NCBI GenBank assembly: GCA_001312645.1
Contig: BBEG01000005.1
Coordinates: 1 to 48,825 of the forward strand
Source: Rhodococcus sp. JCM 9791
Lineage (GTDB): Bacteria; Actinomycetota; Actinomycetes; Mycobacteriales; Mycobacteriaceae
Length of the DNA stretch: 48,825 nucleotides
Direction of reading: 5' to 3'
Of this stretch, positions 1 to 48,825 are shown piece by piece. A program made the translations under genes and the position numbers. Each line of letters starts with the position of its first letter. The stretch's first letter is position 1. The notes beneath the pieces were generated by a model. The model was given only the letters and a program-made list of their open reading frames with translations, did no database searches and was not told where the DNA came from.

Positions 1-402
1 CGATGCGAACGCCGCGACGCCGTGCACCCGCTGCTCGAGTACAGCGGGCACGAGGGATTCGAGGACACGGCCGGTACGTGTGATCCGCAGCGCAGGGAAT
101 CGCCGGTGGGCCTCGACGAGCGCCGGATGCTCGGGTGCGAAATCGGAAGGGTCGTCGTGTGCGCCGAGCAATGCGGGGAGCCGGTCGTGCAATTCTGCCG
201 AACCAGGCCCCCACAGTTGGGCGCGTGCTCCGTTCGGGCCGTCCTGGGTCAGCCGATACGTCACCGGCCCGGACTCCATCCGCGACACCCGCCATACGGC
301 GGCACCGTCGATGCGGTGACACGGATCCCATGCGCCACGCTGGAGAGGCCGAAGCGTCGACACGAGGTCGACGGGCCGTGGCACTCTTATACGGGTGTCC
401 AT
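1..402 (-). CDS. DNA-3-methyladenine glycosylase family protein (AlkA-like), 3' part outside window
   Basis: The minus-strand frame opens with ATG at 402 and runs off the left edge, giving the first 134 residues. The N-terminal part resembles the AlkA_N-like domain of actinobacterial base-excision glycosylases: an early segment reading VDLVSTLRPLQRGAWDP, then an arginine-rich stretch and ALVEAHRRFPALRITRTG, followed by LVPAVLEQRV, which leads into the helix-hairpin-helix GPD core in this family. The catalytic HhH-GPD half with its aspartate lies outside the window, so activity cannot be confirmed. The likely role is removal of alkylated purines from DNA. It is divergent from the RNase HI gene at 493 across about 90 bp. 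The start is chosen because it is the first ATG in the frame. No frameshift is seen in the visible part. Confidence 0.65.
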   Translation of the reverse strand, partial: MDTRIRVPRPVDLVSTLRPLQRGAWDPCHRIDGAAVWRVSRMESGPVTYRLTQDGPNGARAQLWGPGSAELHDRLPALLGAHDDPSDFAPEHPALVEAHRRFPALRITRTGRVLESLVPAVLEQRVHGVAAFAS

Positions 403-492
403 TTCGGATGTGGACGTGGGCACCGAATCACCGTACGCCCGTGAACGAACTCGGGTTTAGACGGTGTCGGATGGAAAGGCTATGGTCGCCGC
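403..492. promoter_or_regulatory. Divergent intergenic region, glycosylase / RNase HI
   Basis: These 90 bp separate two divergent starts and must hold both promoters. I cannot pick out convincing -10/-35 boxes. A purine-rich stretch, atggaaaggc, lies 14-23 bases before the RNase HI start and may supply its ribosome binding site. Confidence 0.35.
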
Positions 493-1016
493 ATGATCAT
501 CGTGAGCACCGACGGATCCTGTTTGCGCAATCCCGGTGGCGCCATCGGGTGGGCGTGGGTCAATCACGAAGGCCCCAGCGCATCGGGTGGTGATCGCTCC
601 GGTACCAATCAGATCGCGGAGCTGCGGGCGCTGCTCGAAGCGCTCCGCGCTCATCCCGGCCCCGACCCGTTGCTCATCGAATCCGATTCCCAGTACGCCA
701 TCAAGTGCGCGTCCGAGTGGCTGCCCGGCTGGAAGCGCAAGGCTGGAAGACGGCAGCGGGTGCCCCGGTGAAGAATCTCGACCTGGTCCGCGACATCGAC
801 CGCGAGATCGCCGGGCGTGCGGGGCCCGTGCGCTTCCGCTGGGTGCGCGGACATGTCGGCAACCACTTCAACGAAGTCGCCGACAAGCTCGCCGGTGAGG
901 CGGCACGCGAGGCCGCCGCCCGGCCGGGTCCGATCGAGGTCCCGAAGGTCGCGCCCGCAGCGGTCAAGCCCAAGAAGGCCGCGCCCGCCGCCGACGCCGA
1001 AATGACCCTGTTCTGA
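493..1016 (+). CDS. rnhA: Ribonuclease HI, frameshifted as sequenced
   Basis: RNase HI cuts the RNA strand of RNA-DNA hybrids in the cytoplasm. The first frame (493-771) carries the fold start STDGSC with D7, then E43 in NQIAELRA and D65 in ESDSQYA, the expected metal-binding acids. The second frame (up to 1016) continues with GWKTAAGAPVKN, FRWVRGHVGNHFNEVADKLA (catalytic His and last Asp), and an Ala/Pro/Lys-rich tail ending MTLF. The two halves join at about 735-745, where restoring one C (cgcaa to cgccaa) gives a continuous protein of about 174 residues, normal for the family. I see this as a sequence error, since all catalytic residues are kept. The gene stands alone between the divergent glycosylase gene and the convergent iron-transport operon. 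Confidence 0.88.
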
Positions 1017-1050
1017 GACGGTGAACGGCACCGGTCATCAAGTAGACGGC

Positions 1051-1806
1051 TCAGTAGTAGACGGCGAGACGACCGTTCGGTCCGTCGACGCAGGTCACAG
1101 GTGTGTTGAACACCTGGGTGAGGGTCTCGTCGACCATGATTTCCTCGGCGGTCCCGAACTCCACGACTTTGCCGTCCTTCATCGCGCAGATCCGGTCGGC
1201 GTAGTGGCCGGCGAAGTTGATGTCGTGGAGCACGATGACGACTGTGCGCCCCAGCTCGACGGCCACCTTGTGAAGATGCTTCATCATCTGGACGGAGTGC
1301 TTCATGTCCAGGTTGTTCAGCGGTTCGTCCAGCAGGATGTAGTCGGTGTCCTGGCACAGCACCATCGCGACGTAGGCGCGCTGGCGCTGTCCACCGGAGA
1401 GCTGGTCCAGGTAGCGGTGCTCGAGGTCGGTGAGGTCGAAGAACTCGATGGCACTGCTGATGGCCTCCTCGTCCTTCGGAGTGAGACGGCCCTTCGAATG
1501 CGGGAAGCGCCCGAAGCCGACGAGCTGCCGCACCGTCAATCGGGTGACGAAGTGGTTCTCCTGGCGGAGGATGGAGACGATCTTCGCGAGGTCCTTCGAC
1601 TTGGTGCTCGAGACGTCGTAGCCGGCGATCTCGATGGTCCCTGCGTCGGCGCCGAGTAACCGGCCCACGATCGTCAGCATCGTCGACTTGCCCGCGCCGT
1701 TCGGTCCGACGAGGGCCGTGATGCCGCCTGCAGGAATGGTCAGGTCGATCTCACCGATCGTGACCGTGCTGCTGTACTCCTTACGGAGTCCCTTGATCTC
1801 GATCAC
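1051..1806 (-). CDS. Iron-siderophore ABC transporter, ATP-binding protein
   Basis: An intact 251-residue ATPase of the FepC/FecE type, closest in style to the YclP/FatE (petrobactin/anguibactin) branch. It energises import of a ferric siderophore across the membrane. Walker A GPNGAGKST is at residues 34-42, the signature LSGGQ at 136-140, Walker B YILLDE at 156-161 and the switch His at 194. The start is a GTG at 1806. Its GTGA overlaps the TGA that ends the repaired upstream permease at 1803, typical of translational coupling. It is the last gene of the operon 4932-1051 and is presumably co-regulated by the iron boxes at 4958-5010. No oddity is seen in its sequence. Confidence 0.9.
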   Translation of the reverse strand: MIEIKGLRKEYSSTVTIGEIDLTIPAGGITALVGPNGAGKSTMLTIVGRLLGADAGTIEIAGYDVSSTKSKDLAKIVSILRQENHFVTRLTVRQLVGFGRFPHSKGRLTPKDEEAISSAIEFFDLTDLEHRYLDQLSGGQRQRAYVAMVLCQDTDYILLDEPLNNLDMKHSVQMMKHLHKVAVELGRTVVIVLHDINFAGHYADRICAMKDGKVVEFGTAEEIMVDETLTQVFNTPVTCVDGPNGRLAVYY

Positions 1807-2851
1807 AATCTGCCTTCCGGAGGATCACGTACAGGAAGGCCGTGCCACCGACGGCCTCGATGATGATGGACACGGCGCCCTCGGCGTAGAAGATGTTCTT
1901 CAACACGAAGTAGGCACCGCCGAGGATGACGAACCCGGTCAGGATCGCGACCGGGAACACGAAGCGGTGATCGTGCGTCGTCGCGAACTGGTAGGCCAGG
2001 GTCGCCACGAGGAATCCCAGGAATGTCAGCGGGCCGACGAGTGCAGTAGTGGTGGCCATGAGGACCGAAACCAAGAACAGGACGAACATGATCTCGCGGC
2101 GATGGTTGAGGCCGAGGTTCGTGGTCACGTCCTTGCCCAGCGCGATGATGTTGAGTCTGCGGGAACGCCACCACAGCGTTCCTGCCGCCGCGATGCACAT
2201 CGGGATCGCGAGCGGTAGGTAGGACGCATCCGCATTGGACACCGACCCGAACAGTTTGGCGGTGAGGATGTCGAATTCACTGGGGGTCAGCATGCGCTGC
2301 ATGAAGGTGGCGACGGAGCCGAGGCCGCCGCCCAGGACGATGCCGACGAGCAGCATCACCTGCATGTTCCCGTACTTGCCGGACAGTAGCCATCCGTAGA
2401 GCATCAGCGAGAAGCCGACCATCAGGACGACCATGAGGGCGAACTGCGGTACCCCCTGGAGCGCTGTCACGCCCACCGCACCAAGGAAGAAGACGGCGGC
2501 GGTCTGGAGTGCAACGTAGAGCGCTCGAACCCCATGATCGAGGGCGTGATGATGCGGTTGTTCGTCGCGGACTGGAACGACACCGTCGCGACGGCCTGAC
2601 ACACGACGACGACCGCGATCACGATGAGGTTGGTCGCGCGCATCTGCGTGATCCGCCAGTACCTGCCGTCCCGAATGGCACAGGATTGTTCCAGGTCACG
2701 ATCCCCGCGGCGATCACGACCGAGAGAAGGGCGAGAACCCCCACGAGGAGCCAGTAGCGACGTACTTGGCGGGTTGTCGCGAATGCTCCGGAGCTGCGTG
2801 CTCGGCCTTGACCGCGGTGGTGGAGATCGACTCGACGGCTGTGTCAGACAT
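1803..2851 (-). CDS. Iron-siderophore ABC transporter permease 2, frameshifted as sequenced
   Basis: A FecCD-family permease (YclO/FatC/CeuC type), the second membrane subunit of the ferric-siderophore importer. Its ATG at 2851 overlaps the TGA of permease 1 (ATGTCTGA). Reading requires four frame changes, each one lost base: about 2765, 2685, 2520 and 1820. Pieces in order are a hydrophilic N-terminus with WLLVGVLALLSVV, then YWRITQMRATNLIVIAV, then NNRIITPSIMGFE, then the main body with ALQGVPQFALMVV, SDFD-like TPSEFDILTAKLFGSV and GPLTFLGFLVATLAYQF. The natural end is RKGRL at 1803, reached only after the last repair; as sequenced the frame runs on to 1781. Repaired length is about 350 residues with 9-10 membrane segments, normal for the family. 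Confidence 0.82.
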
Positions 2852-3820
2852 TGCGGCGGCTCCGGAGAATCAGGGCGATGAAAACCACCGAGCCCACGAC
2901 ACCCAGGATGAGCGACACGGGGATCTCGAACGGCATGATGATCGTCCGGCCTATGAGGTCGCAGATCGTCACGATGGCGATCCCTAGCAGACACACCCAG
3001 GGAAGGTTGCTGCGCAGGTCGTCGCCGCGGAACATCGAGACGATGTTGGGGACGATCAGCGAGGAACGGGAGGGCACCCACCACGACTGTCACCACTCCG
3101 GTGGCGATAGCGATGAGGCCGGTTCCCAAGAGAATGATGCGGTTGTAGTTCAGGCCGACGTTGGTGGCCACGTCCTCGCCGAGACCGGCGACGGTGAGCC
3201 GGTCGGCGACGATGAACACCACAACCGCGACGATCGCGACGATCCAGAGGACTTCGTACTGGCCTTGATGATCGACGTGAAGCTTCCGGCGAACCAGATG
3301 CCCAGGCTCTGGAGTTTGTCGGTGGCGAGAGCGATGTATGTCGTGATGGAGCCGACGACGGCGCCGAGCATGATGCCGACGATAGGAACGATCAGCGATG
3401 ACGACAGTTGCACCCGCCGAAGGAAAAGGAAGAAGATCATCGTTCCGACGAATGCAGCGACGATCGCGCTGATCATCCGGGGCATGAGCCGGCGGTGGGA
3501 GCGACGATCAGGACGAGCAACAGACCCAGCCCCGCCCACTCGGTCGTGCCGGTGGTGGTCGGTTCGACGAATCGGTTCTGGGTGAGCAGCTGCATGACGA
3601 GGCCGGACATCGACATTGCCGCACCGGCCAGGACCAGGGCGATCGTGCGGGGAATGCGGGTGATGCTGAACATCTCCCAGCCGAAGTCGCCGCCGAAGAT
3701 GTCGAACACCCCGGTGAACAGGGACGCGATCAGCAGAACGCCTACCCCGAGGAAACCCAGCAGGAGTTTCCAGTCGAAGAGCTTGTCGCGGGTCCGGACG
3801 GGTGGGGCTTGCGTGGTCAT
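2844..3820 (-). CDS. Iron-siderophore ABC transporter permease 1, frameshifted as sequenced
   Basis: A FecCD-family permease (YclN/FatD/CeuB type), partner of the gene at 1803. It starts MTTQAPPVRTRDK at 3820; a GTG at 3877 in the same frame is an alternative. The body reads through ITRIPRTIALVLAGAAMSMSG and LLTQNRFVEPTTTG, the classic FecCD opening, then IVPIVGIMLGAVVGSITTYIA, GEDVATNVGLNYNRII and SLIVPNIVSMFRGDDLR. Three junctions break the frame (about 3487, 3255, 3070). The last needs two bases back (G to GGG), which restores GALPFLGLIVPNIVS. Repaired length is about 326 residues. It precedes permease 2 with an 8-bp overlap and follows the binding-protein gene by about 105 bp. Confidence 0.83.
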
Positions 3821-3925
3821 TTCAGATCTCTGCTCGTGAATCACGCCGGCCGTGGACTCGGCCTCGGGCGAGTCCACGGCGGTCGACGCTGTGAGTGCAG
3901 TTATGCGCTGCGCTCCGTGTCGGGG

Positions 3926-4932
3926 TCAGTTGTTCGCTGCGCTCGGCGCAGCGTTCTGCTCGAGCAGATCCGCGAGCGAGTTGAAGAACTCCGTGTACGT
4001 CTGGATGCTCTCGTTGGTGTAGGTGTCGGCGGGCAGGTAGATGATGTTGCCCTCCTGGATCGCCGTCACGTTCTGCAGCGCCGGGGACCCTTCGATCACG
4101 CTAGCGGCAGGAACATAGTCGGCTTCTCCGCTGCTGGAGGTTGCGGCGTCGCGGTCCATGACGATGATCAGGCCCGGGTTGGATGCTGCGATGGCCTCGA
4201 CGGAGATGTCGTCGCCCTGGTGGTTGTCGGTTCCCTCGGCAACTTCGAGTGCGGGGGTGAAGCCGAAGATGTCGAACATGGGGCCGATGGTGCGTCCGGT
4301 GCTCGGGGCGGCGTAGTTGATCTCTCCACCGGAGACGATGATGCCCATCACCGACTGATCAGGGGAGTACGCGGCCTCGACCCGGGCGATCGACTCGTCG
4401 AATGCGTCGACGAGTGTCTGTGCCTCGTCCTGCTTGGAGAAGATCTCGCCGAGGACGGTGACGCCGCGCCTGAGCTCGGAATCGAAGGGCTCCTCGTCGC
4501 GCGGGGCGACCTCGACGATGGTGGCGTCCGGTGCAAGATCCTGGAACTGCTCCCGGTACTGGCCGTACCGCCCGCCGTTGATGATCAGGTCCGGTTCGAC
4601 GGCGACGACGGCTTCGAGGTTGGGCTCGCGGTGCGAACCCAGGTCGATGATGCTCTCGTCTTCCGTGTAGGAGATCGTGTTCGGCATCAGCGTGACTGCG
4701 CCTGCGGTGAGCGGAACACCCCACGTGTCGAGCGTCTCGAACGTGCTGTTGTCGGTGGCGACCACGGACTTCGGCGGCACGGTGACCGTCTGGGTACCGA
4801 AGTTGTCTTCGACCGTGACTGTGGTGGCGGTGTCGTCGGTGGCTCGGTGGCCGGGTCGCTCGAACATGCCGTCAGGGCCAGAGCTGCCAACGTGCCGAGC
4901 ACGGCACCTCGGTACAGGCGGGATGCGATCAT
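3926..4932 (-). CDS. Siderophore-binding lipoprotein of the iron ABC importer, frameshifted as sequenced
   Basis: The extracytoplasmic binding protein that would deliver ferric siderophore to the permeases at 2844 and 1803. It starts with ATG at 4932 and a lipoprotein signal ending LALTACSS, a good lipobox with the lipidated Cys at about residue 23. After one lost base near 4840 (ccc read as cc), the mature protein continues with TVTVEDNFGTQTVTVPP, WGVPLTAGAVTLMPNT, LEAVVAVEPDLIINGGRYG, FGFTPALEV and TYTNESIQTYTEFFNSLADLL, the FatB/YclQ-type periplasmic-binding fold (helical backbone class III). Repaired length is about 335 residues. It is the first gene of the operon and has two IdeR-like boxes directly upstream, so iron repression is likely. 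Confidence 0.88.
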
Positions 4933-4957
4933 CGATTTTCCTTGCTGCTCGTTTGCA

Positions 4958-4976
4958 AAGGGTTAGGCAACCCCTT
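4958..4976. promoter_or_regulatory. Weaker IdeR/DtxR-like iron box
   Basis: The 19 bases aagggttaggcaacccctt match the DtxR/IdeR consensus TTAGGTTAGSCTAACCTAA at about 11 positions, including the core GGTTAGGC. It lies 26 bp before the lipoprotein start at 4932, between that start and the stronger box at 4992. Confidence 0.5.
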
Positions 4977-4991
4977 TAGGGCACCTTATAA

Positions 4992-5010
4992 AACGGTTAG
5001 CATAACCTAA
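4992..5010. promoter_or_regulatory. IdeR/DtxR iron box
   Basis: The 19 bases aacggttagcataacctaa match the IdeR/DtxR consensus at 15 of 19 positions. The site sits about 60 bp upstream of the siderophore-binding lipoprotein gene. An iron-loaded repressor bound here would shut the uptake operon when iron is sufficient. The repressor gene itself is not in the window. Confidence 0.75.
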
Positions 5011-5077
5011 CCCTGAAGTTTCGCTAGCTTTGCTTCGGATTCGGTCTTGACCAGGTGTTCCATCGGCAGCGCGTAAG

Positions 5078-6659
5078 TCACTGGACGTATGATGCGCCCT
5101 GCAATCCCGGGGTCTTTGTGACGAGTTCGCGCTTGAGGATCTTGCCCGTCGCGGTCATCGGCAGCACCGTGGTGAACTCGATCGAACGCGGGTACTTGTA
5201 TCCCGCCATCTGCTCCCGACACCACGCGATGAGTTCGGCCTCCTCGACATACTCGCCCGGTTCGAGGATGACGAACGCCTTGATCTCCTCGCCGTGGGTC
5301 TGATGAGGTACGCCGATCACCGCCGCGAGCGAGACCGCGTGGTGGGTGATCAGTACTTCTTCGATCTCTCGCGGGTAGACGTTGAAGCCGCCGCGCACGA
5401 TCAGGTCCTTTGCACGGTCGACGATGTAATAGAAGCCGTCGGCGTCCCGTCGGGCGAGGTCTCCCGTGCGCAGCCATCCGTCGCGCATTGCCTCCGCGGT
5501 CGCTTCGGGGCGGCCGAGATAGCCGGACATGACGTTGTGTCCGCGCAGTGCGATCTCGCCGACAACGTCGAGGTCTGTCACCGTGTTCCAATCCGCGTCG
5601 ACGAGACGTGCCTCGATACCCCACACCGGGACACCGATCGACCCGGGACGGGGCTCGCGCTCCGGGTCGCTGAACAGTGCGAGTGGTGAGGTCTCGGACA
5701 GTCCGTAACCTTCGAGGATCCGAACACCGAACCGCTCGGAGAATCGGGTGAGGATTTCGACGGGCAACGCCGCCCCACCCGAGATTGCGCGGCGCATCGT
5801 CGTGGCGATCCGGTCGACGTCCACACTCTCGTCCAGTGCACTGAGCAGACCCCAGTACATCGTCGGCACGCCGGCGAAGACAGTGATGCCCTCGTCCGTC
5901 ATCAGCGCCAGGGCGGCGCGTGCTCGAATCGTGGCAGCAGGACCAGGGTGCCGCCCACCGACAGTCCCGCGTTCATCGTCACGGTCTGACCGAAGGAGTG
6001 GAAGAGGGGCAGCGTCACGAGATAGGTGTCGTGGCGGATCGGGTTGCTGTCGAACAGTCGGTTCGCGGTGACCGCATTCATCACCATGTTGGAGTGGGAG
6101 AGCTGCGCACCTTTGGGTTTTCCGGTGGTGCCGCTCGTGTAGAGGATGACTGCGGTGTCCTGCGGTGCGCGTACCACCGTCGAGAACACGTCCGAAGCTC
6201 CCACCAGTGCAGCTTCGAGATCGGTATGTCGGTGGTGCCGGTTCCGGGTTCGCCGCCCGCGACGAACATGTCGCTGCACTGCGATGCCGATCCGAACCCT
6301 GCCCGACCGAACTCACCGATCGGCAGGTCGGGTCCGCCCTCGAAACAGAAGTACGCCTTTGCTCCGGAATCTTCGAGATGGTAGGCGATCTCGCGACCCT
6401 TGAGCATGATGTTCAACGGCACCACGACCGCACCGGCCTTGAGGATGCCGTAGTAGACGATCGGGAATTCCGGCATGTTGGGGAACGACATGGCGACGGT
6501 GTCGCCGGGTTCGATGCCGCGCTCGACCAGCAGGTTGGCGACCCGGTTCGAGCGGGAGTCCAGTTCGGCATAGCTGATTCGAGTGTCGCCGAGCACCAGC
6601 GCGTCACGAGTCGGATATCTGCGGGCGGAATCTTCCAGGACAACGGACAGGTTGAGCAT
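5078..6659 (-). CDS. AMP-forming acyl-CoA synthetase (FadD-like) A, frameshifted as sequenced
   Basis: An ANL-superfamily ligase that would activate a carboxylic acid to its CoA thioester via an acyl-adenylate. It starts MLNLSVVLEDSARRYPTRDA at 6659. The P-loop motif YTSGTTGKPKG, the A5 motif EGYGLSETSP, the A7-A8 region WLRTGDLARRD and DLIVRGGFNVYPREIE, and the A10 lysine motif TGKILKREL are all present, spread over three frames with one-base losses near 6235 and 5925. Repaired length is about 527 residues. It is the last gene of the minus-strand catabolic run that starts at 10381. The end at 5078 is not certain: one more lost base would extend the protein to a stop at 5007. Substrate is unknown. 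Confidence 0.85.
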
Positions 6660-6672
6660 CGTGTGATCTCTC

Positions 6673-7257
6673 TCAGGCGGTGGTTCGCGAAGCGGATTCG
6701 ATCAATTCATGCAGGAACTCGTCGGCCTTCGGCCAGTCGCCGAATCCCGCCGCGGGGTTGAGGTGTCCGACCTCGCCGAGATCCACGAACCGGCTACCCC
6801 ACATTTCGGCGATGCCCGCGACCCGGCGTTGTTCTGCGAGCGGGTCGTTGCTGCTCGCCGCGACGATGCTGCGGAAGGGAAGACGGCGACGGGGGATCGG
6901 TAGCCAGCCTCCCTGTGTGAGATCATCCATCGTGGGATATCCCTCGGGCAGCGGACGTTCCAGGTCGGCCGGTGTCGCGAGCAGTGCGCCGAGGATCGGC
7001 CTGGTCGATTGCTGGGCCCAGTGCGCGGTGATCAGGACACCGGCGCTGTGTGCCACGAGCACCACAGGTCCGTCGACTTCGGCCACGACCGTGTCGAGAG
7101 CGGCGACTCGGGCAGTGAGGCTCAGTTTGTCGCGCTCGAGGGGTGGCACCGTGCGCACCCGGTCGAGGCGATCGGCGAGCAGGGTCTGCCAGTGGTCGGC
7201 GACGTGGTCGCGTAGACCGGGGACGATGACCACGGTCGGTTCGGTATTGTTGTACAT
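6673..7257 (-). CDS. RBBP9/YdeN-family alpha/beta hydrolase
   Basis: An intact 194-residue serine hydrolase of the RBBP9 family. The nucleophile is S71 in VLVAHSAG, the acid is D138 in SSNDPL and the base is H165 in VGHLNPAAGFGDWP, all in the expected order and spacing. No signal peptide is seen, so it is cytoplasmic. Family members are small esterases with poorly defined substrates. It sits 13 bp upstream of CoA synthetase A and follows the BKACE gene after a hairpin at 7298-7329, so it may be transcribed partly apart from the genes above it. A role in freeing an acid from an ester or thioester in this pathway is inference. Confidence 0.85.
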   Translation of the reverse strand: MYNNTEPTVVIVPGLRDHVADHWQTLLADRLDRVRTVPPLERDKLSLTARVAALDTVVAEVDGPVVLVAHSAGVLITAHWAQQSTRPILGALLATPADLERPLPEGYPTMDDLTQGGWLPIPRRRLPFRSIVAASSNDPLAEQRRVAGIAEMWGSRFVDLGEVGHLNPAAGFGDWPKADEFLHELIESASRTTA

Positions 7258-7297
7258 TGATCACCCAAATCTGTTGTTCCACAGCATTTGTCGACGA

Positions 7298-7329
7298 GAC
7301 CGGGCCCGTCGATCACGGCGGGCCCGGTC
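7298..7329 (-). terminator. Hairpin terminator after the BKACE gene
   Basis: A perfect 11-bp inverted repeat (gaccgggcccg, 10-base loop, cgggcccggtc) lies 12 bp beyond the BKACE stop codon and before the RBBP9-type hydrolase start. There is no clear U-run, which is common in actinobacterial terminators. It may reduce read-through into 7257-5078. Confidence 0.6.
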
Positions 7330-7340
7330 GCGGTGGTAGG

Positions 7341-8393
7341 TCAGGCGTGCTGGGTGAAGCCGACCTGTCCGGGACGACGATTCGGTGCGTAGCCGAGCTT
7401 GGCGAGGGTTTCGTCGGCGTCGCGGTAGGTTTCGCCGATCTTGTAGATGTCGCGGGCTTCCTTACCGGTCGCGACCTCGCGGCCGAGTTCGCCGGCGATA
7501 CGGACCAGCTGCTGGATCTGTTGGACCGACGTCATCTTCTCGCCCTTGCGACCCCAGATGGTGTCTTCGTTGCCGCAACGGTTGTGCAGGCCCATCGCCG
7601 TGGCCATGGTGTTGACCGGAAGGACCGAGCGCATCAGGGTCTCGAGGGTCAGGCACGCACCGTCGGGAACACGCTGGATGAAGTTCATGATGTTGTAGGG
7701 GTTCGGGCCGTCGAAGCCGCCCCCGATACCCACCCAGGTCAGGTTGAGAGGTCCGGTATAGACCCCGCGACGGATGAGACGTTCGACGGTCTCGAGCTGC
7801 GGGATGGACGAGAGCTGGAAGTGCGGCTGGATTCCGGCGGCCTGAAGGCGGCGTAGGTGCTCCTCCACCCACTCCGGTCCGGCAGGAACGGTCATCTCTC
7901 GGTACGTGGCCGCAAGTTCCGGACGTTCCATCGAGGTGCCGGCGATGTCGTCGGCGGTCATCAGCTCCATGATGTTCATCTGGCTGGTGTTGATCGCGAT
8001 GGTCACCTGATCCGGTTTCGGATCGAGCTCGGCAAGCATGTGCCGCACGTCGTCCGAGAGCCATTTCGCATCTGCGCCTTCGCCTTCCGGGGCAAACGAG
8101 ATGGACCCGCCCACCTGCAGGATCATGTCAGGCACGGCCTCGCGCAGTCCGGCGAGGAGTTCGTTGAATTTCGACAGGCGCTTGGAGCCCTTGCCGTCGA
8201 GTTCCCGGACGTGGATGTGCAGCACGGTTGCGCCGGCTTCGTAGCAGTCCACTGCCTTCTGGATGTGTTCTTCCATCGTCAGCGGCAGGTCTTCGCGGAA
8301 ATCGTCCGGTTCCCATTCGGGGCCGTACGGCGCGCAGGTGATGACCAGTTTTTCCTGGCATTCGGGGAAGAGAGCGTCGTCGTGGAAATGCAT
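7341..8393 (-). CDS. BKACE-family beta-keto acid cleavage enzyme (DUF849)
   Basis: An intact 350-residue member of the family typified by 3-keto-5-aminohexanoate cleavage enzyme (Kce). Known members use Zn2+ to condense a beta-keto acid with acetyl-CoA and release acetoacetate plus a new acyl-CoA. The zinc motif HIHVRE gives H59 and H61; the late acidic motif HNRCGNEDTIWG gives E276, the likely third ligand. The TIM-barrel pattern is complete. ATG at 8393 has a strong GGAGG site seven bases before it. The enzyme lies downstream of the TauD-like dioxygenase and quinone oxidoreductase, suggesting these prepare its keto acid. The side-chain pocket, and so the substrate, cannot be read by eye. 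Confidence 0.9.
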   Translation of the reverse strand: MHFHDDALFPECQEKLVITCAPYGPEWEPDDFREDLPLTMEEHIQKAVDCYEAGATVLHIHVRELDGKGSKRLSKFNELLAGLREAVPDMILQVGGSISFAPEGEGADAKWLSDDVRHMLAELDPKPDQVTIAINTSQMNIMELMTADDIAGTSMERPELAATYREMTVPAGPEWVEEHLRRLQAAGIQPHFQLSSIPQLETVERLIRRGVYTGPLNLTWVGIGGGFDGPNPYNIMNFIQRVPDGACLTLETLMRSVLPVNTMATAMGLHNRCGNEDTIWGRKGEKMTSVQQIQQLVRIAGELGREVATGKEARDIYKIGETYRDADETLAKLGYAPNRRPGQVGFTQHA

Positions 8394-8449
8394 GGAAGCC
8401 TCCTGTGGATCGAGTGGGGAAGTCTTGGGCTGAAAGAGGATCGGTGTGA

Positions 8450-9355
8450 TCAGTAGGGCCGGTCGCCGATGATTCCGGCGCGTTCCATCTTGCGGACGGC
8501 GGGCCAGTAGTCCTGGACCGCGTAGTGCTGCGTGCACCTGTTGTCCCAGATCGCGACGCTGTTCGGTGTCCACCTCCAACGCACCTGATATTCGGGGATC
8601 GTCGCCTGGCTCTGCAGGTAGCGGAGCAACTCGCCGGCCCCGGGGGTGTAGTCGACTCCGCATCGGACATTGTCTGCGGTGTGGAAATTCGTGAAATGTG
8701 TCGTGAAGCTGTTGACGAAGAGGATCTTCTCGCCCGTTTCCGGATGAATGCGGACGACGGGGTGCTCCGCGTCGGGGTAGCGCTCCTTCAGCTCGAGGCG
8801 CTTCTCGATCGGGAGTCGCGCACCGAACGACGCTTCGATGCTGTGTCGTGCACGCAGCCCGACGATCTGTTCTTTCACACGCTCGGGTAGTCGCTCGTAG
8901 GCGAGCGCCATGTTCACCCAGATCGTGTCGCCGCCCACAGCGGGACCTTCGACGCATCGCAGGACGGACCCCATCGGTGGGATCTCTCGCCAGGTGGCGT
9001 CGCAGTGATAGGAGTTCTCGAATGCTTCGGGCGGACTGTCGAGGTCCTTGTAGATGCGGACCAGGCCGGGATGTTCCGGATCGCTGCCGAGTACCGGATG
9101 ATCCTCGAGCCTGCCGAAGCGCTCCGCGAGCGTGACGTGCTCGGCCCGGCTCATGTGCTGATCGCGGAAGTACAGCACCTTGTGTTCGAGCAGAAGTGCT
9201 TTCAGTTCGGTGAAAAGCCGGTCGTCGCGAGAGACCTCGGCCAGGTCCACGTCGTGAAGTTCTGCACCGATGCTCGCGGTCGACGGCCGTGCGTCCATCG
9301 GACTCCGAGAGCGCGAATCGGTGCGGGGGTCCGCACGGTCGACAGTGGTGGTCAT
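8450..9355 (-). CDS. TauD/TfdA-family Fe(II)/2-oxoglutarate dioxygenase
   Basis: An intact 301-residue dioxygenase. The iron facial triad is H117 and D119 (YHCDAT) plus H277 (DNRCTQHYAV); the 2-oxoglutarate arginine is probably R288 or R292 in RKMERAGI. Family members hydroxylate next to a leaving group (sulfonate, ether, sulfate) or a plain carbon, coupling this to decarboxylation of 2-oxoglutarate. I chose ATG 9355 because AGGAGG lies nine bases before it; an ATG at 9376 would place that site inside the gene. It is 56 bp from the BKACE gene and 53 bp after the oxidoreductase. TauD itself is a taurine enzyme, but the substrate here is unknown. Confidence 0.9.
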   Translation of the reverse strand: MTTTVDRADPRTDSRSRSPMDARPSTASIGAELHDVDLAEVSRDDRLFTELKALLLEHKVLYFRDQHMSRAEHVTLAERFGRLEDHPVLGSDPEHPGLVRIYKDLDSPPEAFENSYHCDATWREIPPMGSVLRCVEGPAVGGDTIWVNMALAYERLPERVKEQIVGLRARHSIEASFGARLPIEKRLELKERYPDAEHPVVRIHPETGEKILFVNSFTTHFTNFHTADNVRCGVDYTPGAGELLRYLQSQATIPEYQVRWRWTPNSVAIWDNRCTQHYAVQDYWPAVRKMERAGIIGDRPY

Positions 9356-9408
9356 GACGGTTGTCCTCCTGTCCATGACGAGGGGTGGATGACGATGGTC
9401 GATGTGGG

Positions 9409-10381
9409 TCAGACCGAGAACACCGAAGAACCGACGCTGATGCCTGATTCCAGGTCACGGTGGGCGAGTTCGGCTTCGTCGAGCTTGTACCGCTGGTTGA
9501 TGTCGATCTCGATGCGTCCGGCTGCGACGTGCGCGAACAGCTCGCCGGCCAGTTCGGCGCGCTCGGCGGGGTCGGCGATGTAGTCGGCGAGCGCAGGGCG
9601 GGTGACGAACAGTGAGCCCTTGACGGCGAGCTCCATGGCATCGATCGGCGGGATCGGGCCGGAAGCAGTACCGAACGCCACCAGCAGGCCGCGGTGTGCG
9701 AGTGAGTCGATCGACGACTGAAAGGTCGACTCGCCGATGCTGTCGAACACCACCGGCACGCCCTTGCCGTCGGTGAGCTCACGGACTCGCTCGGCGACGT
9801 TCTCTCGCGTGTAGACGATGACCTCGCTGCAGCCGTGGGCTCGCGCAGCCTCGGCCTTCGCGTCACTGGATACGGTGCCGATGACGTTGATCCCAAGTGC
9901 TTTGCCCACTGGCAGAAGATCAGTCCGACGCCGCCGGCTGCGGCGTGGAGGAGCACGGTGTCCCCGGCTGCCAGGGGGTGGATGCGACGCAGGAGATACG
10001 ACGTCGTCAGGCCACGCATGGTCATTGCGGCCGCAGTGTCGAACGGGATCTCGTCCGGCAGAGCGATCAAGTGCTCGGCCGGCATCACGCGTTCGGTGCT
10101 GTACGCGCCGAGCGGGCTGCCCGTATAGGTGACACGGTCGCCTTCTCGGAAATCTGTGACACCCGAGCCGACCGCCTCGATGACACCGGCGGCTTCGACG
10201 CCCATTCCTGCGGGGAGCGGTGCCGGGTACATCCCGGTGCGGAAGTAGGTGTCGGCGAAGTTGAGGCCCACGCTTCGTGCCGGATCCGGACTTCGCCGGG
10301 GCCCGGTTCGCCTACCTCCACGGACTCCCACCTCAGAACCGCGGGGCCGCCGGTTTCGTGGAAGCGGATCGCCTGTGCCAT
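9409..10381 (-). CDS. NADPH:quinone oxidoreductase (MDR family), frameshifted as sequenced
   Basis: A zinc-independent medium-chain dehydrogenase/reductase of the QorA type, about 324 residues when repaired, the usual family length. The N-terminus reads [19 protein letters not shown]; after a lost base near 10275 comes [20 protein letters not shown] and [13 protein letters not shown], then the nucleotide-binding loop [17 protein letters not shown] second lost base near 9905 leads into [18 protein letters not shown] and [18 protein letters not shown]. It reduces quinones or enones with NADPH in the cytoplasm. It is the first gene of the minus-strand catabolic run and faces the AraC-type regulator across 189 bp. 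Confidence 0.85.
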
Positions 10382-10570
10382 GTGTTCTCTCCTCTGATGT
10401 CGCTGCGTCCGGTGTCACCGCGTCGTAGGTATTCCTGCACCTCGGAAGGGTTATGTGACGCTGATAACACAACGGTAGTCAGGAGGGATGGTTCATACTT
10501 ACCTGCAGGGGACATATTTGTTGCCCGTTCGGGACAGGGAACGCGGCGGCAACGAAGGAAGGATCCGACG
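10382..10570. promoter_or_regulatory. Divergent control region, catabolic run / AraC regulator
   Basis: This gap must hold the promoters of the quinone oxidoreductase run (minus) and of the AraC-type gene (plus). An inverted repeat gttat-N9-ataac at 10450-10468 is the best operator candidate I can see. A GAAGGA ribosome site precedes the AraC start at 10571. No clear sigma-factor boxes are assigned. Confidence 0.4.
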
Positions 10571-11595
10571 ATGACGCTGGCGAAGCCCCTGGCGCGCTAC
10601 GCGTCGCTGACCGGCTACATCGAACTGGGGCGTTCGCTGTCGGTCGACCCGGTCCAGTTGATGCGCAGCGTAGATCTCGATCCGGCGGGGCTCGAACTTC
10701 AGGATCGCTGGATGCCGGCCGCGTCGATCGCGCGACTGCTCGAACTCTCGGCTGCGGCGACCGGCCGGCAAGATTTCGGGCTCAGGCTTGCCGAACGGCG
10801 ACGGCTGTCCACTCTCGGCCCCCTGAGTATGGTATTCGCGAGGAGCCGGATGCCCGGAGTGCGTTGCGGATGCTGATCCGCTATCAGCACACCTACAATG
10901 AGGCGTTGTTCATCGAGATCATCGAACGTGGCGGGCTGGCGACCGTCGTTCTCCGGGTCGAGACCGGCGAGCCGATGCCCGTCCGTCAGTCGGTGGAGCT
11001 CGCCCTCGCTGTGATCTACCAGCTACTGCAGCACCTGCTCGGAGATCGATGGCGCCCCGTATCGGTGTCCTTCGAGCACGAGCGCCCCGATGATGACAGT
11101 ACCCACCGTCGCATCTTCGATGCGCCCCTCACCTTCGGCGGTGACTACTCCGGGATCGTCATGTATGCGAATGACCTGGACCAGCCGAATCGCCTGTCCG
11201 ATCCGTTGCTTCGCGGCTATGTACGACAAGCCTTCGACGAATTCGCAGCTCCGGAGGCTCCCACCCTCGAGCAGCGGGTACGTGAGCTCGTCGAGCTGCT
11301 ACTTCCGACCGGACGATGCTCCGTCGAGCAGGTCGCTCAGAGTCTCGGTGTGGATCGCCGCACTGTCCACCGGCACCTGGCCAAATCGGGACAGACCTTC
11401 TCCGGGGTCGTCGACGCCACTCGTGCCGAACTTGCCCGGCGGTTGGTGGCGAGCCGACGGCACACCTTCACAGAGATCTCCGAGATGCTGTCGTTCTCGG
11501 CACCGAGTAGCTTTTCCCGTTGGTTCAGTCGGCAGTTCGGTATGAGCCTCGTGAGTGGCGCAGGCGCTCCGGCGAATAGCTGTCCCGAAATGTGA
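10571..11595 (+). CDS. AraC-family transcriptional regulator, frameshifted as sequenced
   Basis: About 341 residues when repaired. The N-terminal ligand-sensing half (Arabinose_bd type of the AraC/OruR group) opens MTLAKPLARYASLTGYIELG and carries RWMPAASIARLLELSAAATG. A lost base near 10855 moves the frame to SALRMLIRYQHTYNEALF. The C-terminal HTH_18 pair reads SVEQVAQSLGVDRRTVHRHL and then FTEISEMLSFSAPSSFSRWF. It is divergent from the quinone oxidoreductase-dioxygenase-BKACE-CoA ligase run and is its most likely activator (inference from position). The start ATG follows GAAGGA by seven bases. Confidence 0.86.
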
Positions 11596-11704
11596 AGAAA
11601 TACGTCCCGACGGGGTAATCAATCTCGATCGACGGGGTTTAAAGTGATGTACACCACGTTCTCCGTGGAATGGCGTTCACGCCACATCATACTTCGACCC
11701 TTGC

Positions 11705-12112
11705 GTGAAACGAGTGCCGTGTGACCACGAAACCCGATTCGATTCCCACCCCGACCTGGATGCCATGCGCCGGGACGGCAATTGGAATCCTTTGTGGGAC
11801 AAATTGTCCGACTGGGATCCGGAGTGGACCGAGCAGTTCATGGCGATGAATGCCACCCCGATCGAGCGGGGCATCTTCACGCCGGAGTTCGTCGAACTCC
11901 TCAGCATCGCGATCGACGCTGCCGCTACCCACATGTACGCCCCCGGCGTACGGCGGCACATCCGTGCTGCGCTCGATCTCGGAGTCTCTCGCGACGAGAT
12001 TCTCACCGTTCTGCAGATGGTCAGCGTCCTCGGAATCCATGCCTGCAATCTCGGCGTTCCGATCCTCGAGGAGGAACTCGACGCACATCAGGCGCGTCAC
12101 GCAGCGTCCTGA
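11705..12112 (+). CDS. Carboxymuconolactone decarboxylase family protein
   Basis: A small CMD/AhpD-like protein of 135 residues in the frame given. The helical core reads GIFTPEFVELLSIAIDAAATH, then VRRHIRAALDLGVSRDEILTVLQ and LGIHACNLGVPILEEELDAH. The CxxC redox pair of AhpD is absent, so a decarboxylase-like or substrate-binding role is more likely than peroxidase activity. The start is uncertain: the listed GTG at 11705 has no good ribosome site, while a GTG at 11721 would give MTTKPDSIPTPDLDAM if one G were lost near 11755. It heads a plus-strand set with an MFS carrier (29 bp later) and an amidohydrolase, which together look like an uptake and breakdown module. Confidence 0.75.
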   Translation: MKRVPCDHETRFDSHPDLDAMRRDGNWNPLWDKLSDWDPEWTEQFMAMNATPIERGIFTPEFVELLSIAIDAAATHMYAPGVRRHIRAALDLGVSRDEILTVLQMVSVLGIHACNLGVPILEEELDAHQARHAAS

Positions 12113-12141
12113 CGACACCTTCCCCCACTCGAGGAGCTCTC

Positions 12142-13515
12142 ATGGGAAACCCTCCCGCCTCGATCGGTACCTCCGTCGAACTCGGCCCCGACTCTCCGGC
12201 CGATGAACCAGGATCCGATCGCATCGACTCTGCTCGGCCCCGCCGCCGCCCCATGTATCCCTGGGTGGTCTTTGCGCTGACCTTCGCGTTGCTGCTGTCC
12301 GACTACATGTCGCGTCAGGTGCTCAGCGCCGTCTTCCCGTTCCTGAAGGCCGATTGGGATCTCTCGGATTCACAGCTCGCGTCTCTGACCAGCATCGTCG
12401 CACTGATGGTGGGTTTGCTGACCTTCCCGCTATCCTTGCTCGCGGACCGCTGGGGCCGGGTTCGCAGCCTCGTCCTGATGGCGGTGATCTGGAGCATCGC
12501 GACGCTGTTCTGCGCGGTGGCAGCCAACTACGAGCAGATGCTGGCGGCACGTTTCCTCGTCGGCGTCGGCGAGGCCGCATATGGCAGCGTCGGAATCGCA
12601 TTGGTGCTCAGTGTCTTTGCTCCACGGGTGCATTCGGCACTCAGCGGAGCGTTCATGGCCGGCGGTTCGTTCGGTTCGGTCGTCGGGGTCTCTCTCGGCG
12701 GCGTCATCGCAGTGCACCTGAGTTGGCGATGGTCGTTCGCAGCGATGGCGGTGCTCGGGCTCATCCTCGTCGCGTTGTTCCGCATCGTGGTCACCGAACG
12801 CCGGTTGGCCGCACACGCAGTCGAGCAGGACGTTCCGTCGCCCTCCCGTCCGGACGCGCCCCCGATGCGGGTCTCCGTCTCGACCCTGTTCACCAACCCT
12901 GCAGTGTGGTGCGCGTATCTCGGTGGCGGCCTGCAGATGTTCACCGCTGCCGTGCTGCTGTCGTGGACGCCCAGCTTCTTCAACCGCGAGTACGGCATGG
13001 CGCCGGACCAGGCAGGCGTGATCGCTTCGGTCTTCGTGCTGCTGATCGGTACCGGCATGGTGGTGTGCGGGATCATCACCGACCGGGTCAGCCGCAACAA
13101 CCCGTCGGCGAAGTGGTCCAGTGCCATCGCATACTGCGCTATTTCGCTGACTTCTCTCGGGGTCGCATTCCAGTTGGAACCCGGCCCGGCGCAATTGACA
13201 CTCATCGCGATCGGCGCTTTCTTCTCTGCCGGTTCATCCGGCCCGACCGCAGCGATGGTGGCCAGCCTGACACACCAGTCGGTGCGCGCATCCGCCCTGG
13301 GGTCGCTGACCGTCGCCAACAACATCCTGGGGCTGGCGACCGGACCGTTCATCGTCGGCATCCTCGCCGACCGTCTCGGCCTCGTCGGCGCACTGCAGTT
13401 GACCCCGCTGGTGTACGTGCTCGCAATCGTGGCGCTGTTCTTCGGTAGACGGTTGTATGCGGCAGGACTCGACAAGCTCGCGATTCAGAGTGCGGCCGCA
13501 GCGGCAAAGGCCTGA
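12142..13515 (+). CDS. MFS transporter (organic anion / aromatic acid type)
   Basis: An intact 457-residue major facilitator with about 12 membrane helices and a hydrophilic, proline- and arginine-rich N-terminal leader of about 40 residues. The helix 2-3 loop carries LADRWGRVRSLVLM, the usual D-R-x-G-R signature, and helix 4 has ARFLVGVGEAAYG. A proline-rich cytoplasmic loop separates the two halves. The start ATG follows GAGGAG by five bases. It lies between the CMD-like protein and the amidohydrolase, so it probably imports their substrate, perhaps an aromatic or dicarboxylic acid (inference). A 13-bp hairpin follows the stop. Confidence 0.88.
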   Translation: MGNPPASIGTSVELGPDSPADEPGSDRIDSARPRRRPMYPWVVFALTFALLLSDYMSRQVLSAVFPFLKADWDLSDSQLASLTSIVALMVGLLTFPLSLLADRWGRVRSLVLMAVIWSIATLFCAVAANYEQMLAARFLVGVGEAAYGSVGIALVLSVFAPRVHSALSGAFMAGGSFGSVVGVSLGGVIAVHLSWRWSFAAMAVLGLILVALFRIVVTERRLAAHAVEQDVPSPSRPDAPPMRVSVSTLFTNPAVWCAYLGGGLQMFTAAVLLSWTPSFFNREYGMAPDQAGVIASVFVLLIGTGMVVCGIITDRVSRNNPSAKWSSAIAYCAISLTSLGVAFQLEPGPAQLTLIAIGAFFSAGSSGPTAAMVASLTHQSVRASALGSLTVANNILGLATGPFIVGILADRLGLVGALQLTPLVYVLAIVALFFGRRLYAAGLDKLAIQSAAAAAKA

Positions 13516-13537
13516 CTCTGCGCTCCGCAGAACGACA

Positions 13538-13570
13538 GGACCGGGTGCGGATCGCTTCCGCACCCGGTCC
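13538..13570 (+). terminator. Hairpin after the MFS gene
   Basis: A perfect 13-bp stem (ggaccgggtgcgg, 7-base loop, ccgcacccggtcc) 22 bp after the MFS stop, without a U-run. It probably ends or weakens transcription before the amidohydrolase gene. Confidence 0.65.
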
Positions 13571-13630
13571 CGGCCTGTTCAGGCCCCTCCATCGAAGGTT
13601 GTTCCGATACACCATGTGTACGGTCGCAGT

Positions 13631-14504
13631 GTGAACGAGATCGATCAGGTTGCGCAGTTCCGTCAACGGCACGGCATCGATGAGCTCATCGATGTCCACA
13701 CGCATTTCATGCCGAAGAACGTGATGGACAAGGTCTGGGAGTACTTCGACACGGCAGGACCGCTCGTCGGACGGACCTGGCCCATCACCTACCGACACAC
13801 CGAGGAGGAGCGCGTCGAGCGACTGCGCGCGTTCGGTGTCCGGTACTTCACGTCGATGCTCTACCCGCATCGGCCGGAGATGGCGGCGTGGCTCAATTCG
13901 TGGTCGGCCGATTTCGCGTCCCGTACCCCGGACTGCCTGCACACCGCGACGTTCTATCCCGAACCGGGCGCGGCGTCCTATGTCGCCGAGGCGATCTCGT
14001 CCGGTGCGGTCGTGTTCAAATCCCACATCCAGGTCGGCGACTACACGCCACTCGATCCGCAGTTGAAGGACGTGTGGGGACTGCTCGAGGACGAAGGCTA
14101 CCGATCGTCGTGCACTGCGGGTCGGGGCCCGCTCCCGGAACGCACACCGGACCCGAGCCGATGGCCGAACTGATGCGCCGGTACCCGAACCTGGCGGTGA
14201 TCATTGCCCACATGGGGATGCCGGAGTACGAGGCCTTCCTCGACCTCGCGGACGAATACCCGCGCGTGTACCTCGACACCACGATGGCGTTCACCGACTT
14301 CGTCGAAGCGGATATGCCTTTCCCCGAGGCGGCATTGCCCAGCTCGACGCCCTCCGATCCAAGATCCTTCTCGGCACCGACTTCCCCAACATCCCGTACG
14401 GCTACCTCCACCAACTCGACGCGATCGAGCGGTTCGCGCCGGATTCCGCGTGGCTACGCGAAGTGTGTCACGACAACGCCGCTGCGTTGTTCGGGCTGGG
14501 GTAG
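13631..14504 (+). CDS. Amidohydrolase 2 family TIM-barrel hydrolase, frameshifted as sequenced
   Basis: About 291 residues when repaired. The metal site begins with IDVHTHFMP (H-x-H), followed by VVFKSHIQVGDY, PIVVHCGSG, VIIAHMGMPEYEAFLDLADE and finally LLGTDFPNIPYG, the late aspartate of the amidohydrolase fold. Frames change near 14105 and 14340, each by one lost base, and the third frame ends CHDNAAALFGLG at the TAG of 14502-14504. Family members hydrolyse or decarboxylate cyclic acids, such as 2-pyrone dicarboxylate lactonase or ACMS decarboxylase. GTG at 13631 is the chosen start. The gene converges on CoA synthetase B across a strong shared terminator. Confidence 0.84.
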
Positions 14505-14526
14505 AGCACCCGGGTGTTTGCCGCAG

Positions 14527-14571
14527 AAAAAGGCAGGTACACACCGTCCGGAGGTGTGTACCTGCCTTTTT
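14527..14571. terminator. Bidirectional rho-independent terminator
   Basis: A perfect 19-bp inverted repeat with a 7-base loop: aaaaaggcaggtacacacc, gtccgga, ggtgtgtacctgccttttt. It has an A-run on one side and a T-run on the other, so it works for both strands. It separates the convergent amidohydrolase and CoA synthetase B genes. Confidence 0.93.
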
Positions 14572-14586
14572 CGGTTGTGGCTATCG

Positions 14587-16250
14587 TCAGACGGTGAGGT
14601 CGCGACGGATGACCTTCCCGGTCGCGTTGCGCGGCAGGAGATCCTGCGTGATCCTCCAGGTCTTCGGGATCTTGTAGTAGGCGAGACGTTCCTGGAGGAA
14701 GTCCCGCAGATCGTCTTCGGTGGCGTCGCTTCCGGCCACCAACACCACGACCGCGCCGACCTCCTGCCCGAGGTCCTCGTGATCGACACCGATGACCGCG
14801 CACTCCTGGACTTCGGGATGCTCGTCGAGAGCCTGCTCGATCTCGGTCGGGTACACGTTCTCGCCGCCGCGAAGAATCAGATCCGAGCGACGGCCGGTCA
14901 ACCGGAGTCGGCCGTTCTCGAGGGTCCCGAAGTCGCCGGTACGCAGCCAGCCGTCGGAGGTGATCGCAGCATCGGTGGCAGCGTCGTTGTTCCAGTAGCC
15001 GAGCATCACGAACGGGCTGCGGACGCAGATCTCGCCCTCGACACCGTCATCGACCTTCTCGCCGAACGGGTCGCGGATCTCCATGCTCACCGTGATGATC
15101 GGGCTGCCGAGCGTGCCGGGGAAGGCCTCGATCTCGGGTGCGGTCGCTACAGCGATCGCGGTGCTGCACTCGGTCAGACCGTAACTGTCGACGAGCGCCT
15201 GCTGGGCGAACGGGAATTTCTCCTGCAGCCGCTTCTTGAATGCCGGCGACGACGGTGCGGACGCCAGTGCGAACGCGCTCAGCGACGTCAGGTCGTATTT
15301 CTCGGTGTCCTCGTGCTCGAGCATGCGGGCGGCCATGGTCGGGACCGCGCCCCAGTTGGTGACTTTCTCGCGCTCGACCAAGGTGAACACCTTGTCGACA
15401 TTGAACGCACCCTCGGTCAGGACCATGGCGCTGCCGGTGGCCAGTCGGGGTACGACGAGGTTGTGCAGGCTGGCAATGTGGAACAGCGGCGACGTCAAGA
15501 GATAGCGAAGGTCGCTGGGGGTTGCGTCGTCGTACGGGCGTCCGTACATGGAAGACATCATGGCGTCGTTGAATCGGTGGTAGTCGACGACGGCGAGCAG
15601 GTTCCGCTGCGAGTGCACCGCACCCTTGGGACGTCCGCTGGTGCCGCTGGTGAACAGGATGACGGCGGGATCGTCCTCGTCCACGTCGGAGACCGGGAGA
15701 TCGGCACCGGGCGCGCGGACACGATCCGCGGAACGTCCTCTTCCATCGTGAGCTGCTCGAACCCGGACACCTCCGCTTTGGTGAGCAGTGCTGCACGCTT
15801 GGCGTCCGTGACGATCACCTTCGGCTCGACCATCTCGACGCCGTAGGCGATTTCTGCGGGCACCCACCACGAGTTGAGCCCGACCGTGATCGCACCGAGG
15901 CACTGGGTCGCCCAGAATGTGATGATCCATTCCGGGGAGTTGGCGGCAAGAATCGCGACCCGGTCGCCCTTGCCCACGCCGTATTCGTCGCGCAGGGTCG
16001 TTGCGAGAGCTGCCACCGCGTCGGCGTGCTGAGCGAAGGAGATCCGTCGGTCGGCGGTGACGATGTAGTCGCGGTCGCCCCACGCCTTCGAAGCGACGAC
16101 GATGTCGGCGACACGCCGGTCGCGTTTGGTCATCACCGGCATGGCGTTTCCACGTACGTTCTCCACAGCGACCTCGAAACGGCCGCCCGGACCTGTGAGC
16201 TGGGAAACGACCTTCTGCAGCATCTGTTGGACATCTGCGGGTGCTGTCAC
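14587..16250 (-). CDS. AMP-forming acyl-CoA synthetase B, frameshifted as sequenced
   Basis: About 554 residues when repaired. It starts [20 protein letters not shown] at 16250. The first frame contains [20 protein letters not shown] and [20 protein letters not shown]. One lost base near 15710 leads to the main frame with the P-loop [54 protein letters not shown] and the catalytic-lysine motif [11 protein letters not shown]. It would activate a carboxylic acid as its CoA ester; the substrate is unknown. It is divergent from the ABC importer at 16516, which may bring in the acid it activates. It ends at the bidirectional terminator at 14527. Confidence 0.87.
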
Positions 16251-16515
16251 TTCGATCGCCTTTCTTCGGTGTCGCGGAGAAGAAGTACTTCACTCGATGC
16301 CGCGGAACGATCTCACGCTCTCCCTCCAGTATGGGGTGAGAGATACCACTGACTGGGAACGGCGTGTGGTCCCCATCACGGCCAAGTCTCACTCACCGGG
16401 AGTCCGGGATGTCCGTTGCGTGACGCTGGCTACTTTCGCGGCACCGACATGCCGCCGCGAGGTCCCGATCCTCGCCATTCTCGGCGCGCGCTCGAGACGT
16501 AAGGAGCTCCACATC
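16251..16515. promoter_or_regulatory. Divergent control region, CoA synthetase B / ABC importer
   Basis: A 265-bp gap between divergent starts. It holds an interrupted inverted repeat ctctc-N15-gagag at 16318-16342 and a clear AAGGAG ribosome site before 16516. I see no gene in it and cannot assign promoter boxes with confidence. Confidence 0.4.
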
Positions 16516-17940
16516 GTGAAACGAAGTACTGCCACCAAACTGGTGGCCGGTTTGGCTGCCACCATGGCGGTGACCTCGGCCTGTGCGTCGGATCGAGGTG
16601 CGGATCCCGCCGCTGCCGGGATGGCACCGGTTGCCGCCGCGGAAGCGGCCGCCGCACCGACCGGTGTGAAGTTCGGAACCCTCGACTCTCCGTGCGGCGC
16701 AGGTGATGCCACCGGCGCGACCGATCAGGGTGTCAGCGACTCGGAAATCCGCATCGGTTTCGGCGACGACAGCGGCTACGTCAAGAGCCCGGGACTGAAC
16801 AAGGAAATGGGCGACGCCGTTTCCGCGATGATCGACTGGTGCAACGAGCAGGGCGGTATCAACGGCCGGCAGATCGTGGGCACCTACTACGACGGCGCGA
16901 TGACACAGGCGAACGCCGTCATGCAGAACGCCTGCGGTACCGAGTTCATGCTGGTCGGGCACGGTTTCGCGATGGACCAGACGTCCGAGCAGACCCGTGT
17001 GGCCTGCAACCTTGCGGCCGTCCCTGCGTTCACCGTCTCCCCGGACGCGGCGAACGGCCCGATGACCTTTCAGGGCGTTCCGTTCCCCGTCGACTATGCC
17101 AACGGGTCTCAGTGGTTCCAGATCGCCGAGATGCACCCCGACAAGATGAACGGCTTCGACGTCATCAACTCCACGATGCCGACGATCATCACGTCGACCA
17201 CGAAGACCCGGTCGACCGCGGAGGCCGCGGGCTTCCATCTGAAGAATTGTGGAGTGACCCTCAACTACGAGGGTGAGTCCAGCTACGTCCCGTTCGCCGA
17301 GAAGTTCAAGGAATGCGGCGCCACGGGGCTGTGGACGTCGAGGTCGCCGGTGCCGGCCGAATTCAACCTGATCAAGGCCCTCGACCAGGTCGGTATCGAC
17401 CCCATCTTCATGGGTGAGGCCACCTGGTACGGCGACGCGGCACGCGAGTGGAACAGTGCGAACGGCGGTCTGCTCGACAACCTGCACGCCGGCATGACCT
17501 TCCAGATGATCGAGAACGCCGACACCGTTCCCGCGGTGAAGGACTACGTCGACATGGTCACGGCGAAGGGCGGCAAGACCGCACTGCTCGGAATGCAGGC
17601 GACCTCGTCGTTCCTGCTGTGGGCGACCGCCGCACAGGAGTGCGGTTCGGACCTGACCCGGCAGTGCATGATCGACGAACTGTCGAAGATCCACGAGTGG
17701 GACGGCGGCGGATTGCACGCCGCGACCGATCCGGGCGCCAATATGCCCGCGAAGTGCGGCCTGGTCGCCACGCTCGATGGTGCGGAGTTCTCGCAGGCGT
17801 TCCCCGCGGAAGCCGGCACCTTCAAATGCGACGACCGCTACCTGTTCGCGACCGACCCGAGCACCTGGGGAACCGATCTCGGACCCGACCGTATCGCCAC
17901 GAAGTACCTGAATCCCAACATCATCAGGCCGGCGTCCTGA
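16516..17940 (+). CDS. Branched-chain-amino-acid-type ABC transporter, substrate-binding lipoprotein
   Basis: An intact 474-residue binding protein of the LivJ/Peripla_BP_6 type. GTG at 16516 follows AAGGAG. The signal peptide ends VTSACAS, a slightly atypical lipobox with Cys at about residue 24, followed by an Ala/Pro-rich linker. The mature fold starts VSDSEIRIGFGDDSGYVKSP and includes MIDWCNEQGGINGRQIVGTY, FMLVGHGFAMDQTSEQTRVA and IDPIFMGEATWYGD. Many cysteines (at least eight) suggest disulfides outside the membrane. In actinobacteria this type often imports steroids, aromatic acids or other carboxylates, not only amino acids. It heads the importer operon and is separated from the permease by a strong hairpin. 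Confidence 0.9.
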   Translation: MKRSTATKLVAGLAATMAVTSACASDRGADPAAAGMAPVAAAEAAAAPTGVKFGTLDSPCGAGDATGATDQGVSDSEIRIGFGDDSGYVKSPGLNKEMGDAVSAMIDWCNEQGGINGRQIVGTYYDGAMTQANAVMQNACGTEFMLVGHGFAMDQTSEQTRVACNLAAVPAFTVSPDAANGPMTFQGVPFPVDYANGSQWFQIAEMHPDKMNGFDVINSTMPTIITSTTKTRSTAEAAGFHLKNCGVTLNYEGESSYVPFAEKFKECGATGLWTSRSPVPAEFNLIKALDQVGIDPIFMGEATWYGDAAREWNSANGGLLDNLHAGMTFQMIENADTVPAVKDYVDMVTAKGGKTALLGMQATSSFLLWATAAQECGSDLTRQCMIDELSKIHEWDGGGLHAATDPGANMPAKCGLVATLDGAEFSQAFPAEAGTFKCDDRYLFATDPSTWGTDLGPDRIATKYLNPNIIRPAS

Positions 17941-17952
17941 TCCGATGACGAC

Positions 17953-17984
17953 CGGTGCCGGCGGCGTATGCGCCGCCGGCACCG
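17953..17984 (+). terminator. Intercistronic hairpin, binding protein / permease
   Basis: A perfect 14-bp GC-rich stem with a TATG loop (cggtgccggcggcg / cgccgccggcaccg) lies 12 bp after the binding-protein stop and 18 bp before the permease start. Such a partial terminator or RNA-stabilising stem would let the binding protein be made in excess over the membrane subunits. Confidence 0.75.
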
Positions 17985-18002
17985 ACGAGCAGAGGTTTTC
18001 GC

Positions 18003-20273
18003 ATGGACACCTTCTTGACCTTCACCGTTCTGGGGTTGGTGCTCGGATCGGTATACGCGATCGCAGCATCGGGCCTCGTTCTCACCTACAACACCTCGGG
18101 CATCTTCAACTTCGCGCACGGCGCGCAGGCGATGCTCGGTGCCTTCGCCTACTGGCAGTTCAAGGTGGGCTGGGGTCTGCCCACCCCCGTGGCACTGCTG
18201 ATCGTCCTCGGCATTCTCGGCCCACTGATGGGCCTGTTCCTCTACACCGTGATCATGCGCGGAATGCGCGACACGGCCGAGGTGACGAAAATCGTCGTCA
18301 CCGTCTCGATCCTTCTCGGAATGGTCGCTGTCTCACACTGGTTCTGGCATCCGGAAGAGCCGCGCACAATGGCGATGTTCTTCGGAGACCGCAACGGAAT
18401 CGAGATCGTGGGTGTCAGCATCCGCTACCACGAACTGATCTGCATCGCTGTCGCGATTCTCATCGCCGTGGGCCTGCGCATCATGTTCACCCGCACCCGC
18501 GCGGGTGTCGCGATGCGCGGCGTCGTCGACGACCCGGACCTGTTGCGGCTCAACGGCCACGATCCGGATCGTCTCGCCGCGCTGTCGTGGGTGATGGGAT
18601 CGACCCTCGCTGTCCTGGCCGGCGTCCTGATCACCCCGATCAACGGCGGCACACTCGAAGCGAACATGCTGACGCTGCTCGTCATCGACGCGTTCGCCGC
18701 CGCGATGTTCGGCCGGTTGCGTAGCATCCCGCGCACCTTCGCGGGAGCGATCTTCCTGGGTCTGGCGGCCACCTATGTGCTCGCGTACTTCCCGACCTCA
18801 TGGAACTGGACGTCGAACTTCCGTGTGTCGCTGCCGATGATCGCGCTGTTCGTCGTGCTGATCGTGCTGCCGCAGGATCGCCTGCGCGGCGCGGTGACCC
18901 GCACACGGGAGCGTTACCACGTGCCGTCGGTGCGCAAGGCCGTGGCGTGGGCGGTGGCGCTGGTGGTGATCGTCTACGCGGTCCGGTTGCTCATGGTGAC
19001 CTCGGCGGTCACCACGTTGACGATCGGTATGACGTTCGCGATCATCGCACTGTCGTTGACCCTTCTCACCGGGTACGCCGGAGAGATGAATCTGGCGCCC
19101 GTGTCGTTCGGCGCGATCTCCACCATCGTCGCGTTCCACTTCGGGATATCCGGGGCCGGACTCGCCGCCCACTTGAATCTGTGGGGTGTGGCGCTCGGTG
19201 TCGCTGCGGCAGCCGTGATCGGCGGCCTCATCGCACTGCCGGCACTGCGGCTCCGCGGCCTGTATCTGGCGTTGGCAACCATGGCGTTCGGGGTGTTCCT
19301 GTCGAACATGGTGCTGCGCGACACCACCCAGCGTGAACTCTTCGGTATCAAGTTCTCCCTCTTCACCGACGGCAACATTGCGATTCCGCCGCTGAAGATC
19401 GGACCACTCGATCTGCGCAACGAGACAACGTTCCTCATGACCATGACGGTCGTCTTCGCCGTGCTCGGTGTGGGTGTCATCGCTCTGCGCAACAGCGGCT
19501 ACGGCCGGCGTCTGGCTGCGATGAAGGACAGCCCTGCGGCGTCCGCGATGCTCGGGCAGAGCCTTGTCCGGCTCAAACTCGGTGTGTTCACACTGTCGTC
19601 CGGCATCGCCGGACTCGGCGGACTCTTCATGGCGAGCGCGATGGGATCGGTGTCGAACGAGAGTTTCTCGATCATGGTGAGCCTGTCGCTGTTGATGCTC
19701 ACCGTGGTGGCGGGCATCGGTTACGTCTCGGGCGCATTGTTCGGCGGTCTGATGTCGGGTATCGGGTTCGCGGTCATCATGACCACGTTCGCGAATCTCG
19801 CGACGGCGCAACCAGGGCATGCCGACATGTGGACCTTCCTGGGCAATGTCGCTGCGGTGAGCCCGGCGCTGATCGGTATAGGTGTGGCACTCAACCCCAG
19901 TGGCAGTGTTCACCAGGTGGTCGAGGGCTACCGCACCCTGGTGAACGCGAAGCCGGTACTGGTCGGCGGAGCGGCAGTGGTGCTGGTCTCGTATGTCCTC
20001 GCCCTCGTTGGCGTGCTGGACAACTGGTGGTTCGCTTCGATCACCATCGCGACGGTGTTCATGCTCCCCGTCGTCGGGCAATGGTTGATGCCCGAGGCGG
20101 TCCTCGGAGCGGAAGAGGCGCAGCGTCGTGCGCCGCTGATCCTCGAACGTGTGGGTGTCGACGAGCCGTACAGCACGCAGGTGCGCGACGAGATCGACCG
20201 TGAACTCGGCATCGCCGACTATCTGTCGACACCTCCCGCGCGGGCCGAAAAGGAGTTGGTCACGAATGCCTGA
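18003..20273 (+). CDS. Fused LivH-LivM branched-chain-amino-acid-type ABC permease
   Basis: An intact 756-residue protein with both permease subunits in one chain. The LivH half (residues about 1-300) has GLVLGSVYAIAASGLVLTYN and TSGIFNFAHGAQAMLGAFAY. After a basic linker the LivM half (about 320-690) has TIGMTFAIIALSLTLLTGYA, LRLRGLYLALATMAFGVFL and RRLAAMKDSPAASAMLGQS, the ATPase-contact loop. The C-terminus adds extra membrane helices and a charged cytoplasmic tail of about 70 residues. Fusion of LivH and LivM is known in actinobacteria. Its TGA overlaps the ATG of the ATPase at 20266, so translation is coupled. Confidence 0.92.
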   Translation: MDTFLTFTVLGLVLGSVYAIAASGLVLTYNTSGIFNFAHGAQAMLGAFAYWQFKVGWGLPTPVALLIVLGILGPLMGLFLYTVIMRGMRDTAEVTKIVVTVSILLGMVAVSHWFWHPEEPRTMAMFFGDRNGIEIVGVSIRYHELICIAVAILIAVGLRIMFTRTRAGVAMRGVVDDPDLLRLNGHDPDRLAALSWVMGSTLAVLAGVLITPINGGTLEANMLTLLVIDAFAAAMFGRLRSIPRTFAGAIFLGLAATYVLAYFPTSWNWTSNFRVSLPMIALFVVLIVLPQDRLRGAVTRTRERYHVPSVRKAVAWAVALVVIVYAVRLLMVTSAVTTLTIGMTFAIIALSLTLLTGYAGEMNLAPVSFGAISTIVAFHFGISGAGLAAHLNLWGVALGVAAAAVIGGLIALPALRLRGLYLALATMAFGVFLSNMVLRDTTQRELFGIKFSLFTDGNIAIPPLKIGPLDLRNETTFLMTMTVVFAVLGVGVIALRNSGYGRRLAAMKDSPAASAMLGQSLVRLKLGVFTLSSGIAGLGGLFMASAMGSVSNESFSIMVSLSLLMLTVVAGIGYVSGALFGGLMSGIGFAVIMTTFANLATAQPGHADMWTFLGNVAAVSPALIGIGVALNPSGSVHQVVEGYRTLVNAKPVLVGGAAVVLVSYVLALVGVLDNWWFASITIATVFMLPVVGQWLMPEAVLGAEEAQRRAPLILERVGVDEPYSTQVRDEIDRELGIADYLSTPPARAEKELVTNA

Positions 20274-21009
20274 TGCGCCGATCCTCGAAACACGTGACAT
20301 CACTGTTCAATTCGGTGGTCACAAGGCTGTCAAGGATGTGAGCATCGCGGTCATGAAAGGAACCGTCACCGGGCTGATCGGCCCGAACGGTGCCGGCAAG
20401 ACCACATTGTTCAACACCATCACCGGACTGCAGAAACCGACGGCCGGCAAGGTGTTCCTCGACGGCCGCGACGTCACCTCCGCCGCACCCTACAAGCGGG
20501 CCAGGCAAGGTCTCGCCCGCACATTTCAGCGGCTCGAGCTGTTCGTGTCGTTGTCTGTGCGGGACAACCTGCGTGTGGCAGGGGACATCCACAACGCCAA
20601 CACCCGCGCACGAATCGATGTGGAATCCGAGACGGATCGGCTTCTCGAACTCACCGGTCTGGCCGACATTGCAGACAAGGACGTTTCGGATATTCCCACC
20701 GGGCGAGCTCGTGTGGTGGAGGTGGCGCGGGCACTGATGACGTCCCCGCGGGTCCTGCTGCTCGACGAGCCGGCGTCGGGTCAAACGGAGCAGGAGACCG
20801 AGCAGTTCGCTGCCCTGCTCACCGATCTCGCCGATCAAGGACTTGCGATCTGTCTTGTGGAACACGACATTCCGCTGGTGATGAAGATCTGCTCGACGAT
20901 CCACGTCCTCGACTACGGTGCGATCCTCGCCAGTGGACTCCCGGACGAGATCAAGAATGATCAGGCAGTGATCAATGCGTACATCGGGACCGAGGAGGAA
21001 GCGGTATGA
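20266..21009 (+). CDS. LivG-type ABC ATP-binding protein with variant signature motif
   Basis: An intact 247-residue ATPase. Walker A GPNGAGKT is at 39-46, the Q-loop glutamine at 88 (RTFQRLELF), Walker B VLLLDEPASG at 163-172 and the switch His at 200 (LVEHDIPLVMKI). The usual LSGGQ-like signature, often LPYGQQRR in LivG, is here DIPTGRAR (142-149), so both the first glycine and the glutamine differ. After Walker B the LivG motif AAGMN is replaced by SGQTE. The gene overlaps the permease stop by 8 bp and the next ATPase start by 4 bp. It energises the importer together with the LivF-type protein. Confidence 0.9.
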   Translation: MPDAPILETRDITVQFGGHKAVKDVSIAVMKGTVTGLIGPNGAGKTTLFNTITGLQKPTAGKVFLDGRDVTSAAPYKRARQGLARTFQRLELFVSLSVRDNLRVAGDIHNANTRARIDVESETDRLLELTGLADIADKDVSDIPTGRARVVEVARALMTSPRVLLLDEPASGQTEQETEQFAALLTDLADQGLAICLVEHDIPLVMKICSTIHVLDYGAILASGLPDEIKNDQAVINAYIGTEEEAV

Positions 21010-21734
21010 GCACCGAGCCCTTGCTCGAAAGTGGCACCGAGCCCTTGCTCGAACTCGTAGATGTACGAGCGGCGTACGGATCGATCGAGGTCCTGCACGG
21101 CGTCGACCTGGTGCTGGAGCCCGGCGCGGTCGTTGCGCTGCTCGGCCCCAACGGCGGCGGCAAGACCACGTCTCTGAAGGTGTGCTCCGGAATCCATCCG
21201 GTGGCATCGGGGGAGTTCCGACTGGCCGGTCGCGTCGTGAACGGAGTGTCGGCGGCGGAGCTGGCGCGCATGGGAGTCTGCTCGATTCCCGAGGGGCGAG
21301 GGGTGTTTCCCAACCTGACGGTGCGGGAGAACCTGTGGATCGCCACCGGCACCGGCGTCTCGCTGGCGGATCTCGAAGAGGTCGCCTATTCCCGATTCCC
21401 GATTCTCGGTGAGCGACGAACCCAGCTGGCTGGGTCGATGTCGGGCGGTGAGCAGCAGATGCTTGCCCTGTCGCGTGCGTTGGGAACCAACCCGACCGTG
21501 CTACTGCTCGACGAACTGTCGATGGGCCTGGCCCCTCGGATCGTCTCGCAGATCTATGACATCGTGGGTGAACTTGCAGCGGAGGGTATTTCGATACTCG
21601 TTGCGGAACAGTTCGCTCGTGCAGTGCTTCCCATCGCGACCAGTGCCGCACTGATGCTGCAGGGTCGAGTGGTTCGCACCGGTGATCCGGCGGAGATCGA
21701 AGAAGCACTGTCTACCAGTTATCTAGGAGGATGA
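21006..21734 (+). CDS. LivF-type ABC ATP-binding protein
   Basis: An intact 242-residue ATPase, the second nucleotide-binding subunit of the importer. Walker A is GPNGGGKTT, the signature is MSGGEQQM, Walker B is VLLLDELSMGL and the His-switch position is taken by Gln in ILVAEQFARAVLP, as is normal for LivF. The N-terminus holds an in-frame duplication of TEPLLE (24-nt period, 21010-21053), which adds eight residues before the conserved LELVDVRAAYGSIEVLHGV. It overlaps the LivG-type gene by 4 bp (ATGA). Confidence 0.92.
   Translation: MSTEPLLESGTEPLLELVDVRAAYGSIEVLHGVDLVLEPGAVVALLGPNGGGKTTSLKVCSGIHPVASGEFRLAGRVVNGVSAAELARMGVCSIPEGRGVFPNLTVRENLWIATGTGVSLADLEEVAYSRFPILGERRTQLAGSMSGGEQQMLALSRALGTNPTVLLLDELSMGLAPRIVSQIYDIVGELAAEGISILVAEQFARAVLPIATSAALMLQGRVVRTGDPAEIEEALSTSYLGG
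21010..21053 (+). repeat. In-frame tandem duplication in the LivF start region
   Basis: Twenty bases, gcaccgagcccttgctcgaa, occur at 21010-21029 and again at 21034-21053. The 24-base period keeps the frame and gives TEPLLESGTEPLLE. It is probably a recent slippage duplication outside the folded domain. Confidence 0.85.
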
Positions 21735-21736
21735 CC

Positions 21737-22098
21737 ATGACTCTCGTCGACGAACGGCGTGAACAGTTCAAGAAGGACGTTGCCGGGCTGGGGCTCGATT
21801 CCGCCCGTGCGGATCCGGTGGAGCGAAGGGACAGATCATCGGCCTGGTGCTGATGATCGTCGGTGCTGTCGCTGCCTTCGTGATCTACATTGCGTCGCTG
21901 ACGTTGTCGGACACGCGTGACCTGCTGTCGTACCAGCTGTTGAGTCTGGCATTCGTGGCGGTCACCTTGATCGGCGTGGCCGTGTATCTCGCTGCTGCGG
22001 TCACTCGGGTGCTCGGCCTGTGGCTGGTGCGGCAGTTGCTCGAAAGCAACGCTCAGGCGGAGAAGGTGGCCGAGGCGCTCGCGTCGACAAAATCCTGA
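21737..22098 (+). CDS. Small two-helix membrane protein of the Liv-type operon, frameshifted as sequenced
   Basis: About 120 residues when repaired. The start MTLVDERREQFKKDVAGLGL at 21737 has AGGAGG six bases before it. One lost G near 21825 (gggg read as ggg) links it to QIIGLVLMIVGAVAAFVIYI and the second helix QLLSLAFVAVTLIGVAVYLA. An amphipathic, acidic-basic C-terminal tail follows (LESNAQAEKVAEALASTKS). It starts 2 bp after livF ends, so it belongs to the importer operon. I do not recognise the family. It could be an accessory subunit that anchors or regulates the importer. Confidence 0.75.
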
Positions 22099-22118
22099 CG
22101 CGGTGACCGCGGTGTCGA

Positions 22119-23333
22119 TCAGCCCGGGTCCTCGATGTGATGCTTCTGTCCTTCTGCAGAATCGTCAGCATCGTCGAGGTTCCCGGGCTTCTCGGCTTCG
22201 TCGGGCGCATCGGGATCGTCGGCGGTGTCGATGCCGGACGCAGTGGGTTCGGGTTCGGGTGCGCTGGACGAATCACCGATCAGTGCGTCGACCCAACGGG
22301 TGGACTGGTCGATATCGACGAGTAGAGCCTTCACGAGCAGTGTCATGGGAACGGCCAGTAGTGCGCCGAGTGCCCCTAACACCCACGACCAGAACACCAA
22401 CGACAGAAACGTCACCGTGACGCTCAAGCCGACGGCGTCACCGACGAACTTCGGTTGAATGATCGACTGGATCACGAAATTGATGACGCTGTAGACGACG
22501 ATCACCCACAGCATGAGGACCGGTCCACCTTCGAGCAGGGCGAGAATCGCGGGCGGAACGAGTCCGATGATGAAGCCGATGTTCGGAATGTAGTTGGTGA
22601 TGAACGACAGCAGAGCCCAGAGAATCGGTAGCGGAACACCCAGCAGCCACAACGCGGCACCGTCGAACACTGCGACGATGAGACCGAAGACCGTGGATAC
22701 GATCAGGTACTTCCGTGTTCCGTCGACGAAAGTGGAAAGAGCATAGGCGATGTCGGGGCGCATCCTGTCGACGATGCGCATGCGGCGGCCGATGGTACTG
22801 CCATCGATGGCCATGAACAACAGCAGAGCCATGATGAAGACGACGTTCGAGACGACTCCGAGGAGTCCGACGAGCAGGTCGTCGAGCAATCCGACGAGTT
22901 TCCCGAGATCGAGACTGCTCAGCGTGCTGGCGACACGGTCGTCGTCGACGCCGGCATTGTTCAACTGCGCGTGAACTCCGTCGAGCAGGTTGTTCAGACT
23001 GTCGGCGTACTGCGGGAGTTCCGTGGCAAGTTGCGCAACGGACAGGAGGAGCGCGCCGATCAAACCGAGCAGGATGGCGTACACGGCTGCCAGGGCGGCC
23101 AGCATCCCTGCCCACACGGGAATCCCCCGCCGCGCGGCCCATGTCTGGATCGGCTGCACCGCGATGGTGAGCATCAACGCCAGGAACAGCGGAGCGAGCA
23201 GACCTGACAGTGCCCTTGCCCCGGCAACCGCGACGACCGTGGCTGCCAGGGCAAGGAGGACTATCAGTCCACGAGGAATCGTCCAGGGCGGTGACGCCGG
23301 TTCGGTGCTGACCGGCGTGTATCGCGATCCCAT
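22119..23333 (-). CDS. AI-2E (PerM) family transporter
   Basis: An intact 404-residue integral membrane protein of the AI-2E/PerM family, with about eight helices. Family marks are LSGLLAPLFLALMLTIAVQP near the N-terminus, a long soluble segment with PQYADSLNNLLDGVHAQLNN, and the conserved FITNYIPNIGFIIGLVPPAI and SIIQPKFVGDAVGLSVTVTF. The C-terminal tail of about 50 residues is highly acidic (many Asp/Glu/Pro). Members export varied small molecules or act as Na+/H+ antiporters; a role in AI-2 signalling should not be assumed. An AGGAGG site precedes ATG 23333. It is 26 bp after the DUF1269 gene, so it is probably co-transcribed. Confidence 0.88.
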   Translation of the reverse strand: MGSRYTPVSTEPASPPWTIPRGLIVLLALAATVVAVAGARALSGLLAPLFLALMLTIAVQPIQTWAARRGIPVWAGMLAALAAVYAILLGLIGALLLSVAQLATELPQYADSLNNLLDGVHAQLNNAGVDDDRVASTLSSLDLGKLVGLLDDLLVGLLGVVSNVVFIMALLLFMAIDGSTIGRRMRIVDRMRPDIAYALSTFVDGTRKYLIVSTVFGLIVAVFDGAALWLLGVPLPILWALLSFITNYIPNIGFIIGLVPPAILALLEGGPVLMLWVIVVYSVINFVIQSIIQPKFVGDAVGLSVTVTFLSLVFWSWVLGALGALLAVPMTLLVKALLVDIDQSTRWVDALIGDSSSAPEPEPTASGIDTADDPDAPDEAEKPGNLDDADDSAEGQKHHIEDPG

Positions 23334-23359
23334 CCCGATTCCTCCTGGTCGATGCTGTG

Positions 23360-23847
23360 CTATTCGGCGAACACGCTGCGCAAGGTGGCTTCCTGCTCAT
23401 GCGACAGGTTCGTCGAGATCAGTTCGGCCTTCTGGCCCTCGAACTCTTCATGAACACGGTCGAGGGTCGCGTCGGAGGTCAGGACGAACAGTGCCGACGT
23501 GCAGGAGTGATCTTGTCCTTCAGGTTCTTGATGAAGTCGTCGTCGATTCCGACGTCCGTCAGCGATCCCGTCAGTGCACCGATACCCGCACCGATGGCAG
23601 CACCGATGAGGGGGATGAAGAACAGGATGCCGAAGAGTAATCCCCAGAATGCACCGCCCAGGGCCCCGACCCCAGCGAGATTGTTCAGCTGTCGTGTCTT
23701 CGGTTTCTTCGCGCCTTCGGCCCAACTGACCACAGCGGCATCATGCACGGTGATGAGTTCCTGACGCTGCAGGTCTTTCAATGTCTCGACGGCAGTGTCG
23801 GCGCCGGTTTCGGTATCGAACTTCCATACGGTCAGGGTTCCGGCCAT
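23360..23847 (-). CDS. DUF1269 membrane-linked protein, frameshifted as sequenced
   Basis: About 162 residues when repaired. It opens MAGTLTVWKFDTETGADTAV, followed by a ferredoxin-like fold and the glycine-rich double helix GALGGAFWGLLFGILFFIPL and GAAIGAGIGALTGSLTDVGI, the DUF1269 hallmark. One lost base near 23505 joins it to ALFVLTSDATLDRVHEEF and LSHEQEATLRSVFAE. Proteins of this family are often stress-induced in actinobacteria (family knowledge; function unknown). It lies between the SulP gene and the AI-2E family gene on the same strand. Confidence 0.82.
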
Positions 23848-23951
23848 GGGTTTCCTCGATTCGGTGACGTGGTGATGCTGTCGAACTCGACGCTATGGCG
23901 CCGCCCGCTATCGGGTCTTCATACGGCGAGGGTGAGATCCCGCGGTACCGG

Positions 23952-25667
23952 TCAGTCCGTGTCGGTAGCCGGGTCTGCGTCGGCGATGGCGGCCCGGACG
24001 GTCCGATACACCTCGATCGGTGTGACCTCCGAATCGGAATGGCGCAGCACGTCACCGAATTGACCGATATCGCGGGCGATCCGCAGGGCGATCCCACCGT
24101 CCGCGAGCGTGTCGCGTAGTTCGAAGAGCATCTGTGCGGCACTGACATCGATGAACGGGGACGTCTCCGCATCCAGGACGACGACCCGGGTCTCCGCGGT
24201 GCAGCGCGCCTCGATCTGCTGGTGCACGTAGTCGGAGTTCGCGAAGTACAGACCGGACTCGACCCGGACCACGAGAACGTCGGACCTGTCGGCGACATGG
24301 TCGTCCGGCGGGCTCGTCGTGACATCCACCCACCGGTCGCCCTCACGGACCAGCGACGCGACGTGCGGTCGGGACGACCGATACAGCAGAAGCAACATCG
24401 ACACCCCGATACCGATGACGAGGCCGGGGAGGGTATCGAAGAGCAGCACGCCCAGCATCGCTGCGATTGCCGCCGTGAAATCCTCGCGCGCGGCGAGGCC
24501 GTAGATGCTGCCGAGTCGGTTGGTCCACACGCGATACAAGCGGCGCAACGCGGCGAAATCGACCAGTTCGACGACCGCGGCGATCACGATCGCGGCAAGG
24601 GCTGCGTCGGGCAACTGCTCGAACAAGCCGGTGAGGAACAGCAATGTCAGAACGGTCAGGGCAGCGACCACGAGACCGCTGACCTGCGTCTTGGCGCCCG
24701 CACCACCGTTGACCGCGGTCTTGGACAGACTCCCGTTGACGACCATGCCCGAGCTGAAGCCCGATCCGAGGTTCGCGGCGCCGAGGCCCAGCAGTTCGCG
24801 GTTGGGATCGACGGTGTAGCCGTGCTTGACCGCGTACGTCTTCGCAGCACCGAGGCCTTCGGCGAAACCGATCAGCAGAACTCCGACGGCGGGCCCGAGT
24901 AGGTCTACGTAGTCGTGGAATCCGAGACCATCGGGTATCCCCAGTGCCGGCAGACCGGAATCGATGTGCCCGACGATGGCCACACCCTTGTCGTCGAGAC
25001 CGAAGATCGCCACGGCAAGGATGCCGACAGCCACCGCGACTAGCGCCCCGGGGACGAGTGGCAGCCATCGTTTGAAACCCAGGACCACCACGAGGCAGAG
25101 GATTCCCACCGTCAGTGTGCGCCACTCGGTGTCGCCGAGGCCTCGGATGATGCCCCAGGCATGGACGAAGAAGTTCCCTTCGGTCTTCTCGATTCCGAAC
25201 AGTTTCGGCACTTGGCCGATGATGATCGTCAACGCGAGGCCGACGATGAAACCTTTGAGAACCGGTTCCGAGATGAACGACGCTATGAATCCGAGGCGGG
25301 CGAATCCGGCGATCAGTCCGACTATTCCTGTGGCGATCGCGAGCCCCGCCGACAGCGCCAGGTACTTGCCGTCGTCGGCACCGGCGATCGGCGCGATTAT
25401 CGCCGCGGACAGCGCGGCTGTGGCCGACATCGGGCCGACCACGAGGTGTCTCGAACTTCCCGCTGCCGCATACAGAATCAGAGAGGGTATCGCCGCATAG
25501 AGGCCGATCACCGGGGGGACTCCCGCGATCGTCGCGTAGGCCAGTGCCTCGGGGACGAGTACCGCCCACACTGTCAGGCCTGCGACCACATCGGCGCGGA
25601 TCCACGATCTGCGGTAGCCCTGCAGCGATCGGAACAGGGGCCAGGGGGTCGTGGTCTGCTGATTCAC
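23952..25667 (-). CDS. SulP/SLC26-family anion transporter with STAS domain (SulP1)
   Basis: An intact 571-residue transporter. GTG at 25667 shares a base with the TAG of the upstream GAP-family gene (TAGTG), so the pair is translationally coupled. The transport core has GLTVWAVLVPEALAYATIAG, the SulP signature, then VVGPMSATAALSAAII and a long run of helices to about residue 420. The C-terminal STAS domain contains LVVRVESGLYFANSDYVHQQ and VVLDAETSPFIDVSAAQML, including the DVS serine typical of regulated STAS domains. Members carry sulfate, bicarbonate or dicarboxylates. Sulfate is plausible here because of the SqdB homologue and the alkylsulfatase nearby, but this is inference. Confidence 0.92.
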   Translation of the reverse strand: MNQQTTTPWPLFRSLQGYRRSWIRADVVAGLTVWAVLVPEALAYATIAGVPPVIGLYAAIPSLILYAAAGSSRHLVVGPMSATAALSAAIIAPIAGADDGKYLALSAGLAIATGIVGLIAGFARLGFIASFISEPVLKGFIVGLALTIIIGQVPKLFGIEKTEGNFFVHAWGIIRGLGDTEWRTLTVGILCLVVVLGFKRWLPLVPGALVAVAVGILAVAIFGLDDKGVAIVGHIDSGLPALGIPDGLGFHDYVDLLGPAVGVLLIGFAEGLGAAKTYAVKHGYTVDPNRELLGLGAANLGSGFSSGMVVNGSLSKTAVNGGAGAKTQVSGLVVAALTVLTLLFLTGLFEQLPDAALAAIVIAAVVELVDFAALRRLYRVWTNRLGSIYGLAAREDFTAAIAAMLGVLLFDTLPGLVIGIGVSMLLLLYRSSRPHVASLVREGDRWVDVTTSPPDDHVADRSDVLVVRVESGLYFANSDYVHQQIEARCTAETRVVVLDAETSPFIDVSAAQMLFELRDTLADGGIALRIARDIGQFGDVLRHSDSEVTPIEVYRTVRAAIADADPATDTD

Positions 25668-26320
25668 TACAGCCCGCCGAGGCCTTTGCCGAGGACGACC
25701 GCGCCCATGATCAGCAGCACGATCGCCATCACCATATGGTTGTTCGCCTGCAGCCATGTCTTGGTCGCGTCGAGCGGGCCCGCCAACCGCTCCGCCGCCA
25801 CTGCATAACCGATGACGGGAATCAGCACCGAGCAGGCGGCGAGCACAGTGAAGACCAGCCACACCACTACCGCGTTACCGGAGGACAATCCGGCGGTACC
25901 GATGGCGACACCCGCCGACACGCCAAGGAGCAGGTTCTTGGGATTCACCGCAGACAGCAGGAGTCCGAGGCCGGCGGCCTTGACGAACGTGAACTCGTCG
26001 ATCGCCTGCATCCACTTCGGTGTCGTGGTGTCGGACCGCGATTGCCACTGCTTGAAGGCGAGGATTATCAGGAGAAGGCCGAGGACCACCTTGACCCAGC
26101 CGGTGGACGATCCGCCACCGTCGCCCGGGGTGATCGAGCCGGCGAGGAGGATCACGATACCGGTGACCGCGAGGATCCCGACGGTCCAACCGACCCCGAA
26201 CCCCGAACTGGTTGCTTTCGCATTGCGCGACAACAACATCAGGATGACGGCCACGATGGGTATCGGCGAAATCGCGACACCCACGGCCAGTGGAAGGATC
26301 TCTCCGATTGTGGCGCCCAT
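25667..26320 (-). CDS. GAP/Sap family membrane protein (GAP1)
   Basis: An intact 217-residue protein with about six helices of the GAP family (PF11139, mycobacterial GPL- and sulfolipid-addressing proteins, LysE-like). It opens MGATIGEILPLAVGVAISPI with the family motif around PIPIVAVILML. Further marks are GFGVGWTVGILAVTGIVILL and VNPKNLLLGVSAGVAIG, the second conserved half. Known members help move glycolipids to the mycobacterial surface. It directly precedes SulP1 with overlapping stop and start. A second SulP-GAP pair lies at 38841-41212. Confidence 0.9.
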   Translation of the reverse strand: MGATIGEILPLAVGVAISPIPIVAVILMLLSRNAKATSSGFGVGWTVGILAVTGIVILLAGSITPGDGGGSSTGWVKVVLGLLLIILAFKQWQSRSDTTTPKWMQAIDEFTFVKAAGLGLLLSAVNPKNLLLGVSAGVAIGTAGLSSGNAVVVWLVFTVLAACSVLIPVIGYAVAAERLAGPLDATKTWLQANNHMVMAIVLLIMGAVVLGKGLGGL

Positions 26321-26376
26321 GGCGGCAAGTCAATCAGACATCCGACGCTGCCCGGATCACCTCTGTCGGATGAATC

Positions 26377-26694
26377 TCAACCGAGAAGTTGCTTCTTGGC
26401 GGCCGCGAACTCATCGTCGGACAGCACACCGGTGGTGTGGAGTTCACCGAGTTGCTTCAGTTTCGTGACCAGATCGTCGGATGACACAGGCGGCGGGGTC
26501 GGTGCAGGGGCCGGGTAGTCCTGGGGCGGGGGAGGAGCCTGCTGCTGGGTGTAGGCCTGCTTCTCGGCTGCGCGCTGCTGGCCACGCCGGTTGACTGCGT
26601 TGGAGGTGGCGGTGGCTGTTCCCGCCACGACGGCGGTGCGCGCGACGGTGCCGAGCAGACCCGGACGACCGCCGCGTCCTCTGCGGAAGACCAT
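26377..26694 (-). CDS. SHOCT-domain protein
   Basis: An intact 105-residue protein. A basic start MVFRRGRGGRPGLLG leads to a short hydrophobic stretch, then a Gln/Pro-rich linker, and a C-terminal SHOCT domain: LVTKLKQLGELHTTGVLSDD then EFAAAKKQLLG. SHOCT is a short helix pair found at the ends of many membrane-linked proteins and probably mediates oligomer formation. ATG 26694 is preceded by AGAAAGAGG. It lies between the DUF6325-like gene and the GAP gene on the same strand. Confidence 0.88.
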   Translation of the reverse strand: MVFRRGRGGRPGLLGTVARTAVVAGTATATSNAVNRRGQQRAAEKQAYTQQQAPPPPQDYPAPAPTPPPVSSDDLVTKLKQLGELHTTGVLSDDEFAAAKKQLLG

Positions 26695-26728
26695 GGGGAT
26701 ACCTCTTTCTGGGATGCAGCGAGTGCCG

Positions 26729-27157
26729 CTATTGTTCTGAAGACGCGGACAGGGCCGCTTCGACTGCATCGCGCGGAACCTGAACGTGCAGTTCGACCTC
26801 GCCACCGGCTCTGCGAACTTCACCGGCGAGCTTGCGGGCCCACGTCTCCTCGTACACGATCACGACGGCCGAGGTACCGCTCCATCGACGAGCGGACGAC
26901 ATCGAGATCTTCGTCGCTGACGAGTCCGAGGGGATCGACGGTGATCCCGTCGAGCCCGGTTTCGGCGAGTGGTTCGTCGATCTCGATCTGGGTGAGGGTG
27001 CCGTCGGCATCCTTTGCCAGATAGATGAGGTCGAGGATCGTGGCGTAGCGCCGTCGATCACTTCCGCGAATGCTGCTGTCACCGCCGTGTCGATCTGCGT
27101 GCCGGGGAACGACAGGACGACCATTTCCACAGGTCCGAGAGAAACTGGCTGCGTCAT
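26729..27157 (-). CDS. DUF6325-like protein, frameshifted as sequenced
   Basis: About 143 residues when repaired. The first frame begins MTQPVSLGPVEMVVLSFPGT. After one lost base near 27050 it continues YATILDLIYLAKDADGTLTQ and DEDLDVVRSSMER. Two C residues lost together near 26884 (ccc read as c) return it to the first frame with GTSAVVIVYEETWARKLAGE and VRRAGGEVELHVQVP. The layout matches short actinobacterial DUF6325-type proteins, which resemble the soluble half of DUF1269 proteins. Function is unknown. Because the two shifts cancel, the outer frame looks open over its whole length but its middle third is wrong. Confidence 0.75.
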   Translation of the reverse strand: MTQPVSLGPVEMVVLSFPGTQIDTAVTAAFAEVIDGATPRSSTSSIWQRMPTAPSPRSRSTNHSPKPGSTGSPSIPSDSSATKISMSSARRWSGTSAVVIVYEETWARKLAGEVRRAGGEVELHVQVPRDAVEAALSASSEQ

Positions 27158-27284
27158 GGGCTCGATCCTGTCGCGGATGTCTGTGCTCGCGCATCACCCG
27201 ATTCGGATGAGGTTGGGTACTTCCTCCTGTTGTCGGGACACCGTGGCTCGAGTGGAGGAATGGCTCTGCGACCACTGTGGCTAT

Positions 27285-29197
27285 TCAGCCAGGTGAAGCA
27301 CTGTCGCGAAACTGTGGTTCCTTCGGCGGAGTACTGGATCGAGCCTGCACGTGTCGGCGGAGTGGCTTCAGGTTGCGTGGGATCCGGGGATGCATGGGCG
27401 GATAGATCAGACTGAGCGTCGAACCGAGCGTGAAATAGCTGCGCAGCACACGGAAGGCCAAATACATCGGGATGTACTTCACCGACCCCGGCCGCCAGAT
27501 GAGACAGACGACGACGGTCATGATCATCGACATACCGAGCAGGGTTGCGACGACGGGTTGCCATCGCATCGAGGTGAACGTGGAGTGGAAGGCCACTCCG
27601 GCCACCACGGAGTAGAGAAGCAACGGGGCCAGCATGGCGCGGCGGGCGGCATTGACGAGGTTGAAGGGGAGAACGAAGGTACCGACCATGGTCTGCCGAT
27701 CGAACAGCATGGCTCGGTTGCGGGCGGTGAGGTGATAGATGCTGCGGAACCAGCGTGTGCGCTGTTCGAGAAGGTGAGCGTAGGAGGCGGGGGTCTCGCT
27801 GTAGTACACGGCGTTCGGGTCGGCGACGCTACGGTATCCGGCTGCCGTGAGGCGCATACAGATGTCGGTGTCTTCGCCGTTCATGCCTTGAACCATGCCG
27901 CCGACCTCGAGAAGCCGGCTACGCCGGTAGACGGCGAACATTCCCGGGATTCCCATCACCCCGTCGTATCCGTCGAGCGAGACCTGGAAGAAGCCGTGAC
28001 GCATATAGACTTCGATGAGACGGCACTTGTCCATCCAGGTCTTTTCTTCCGCGGGCATGGGGATCCCGCCGACACAACCGACGTCGGGTTCAGCGAAGTG
28101 ACGCATCGCATGTTCCAGGCAACCGGGCCCGATCACGGTATCGGCATCGATGCGGACGATGAATTCCTCACGGATGCGGTCGATACCCATGTTCAAGGCG
28201 ATTGCCTTGCCCGGGGTCGGACAGTCCAGCACCTCGCCGGTGATGTGGCTGCAGTCCCGCAGGCCTCCTCGGCGACTTCGCGGGTGGTGTCGCTCGAAGC
28301 GTTGTCGACCACGTACAAGTGGATTCGCCCGGGGTAGGTCGCTGCTCCCTCGTCGACCGAGGAGATGGTGGCGCCGATACTGTGTGCTTCGTTGTGTGCC
28401 GGCACCAGAATGGCCGCCGGTGGGGAGAAATGGAGTTCGCGGGATTTCCTGAGCGTGCGGAATCCCAGTACTGCCGTAGTGGAGGCGAGGATCTGCTGCA
28501 TCAGGAACACTCCGGCGCCGATGCCACCCAGGATCGCCCAGTTCTTCAGAACGTCGACCACTCCGGACAGGACGTGGATCGCCAGCACTGCGCCCGCGAT
28601 CGCGATGATCAGACAACACGCGAGTTTGAGGAACGAGGACAGCGGAATCCGAGCAGGTGATTCAGGTACCGGTCCTTGAGGGGGCAACTGTGCCTGCCGG
28701 AGCAGCGTGTGCGGGAAGATGGCCAGCGCCGCGAGCCCGGAGAGCATCTGTCCGGCGAACATCGAGATCGAGATGATGTCGGCGGCGTGCAGGAGACCGC
28801 TGAGGGTGTCGACAACCACGCAGAACACGGCGAACTTCCCGAGCAGACTCACCCCGATGAACAGTCGACGCCACCTGTTCGAATATGCGAACAGAGCGTA
28901 GGTGAGGAAGAACAGCGCGATGAACATGCGCAGCGGGAACTCGACGTTGCCTCGCCCTTCTGCGAACAACACCAGATCGCGGGGAACATAGGCGAGTCCG
29001 GAGTGGATCAGGAAGGTACGCACGCACATCACGAGAATTGATATCCCCACGAAGACGATCAGGAATCCGTTGGTCCCGCTGGCAGGTCTGTTGACCGCAT
29101 AGTCGGCCGGTGCGCTGTCGACCGATCGAAAATGATCCGCAATGGCCGTGTGGTCACTGTCCCCGGTCGGCGGTCGGTCCTCCGACACATGGGTCAT
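27285..29197 (-). CDS. Membrane GT2 family glycosyltransferase (polysaccharide synthase type), frameshifted as sequenced
   Basis: About 637 residues when repaired. The N-terminal 330 residues hold roughly seven helices (for example GFLIVFVGISILVMCVRTFL). The cytoplasmic GT-A domain follows: ILVPAHNEAHSIGATISSVD, LYVVDNASSDTT, then after one lost C near 28260 GKAIALNMGIDRIREEF, the metal-binding RIDADT, the base motif NGEDTDICMRL and QRTRW, the Q/RxxRW of processive synthases such as BcsA and HasA. Further helices and a basic tail follow. These motifs suggest a synthase that polymerises and secretes a beta-linked glycan. No PilZ domain is seen. ATG 29197 overlaps the stop of the BcsB-like gene (ATGA), which marks the two as partners. 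Confidence 0.88.
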
Positions 29198-31117
29198 CGT
29201 GGGAGATCCTCCCGCGGTGGCATTTCGGTCCCCACCGTGCCGTCGCCGTTGATCGTGAAGCTGCCTTGCGGAGTGATCACCTGCGCTGTCTCGCGCCCGA
29301 AGTCGGGCAGTTCTGTCTGTCCGATAGTGCCTCGAGACTGGATCATCACGCCCCCTGGCCCTCCGGCGCTGGTCACCGTTTCGACGAGGAGCCCATTGTC
29401 GAACGCCGGAATATCGAGTGCGGCATTGTCCGGGCCGGCGACGATCCGACTGTCGGTCAGGCCGACGAGCGGACTGACGTCGGGCGCCCTGCCGACGAGA
29501 ATGAACGGTTGACCGGCTTCCGGCTCTTCGTTCCACCGGAAGTCGGGATTCTCGTCGGCGGGCGTGAACTCGGTGAGCGTGGGGATGATCGCGTTGAGCT
29601 GTTCGACGACATTCTCGCCGGACTCGCCGGGAAGGTAGACGGCGAATCCGGGTGCCAGGGTCCGGGATACTCCGGTGAAGCCGATTCCGGGGTCGGTGCC
29701 CAGGTCGAGGGTGGAGTCGGTCTGTAATTGGATGGGGTAACTGGTCACTCGCACGTCGCAGCCGCCGAGATCGCGGTCGCGTTCGATCGAGAGCGTCAGC
29801 GTGTTCTCGAGCAGTTCGCGCTCCGGCGGCAGCGGAACAGTCGCCCTTCCCGCGGTGTCATTGAGGTTTCGACTGGCGACCAGAGTTCCGTTGAGGTCGA
29901 CATTGAGAATCCATCTCAGATCGTCGGGCGAAGCAGGGAGCTGAAAGTTGGCGGAAACCGACTGCGGCAAACGGCCTTCCGGTAGGTCCGCGAGGGAGTA
30001 ACCGACCCTCCAGCGACGGGTTTCGGTGATCTGCTCGACAGACGTATCGGCACCCAGAGCTTCGAGGGGCACCCGATCGCCCCCGAGAGGTGGAGTCGAT
30101 ATCGCTGTACGATCTGCAACCGAGCCATCGGCGGTTGTGACAGCGGGACTTGTGAGATAACGCGAGATCTGCCCGCCGTCCGGCGTTGTGACACCCAATA
30201 CTGGAGAGTCGGAGAGCCGGCCGACGACAATTCCTTCGGCCGCGTCATCCGGCCCTGCCCACCCCTCCTCACTCAGTGCGCCGTCCGGACCGACCAGGAT
30301 GGTGCTGCGTCCATCCGATTCGGGCACGTCCGACGCGAAGGTGACCTCGTGGCCTGCCCGGGTGAGCGCGATACCCATTTGCGCGGCAGCAGTGAGCCAT
30401 TCGACGCCTGATCGATCAGGGCGATGGTCACGTTGCGGTCCCATGACACTACCGCGTCACGCACCGTGTGAATCGGTTGGTCGAGCGCAGCCTCGACCAA
30501 CGAGTCGGGATCGAGGTGAATCTGCAGACCGGCGGAATGATCCGGAGTGCAGGTCTCGTCATGCCGGGTGCCATCGGCGCGGATCTGAACACGAACCTGG
30601 CCGTCGGCCGCGATCTGTTCGGGTACATCGATGTAGGTCTCGATCTCGGTGTCGCCAGGGGCGAGTTTGTTGTTGAACACCTGCTGTCCGTCCATCGACA
30701 CCGACAGGAACACGGTGCTGTTATCAGGAATTTGGGAGGTACCAGCGAGGTGGAGACGTGTCTGGCTGCGCCCCGAGTCGGCGGGCAGCGTCACGAGATA
30801 ACTGGTCGAGGGCGAATTGTCGGTCAGCCACACGCCGTCGGCATGACCGGATCCGGCGAGGGTCTTGACGAAGTGGCGATCTGCAGGCACCTGCAAACTG
30901 TGGTCGTCCGCGTCTCTGGTGAACCACGCCGGCCTGACCAGGAAGAATGCCAGTAGGATCACCAAAGCCACTCCTAGCACCCACCACGCCGCCTTCGGAA
31001 CCGTACGCCCCTTCTCGCCAGTGAAGTACTCCGATTTCTCCGAGTCGTCCTTATCGGCCGATCGGGAGTCGGCCGGTCCGCGGCCGGTGTGCCCTCGTGG
31101 TGCTCATCGTCGCTCAA
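29194..31117 (-). CDS. BcsB-like extracytoplasmic subunit of the GT2 synthase, frameshifted as sequenced
   Basis: About 641 residues when repaired. A probable TTG start at 31117 (LSDDEHHEGTPAADRPTPD) gives an acidic cytoplasmic tail; one lost base near 31055 leads to KAAWWVLGVALVILLAFFLV, a single membrane anchor. The outside part has paired beta-sandwich modules: TRLHLAGTSQIPDNSTVFLS, then DETCTPDHSAGLQIHLDP, which recalls the BcsB motif with Cys-x-Asp/Pro before a Trp/Leu-x-I strand. A second lost base near 30390 leads to VEWLTAAAQMGIALTRAG and a second repeat with FQLPASPDDLRWILNVDLNG. Unlike BcsB, the anchor is N-terminal and no C-terminal helix is seen. The call rests on pattern and on the coupled GT2 synthase gene. 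Confidence 0.72.
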
Positions 31118-31438
31118 CAATCCCGCCCCTCGCCGGCGGACCTACGGCGCTCGTTCCAGAAGGCTCGGCGGGTATGCGGCTTTGGTGGGCGACGCCGTCT
31201 GTATACCGTCGCGCGATCTCGAATCTCGCCATCAACAGATCCGAATCCAGTGCTATTGTGCCTACTCTAATCCCCACGAACTCTTGTTGCGGCCCGAAAG
31301 TTCATTCTCGTCCGCGTCATGACGAGGATGTGCGACCACGTCGCTCTCGCACCCGTCGTTTCCTGTTCCAAGCGGGCGAGATCGACGATGTGATGGTTTC
31401 GGCGCACGGTCTCTCTCGGAGGCGGTAGTCCTGTGTCG
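31118..31438. promoter_or_regulatory. Gap upstream of the BcsB-like/GT2 pair
   Basis: A 321-bp stretch without a convincing gene. It lies after the SqdB homologue stop and before the BcsB-like start on the minus strand, so it should contain the promoter and leader of the synthase pair. A GTATAC palindrome at about 31200-31205 is the only -10-like element I noticed. Base composition is slightly more AT-rich than the flanks around 31230-31300. Confidence 0.35.
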
Positions 31439-32637
31439 TCAGCGATGCGCTGGCTCCCCGGCGGCGGCCTGTCGATTCCGGTTCCAGAAGGACGTGCACG
31501 GGATGCGATCTCTCTCGATGCGATCCGAGTACTTCTGCGCGATATCGACGGACTCCGTCAACAGGCCCGTCGCCAGTTTGATCGGTCTCAGCCCGAGGCT
31601 CACGAGCTGGTCGTTTCGTACCTGGAGCTGGTTTGCGTCGGCTTCCTTGCGTGGATTGGACACGGACCCGACTTCAGAGCCGAGGAGGTCGGCGACGAGG
31701 TGTGCCAGATCGGACACCCGGTGGGTTTCGGTCACCTGGTTCATCACGCGTACCCGCCCCGACACCTCCGCACCCGATTCCACCGCCAGCCGGATACATC
31801 GCACGGTGTCGCGGATGTTGATGAAGGCCCGGGTCTGGCACCGGTTCCGTGGACGGTCAACGGATAGCCGATCGCGGCCTCGACCAGGAAACGGTTGAGG
31901 ACCGTTCCGTAGTCTCCGTCGTAATCGAATCTGTTGATGAGCCGTGGGTCGAGTTCGGTCTCGTCGGTCTGCGTGCCCCATACGATTCCCTGGTGGAGAT
32001 CGGTGATACGCACACCGTCGTTGTTCGCGTAGAACTGGAACAGCAACTGATCCAACGATTTACTCAGGTGGTACACGCTGCCGGGCTGTGTGGGGTAGAG
32101 GATCTCCCGGCTGTGTTTTCGGCCCGTGCGGTCGGGGTAGGACACGGTCAGATATCCCTCGGGCAGGTCGACCGGAACCGATTCGTAGCCGTAGACCCCC
32201 ATGGTTCCGAGATGCACGACATGGGTATCCAGACCCACCTCGACCACAGCTGCGAGGAGATTATGGGTGGTGGCCACGTTGTTCTGAATTGTGTACCGCT
32301 TGTGGGCCGAGGACTTCATCGAGTACGGAGCCGCACGCTGTTCGGCGAAGTGCACCACGGTGTCCGGTCGTTTCATCGCGAGGAGCTCCGTGAACGACGA
32401 ATAGTCTTCGGCAAGATCGAGTTCCACGAAATCGATTCTCTTCCCGGTCGCGTTCTCCCATGCTTCGAGACGCTCGGACAGTGGCCGTATCGGTGTCAGT
32501 GACCGGACCCCGAGTTCATCGTCGATGCGTCGACGCACGAAGCTGTCGACGATTGTGACCGCGTGCCCGTGTGCGGAGAGATGCAAAGCGGTCGGCCAGC
32601 CGCAGAATCCGTCGCCGCCGAGGATGAGTAGTTCCAT
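31439..32637 (-). CDS. UDP-sulfoquinovose synthase homologue (SqdB/SQD1), frameshifted as sequenced
   Basis: About 399 residues when repaired, the length of SQD1/SqdB. This short-chain dehydrogenase-type enzyme converts UDP-glucose and sulfite into UDP-sulfoquinovose using bound NAD+. The match is motif by motif: GGDGFCGW, VRR, SLTPI, TGK, VVHFAEQRAAPYSM, the catalytic LGTMGVYG (Thr) and PGSVYHLSK (Tyr, Lys), DLHQGIVWG, DETELDPRLINRFDYD, GTVLNRFLVEAAIGYPLTV, then (one lost G near 31840) GGQTRAFINIRDTVRCI, NQVTETH and NPRKEADANQLQVRN. The second glycine-rich motif and the Tyr-xxx-Lys pair are intact. ATG 32637 is the start. It sits between an alkylsulfatase and a membrane polysaccharide synthase pair. 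Another nucleotide-sugar product is possible, but SqdB-specific motifs run the full length. Confidence 0.85.
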
Positions 32638-32683
32638 GGGTTGCCTCTGCCGAGTCGTTTCGAGCAGTGAGTACGTGGCGCGA

Positions 32684-32713
32684 CCCCTGACTGAGTGCAC
32701 GATTCGTCAGGGG
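32684..32713 (-). terminator. Hairpin after the alkylsulfatase gene
   Basis: An 8-bp stem cccctgac / gtcagggg with a 14-base loop, extended by gtgg / ccac across a bulge, starts 14 bp after the alkylsulfatase stop. It separates that gene from the SqdB homologue, which therefore likely has its own promoter within 32638-32727. Confidence 0.55.
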
Positions 32714-32727
32714 CCACTCCGGTATTT

Positions 32728-34622
32728 CTACGGTGTCACGATCGCGAAGTCCGGGTCGGGGGAATCGAGATATCCGACAAGTTCGGACAATGCGGCGACA
32801 TCGCCGTCTGCTTCGACCGATCCTTCCTTGATCATGGCATTCAGATCCGCGCCCCCGATCAGGGCTTCGTGCAGTTCACGATTCGTGAGTGTGAAGGTGC
32901 GTCCGCCGCCGGGAGATCGGCGTCGCCAAGATCGAAGTGGACGAGCAGCCCGTTTCGCAATTGGGCTCGATGGGTGATCGATTGATCGCTCACTCGCCAG
33001 TCGATGGTGATCTGCGCATCCCACGCCCGGGGGCCGTCGACCCTCAACGCGAGGGCGTCGAAGACTGATCGACGGTGAGCGCGCCGGCGATGTCGGGGGA
33101 CGCCGTCGACAACGGCGTGCCGATGCCTCCGTTGCGGAGTTCGTACGCGCCCATCAGGAAGAAGTTCCTCCAGGTTCCGTTCTCGGAACCGTAGCCGAGC
33201 TGCTCGAGGGTGTCGGCCTGCAGTGCCTTCGCCTCGGCGTTGTCGGGGTCGGCGAAGATGACGTAGTTCAGTACTTGCGCCACCCAGCGGAAATCACCCT
33301 CATCGTACGAACGGCGTGCTTTGGCGATGACTTCCTTTGCACCGCCCATGAACTCGACATGTCTCTTCGCGGACGCGACCGGCGGATGCTCCCACAGATT
33401 CGCCGGATTTCCGTTGAACCAACCCATGTAGCGCTGATAGATGGCCTTGACGTTGTGACTGACGGAGCCGTAATAGCCGTGCGTGTGCCAGGCTGTCTCG
33501 ATCGCCGGAGGCAGATCGATGTCCTCGGCGATCTCGATGCCCACGGACCCCTTGTTCATGGCCCGGAGCGTCTGATCGTGGAGGTAGCCGTAGAGGTCGC
33601 GCTGAACCGACAGGAAGGCCGTGATGCGCTCGGTGTCCCACGTCGGCCAATGGTGCGACGCGAACAGCACATCGGTGCGCGATGCGTAGCGGTTGATCGA
33701 CTCGGTCAGGTACTTCGACCACACGTGCGGGTCGCGGACCAGCGCGCCGCGCAGAGTCAGGAGGTTGTGCAGCGTATGGGTCGCATTCTCGGCCATGCAC
33801 AATGCACGCTTGTCGGGGAAGTAGAAGTTCATCTCTGCGGGAGCTCGGTGCCCGGCGTGAGTTGGAATTCGACGCGCACCCCATCGATCACTTCGGATTG
33901 TCCGGTGTGATCGATGTGGACGGTCGGGGGAATGAGCGTCGGCGTGCCGGTGGAGTTCGTGGGTCCGAGGCCTGCGCCGATGGACCCTGAGCGCCACGCG
34001 GGAGCGCTGCCCCGTACATGTACGCGGACCTCCGCGCCATTGCGGTACCCGCGTACACGTTTTCGGCGACCGCATGTTCGACGAACCCGACGGGGGCCAC
34101 CACGGGGCAGCGTCCCGCCTCGACATCTTCTTCGGTGGTGACACCTTTGACACCACCGAAATGATCGATGTGGCAGTGCGAGTAGATCACGCCGGTGACA
34201 GGACGCTCTCCTCGGTTCGCGCGGTACAGGCCCAGCCCTGCGGCGGCGGTTTCGGTGGAGATGAGCGGATCGATGATGATGACGCCGGTGTCACCTTCGA
34301 CGATGGTCATGTTCGACAGATCGAGTCCGCGAACCTGGTAGATACCCTCGGTGACCTCGTAGAGCCCCTGCATCGCGCAGAGCCTCGACTGGCGCCACAG
34401 ACTCGGGTTGACCGTGGGCGGGCACTCTCCTTCGAGGAACGCGAAGGCATCGCTGTCCCACACGGTGTTCCCCGACGCATCCTTGACCACCCCGGGCTCG
34501 AGGGAGGCGATGAACCCGCGCTCGGCGTCGGAGAAGTCCTGAGTATCCGAGAACGGAAGGGTTCGTTGTGCTTCCGAATTCTTGTTCGACACAGTGGTTG
34601 TGGCGTCCTGATATTGCGTCAT
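32728..34622 (-). CDS. SdsA/BDS1-type alkylsulfatase (metallo-beta-lactamase fold), frameshifted as sequenced
   Basis: About 632 residues when repaired. It starts MTQYQDATTTVSNKNSEAQR at 34622. The N-terminal part has FIASLEPGVVKDASGNTVWD and YQVRGLDLSNMTIVEGDTGV, then the zinc motif YSHCHIDHFGGVKG. After lost bases near 33985 and 33845 come GLGPTNSTGTPTLIPPT and MNFYFPDKRALCMAENATHT, both typical of this family, then HTHGYYGSVSHNVKAIYQRY and the dimer domain DFRWVAQVLNYVIFADPDN. Two more lost bases (about 33060 and 32895) lead into a C-terminal SCP2-like lipid-binding domain ending FAIVTP. It would hydrolyse primary alkyl sulfates to alcohol and sulfate. No clear signal peptide is seen. Confidence 0.87.
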
Positions 34623-34687
34623 GTATCGATCGTGCTGCCGACTCCGTGCAGCGTCATCACCTATTGCAGGTGATTTGCCTTTGCGGC

Positions 34688-35138
34688 TCATCGGCCGATA
34701 GGCCGGGGAATCGCTGCCGATCGTGCGACACCCGACAGGAGCGACACGATTGCTGTACCGACGAGAGGTAGAGCACGGCGCTGCACACCTTCGAGGCCAA
34801 GGTTGCGTCGAACATGAAGGGCCACAGGCTACGGCGACGGTGGCGAGAGTGCAGATCCACGAGAAGAAGCTCGTGGCACGAGGTGTCGACACCAGGAGCA
34901 GGTGGAGTAGGCCGGCCGCGACCAGTGCCGCGATGGCGGCGAACACCGCGAGGTTGGCGGCCTGGGATCGACCGAACAACATTTCCGGCGTGATCACCGG
35001 GACGTCGAGCAGTTCACGGATGACGAGTAGTCCTACGACAGCCGCGAGAGCTGCAACGACGGCGGTAGCGAGGCCACCCGACCACAACTTCTTTGCGTCC
35101 ACCGCGTTCGTCGCAGGGTCCGGGTTGTACTGGGACAT
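34688..35138 (-). CDS. DUF6069-like four-helix membrane protein, frameshifted as sequenced
   Basis: About 150 residues when repaired. It starts MSQYNPDPATNAVDAKKLWS at 35138. Four helices follow: ATAVVAALAAVVGLLVIREL, NLAVFAAIAALVAAGLLHLL, FFSWICTLATVAVALWPFMF (after one lost C near 34835) and VGTAIVSLLSGVA (after a second near 34770), ending ARSAAIPRPIGR. The pattern fits the DUF6069 group of small actinobacterial membrane proteins; function is unknown. It lies 65 bp upstream of the alkylsulfatase on the same strand and may be co-transcribed with it. Confidence 0.72.
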
Positions 35139-35157
35139 TCAGTGAATCCTCTCTCGA

Positions 35158-35385
35158 TCAGTCGGGAAGTCGGCTCATTTCGATGAGGGTGATACCCAAT
35201 GCATCGAATCGCGCCAGTACCCCACGTAACTCGGTCGGACTCGCGATCGAGCCGTAGAGCATGGTGTATGCACCGGGAATGTCGGACACGTGCAGTTCCG
35301 GAAACGCAGCGAGTGTGCGTTCGGACAGCGTGCCGGCGACGGTGAACGAATATCGCACGCCCTTCGGCCACGAATCTGGCTGCAT
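35158..35385 (-). CDS. Small conserved-looking protein, unknown function
   Basis: A 75-residue protein starting MQPDSWPKGVRYSFTVAGTL at 35385, with a good GAGAGGAG ribosome site before it. It has a beta-alpha-beta pattern: RYSFTVAGTL, then LAAFPEL, IPGAYTMLYGSIASPTELRG and VLARFDALGITLIEMSRLP. This looks like a compact ferredoxin-like or ACT-like domain, but I do not recognise a named family. An upstream ATG at 35424 would add 13 residues. It precedes the DUF6069-like gene by 19 bp on the same strand, so the two are probably co-transcribed. No cysteines or metal motifs are seen. Confidence 0.65.
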   Translation of the reverse strand: MQPDSWPKGVRYSFTVAGTLSERTLAAFPELHVSDIPGAYTMLYGSIASPTELRGVLARFDALGITLIEMSRLPD

Positions 35386-35564
35386 CGCCGCTCCTCTCGT
35401 GGTGCACCCCACAATGTCGCGCACGGCGGGGGCTGCGCTTCACCCGTAGGTGGTGAACTTCTAGAGATCACCTGTCGCGGGCGATGCGAGATTGCCGGGC
35501 GACCGCGTGCAATGGAATGTGGCGGACTGTGCTCAGGTCCGAATCACACACGAAGGGAATGACT

Positions 35565-35960
35565 ATGTCTTCCGATGGAGGCGTCAAACAAGGTTTTGCG
35601 GCCGGTACGTCGATCGCGGCTGCGCTCATCCTGCTCGTAGTCGGTGTGGTATCGATCCTGCAGGGGATCTCTGCTATCGCCACCGACGAACTGTTCGTGG
35701 TCGGCGCAGAGTACATATTCGAGTTGAATACGACGGCGTGGGGCTGGATCCATCTGATCGTCGGCATTCTCGTGGTGATCACCGCGTTTGCGCTGATGTC
35801 GGGGGCCACATGGGCACGCTTCGCGGCGGTCGTACTTGCCTGCCTGTCGATCATCGCCAATTTCTTGTGGCTGCCGCATTACCCGATGTGGTCGATCCTG
35901 ATCATCGCCTTGGACATCGTCGTGATCTGGGCCGTGTCGACGTGGGACCCCGATCGCTGA
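35565..35960 (+). CDS. DUF7144-like four-helix membrane protein
   Basis: An intact 131-residue membrane protein. After a short polar start (MSSDGGVKQGFAAG) come four helices: IAAALILLVVGVVSILQGIS, TAWGWIHLIVGILVVITAFA, WARFAAVVLACLSIIANFLW and WSILIIALDIVVIWAVSTWD. The spacing and the WGWIHL and ANFLWLPHYPMWS motifs fit the DUF7144 group of actinobacteria. An AAGGGA site lies six bases before ATG 35565; an in-frame ATG at 35559 is less likely. It is divergent from the small gene at 35385 and convergent with the LuxR-type regulator, with which it shares a terminator. Function is unknown. Confidence 0.82.
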   Translation: MSSDGGVKQGFAAGTSIAAALILLVVGVVSILQGISAIATDELFVVGAEYIFELNTTAWGWIHLIVGILVVITAFALMSGATWARFAAVVLACLSIIANFLWLPHYPMWSILIIALDIVVIWAVSTWDPDR

Positions 35961-35975
35961 ACTTCTGTCAGGCCT

Positions 35976-36022
35976 CTCGGGCTGACCGGTACGGCTGTAC
36001 TACAGCAGACCGGTCAGCCGAG
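35976..36022. terminator. Bidirectional terminator overlapping the LuxR gene end
   Basis: A long hairpin: ctcgggctgaccggt pairs with accggtcagccgag (one bulged G), and inside the loop gctgta-c-tacagc forms a second stem. The right arm lies inside the last codons of the LuxR-type gene. It serves the convergent genes ending at 35960 and 36000. Confidence 0.75.
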
Positions 36023-38606
36023 CGGCTGTGATGGCATCTCCCCGCGACGACACTCCCAGTTTTCCGTATACGCCTCGGAGATGTGTCTTGATGGTGTTGA
36101 CCGACAGCGCCAGAGCATGCGCAATCTCCTGAGTGGTCTGCGGAGAGGGCAACTGTTTGAGCACGCGCGCTTCGGCGGGCGTGAGGACGACGTTCGTCGA
36201 AGCATGGGGCGCGTCGGGGTGCGTCCGGATGCTCTCGACGAACTGATCCAGCCTGCCGAAGCGGCCACTGTGGGTGTCGAGCAGCGCCACCGCACCACCG
36301 GTGGTGAGGAACGGCCGGACCAGGTGCTCGGGTTCGGCGAGGGTGAGCGCGATCTCGAGATCGTCGTACGCCCCGAATTCGTGGTCGGACGCTGCACGGA
36401 GGACCGCTCGCAATACATGGGCTTCGACCTCGGAGACCCCGTGGTCGAGCCGATGGTCCAGGACTGTATCCAGCAGTTCCCGGGCACGCGCCGAGCGTCC
36501 ACGAGCGTGTTCGACCGTTGCAGCGGCGAGGTCGAAGTGGGGGTGCCGGCCCAGAACTCTTGTTGCCTCCTCGATGATCCGCTGAGCCTGGTCGAGTTCG
36601 TGGACGGCCACGAGTACTCGAGTGGCGAACGGAATGATCGGCGCTGACCGGGCACCCATCCGAGAGTCGGCCACAGCGGTCAGGACCACGTCGGCGATAT
36701 CGCGGGCAGCTGCGATCTTGTCGGGGGCCTGGTGGAAGGCAATGAGTTGCGACATCGCATAGCTGTCCCACCCTGCGAGGGGCGACGACAGTCCATCGAT
36801 GCCGACGGACATTGCGAGTGGCCGATCGATTCCTTCCGGCGGCGTGGTTCCGCAGAGAAAATGATGGTAGCGGCACATCACCGCGCATCGGTCGGCATCG
36901 CCGGACCCCAAGAGCCCGACACTCCGTGCGTATTCGACACCGATGAGCGCGCGGGCACCCATCGCCGACAGGTGCCCGCGCGCACCTTCGTTCAGGGCGA
37001 GCAGCATCAGCGCTTCCAAATGTGGACGGACGCTGCCGGCGTACTCGGCCATGCTGACGGCGGCACGGAGACGATCATTCGTTCCCCGATCACCGGCCAT
37101 CAGCGCGCACTTCGACTGCTGGACCGCGACATAGGACTCGATATCGCGATGGTCTCCGGGTGCTGCCGGTGCGGAGACACCGACGATCTCGTCCCCGAGT
37201 GCGCTGCGGATGTCGATTTCGACGGCGTGATGGAAGCGATCGAACACTTCCGCGGGGCAGACGGAAGACGAGCGGGCGGAAGTGGCGCGGAGAAATGCGT
37301 CGGCTTCTACCGGAACGCCGAGAGCCAGCGCATGTACGCTGCGCAGGAGATGGACGAATGGGTCGTCCGCGATGTCGGATGACGCGGATTCGAGGACCTT
37401 CAGAAACGCGGCACCGTGCGGTCCGAACACCGCTTTCGGACCCAGGTCGAGGATGCATTTGGACAGCGCATAGCGATCTTGCGCAGCGGTGAGATATCTG
37501 ATGGCCTGGACCGGGTCGCCGGCCCTGGAATACCAACCACCGACCCTGAGTTCGAGCCTGCGCACCCCGTCACGACCGAGCATCCGGTCGAGTTCGGCTT
37601 TGAGGTGTGAACGCATCAGCGGGTGGTAGCTGTAGATTTCCGATCCGGCGCTTCCGGTGTGCGACATCGGGAAATATGCGGCGAGGATCTCCGCGAGTAT
37701 TCGTGCCGCCTCGGGGCCTGCGAGTTCGGTGGCGAGATCTACATCGAACGACTCGGCAACCGCTGTTCGCATCAGGAAATCGCGTTGCTCCGCGCTGATG
37801 CTGTCGAGTAGTTCTCCCACGAGAAAATCGGATATCGCAGGATGATTCGATGCGGTGGCCGACACCAGGATCTCTCTGCTGTCGCCGCGTGCCGACAACA
37901 GGAGTGCGATGAATCGGACCATGGCGGCCCACCCACCGGTGAGTGCCACGACCGCATCGAGCTCGTCGTCCGTGACCACGACATTGCCTGCAGTGAGCGC
38001 ACAGCGTGTCTCGTCGCGGTCGAACGCCAGGACCGCATCATCGAGCCGTACCAGAGCTCCGGTCAGATCCAGCTGGTGCCACGGTATCGGCGGTGGAAAT
38101 CTGGAGGTCAGCACCACAGTGACGTGCTCGGGAAGTATCTCGAGAAGATGCGCCAGCCCGGACAGCGTCAGTGGGTCGTGGACGTCATGAGCGTTGTCGA
38201 GGACGAGCACGGCCGGACCCTCGATCGCGCCGAGCCACTGCGCGAACATCTCCGCCCGAGTCCTCGGCGCCTGGTCGCCGTGGCAGGGCGGGGAATCGCC
38301 GAACGACCGGTGGAGTTCGTCCCAGAATGCTCGGGGATTGTTGTGTTCCTCGGAGAGCGTCGCCCATGCCACCTGTGTCTGCGATGCAGGCAGGCGAGCG
38401 CACCGCAGCCATTCGGTCACTGCCACGGTCTTGCCGGTTCCGGCCATGCCGCACACGAGCACGACACCCCCGCCGAGCTTCCGGGCACGCTCGAAGTGGG
38501 CGCACAGTTGATGCCGGTGGACCGGCTCGGTTGCGAGCCGGGGTATCGAACGAACGCTTCGGCCGGCGGCTCCTGTAGAACTGTCGTCGCTGGTTGTGAG
38601 CAGCAC
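36000..38606 (-). CDS. MalT/LAL-type LuxR-family ATPase regulator
   Basis: An intact 868-residue signal-transducing regulator. The NTPase part has Walker A GMAGTGKT (53-60) and Walker B LVLDNAH (134-140), with TVVLTSRFPPPIPWHQLDLT marking the STAND-type sensor region. A long helical-repeat middle (about 330-790) would bind the effector. The C-terminal HTH (about 805-868) reads LTPAEARVLKQL then TTQEIAHALALSVNTIKTHL and RGVYGKLGVSSRGDAI. Such proteins switch on target promoters when ATP and inducer are bound. It is divergent from SulP2 across 234 bp, making the SulP2-GAP2 genes its likely target (inference). Confidence 0.92.
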   Translation of the reverse strand: MLLTTSDDSSTGAAGRSVRSIPRLATEPVHRHQLCAHFERARKLGGGVVLVCGMAGTGKTVAVTEWLRCARLPASQTQVAWATLSEEHNNPRAFWDELHRSFGDSPPCHGDQAPRTRAEMFAQWLGAIEGPAVLVLDNAHDVHDPLTLSGLAHLLEILPEHVTVVLTSRFPPPIPWHQLDLTGALVRLDDAVLAFDRDETRCALTAGNVVVTDDELDAVVALTGGWAAMVRFIALLLSARGDSREILVSATASNHPAISDFLVGELLDSISAEQRDFLMRTAVAESFDVDLATELAGPEAARILAEILAAYFPMSHTGSAGSEIYSYHPLMRSHLKAELDRMLGRDGVRRLELRVGGWYSRAGDPVQAIRYLTAAQDRYALSKCILDLGPKAVFGPHGAAFLKVLESASSDIADDPFVHLLRSVHALALGVPVEADAFLRATSARSSSVCPAEVFDRFHHAVEIDIRSALGDEIVGVSAPAAPGDHRDIESYVAVQQSKCALMAGDRGTNDRLRAAVSMAEYAGSVRPHLEALMLLALNEGARGHLSAMGARALIGVEYARSVGLLGSGDADRCAVMCRYHHFLCGTTPPEGIDRPLAMSVGIDGLSSPLAGWDSYAMSQLIAFHQAPDKIAAARDIADVVLTAVADSRMGARSAPIIPFATRVLVAVHELDQAQRIIEEATRVLGRHPHFDLAAATVEHARGRSARARELLDTVLDHRLDHGVSEVEAHVLRAVLRAASDHEFGAYDDLEIALTLAEPEHLVRPFLTTGGAVALLDTHSGRFGRLDQFVESIRTHPDAPHASTNVVLTPAEARVLKQLPSPQTTQEIAHALALSVNTIKTHLRGVYGKLGVSSRGDAITAARLTGLL

Positions 38607-38840
38607 CGCGGCTCCTATTCAAGAGACTGTCAGATGTCTTCTCCTAGGATCTGTCCCCCGCGTTCGAATTTATCGCAGTCGAGCCGATCTCGGGGGATGA
38701 ACGGAATGAGCGCACGATGCAGCAAGGTTCCACAACGACGGCATTTCATCCTCGTCGGGTGAGCCGACAGGAGAGTCGCCCTCACTACGGTTGTGTGTGC
38801 CGCCTGACGGTGGGTGCAGGCCACGAGCCGAGGAGGGACA
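38607..38840. promoter_or_regulatory. Divergent control region, LuxR regulator / SulP2
   Basis: A 234-bp gap between divergent starts. It contains an inverted repeat cagat-N13-atctg at 38631-38653 close to the LuxR start, and an AGGAGGG site just before 38841. I see no gene in it. Assignment as the LuxR target site is speculative. Confidence 0.4.
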
Positions 38841-40505
38841 GTGCCGGCGAAGCAAGCCGGTCCGCGGCGTGCACACATCTTGCGCGATGCCGTGGCCGGA
38901 TTGGGCGGGGCCATCTCGTCGATCCCGGACGGGATGGCTTGTGGTCTGCTCGCGGGCGTCAATCCCGTCTACGGCCTCTACGCGAGTTCGTCCGGTGCGT
39001 TCTTCGGAGGGCTCGCCACCTCCACAACCCTGATGGTCGTGACGACGACGAGTGCAGCCGCCCTCGCAACGGGCTCGGCTCTGGAAAGTGTTCCCCTCGA
39101 GAACCGCGACTCGGCCCTGGTCCTCCTGACGATCCTCGGGGGGCTGCTCATGTGGGCAGCAGCGGCACTGCGCTTCGCTCGTTACACACGCTTCATCTCG
39201 CATTCCGTGATGATCGGCTTCCTCACGGGGATTTCCGCGACGATCCTGATTTCCCAGATCCCGACGATGATCGGCGTCTCGACAAGTGGGCCCTCAGCGT
39301 TCGCCAAGCACTCGACCTCGTGACGGAACTCGGACACATCGACCTCGCGTCGCTGGTGTGCGGTGCGCTGGCGCTCGCCGTGGTGGGCGTGCTCGGCCGG
39401 ACCCGTTTCGTCGCACTCGGTGCCCTCGGAGCCATCGCGATTCCCAGTGTGGTCGTCTTCTTCCCCTGGTTCGACGGGGTCGCCCAGGTTCGAGAAACCG
39501 GTGATCTCCCGACAGGTCTTCCGATGCCCGAAATACCCGAACTGTCGATGTTGAGCCCTGAATTGATCGCGGGCGCAGCATCTGTAGCGCTCATCGTGCT
39601 GGTGCAAGGTGTCGGTGTCCGCGAATCCGTACCGGAACCGAGCCGGAAACCGAACGCCGTCTCCCGTGATTTCTCGGCGCAGGGGCTCGCAAATGTCGCG
39701 TCCGGCTTCTTTCAGGGGATGCCGGTCGGGGGCTCCGTGTCGGCGACCTCGCTCAACATCGCATTGGGTGCGCGCACCAGGTGGGCCGCCGCGTTCCGTG
39801 GCGTGTTCGTGCTCGTGCTCGTCCTTGCGGCTGGAGGTTGATCGGACGGGTTCCGATGCCGGCCCTGGCCGCGCTGCTGATCTACGCCGCCGTGATGTCG
39901 ATCCGCCCGCGCGAGATCGTGTCGGTCTTCCGCGCCGGCGGCATCGGGCGCGTGACTCTACTGATCACCGCGCTCGCGACCCTGCTGCTTCCTGTGGCGA
40001 CGGCGGTGGGTGTCGGTGTCGCGTTGTCGCTGGTGCTACAGCTCAACAGGGACTCGATCGATATGCGCATCGTCGAGCTCGAACCGACCGACGACGGCGG
40101 GCTCCGCGAGCTCGACCCACCCATCGTGCTGCACTCGGATCACGTCACAGTGCTCGACGTCTACGGGAGTCTGCTCTACGCGGGGGCGCACAACTTTGCG
40201 AACCAATTGCCGCCGGGGACGGACAGGGTTGTGGTGGTGCTGCGGCTGCGCGGACGCGTCACCGTCGGAGTCACATTCATGAAAGCCTGGTCGAGTATGC
40301 GAGGAGACTCGACGAGCGAGGCGGGCACATGTACGTCAGTGGTGTGGATCCGGTGTTGATGAGCAGGTATCGCGAGAAAGTCGGGCTTCCTCCGTGCATC
40401 ACCGTGGTCGAGGCCGAATCCGTTCTGGGTCGCTCGACCCTGCATGCGTTCGACGAGGGCATGCGTTGGCTTGCCGCTCAGCGGGATTCACCTGACGAGG
40501 AGTGA
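38841..40505 (+). CDS. SulP/SLC26-family anion transporter (SulP2), frameshifted as sequenced
   Basis: About 555 residues when repaired. GTG at 38841 follows AGGAGGG. The core has ILRDAVAGLGGAISSIPDGM and LLAGVNPVYGLYASSSGAFF, the SulP opening, then SHSVMIGFLTGISATILISQ; lost bases near 39295, 39838 and 40285 break the frame. The middle holds GLANVASGFFQGMPVGGSVS, strongly SulP-like. The C-terminal STAS-like domain (LDPPIVLHSDHVTVLDVYGS onward) lacks an obvious DxS phosphorylation serine, unlike SulP1. It is followed after 2 bp by a GAP-family gene. The substrate is not readable from sequence. Confidence 0.85.
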
Positions 40506-40507
40506 AC

Positions 40508-41212
40508 ATGAGTGGTGTGGTGGTTCAGCTGATTCCACTCGCGCTCGGGATCATCATGAGCCCGCTCGCGATCATCGGTGTGGTTGCGGTCCTGCTGTCG
40601 GCACGGGCACGGCCGAACAGCCTTGCATTTCTTGCAGGGTGGGTACTCGGTGCGTGCTCCGCGATCGGGTTGACGTATCTGATCCTGAGCCGGCTCGCCG
40701 TGCACGAGCATCATGATCCACCGTTGTGGGTTCCCATCCTGCATCTGACACTCGCTCTCGTCTTTGCGGTCGGTTCGGGGATCATGTTCGTTGCGTCGCA
40801 ACGGATCAAGGCAATCGGTGCCGAACGTGCGGAAGGTGCCGGGCTCACGCCGGAGCTCCCGGCGATGTTCCGGGCGATCTCGGAATTCGGCCCGGGCAAG
40901 GGCTTCGGTCTCGGGGTCGGCCTGTTCGTGCTCAATCCCGTGGACCTGTCGTGTGCGGTTGCTGCTGCCCTCACCCTGAGGCTCAGCGGGCTGACAGGCA
41001 ACGTCGTGTGGGTTACCGCCATTGCGTTCGTGATCGTGTCGGTGTCGTCTGTTGCCGTGCCCGTCCTGTTCCTCCTGATCCGCGGAGAGCGTGCACAGAA
41101 GCCGCTGTCCGACCTGCGAACCTGGATCGCAACGCACACGAAACTTCTCAACGTCGCCCTGCTTGTGCTGCTCGCGATAATGCAGTTCGGTAAGGCGCTG
41201 AACACCTTGTGA
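40508..41212 (+). CDS. GAP/Sap family membrane protein (GAP2)
   Basis: An intact 234-residue membrane protein of the same GAP family as GAP1, with about six helices. It opens MSGVVVQLIPLALGIIMSPL, then LAFLAGWVLGACSAIGLTYL, and the second half has GKGFGLGVGLFVLNPVDLSC. The charged loop between the halves is longer than in GAP1. GAGGAG at 40497-40502, inside the last SulP2 codons, serves ATG 40508. It begins 2 bp after the SulP2 stop, and the DUF389 gene follows 30 bp later. The pairing with a SulP gene repeats that at 23952-26320, but in the reverse gene order. Confidence 0.88.
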   Translation: MSGVVVQLIPLALGIIMSPLAIIGVVAVLLSARARPNSLAFLAGWVLGACSAIGLTYLILSRLAVHEHHDPPLWVPILHLTLALVFAVGSGIMFVASQRIKAIGAERAEGAGLTPELPAMFRAISEFGPGKGFGLGVGLFVLNPVDLSCAVAAALTLRLSGLTGNVVWVTAIAFVIVSVSSVAVPVLFLLIRGERAQKPLSDLRTWIATHTKLLNVALLVLLAIMQFGKALNTL

Positions 41213-41242
41213 ATTCGTCATCCGACAGAGCGGGGATCTGCC

Positions 41243-42208
41243 ATGAACATTCTGGTTCCGGACAGTCAGCGGCGGACGCTCGACGAACTTGTCGATCGCC
41301 TCGATCTCAGCGCGGGAGAGTCTGCATCGAAACGCTCGGCCTTTTGGATCATGCTGACGCTCTCCGCGGTGATCGCTGCGTCGGGTGTGGCGGGTGATTC
41401 GACTGCGACGGTGATCGGCGCCATGATCGTCGCACCGTTGTCGGTTCCCATTCTCGGTGTCGGACTGGGGATTGCGACCGGACGCGGGAATCTGATCGTC
41501 CGGAGTCTGCTCCTCGTCCTCGTGGGCATCGTGCTGGTGGTGGCGATCGGCTTCGTCGTCTCGAAGCTGCTCCCCAATCCGACGAATGTGCTGACGAATT
41601 CTCAGGTGGTCGGCCGCACTTCGCCGAAGCTGATGGATCTCACTGCCGCGTTGGCGACCGGGTTGGTGGGGGTCATCGCCATGACCCGGCGGGACGTCGG
41701 AGATGTACTTCCCGGCGTGGCCATCGCGATCTCACTGGTACCGCCGCTGGTGGTGGTCGGTGTGTGTCTCGGCTCGGGAGCGCCCGGCCTCGCGCTCGGC
41801 GCATTCGTGTTGTTCGCGTCCAACATGGTGGCGATGATCGTGACGGCGACGGTGGTGCTCGTCGTCGTGGGGTACGCACACGAGGCCGGGGCCGGCGAAG
41901 CGAGACGAGGCTGGGCCTATGCAGTCCTGGTCACGGGCTTGATCATCGTGGCGGTTCCGATGGTGGTGAACTCGTTGTCGTCGCTGTGGGCCGGTCAGAT
42001 CGCCGACGCCGCACGGATCTGGCTCGGAGACGAGTCTGTTTCTCAGGTCACCGACGTGTCGTTGCAGCAACGGACGGCGCTCGTCCATGTCCTGTCGCCC
42101 GAGAAACTTCCCCCGGTGGATGAACTCCAGTCGGCGGTGGACGACCTCGTGCCGTGGCACCCGGAGGTCGTCATCGTGCACACCTACGGCGGTCGGTTCA
42201 GCGAGTGA
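41243..42208 (+). CDS. DUF389 family membrane protein
   Basis: An intact 321-residue membrane protein of the DUF389 family. After a short soluble start (MNILVPDSQRRTLDELVDRL) comes the conserved core: AFWIMLTLSAVIAASGVAGD and STATVIGAMIVAPLSVPILG, the hallmark repeat, then DLTAALATGLVGVIAMTRRD and VAIAISLVPPLVVVGVCLGS. About seven helices are followed by a soluble C-terminal domain of about 90 residues. Function is not established; members often accompany stress or transport genes. It is the last gene of the SulP2-GAP2-DUF389 set and ends at a two-way terminator shared with metY. Confidence 0.9.
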   Translation: MNILVPDSQRRTLDELVDRLDLSAGESASKRSAFWIMLTLSAVIAASGVAGDSTATVIGAMIVAPLSVPILGVGLGIATGRGNLIVRSLLLVLVGIVLVVAIGFVVSKLLPNPTNVLTNSQVVGRTSPKLMDLTAALATGLVGVIAMTRRDVGDVLPGVAIAISLVPPLVVVGVCLGSGAPGLALGAFVLFASNMVAMIVTATVVLVVVGYAHEAGAGEARRGWAYAVLVTGLIIVAVPMVVNSLSSLWAGQIADAARIWLGDESVSQVTDVSLQQRTALVHVLSPEKLPPVDELQSAVDDLVPWHPEVVIVHTYGGRFSE

Positions 42209-42213
42209 CGAAT

Positions 42214-42254
42214 CGGGTAGGGGACGGAACGCGCGACGCGTTCGTCCCTACCCG
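42214..42254. terminator. Bidirectional terminator, DUF389 gene / metY
   Basis: A long hairpin: cgggtaggggacggaacgcg, loop cga, cgcgttcgtccctacccg. The left arm carries two extra G bases relative to the right. It starts 6 bp after the DUF389 stop and ends 20 bp before the metY stop. Confidence 0.8.
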
Positions 42255-42273
42255 TGTTCCGTGGTCGGTGAGG

Positions 42274-43582
<1,309 letters not shown>

Positions 43583-44008
43583 CGGTTTCGGCTCCGGTTT
43601 TCTCGGGTGATTCAGGGGCTCGGGTGATTCAAGGGGATGTGCCGACCTGGCGATCCGCGACCGTGCAGCGAACGTCGAGCTGGCCGAGTCGTGGGACCGG
43701 AGGCTACGGGTGCGGGCGGTCAGCGGGCCTGGCACCCGCAGATACACAGTTTTCGGGCATGGACATGCGCCGACGGATGCCCCGGCGACTGTTCGTACGT
43801 CCTGCTCACGGTCGTGACGATAGTCGCAATCGATGATCTCTACCAGTGCACCGGGAAATGCCCAGGCGACGCGCCGATGTATTTGCATCCATAGCGCACA
43901 TACACTCTGTGTGCTGTACTTCTCCGGGGGCCGATCTTTGTTTCAGTCGTGCAGTAACCAATTTCAGTTCTGCTCGAGTTCTGCACCCGACCACTAGCGA
44001 TGGAGGGC
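43583..44008. promoter_or_regulatory. Divergent control region, metY / IclR regulator
   Basis: A 426-bp gap without a convincing gene. Toward metY it holds the direct repeat at 43604-43637 and a hairpin cgggtgc-N18-gcacccg at 43707-43738, which could be part of a leader RNA. Toward the IclR gene it holds an inverted repeat gcaca-N9-tgtgc at 43896-43914. No riboswitch could be matched with confidence. Confidence 0.45.
43604..43637 (-). repeat. Direct repeat in the metY leader
   Basis: The unit cgggtgattcaggggct at 43604-43620 is followed at once by cgggtgattcaagggga at 43621-43637. The two copies share cgggtgattca and a G-rich end with a 17-base period. They lie 22-55 bp before the metY start and could be a paired regulator site or a slippage duplication. 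Confidence 0.65.
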
Positions 44009-44823
44009 ATGTTGACAGTCATCGATTCGGAGTTCACGCAGGCCGACACAACGATGCTGCGCCCGCCACCACCCTCGATGGTCGAGCGAATGACACGCAT
44101 CCTCGAGCCTTCGACGCAAGCATCGCCAGACTCACGCTCGAAGAGGTGACGTTCCGCTCGGGTCTTCCCCGGTCGACCGTGCACCGCATCCTCGAACAAC
44201 TCGTCCGCCTCGACTGGCTCGAGCACAGTGCGCTCGGCTACGGGCTCGGAGCCCGCGCACTGGGCCTCGGCGGCGACATCGACCGCGACCGTCTCCGTGA
44301 ATGCGCGGCACCGCACCTCCACGAACTGGCAATGCAGACCGGTGGTGTCGTGCATCTCGACGTTCTCGACGGCGCACAGGTGTATTGCCTCGACAAGGTC
44401 GGTGGCGCAGGCGCTGCCGGGCTGCCGACGCGGGTGGGTGGACGTACCGCGGCGTATGCCACCGCGGGCGGCAAGGCAATGCTCGCGACGCTCGACCCCG
44501 AACAGGTCGACAGCCTGTATCCCTCTCGGCTGACTCCGGCCACGAATCACACGGTCACCGACCGGGTGATGCTCCATCAGGAACTGAACCGGGTCCGTAA
44601 GCGACACGGCATCGCGTTCGACCGCGAAGAGTCGATCGTCGGAATCGGCAGTGTCGGTGCACCCCTGCGCGGCACCGGCGGAATCGTCGCGAGTGTGTCG
44701 CTGGCCGGCAGCGTGCGGGCGATCCAGCTCGAATGGATGGCACCTCTCGTGGCCGACTTCGCCCGGAAGATCTCCAGCGACCTCGCCTGTGGAGACGAGG
44801 GTCAGCGGACCAGGTGGGCGTAG
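44009..44823 (+). CDS. IclR-family transcriptional regulator, frameshifted as sequenced
   Basis: About 271 residues when repaired. ATG at 44009 (MLTVIDSEFTQADTTMLRPP) is taken as the start; an ATG at 44000 in frame is possible. One lost G near 44110 (gaggcc read as gagcc) restores VERMTRILEAFDASIARLTL. The winged helix follows, with LEEVTFRSGLPRSTVHRILE and QLVRLDWLEHSALGYGLGAR. The effector domain has CAAPHLHELAMQTGGVVHLD, TAAYATAGGKAMLATLDPEQ and VGAPLRGTGGIVASVSLAGS. IclR proteins usually repress or activate nearby catabolic genes. It is convergent with the TetR gene, with a 22-bp overlap of the coding ends. Confidence 0.87.
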
Positions 44824-45463
44824 TCGTCGCCTCGCTCGGACGGCAGGATCGTGTTGAGCACGAAGCGGATCTGCAGGCGGATGTACTCGTCCAATGAGTA
44901 GAGGGCACCGAAATGCCAGTGCTTGAGGGCCATCCGTGTGCGAGCAGCAGTAGGTCGAACACCATGAGGTCGACGTCGACGTCGTTCATGACGCCCGCGG
45001 CGATTCCGTCTTTCAGAACGTCCCGCAGTGGAGCCGAGGTCGACACCTCGAGTTCCTTGATGCGGTCGCGTCCGGCGCGATCGAGGGTTCGGCTCTCCCG
45101 ATACGTCAACGCGACGGCATCGATGTTCTCGTCGACGATCTCGATATACCGTCGCATGCCGGCGACGAGGCGCTCGACGGGATCGTCACCCGCGGTTTCC
45201 ATCGCCGGGACCAGCTGGTCGCGGAACGATTCCAGAATGCTGATGATCGTCGCGAGAAGGACGTCCTCCTTGCCCCCGAAGTACTTGTAGATCAGGCCGA
45301 CGCTGACGCCCGCCTCGTCGGCGAGCGCCTGCATGGACATCTGATGGAACCCGGTCCGCTGCATGACCGTCGCGGCGGCGCGAAGGACCTGACGTCGCCG
45401 CGAATCCGTCCGTACCGCCCGCACCGCGTCGTGAACGGACAGTTCGTCCTGGTCGCTGGTCAT
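44802..45463 (-). CDS. TetR-family transcriptional regulator, frameshifted as sequenced
   Basis: About 220 residues when repaired. It starts MTSDQDELSVHDAVRAVRTD at 45463. The DNA-binding part reads RQVLRAAATVMQRTGFHQMS and MQALADEAGVSVGLIYKYFG, followed by KEDVLLATIISILESFRDQL. One lost G near 44930 (gggccc read as ggccc) turns the frame into ALKHWHFGALYSLDEYIRLQ and ends LPSERGDDYAHLVR. The GLIYKYFGGKEDV pattern and the acyl-CoA genes next to it suggest control of fatty-acid or acyl-CoA breakdown. It lies 28 bp upstream of the acyl-CoA dehydrogenase stop on the same strand. Confidence 0.87.
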
Positions 45464-45491
45464 ATGTGCTCCTGTCGGGCCGCCGTTCTCG

Positions 45492-46640
45492 TCAGATCCC
45501 GAGATCCTTGGCGATGATCGTCTTCATGATCTCGGTGGTACCGCCGTAGATCGTCTGGATACGGGCATCGACGAATGCCCGCGACACGGCGTACTCACGC
45601 ATGTAACCGTAGCCGCCGTGCAACTGCAGGCATCGGTCGGCGACGCGCACCTGCAGCTCGGTGGTCCACCACTTCAACCGCGCGGCGCGTGCAGCGGTGA
45701 GCCGGCCGTCGACATGCTCGGCGATGCAGTCGTCGAGGAATGTGCGGGCGAGGTCGAGTTCGGTGGACAGTTCGGCCAGCACGAACTGGGTGTTCTGGAA
45801 GCCGGACACCGGTCTACCGAAGGCCTTGCGTTCCCGTACGTAGGTGAGGGTCGTCTCGAAGACACCTTCGGCTGCGGCGACCGCACCCACTGCGAGCGAC
45901 AAGCGCTCCTGAGGCAGATTGTGCACGAGCTGATAGAAGCCCTGTCCCTCCTCACCCAGGCGATTGGCGACGGGCACACGCATATCGGTGAACATCAGCT
46001 CGCTGGTGTCCTGCGCGTGCAGGCCGATCTTCTCCAGGTTCCGGCCACGGGAGAAGCCGGGGGTATCGGCCGGGGCGACCAGCAACGTCAGCCCCTTGTG
46101 TGGGTCGTCGGAGGTGCGGGTCGCGACGACGAACAGGTCGCCGTTCTGTCCGTTGGAGATGAACGTCTTCGATCCGTTGACGACATAGTGGTCGCCGTCG
46201 AGCACCGCCGACGTGCGGATGCCGGTCAGGTCGCTGCCCGTTCCGGGTTCGGTCATCGCGATACCGAGGATCGTCTCACCGCTGACGACGCCGGGCAGCC
46301 ACCGAGCCTTCTGTTCGTCCGTGGTCATGTCCGTGAGGTAGGGCAGCACCACGTCGTTCTGCAGTGAGAACGCGATACCGGCGGCGGCATGACCGGCCCG
46401 GTTGACCTCGTCGATCAGGATGGCGTTGTAGCGGAAGTCGTCGACGCCCGGACCGTCGTACTCGTCGGCGACCGAGAAGCCCAGGAGCCCGAGCTTGCCG
46501 GCCTCGGTGAACAGGGATCGATCGAGGCAACTCGCGCGTTCCCAATCTTCGTGGACGGGGGTGATCTTCTCGCGTACGAAGTCTCGCGCGACCTCGCGGA
46601 ACTGGAGATGTTCGGATTCGTGGATCAGTGCGGTGTTCAT
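45492..46640 (-). CDS. Acyl-CoA dehydrogenase
   Basis: An intact 382-residue flavoprotein. It starts MNTALIHESEHLQFREVARD at 46640. FAD and substrate motifs are AMTEPGTGSDLTGIRT, VNGSKTFISNGQNGDLFVVA, RERKAFGRPVSGFQNTQFVL and LQLHGGYGYMREYAVSRAFV, followed by ARIQTIYGGTTEIMKTIIAK. The glutamate at IYGGTTEIM sits at the position of the catalytic base of long- and medium-chain enzymes. It would insert the alpha-beta double bond in an acyl-CoA. The gene starts 4 bp after the CoA synthetase C stop, so the two form an operon, with the TetR gene downstream. Confidence 0.93.
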   Translation of the reverse strand: MNTALIHESEHLQFREVARDFVREKITPVHEDWERASCLDRSLFTEAGKLGLLGFSVADEYDGPGVDDFRYNAILIDEVNRAGHAAAGIAFSLQNDVVLPYLTDMTTDEQKARWLPGVVSGETILGIAMTEPGTGSDLTGIRTSAVLDGDHYVVNGSKTFISNGQNGDLFVVATRTSDDPHKGLTLLVAPADTPGFSRGRNLEKIGLHAQDTSELMFTDMRVPVANRLGEEGQGFYQLVHNLPQERLSLAVGAVAAAEGVFETTLTYVRERKAFGRPVSGFQNTQFVLAELSTELDLARTFLDDCIAEHVDGRLTAARAARLKWWTTELQVRVADRCLQLHGGYGYMREYAVSRAFVDARIQTIYGGTTEIMKTIIAKDLGI

Positions 46641-46644
46641 AGGA

Positions 46645-48304
46645 TCATCCGGAAGCAGTAGGGGTGGTGAATCGGCCGTCGGTGAATTCGCTCGCTGCCG
46701 CGGCGGTCGCCTTGTAGTGCAGCTTCTTGCCCGTAGCCGACACAGGGAGGGAGTCGACGAACCGGTATGCACGCGGCCGCTTGAATGAGGACAACAGGTG
46801 GTGTGCGCGGCAGTGTTCGTCGAGAGCATCGATGGTCAGGGTGGGATCGGACGCGACGATGTAGGCGACGACGATCCGTCCCCACCGGTCGTCGGGCACG
46901 CCGACGACCAATGAGTCCTGCACGCCCGGATGCTGGTTGAGTGCTTCCTCGACCTGAACGGGATGGACGTTCTCGCCACCGGAGACGAGCATGTCGTCCT
47001 TGCGGCCGACGATGGTGACGAATTCGCCGGCATCCCATGTCGCAAGGTCGCCGATGTGCAACCAGCCGTTCCGGAACTTGGCTTTCTCCTGGTCCGGAGA
47101 GTCGAAGTAGGCGTTGGAACACTTCGGTGACCGGACGATGACCTCGCCGACCTCCTGGTTGTCGCGCGTGACCACGTCGCCGGGGTCGGCGAGACGGTCC
47201 GGATATACGTGCACGACACGAACGTCGTCGTCGGTGCACGCGCGGCCCGCAGTCCCAGCGTGATCGGGAAGATCGGAGGGGCGCAGGAAGGTGTTCCAGA
47301 AGCCCTCGGTGCTCCCGTACCCGTTGAAGATTCGTGGGTTGAGCACCGTCTGGTAGCGGAGCGCGGCGTCGCGTTCGAGGGGTGCACCCATCGTGACGAT
47401 GCCGCGCAGTGTCGACAGGTCGCGGGCGCGTTGCTCCTGCGCGGTCGCGAGCAGCGCGAGGTTGGTGGGTGCGCCGATGAGGAAGGTCAGGCCGAGTTCT
47501 TCGACGAGGTCGAGGACGCGGTCGGGATCGAAGGTACGCAGCGGTACCACCTGCCCACCGATGTAGAACGTCGGGTTCGGTCCGCCGGAGTACAGGCCGC
47601 CGCGGTGGAACCACGGGGTCATGTTGAGCGTCCTGTCTTCGGGGCCGAGCGGGAAGTGCATGATCACGTCGTGTGCGCTGAAGATCTCGATCATGCCGTT
47701 GAGCGGCACGCCCTTTGGCATACCGGTGTACCGGATGTGTACAGGCGGGTGGTTTCGTCCCAGACGGTCCGGTGCAGCGGCGGCAGCGACACCCGGTCGG
47801 CCGGAAGGTCGCGATAGCGGATGGCGGTGGCTCCCGGAACGGAGAGGGGCTCGCCGTCGCCGACAGCGATCACCACATCGGGTGTGTGCGACGAGTGCTC
47901 GAGCGCCGCCTGCACATTCGACGTGAGTTCGGTGTCGTAGACGAAGACCTTCGGGGTGCTGGTGTCGAGCACGAACGCGGTCTCGCCCCCGGCCAGACGG
48001 AAGTTGACGGGTGAGCCGACAGCGCCGACAGCCTGCGTCGCGAGGTACAGCTCGGCGAACTCGATTCCGTTGAACAGCTGGTATGCGACGACGTCGCCGC
48101 TCCGGACGCCTGCGTCGGCGAGGCCGGTTGCAATCCGGTCGACTCGTTCGCCGAGCTGCTTGTAGGTCCACTGCTGCCCGGTGTCGGGGTCGGTGACGGC
48201 GACCCGGTGCGCGTAACGCCCGGTGTTGCGCCGGAATCCGTTGAGATACGTGAAGTCGTTCTCGAAGTACTCCCGGTAGGCCCGGGCGTGTACGACGCGG
48301 TCAT
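46645..48304 (-). CDS. AMP-forming acyl-CoA synthetase C, frameshifted as sequenced
   Basis: About 553 residues when repaired. ATG 48304 opens MTASYTP; one lost C near 48285 gives RAYREYFENDFTYLNGFRRN. The next frame has VAYQLFNGIEFAELYLATQA and VLDTSTPKVFVYDTELTSNV. A second lost base near 47728 restores the P-loop TRLYTSGTTGMPKGVPLNGM, followed by LTFLIGAPTNLALL, NGYGSTEGFWNTFL, GWLHIGDLATWDAGEFVTIV, GGENVHPVQVEEALNQHPGV and the lysine motif SATGKKLHYKA. It would form an acyl-CoA that the acyl-CoA dehydrogenase 4 bp downstream could oxidise. It differs from synthetases A and B in the A5 motif (GSTEG). Confidence 0.87.
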
Positions 48305-48438
48305 CTGGTGTTCGGCGCGGATACTCCCTCGTTCACGGGGGAGAGGAAGCGCCGTCCTCCTTCCAAAAGGTGGGCTGCGTGGAGCAACCGTGTCGGACCG
48401 AGCACACCGTGCCGGTGGGCGCGGATATGGTGCCGGGC
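48305..48438. other. Possible left end of an IS200/IS605-type element
   Basis: The 134 bp between CoA synthetase C and the tnpB start. A small hairpin ctccc-N10-gggag at 48324-48343 resembles the imperfect stem-loops at IS200/IS605 ends, but the element boundary cannot be fixed from one side. The synthetase promoter must also be here. Confidence 0.35.
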
Positions 48439-48825
48439 ATGGGGACCGAGGTGGTGCGTTACAAGTACCGACTGAGGCCGGGTGCGCTCGCCGAACGTGC
48501 CCTGATCGAGGAATGGCACCGTTGCCGATTTTTGTGGAACGAAGCCGTCCACCAACAGAAGACTGGTCGGAAACCGAACTTCACGAAACTGGGCACCATG
48601 CTGACCGAGATCCGCGCCCGTTCGTCGTGGTTGCGGGAGCGTTCTCAGGTCGCGCAGCAGCAGATGCTCCGCACCTACGCGCAGGCGTCGGATGCCTCGT
48701 TCACCGTCAAAGGCCGCGGTCGTCCCCGCTACAAGGCGCGGAAAAAGGCGTTGCCGTCGCTCGAATACACCCGCCGCGGTTTCCGGATCCGCGACGAGCA
48801 GTTGGTGTTGCCCGAAGGTGTGACG
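48439..48825 (+). CDS. tnpB: TnpB-like RNA-guided nuclease / OrfB transposase, 3' part outside window
   Basis: The first 129 residues of an IS200/IS605 OrfB (TnpB/InsQ) protein run off the right edge. ATG 48439 gives MGTEVVRYKYRLRPGALAER; an in-frame ATG at 48427 is an alternative. The N-terminal helix-turn-helix region shows CRFLWNEAVHQQKTGRKPNF, then LGTMLTEIRARSSWLRERSQ and VAQQQMLRTYAQASDASFTV. KGRGRPRYKARKKALPSLEY follows, the usual KxxGRPRFKxxx signature. The RuvC acids and zinc finger lie outside. TnpB uses a guide RNA from the element's right end to cut DNA. No tnpA is seen to the left. Confidence 0.88.
   Translation, partial: MGTEVVRYKYRLRPGALAERALIEEWHRCRFLWNEAVHQQKTGRKPNFTKLGTMLTEIRARSSWLRERSQVAQQQMLRTYAQASDASFTVKGRGRPRYKARKKALPSLEYTRRGFRIRDEQLVLPEGVT

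Follow-up and report, generated by a model that had tools for sequence, protein, structure and literature searches.

A stretch of 48,825 nucleotides from the genome of a Rhodococcus soil bacterium (the window) contains a gene set that might be a carbon-catabolic operon for an organosulfonate carboxylic acid. We favor this reading tentatively and would put it somewhat short of an even chance. The gene set is common to many related and unrelated bacteria. Judging from its conserved residues, the PF05853 protein of the set belongs to a divergent subfamily that keeps the zinc ligands, has glutamine (Gln193) instead of the catalytic glutamate, and has a new glutamate (Glu251).

A conserved gene set

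The features at the locus are:

5078..6659, minus strand: AMP-forming acyl-CoA ligase (FadD-like), PF00501/PF13193, split over two frames; FadD orthologs are in loci L022 and L024
6673..7257, minus strand: PF06821 serine hydrolase with an alpha/beta fold (137.1 bits versus a cut-off of 22)
7341..8393, minus strand: PF05853 (DUF849/BKACE-family) protein of 350 amino acids (210.5 bits versus a gathering score of 24.8)
8450..9376, minus strand: TauD-type Fe(II)/2-oxoglutarate dioxygenase (PF02668, 220.7 bits)
9409..10381, minus strand: zinc-free quinone oxidoreductase (QOR) of the QorA type, frame broken
10382..10569, no strand: intergenic region between the divergent QOR and AraC genes, likely regulatory from the gene positions
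about 10570..11595, plus strand: AraC-type regulator (Arabinose_bd and HTH_18), frame broken; its cluster is in 78/80 loci
11705..12112, plus strand: carboxymuconolactone-decarboxylase-family (CMD/AhpD-like) protein (PF02627, 29.5 bits versus 23); 36/80 loci
about 12139..13512, plus strand: MFS transporter; its cluster is in 76/80 loci

The initial annotation described five genes on one strand behind an AraC-type regulator, and all of them are present, on the minus strand. Because the regulator is on the plus strand, it is divergent from the five-gene set. The CMD and MFS genes come after the AraC gene, and both recur with the set in relatives. These two recurring genes were absent from the initial annotation, as were the link to a sulfite/sulfate exporter, the acetoacetate-activation genes, and the residues of the divergent subfamily.

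The reading frames of the ligase, QOR, and AraC genes are broken. The breaks look like assembly errors when the sequence is compared to Rhodococcus sp. HNM0563 (L022), which is collinear over 18.4 kb with 88% nucleotide identity: relative to it, the window lacks a single base at 27 places and has one too many at 6, and the window's genome assembly is fragmentary (947 contigs, 76% complete). The unbroken QOR ortholog from L024 passes the NF008024 model (352.7 versus 348). The models nearest to the MFS transporter are galactonate and aromatic acid symporters, both below cut-off, and it is likely an uptake carrier. The serine hydrolase, which is present in 63/80 loci, is a candidate thioesterase or esterase; 3bdv is its sole PDB relative at E 0.001, and the Ser, Asp, and His stretches align.

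In 70 of the 80 actinobacterial loci, QOR, TauD, and BKACE genes follow one another on a single strand, with QOR directly upstream of the other two. The gene set also occurs on proteobacterial and Streptomyces plasmid records, and QOR, TauD, PF05853, and the hydrolase are found together in 7 of the 9 inspected plasmid records that bear gene annotation. This recurrence shows that the set is not due to chance, and it agrees with the original description of a catabolic run: the genes are co-inherited and catabolic in appearance. In R. gordoniae, a single run contains QOR, TauD, BKACE, the hydrolase, CoA-transferase A/B, the ligase, YeiH, and an acyl-CoA dehydrogenase. The CoA synthetase that was counted as part of the run is indeed at the locus, but it is an optional member: clustering of the relatives' ORFs places FadD in 36/80 loci.

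TauD is not clustered in 9/80 loci (8 if a tblastn match in L053 is counted), and four of these have an SDR gene from one cluster. Thus, the role of the PF05853 enzyme is not tied to sulfonates. One Diaphorobacter neighborhood encodes a protein of the window's type together with a canonical BKACE that is above the NF053538 cut-off.

The PF05853 protein and the dioxygenase

The protein at 7341..8393 is the only match to PF05853 in the whole genome. It had been labeled a BKACE, and as written this label does not hold, as the catalytic Glu and Tyr are missing and the scores are far below the NCBIfam equivalog cut-offs (131.2 versus 382, 97.7 versus 430, and 76.4 versus 350). For comparison, the canonical protein L107:13511-14446 scores 547.4 against the cut-off of 430. 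We aligned 116 rows of the subfamily, including duplicates (the 95 clustered rows are 92 distinct sequences, and some of the 20 added rows repeat them). The zinc ligands (H59, H61, and E276) and R272 are present in 116/116 rows, with matching residues in the alignment of 10/10 canonical BKACEs; this Arg and the Asp after it are invariant, as in canonical BKACEs. In BKACE15, E171 is reported to be the base, and E171L is inactive (PMC11961710). At this position on strand 5, all 10 canonical proteins have Glu, whereas the subfamily has Gln (110/116) or Ala, Val, or Met (6/116), and never Glu. Conversely, Glu251 on strand 7 is Glu in 114/116 rows and in none of the 10 canonical proteins. A Tyr next to the base is said to occur in all BKACEs (PMC12871164). 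The window's protein has Ser195 there, and just 4/116 rows have Tyr. This is a softer criterion than the Glu, because the canonical set itself has 8 Tyr and 2 Phe. Positions 93, 135, and 138 are also changed.

An AlphaFold2 model of the protein, with modest confidence (pLDDT 69), is a Kce-type TIM barrel. Its best match in a fold search is Kce (2y7e; Z 23.2, rmsd 3.1 over 250 residues), followed by other PF05853 structures with Z down to 21 (8rip, 21.1). Since cis-epoxysuccinate hydrolase (Z 20.3) and the acetoacetate-forming ObcA (Z 20.1) are equally close, the fold alone cannot choose the reaction. The automatic label "3-keto-5-aminohexanoate cleavage protein" is unsafe for this subfamily.

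From its sequence, the TauD-type protein at 8450..9376 is a candidate desulfonating enzyme. Its matches in PDB include 5vn6 (451 bits) and TauD from E. coli (179 bits). The Fe(II) facial triad HxD...H and both Arg, including the one that binds 2-oxoglutarate, are invariant in 83/83 rows. Taurine dioxygenase is the best-scoring NCBIfam model, yet the protein is below the equivalog cut-off of NF007104 (229.9 versus 313), as is the unbroken ortholog from L024 (234.7). As for the taurine pocket, the equivalents of His70, Phe159, Phe206, and Arg270 are conserved in 83/83 rows, and Ser158 is conserved in 67/83 (Thr in 16). The equivalents of Tyr73, Val102, and Phe104 are changed (Tyr73 to Leu, Ala, Val, or Thr, and Phe104 to Trp). 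His70 and Arg270 are not diagnostic for taurine, as their equivalents are also kept in the non-taurine members of the superfamily that we compared.

Exporter linkage and a proposed pathway

Genes for YeiH-type sulfite/sulfate exporters (PF03601) are near the set at a rate well above that expected from gene density. Among unselected relatives, 11 of 24 PF05853 loci have one within 12 kb, versus 0.15 expected, and among the 80 named loci, 16 have one, versus 0.32 expected from gene density; both expectations are Poisson and ignore the relatedness of the genomes. The density behind 0.32 is from 49 genomes that were chosen with the exporter-bearing loci known, and because all such loci except L094 are included, this expectation is raised. 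The enrichment is roughly 50- to 70-fold. The exporter gene can be on either side of the set and on either strand; in 8/16 cases, a LysR gene is adjacent to it. An exporter gene also adjoins the set in Novosphingobium and S. chartreusis, so that the linkage involves several arrangements and three phyla or classes. The stretch has no exporter gene in 64/80 loci, nor does the window; the source genome has a PF03601 gene on another contig, in two pieces. The linked YeiH genes are above the cut-off for PF03601, and the two that were compared to TIGR00698 (cut-off 232.6) are below it (L024, 155.7 bits; L104, 164.7 bits). The transport activity of YeiH is itself putative. For the metabolism of sulfolactate and thiosulfate, SuyZ/YeiH has been proposed to export sulfite (PMC11582611), and TauZ is described as a putative exporter of taurine dissimilation (PMC5320631).

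A 3-oxoacid CoA-transferase pair or an acetoacetate-CoA ligase is encoded in 34/80 loci. The CoA-transferase from L024 is above the cut-offs (TIGR02429, 228.3 versus 128.5; TIGR02428, 335.1 versus 243.55), while the other loci were assigned by clustering only. The linked acetoacetate-CoA ligase in relatives is above the TIGR01217 cut-off, and the source genome has three ScoB-family matches above cut-off. Together, the two linkages suggest the catabolism of a sulfonate to acetoacetate.

What we observe is the gene set and how conserved it is, the exporter and acetoacetate genes associated with it, and the exchanged residues; from these observations, we infer every reaction, the substrate class, and the order of steps. 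The MFS carrier would take up the sulfonate acid. QOR might reduce a C=C bond; this is the weakest step and a guess. The dioxygenase would hydroxylate the carbon that bears the sulfonate, yielding sulfite and a carbonyl, which would convert a 3-sulfo acid to a beta-keto acid. The BKACE-fold zinc enzyme would then convert the beta-keto acid and acetyl-CoA to acetoacetate and a shortened acyl-CoA, with transfer of the acetyl unit, and Glu251 on strand 7 would replace the lost Glu of strand 5. The order of dioxygenase and then C-C cleavage, which was suggested at the outset, is plausible. The acyl product would be handled by the serine hydrolase and/or the CoA ligase. Acetoacetate would be activated by 3-oxoacid CoA-transferase or acetoacetate-CoA ligase (the source genome has CoA-transferase genes elsewhere), and the YeiH/SuyZ-type exporter would remove surplus sulfite. 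If the acid is 3-sulfopropanoate, then the dioxygenase would form malonate semialdehyde and the cleavage would form formyl-CoA. For BKACEs, this cleavage of malonate semialdehyde is treated as new-to-nature (PMC11961710).

Could the pathway instead involve a beta-keto acid without sulfur, as the scheme of the initial annotation would have it? The dioxygenase would hydroxylate a C-H bond or open an ether, QOR would reduce an enone, the BKACE-like enzyme would cleave, and the exporter would be an accidental or indirect neighbor. The 64 loci that lack a nearby exporter gene fit this, as do the core residues shared with TauD-superfamily members that have other substrates. Also, the PF05853 gene is found with an SDR in place of TauD, in a layout like the reported deoxyribonate pathway (PMC6365646). 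Given the enrichment of exporters across several arrangements and lineages, however, we consider a sulfur-free route rather unlikely. It is also unlikely that the PF05853 protein catalyzes another zinc-dependent reaction (hydration, hydrolysis, or decarboxylation) instead of C-C cleavage with acetyl-CoA, with acetoacetate arising otherwise, such as by TauD acting on an acid like 3-sulfobutanoate. The altered active site, the nearby canonical BKACE in Diaphorobacter, and the different reaction of cis-epoxysuccinate hydrolase on the same fold, as reported in PMC6429283, are consistent with other chemistry; but the subfamily and canonical BKACEs share invariant zinc ligands, Arg, and Asp, Kce and other PF05853 structures rank first in the fold search, and genes for activating acetoacetate are close by.

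We think it quite improbable that the locus serves sulfur assimilation, with TauD freeing sulfite as a nutrient during sulfate starvation and the carbon part secondary. TauD-type desulfonation is described as a sulfur source for growth (PMC5320631). The window also has, at other positions, a SulP-family gene and a disrupted one for a Cys/Met PLP enzyme. But exporting sulfite and activating acetoacetate would be pointless if sulfite were scarce; a regulator of the AraC type and the co-occurrence of an MFS gene in 76/80 loci also argue against it. Carnitine degradation pairs a 2-oxoglutarate dioxygenase with a BKACE, so on paper the same two enzyme types could degrade gamma-butyrobetaine or carnitine, as butyrobetaine hydroxylase and dehydrocarnitine cleavage enzyme. 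This seems highly improbable: gamma-butyrobetaine hydroxylase has an additional N-terminal domain next to its TauD domain, whereas PF02668 is the only domain found in the window's dioxygenase, for which taurine dioxygenase is the top-scoring model, and carnitine dehydrogenase was absent from the recurrent neighbor clusters scanned (part of all clusters).

Returning to organosulfonates, a broader proposal is possible but doubtful: a widespread, undescribed, aerobic route to carbon, in which TauD-type desulfonation forms a beta-keto acid that is split by a new DUF849 subfamily in which strand 7 of the barrel, instead of strand 5, carries the catalytic Glu. Among the literature matches listed, we did not find a description of the QOR-TauD-BKACE set or, in agreement with the initial annotation, a described pathway that could be named for it. 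If correct, this route would join two enzyme families that are not joined in the literature searched, give many soil actinobacteria a path to carbon via sulfonates, and provide a natural pathway setting for BKACE-type chemistry. The relocated glutamate offers a direct test of the movement of a catalytic base within the BKACE fold.

Comparison with known systems

Like Kce (2Y7E) and BKACE15 (8RIP/9HNF), the window's protein is a PF05853 TIM barrel with HxH...E metal ligands and an Arg followed by Asp. It differs in having Gln193 instead of the base (E171 of BKACE15) and Ser195 instead of the BKACE Tyr, and Glu251 is new on its side. Cis-epoxysuccinate hydrolase CESH[D] (5ZMU/5ZMY) has the same fold and is weakly related in sequence; it is Kce-like with other chemistry. 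It is reported to have two of the three metal ligands of Kce (PMC6429283), whereas the window's protein keeps the third, Glu276. The dioxygenase shares the Fe and 2-oxoglutarate ligands and the equivalents of His70, Arg270, Phe159, and Phe206 with E. coli TauD (1GQW) and with 5VN6, which was deposited as a taurine dioxygenase and is very close to it.

In the oxidative deoxyribonate pathway, a beta-keto acid is formed in situ, followed by BKACE and acetoacetate activation, and the arrangement is similar to that of the SDR-type loci L062, L072, and L096. There the oxidizing enzyme is an SDR, and the available part of that report mentions neither a dioxygenase nor an exporter (PMC6365646). As in the dissimilation of sulfolactate or taurine with SuyZ or TauZ, a sulfite-forming enzyme would be linked to a putative sulfite/sulfate exporter. 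SuyAB is an enzyme of known sulfonate dissimilation and is unlike the pair of TauD and a BKACE-fold enzyme. Others of these pathways are described as using Xsc (PMC5320631), whereas the proposed route would use TauD and a BKACE-fold enzyme.

Gene order and conservation of the set

The initial annotation placed five catabolic genes on one strand with an AraC-type regulator, and we found this arrangement. In transcription order, with the divergent regulator last, the genes are:

9409-10381, minus strand: quinone oxidoreductase (QOR), first; frame broken
8450-9376, minus strand: TauD-type dioxygenase, second
7341-8393, minus strand: PF05853 (BKACE-family) protein, third
6673-7257, minus strand: PF06821 serine hydrolase, fourth
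5078-6659, minus strand: AMP-forming CoA ligase, last; frame broken
about 10570-11595, plus strand: AraC-type regulator, directed away from the QOR run; frame broken

After the AraC gene come a gene of the CMD family and one encoding an MFS transporter. Beyond these is a broken amidohydrolase-like gene (13457-14414, plus strand); among 80 relatives' loci, it has a tblastn match only in L022 (Rhodococcus sp. HNM0563), whose copy belongs to PF04909. Directly downstream of the ligase are siderophore-type ABC transporter-like genes with broken frames (1051-4867, minus strand; judged by eye). Elsewhere, the window encodes a SulP-family sulfate permease with a STAS domain (23955-25667, minus strand) and a Cys/Met-metabolism PLP enzyme whose frame is broken (42541-43840, minus strand).

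Broken frames raise the possibility that these are pseudogenes. The nearest named relative that we found, L022, is collinear over 18.4 kb with 88% nucleotide identity. Relative to L022, many frames in 1-18372 are broken; the 18.4 kb comparison shows 27 one-base gaps and 6 one-base extras. Because these differences are small, and because the QOR, ligase, and AraC genes are intact in relatives, we think that a pseudogene cluster is unlikely. Homopolymers alone cannot account for every gap, as only 10 of the 27 lie within runs of at least three. The assembly has 947 contigs and is about 76% complete.

To examine conservation, we used the PF05853 protein to scan a species-level collection of genomes, and called and clustered ORFs in the best 80 of 164 relatives. 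By their record titles, all 80 loci are actinobacterial (Rhodococcus, Nocardia, Gordonia, Tsukamurella, Saccharopolyspora, and others). QOR, TauD, and PF05853 are consecutive and on the same strand in 70 of the 80, so we rejected the idea that they are neighbors by chance. Clusters for the other genes were present in 78 (AraC), 76 (MFS), 63 (serine hydrolase), 36 (CMD), 36 (CoA ligase), or 33 loci (a pair of CoA-transferase subunits), and these are lower bounds because 10 of the 80 stretches are under 20 kb and broken genes escape clustering. In L053, tblastn gave matches for TauD and acetoacetate-CoA ligase that were absent from the clustering. The mirror-tree correlations listed all lie between 0.13 and 0.74 (highest for TauD-QOR; low for BKACE-CoA-transferase, at 0.24 and 0.13), and we gave them no weight because they were run without a control.

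The set is also found on plasmids: 24 records in a plasmid collection match. We looked at 14 of these, of which 9 have gene annotations. QOR, TauD, PF05853, and the hydrolase occur together, in varying order, in 7 of the 9 (from Rhodococcus gordoniae, Tsukamurella, Novosphingobium, Azoarcus, two Caballeronia, and Streptomyces). In the other two annotated records, from Diaphorobacter and Ensifer, TauD is not beside the PF05853 gene.

Some loci have additional genes. By clustering, PhaC-like, MaoC-like, and alpha/beta-hydrolase genes extend the set on the right flank in four rhodococci (L026, L027, L028, and L032; families checked in L032 and L094), and a further TauD-superfamily gene separates AraC from QOR in five Saccharopolyspora loci (L065, L066, L086, L090, and L095; PF02668 checked in L086). 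In L062, L072, and L096, an SDR dehydrogenase stands in for QOR-TauD before the PF05853 gene (around 9100-12700). With the SDR in TauD's place, these loci suggest that there is more than one route to the substrate of the PF05853 enzyme. The Prescottella locus L083 also carries this SDR cluster; in L083 and L099, also Prescottella, an NMT1-type ABC transporter adjoins the PF05853 gene instead (families checked in L083).

A divergent BKACE-like protein

The third gene had been labeled as a BKACE. This is correct for the predicted Kce fold and the metal-site residues, which are kept, but the catalytic glutamate is replaced and the NCBIfam scores are far below the cut-off: the protein is not a canonical BKACE. 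The best Foldseek match of the predicted structure (mean pLDDT of 69) is 2y7e, with a Z score of 23.2 and an rmsd of 3.1 over 250 residues. H59, H61, E276, R272, and D277 are kept in all 116 aligned rows. (Some rows are duplicates, so all counts of rows are of sequences, not events.) Glu26 is at the position of Kce's Glu14, which we take to be substrate-binding, and is kept in 105 of the 116.

The catalytic glutamate of BKACE15 aligns with Gln193, where the rows have glutamine (110), alanine, valine, or methionine (6 together), and never glutamate; all 10 canonical BKACEs that we compared have glutamate. Replacing this residue with leucine inactivated BKACE15, according to section 9 of PMC11961710. 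The tyrosine described as universal in BKACEs (in the available portion of PMC12871164) is replaced by Ser195, although it is also missing from 2 of the 10 canonical proteins. Conversely, a different glutamate, E251, where strand 7 ends, is present in 114/116 rows and 0/10 canonical BKACEs; strand 7 is 247-250 in the model, which is weak there (pLDDT under 50 for residues 251-255).

In L062, one of the SDR-containing loci, the PF05853 protein has alanine at the catalytic position. A Diaphorobacter sp. HDW4B plasmid (L107:10001-14446) carries a PF05853 gene of the window's type and, a few genes apart, a canonical BKACE that passes the cut-off of NCBIfam's 3,5-dioxohexanoate model; genes for a TctC-type binding protein, a CMD protein, and an SDR lie between them.

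Links to sulfur and acetoacetate

The closest solved structure to the TauD-type dioxygenase is 5vn6, at 451 bits; E. coli TauD follows at 179 bits. An alignment of 83 rows shows no variation in the ligands of the metal and 2OG or in the equivalents of the E. coli residues His70, Phe159, Phe206, and Arg270. Ser158 is serine or threonine, Tyr73 is leucine, alanine, valine, or threonine, and Phe104 is tryptophan in 82 rows. This pattern is compatible with a sulfonate other than taurine, but it is not diagnostic, as equivalents of His70 and Arg270 are kept in other TauD-superfamily proteins. The best PDB matches of the CoA ligase (feruloyl-CoA, malonyl-CoA, and oxalyl-CoA ligases) are not decisive for its substrate, nor are those of QOR (QorA types, then the 2-haloacrylate reductase 1wly) decisive.

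Genes for putative sulfite/sulfate exporters (PF03601) are linked to the set. In R. gordoniae, the run extends to CoA-transferase A and B, a ligase, a putative sulfate exporter of the YeiH family, and an acyl-CoA dehydrogenase. Novosphingobium has a gene for a putative sulfate exporter after that for the MFS transporter, and S. chartreusis has a PF03601 gene adjoining acetoacetate-CoA ligase. A PF03601 gene is within 12 kb of PF05853 in 11 of 24 loci (0.15 expected from gene density; 101 relatives) and is present in 16 of the 80 named loci (0.32 expected), where the two sets share species and relatedness among the genomes inflates the significance. The latter expectation is from the number of PF03601 genes (63) counted over about 318 Mb, from 49 genomes of the 80-locus set; these were chosen knowing which loci bear exporters, and nearly all such loci were included, so 0.32 is too high if anything. 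Exporters are found in 16/71 loci with TauD versus 0/9 without it, which are too few to test. For comparison, by eye, we saw no TauE (PF01925) inside 15 exporter-bearing loci among the matches listed; this carries little weight, as few would be expected by chance.

The exporter genes vary in place (left or right of the set, on the same or opposite strand) and adjoin a LysR gene in 8 of the 16 loci. The linked proteins that we tested score below the TIGR00698 (YeiH) cut-off. No exporter gene was seen in the window's 48.8 kb; the genome's PF03601 copy is on another contig.

A CoA-transferase pair or acetoacetate-CoA ligase clusters in 34 of the 80 loci. The R. gordoniae subunits score above the cut-offs of the 3-oxoacid CoA-transferase models TIGR02429 and TIGR02428, and the Streptomyces ligase scores above that of the acetoacetate-CoA ligase model TIGR01217. 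In the window, neither is next to the set; elsewhere in its genome, three ScoB-family matches are above the cut-off.

A proposed route and described systems

We infer the substrate, the order of steps, and the enzymes' activities as follows. TauD would oxidize the sulfonate-bearing carbon, releasing sulfite and leaving a carbonyl. If the sulfonate is beta to the carboxylate, then the product would belong to the beta-keto acids, on which BKACEs act, and the PF05853 enzyme would cleave it in BKACE fashion to acetoacetate. Acetoacetate as the product would account for the CoA-transferase and acetoacetate-CoA ligase genes, and surplus sulfite would account for the exporter. The MFS transporter may be for uptake and AraC for control; more speculatively, an unsaturated precursor might be the substrate for reduction by QOR.

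SuyZ/YeiH proteins have been proposed as sulfite or sulfate exporters in sulfolactate and thiosulfate metabolism, and TauZ was proposed to have the same export role in taurine dissimilation (available text of PMC11582611 and PMC5320631, respectively). The initial annotation could name no described pathway with this set, which agrees with our search of the largely open-access literature: among the matches listed, we found no description of the set, no paper joining a TauD enzyme with a BKACE, and no such joining in papers on 3-sulfopropanoate. The available portions of omics studies of desulfurization in Rhodococcus and Gordonia (PMC8557817, PMC11852219) and of papers on Betaproteobacteria and root exudates (PMC6449761, PMC5789663) do not mention the cluster. 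We therefore take the set to be a combination of known families, undescribed among the matches listed, with a divergent PF05853 subfamily. Cis-epoxysuccinate hydrolase has the same fold as the window's PF05853 protein (Z score of 20.3), so relatives on this fold are capable of other chemistry (available text of PMC6429283).
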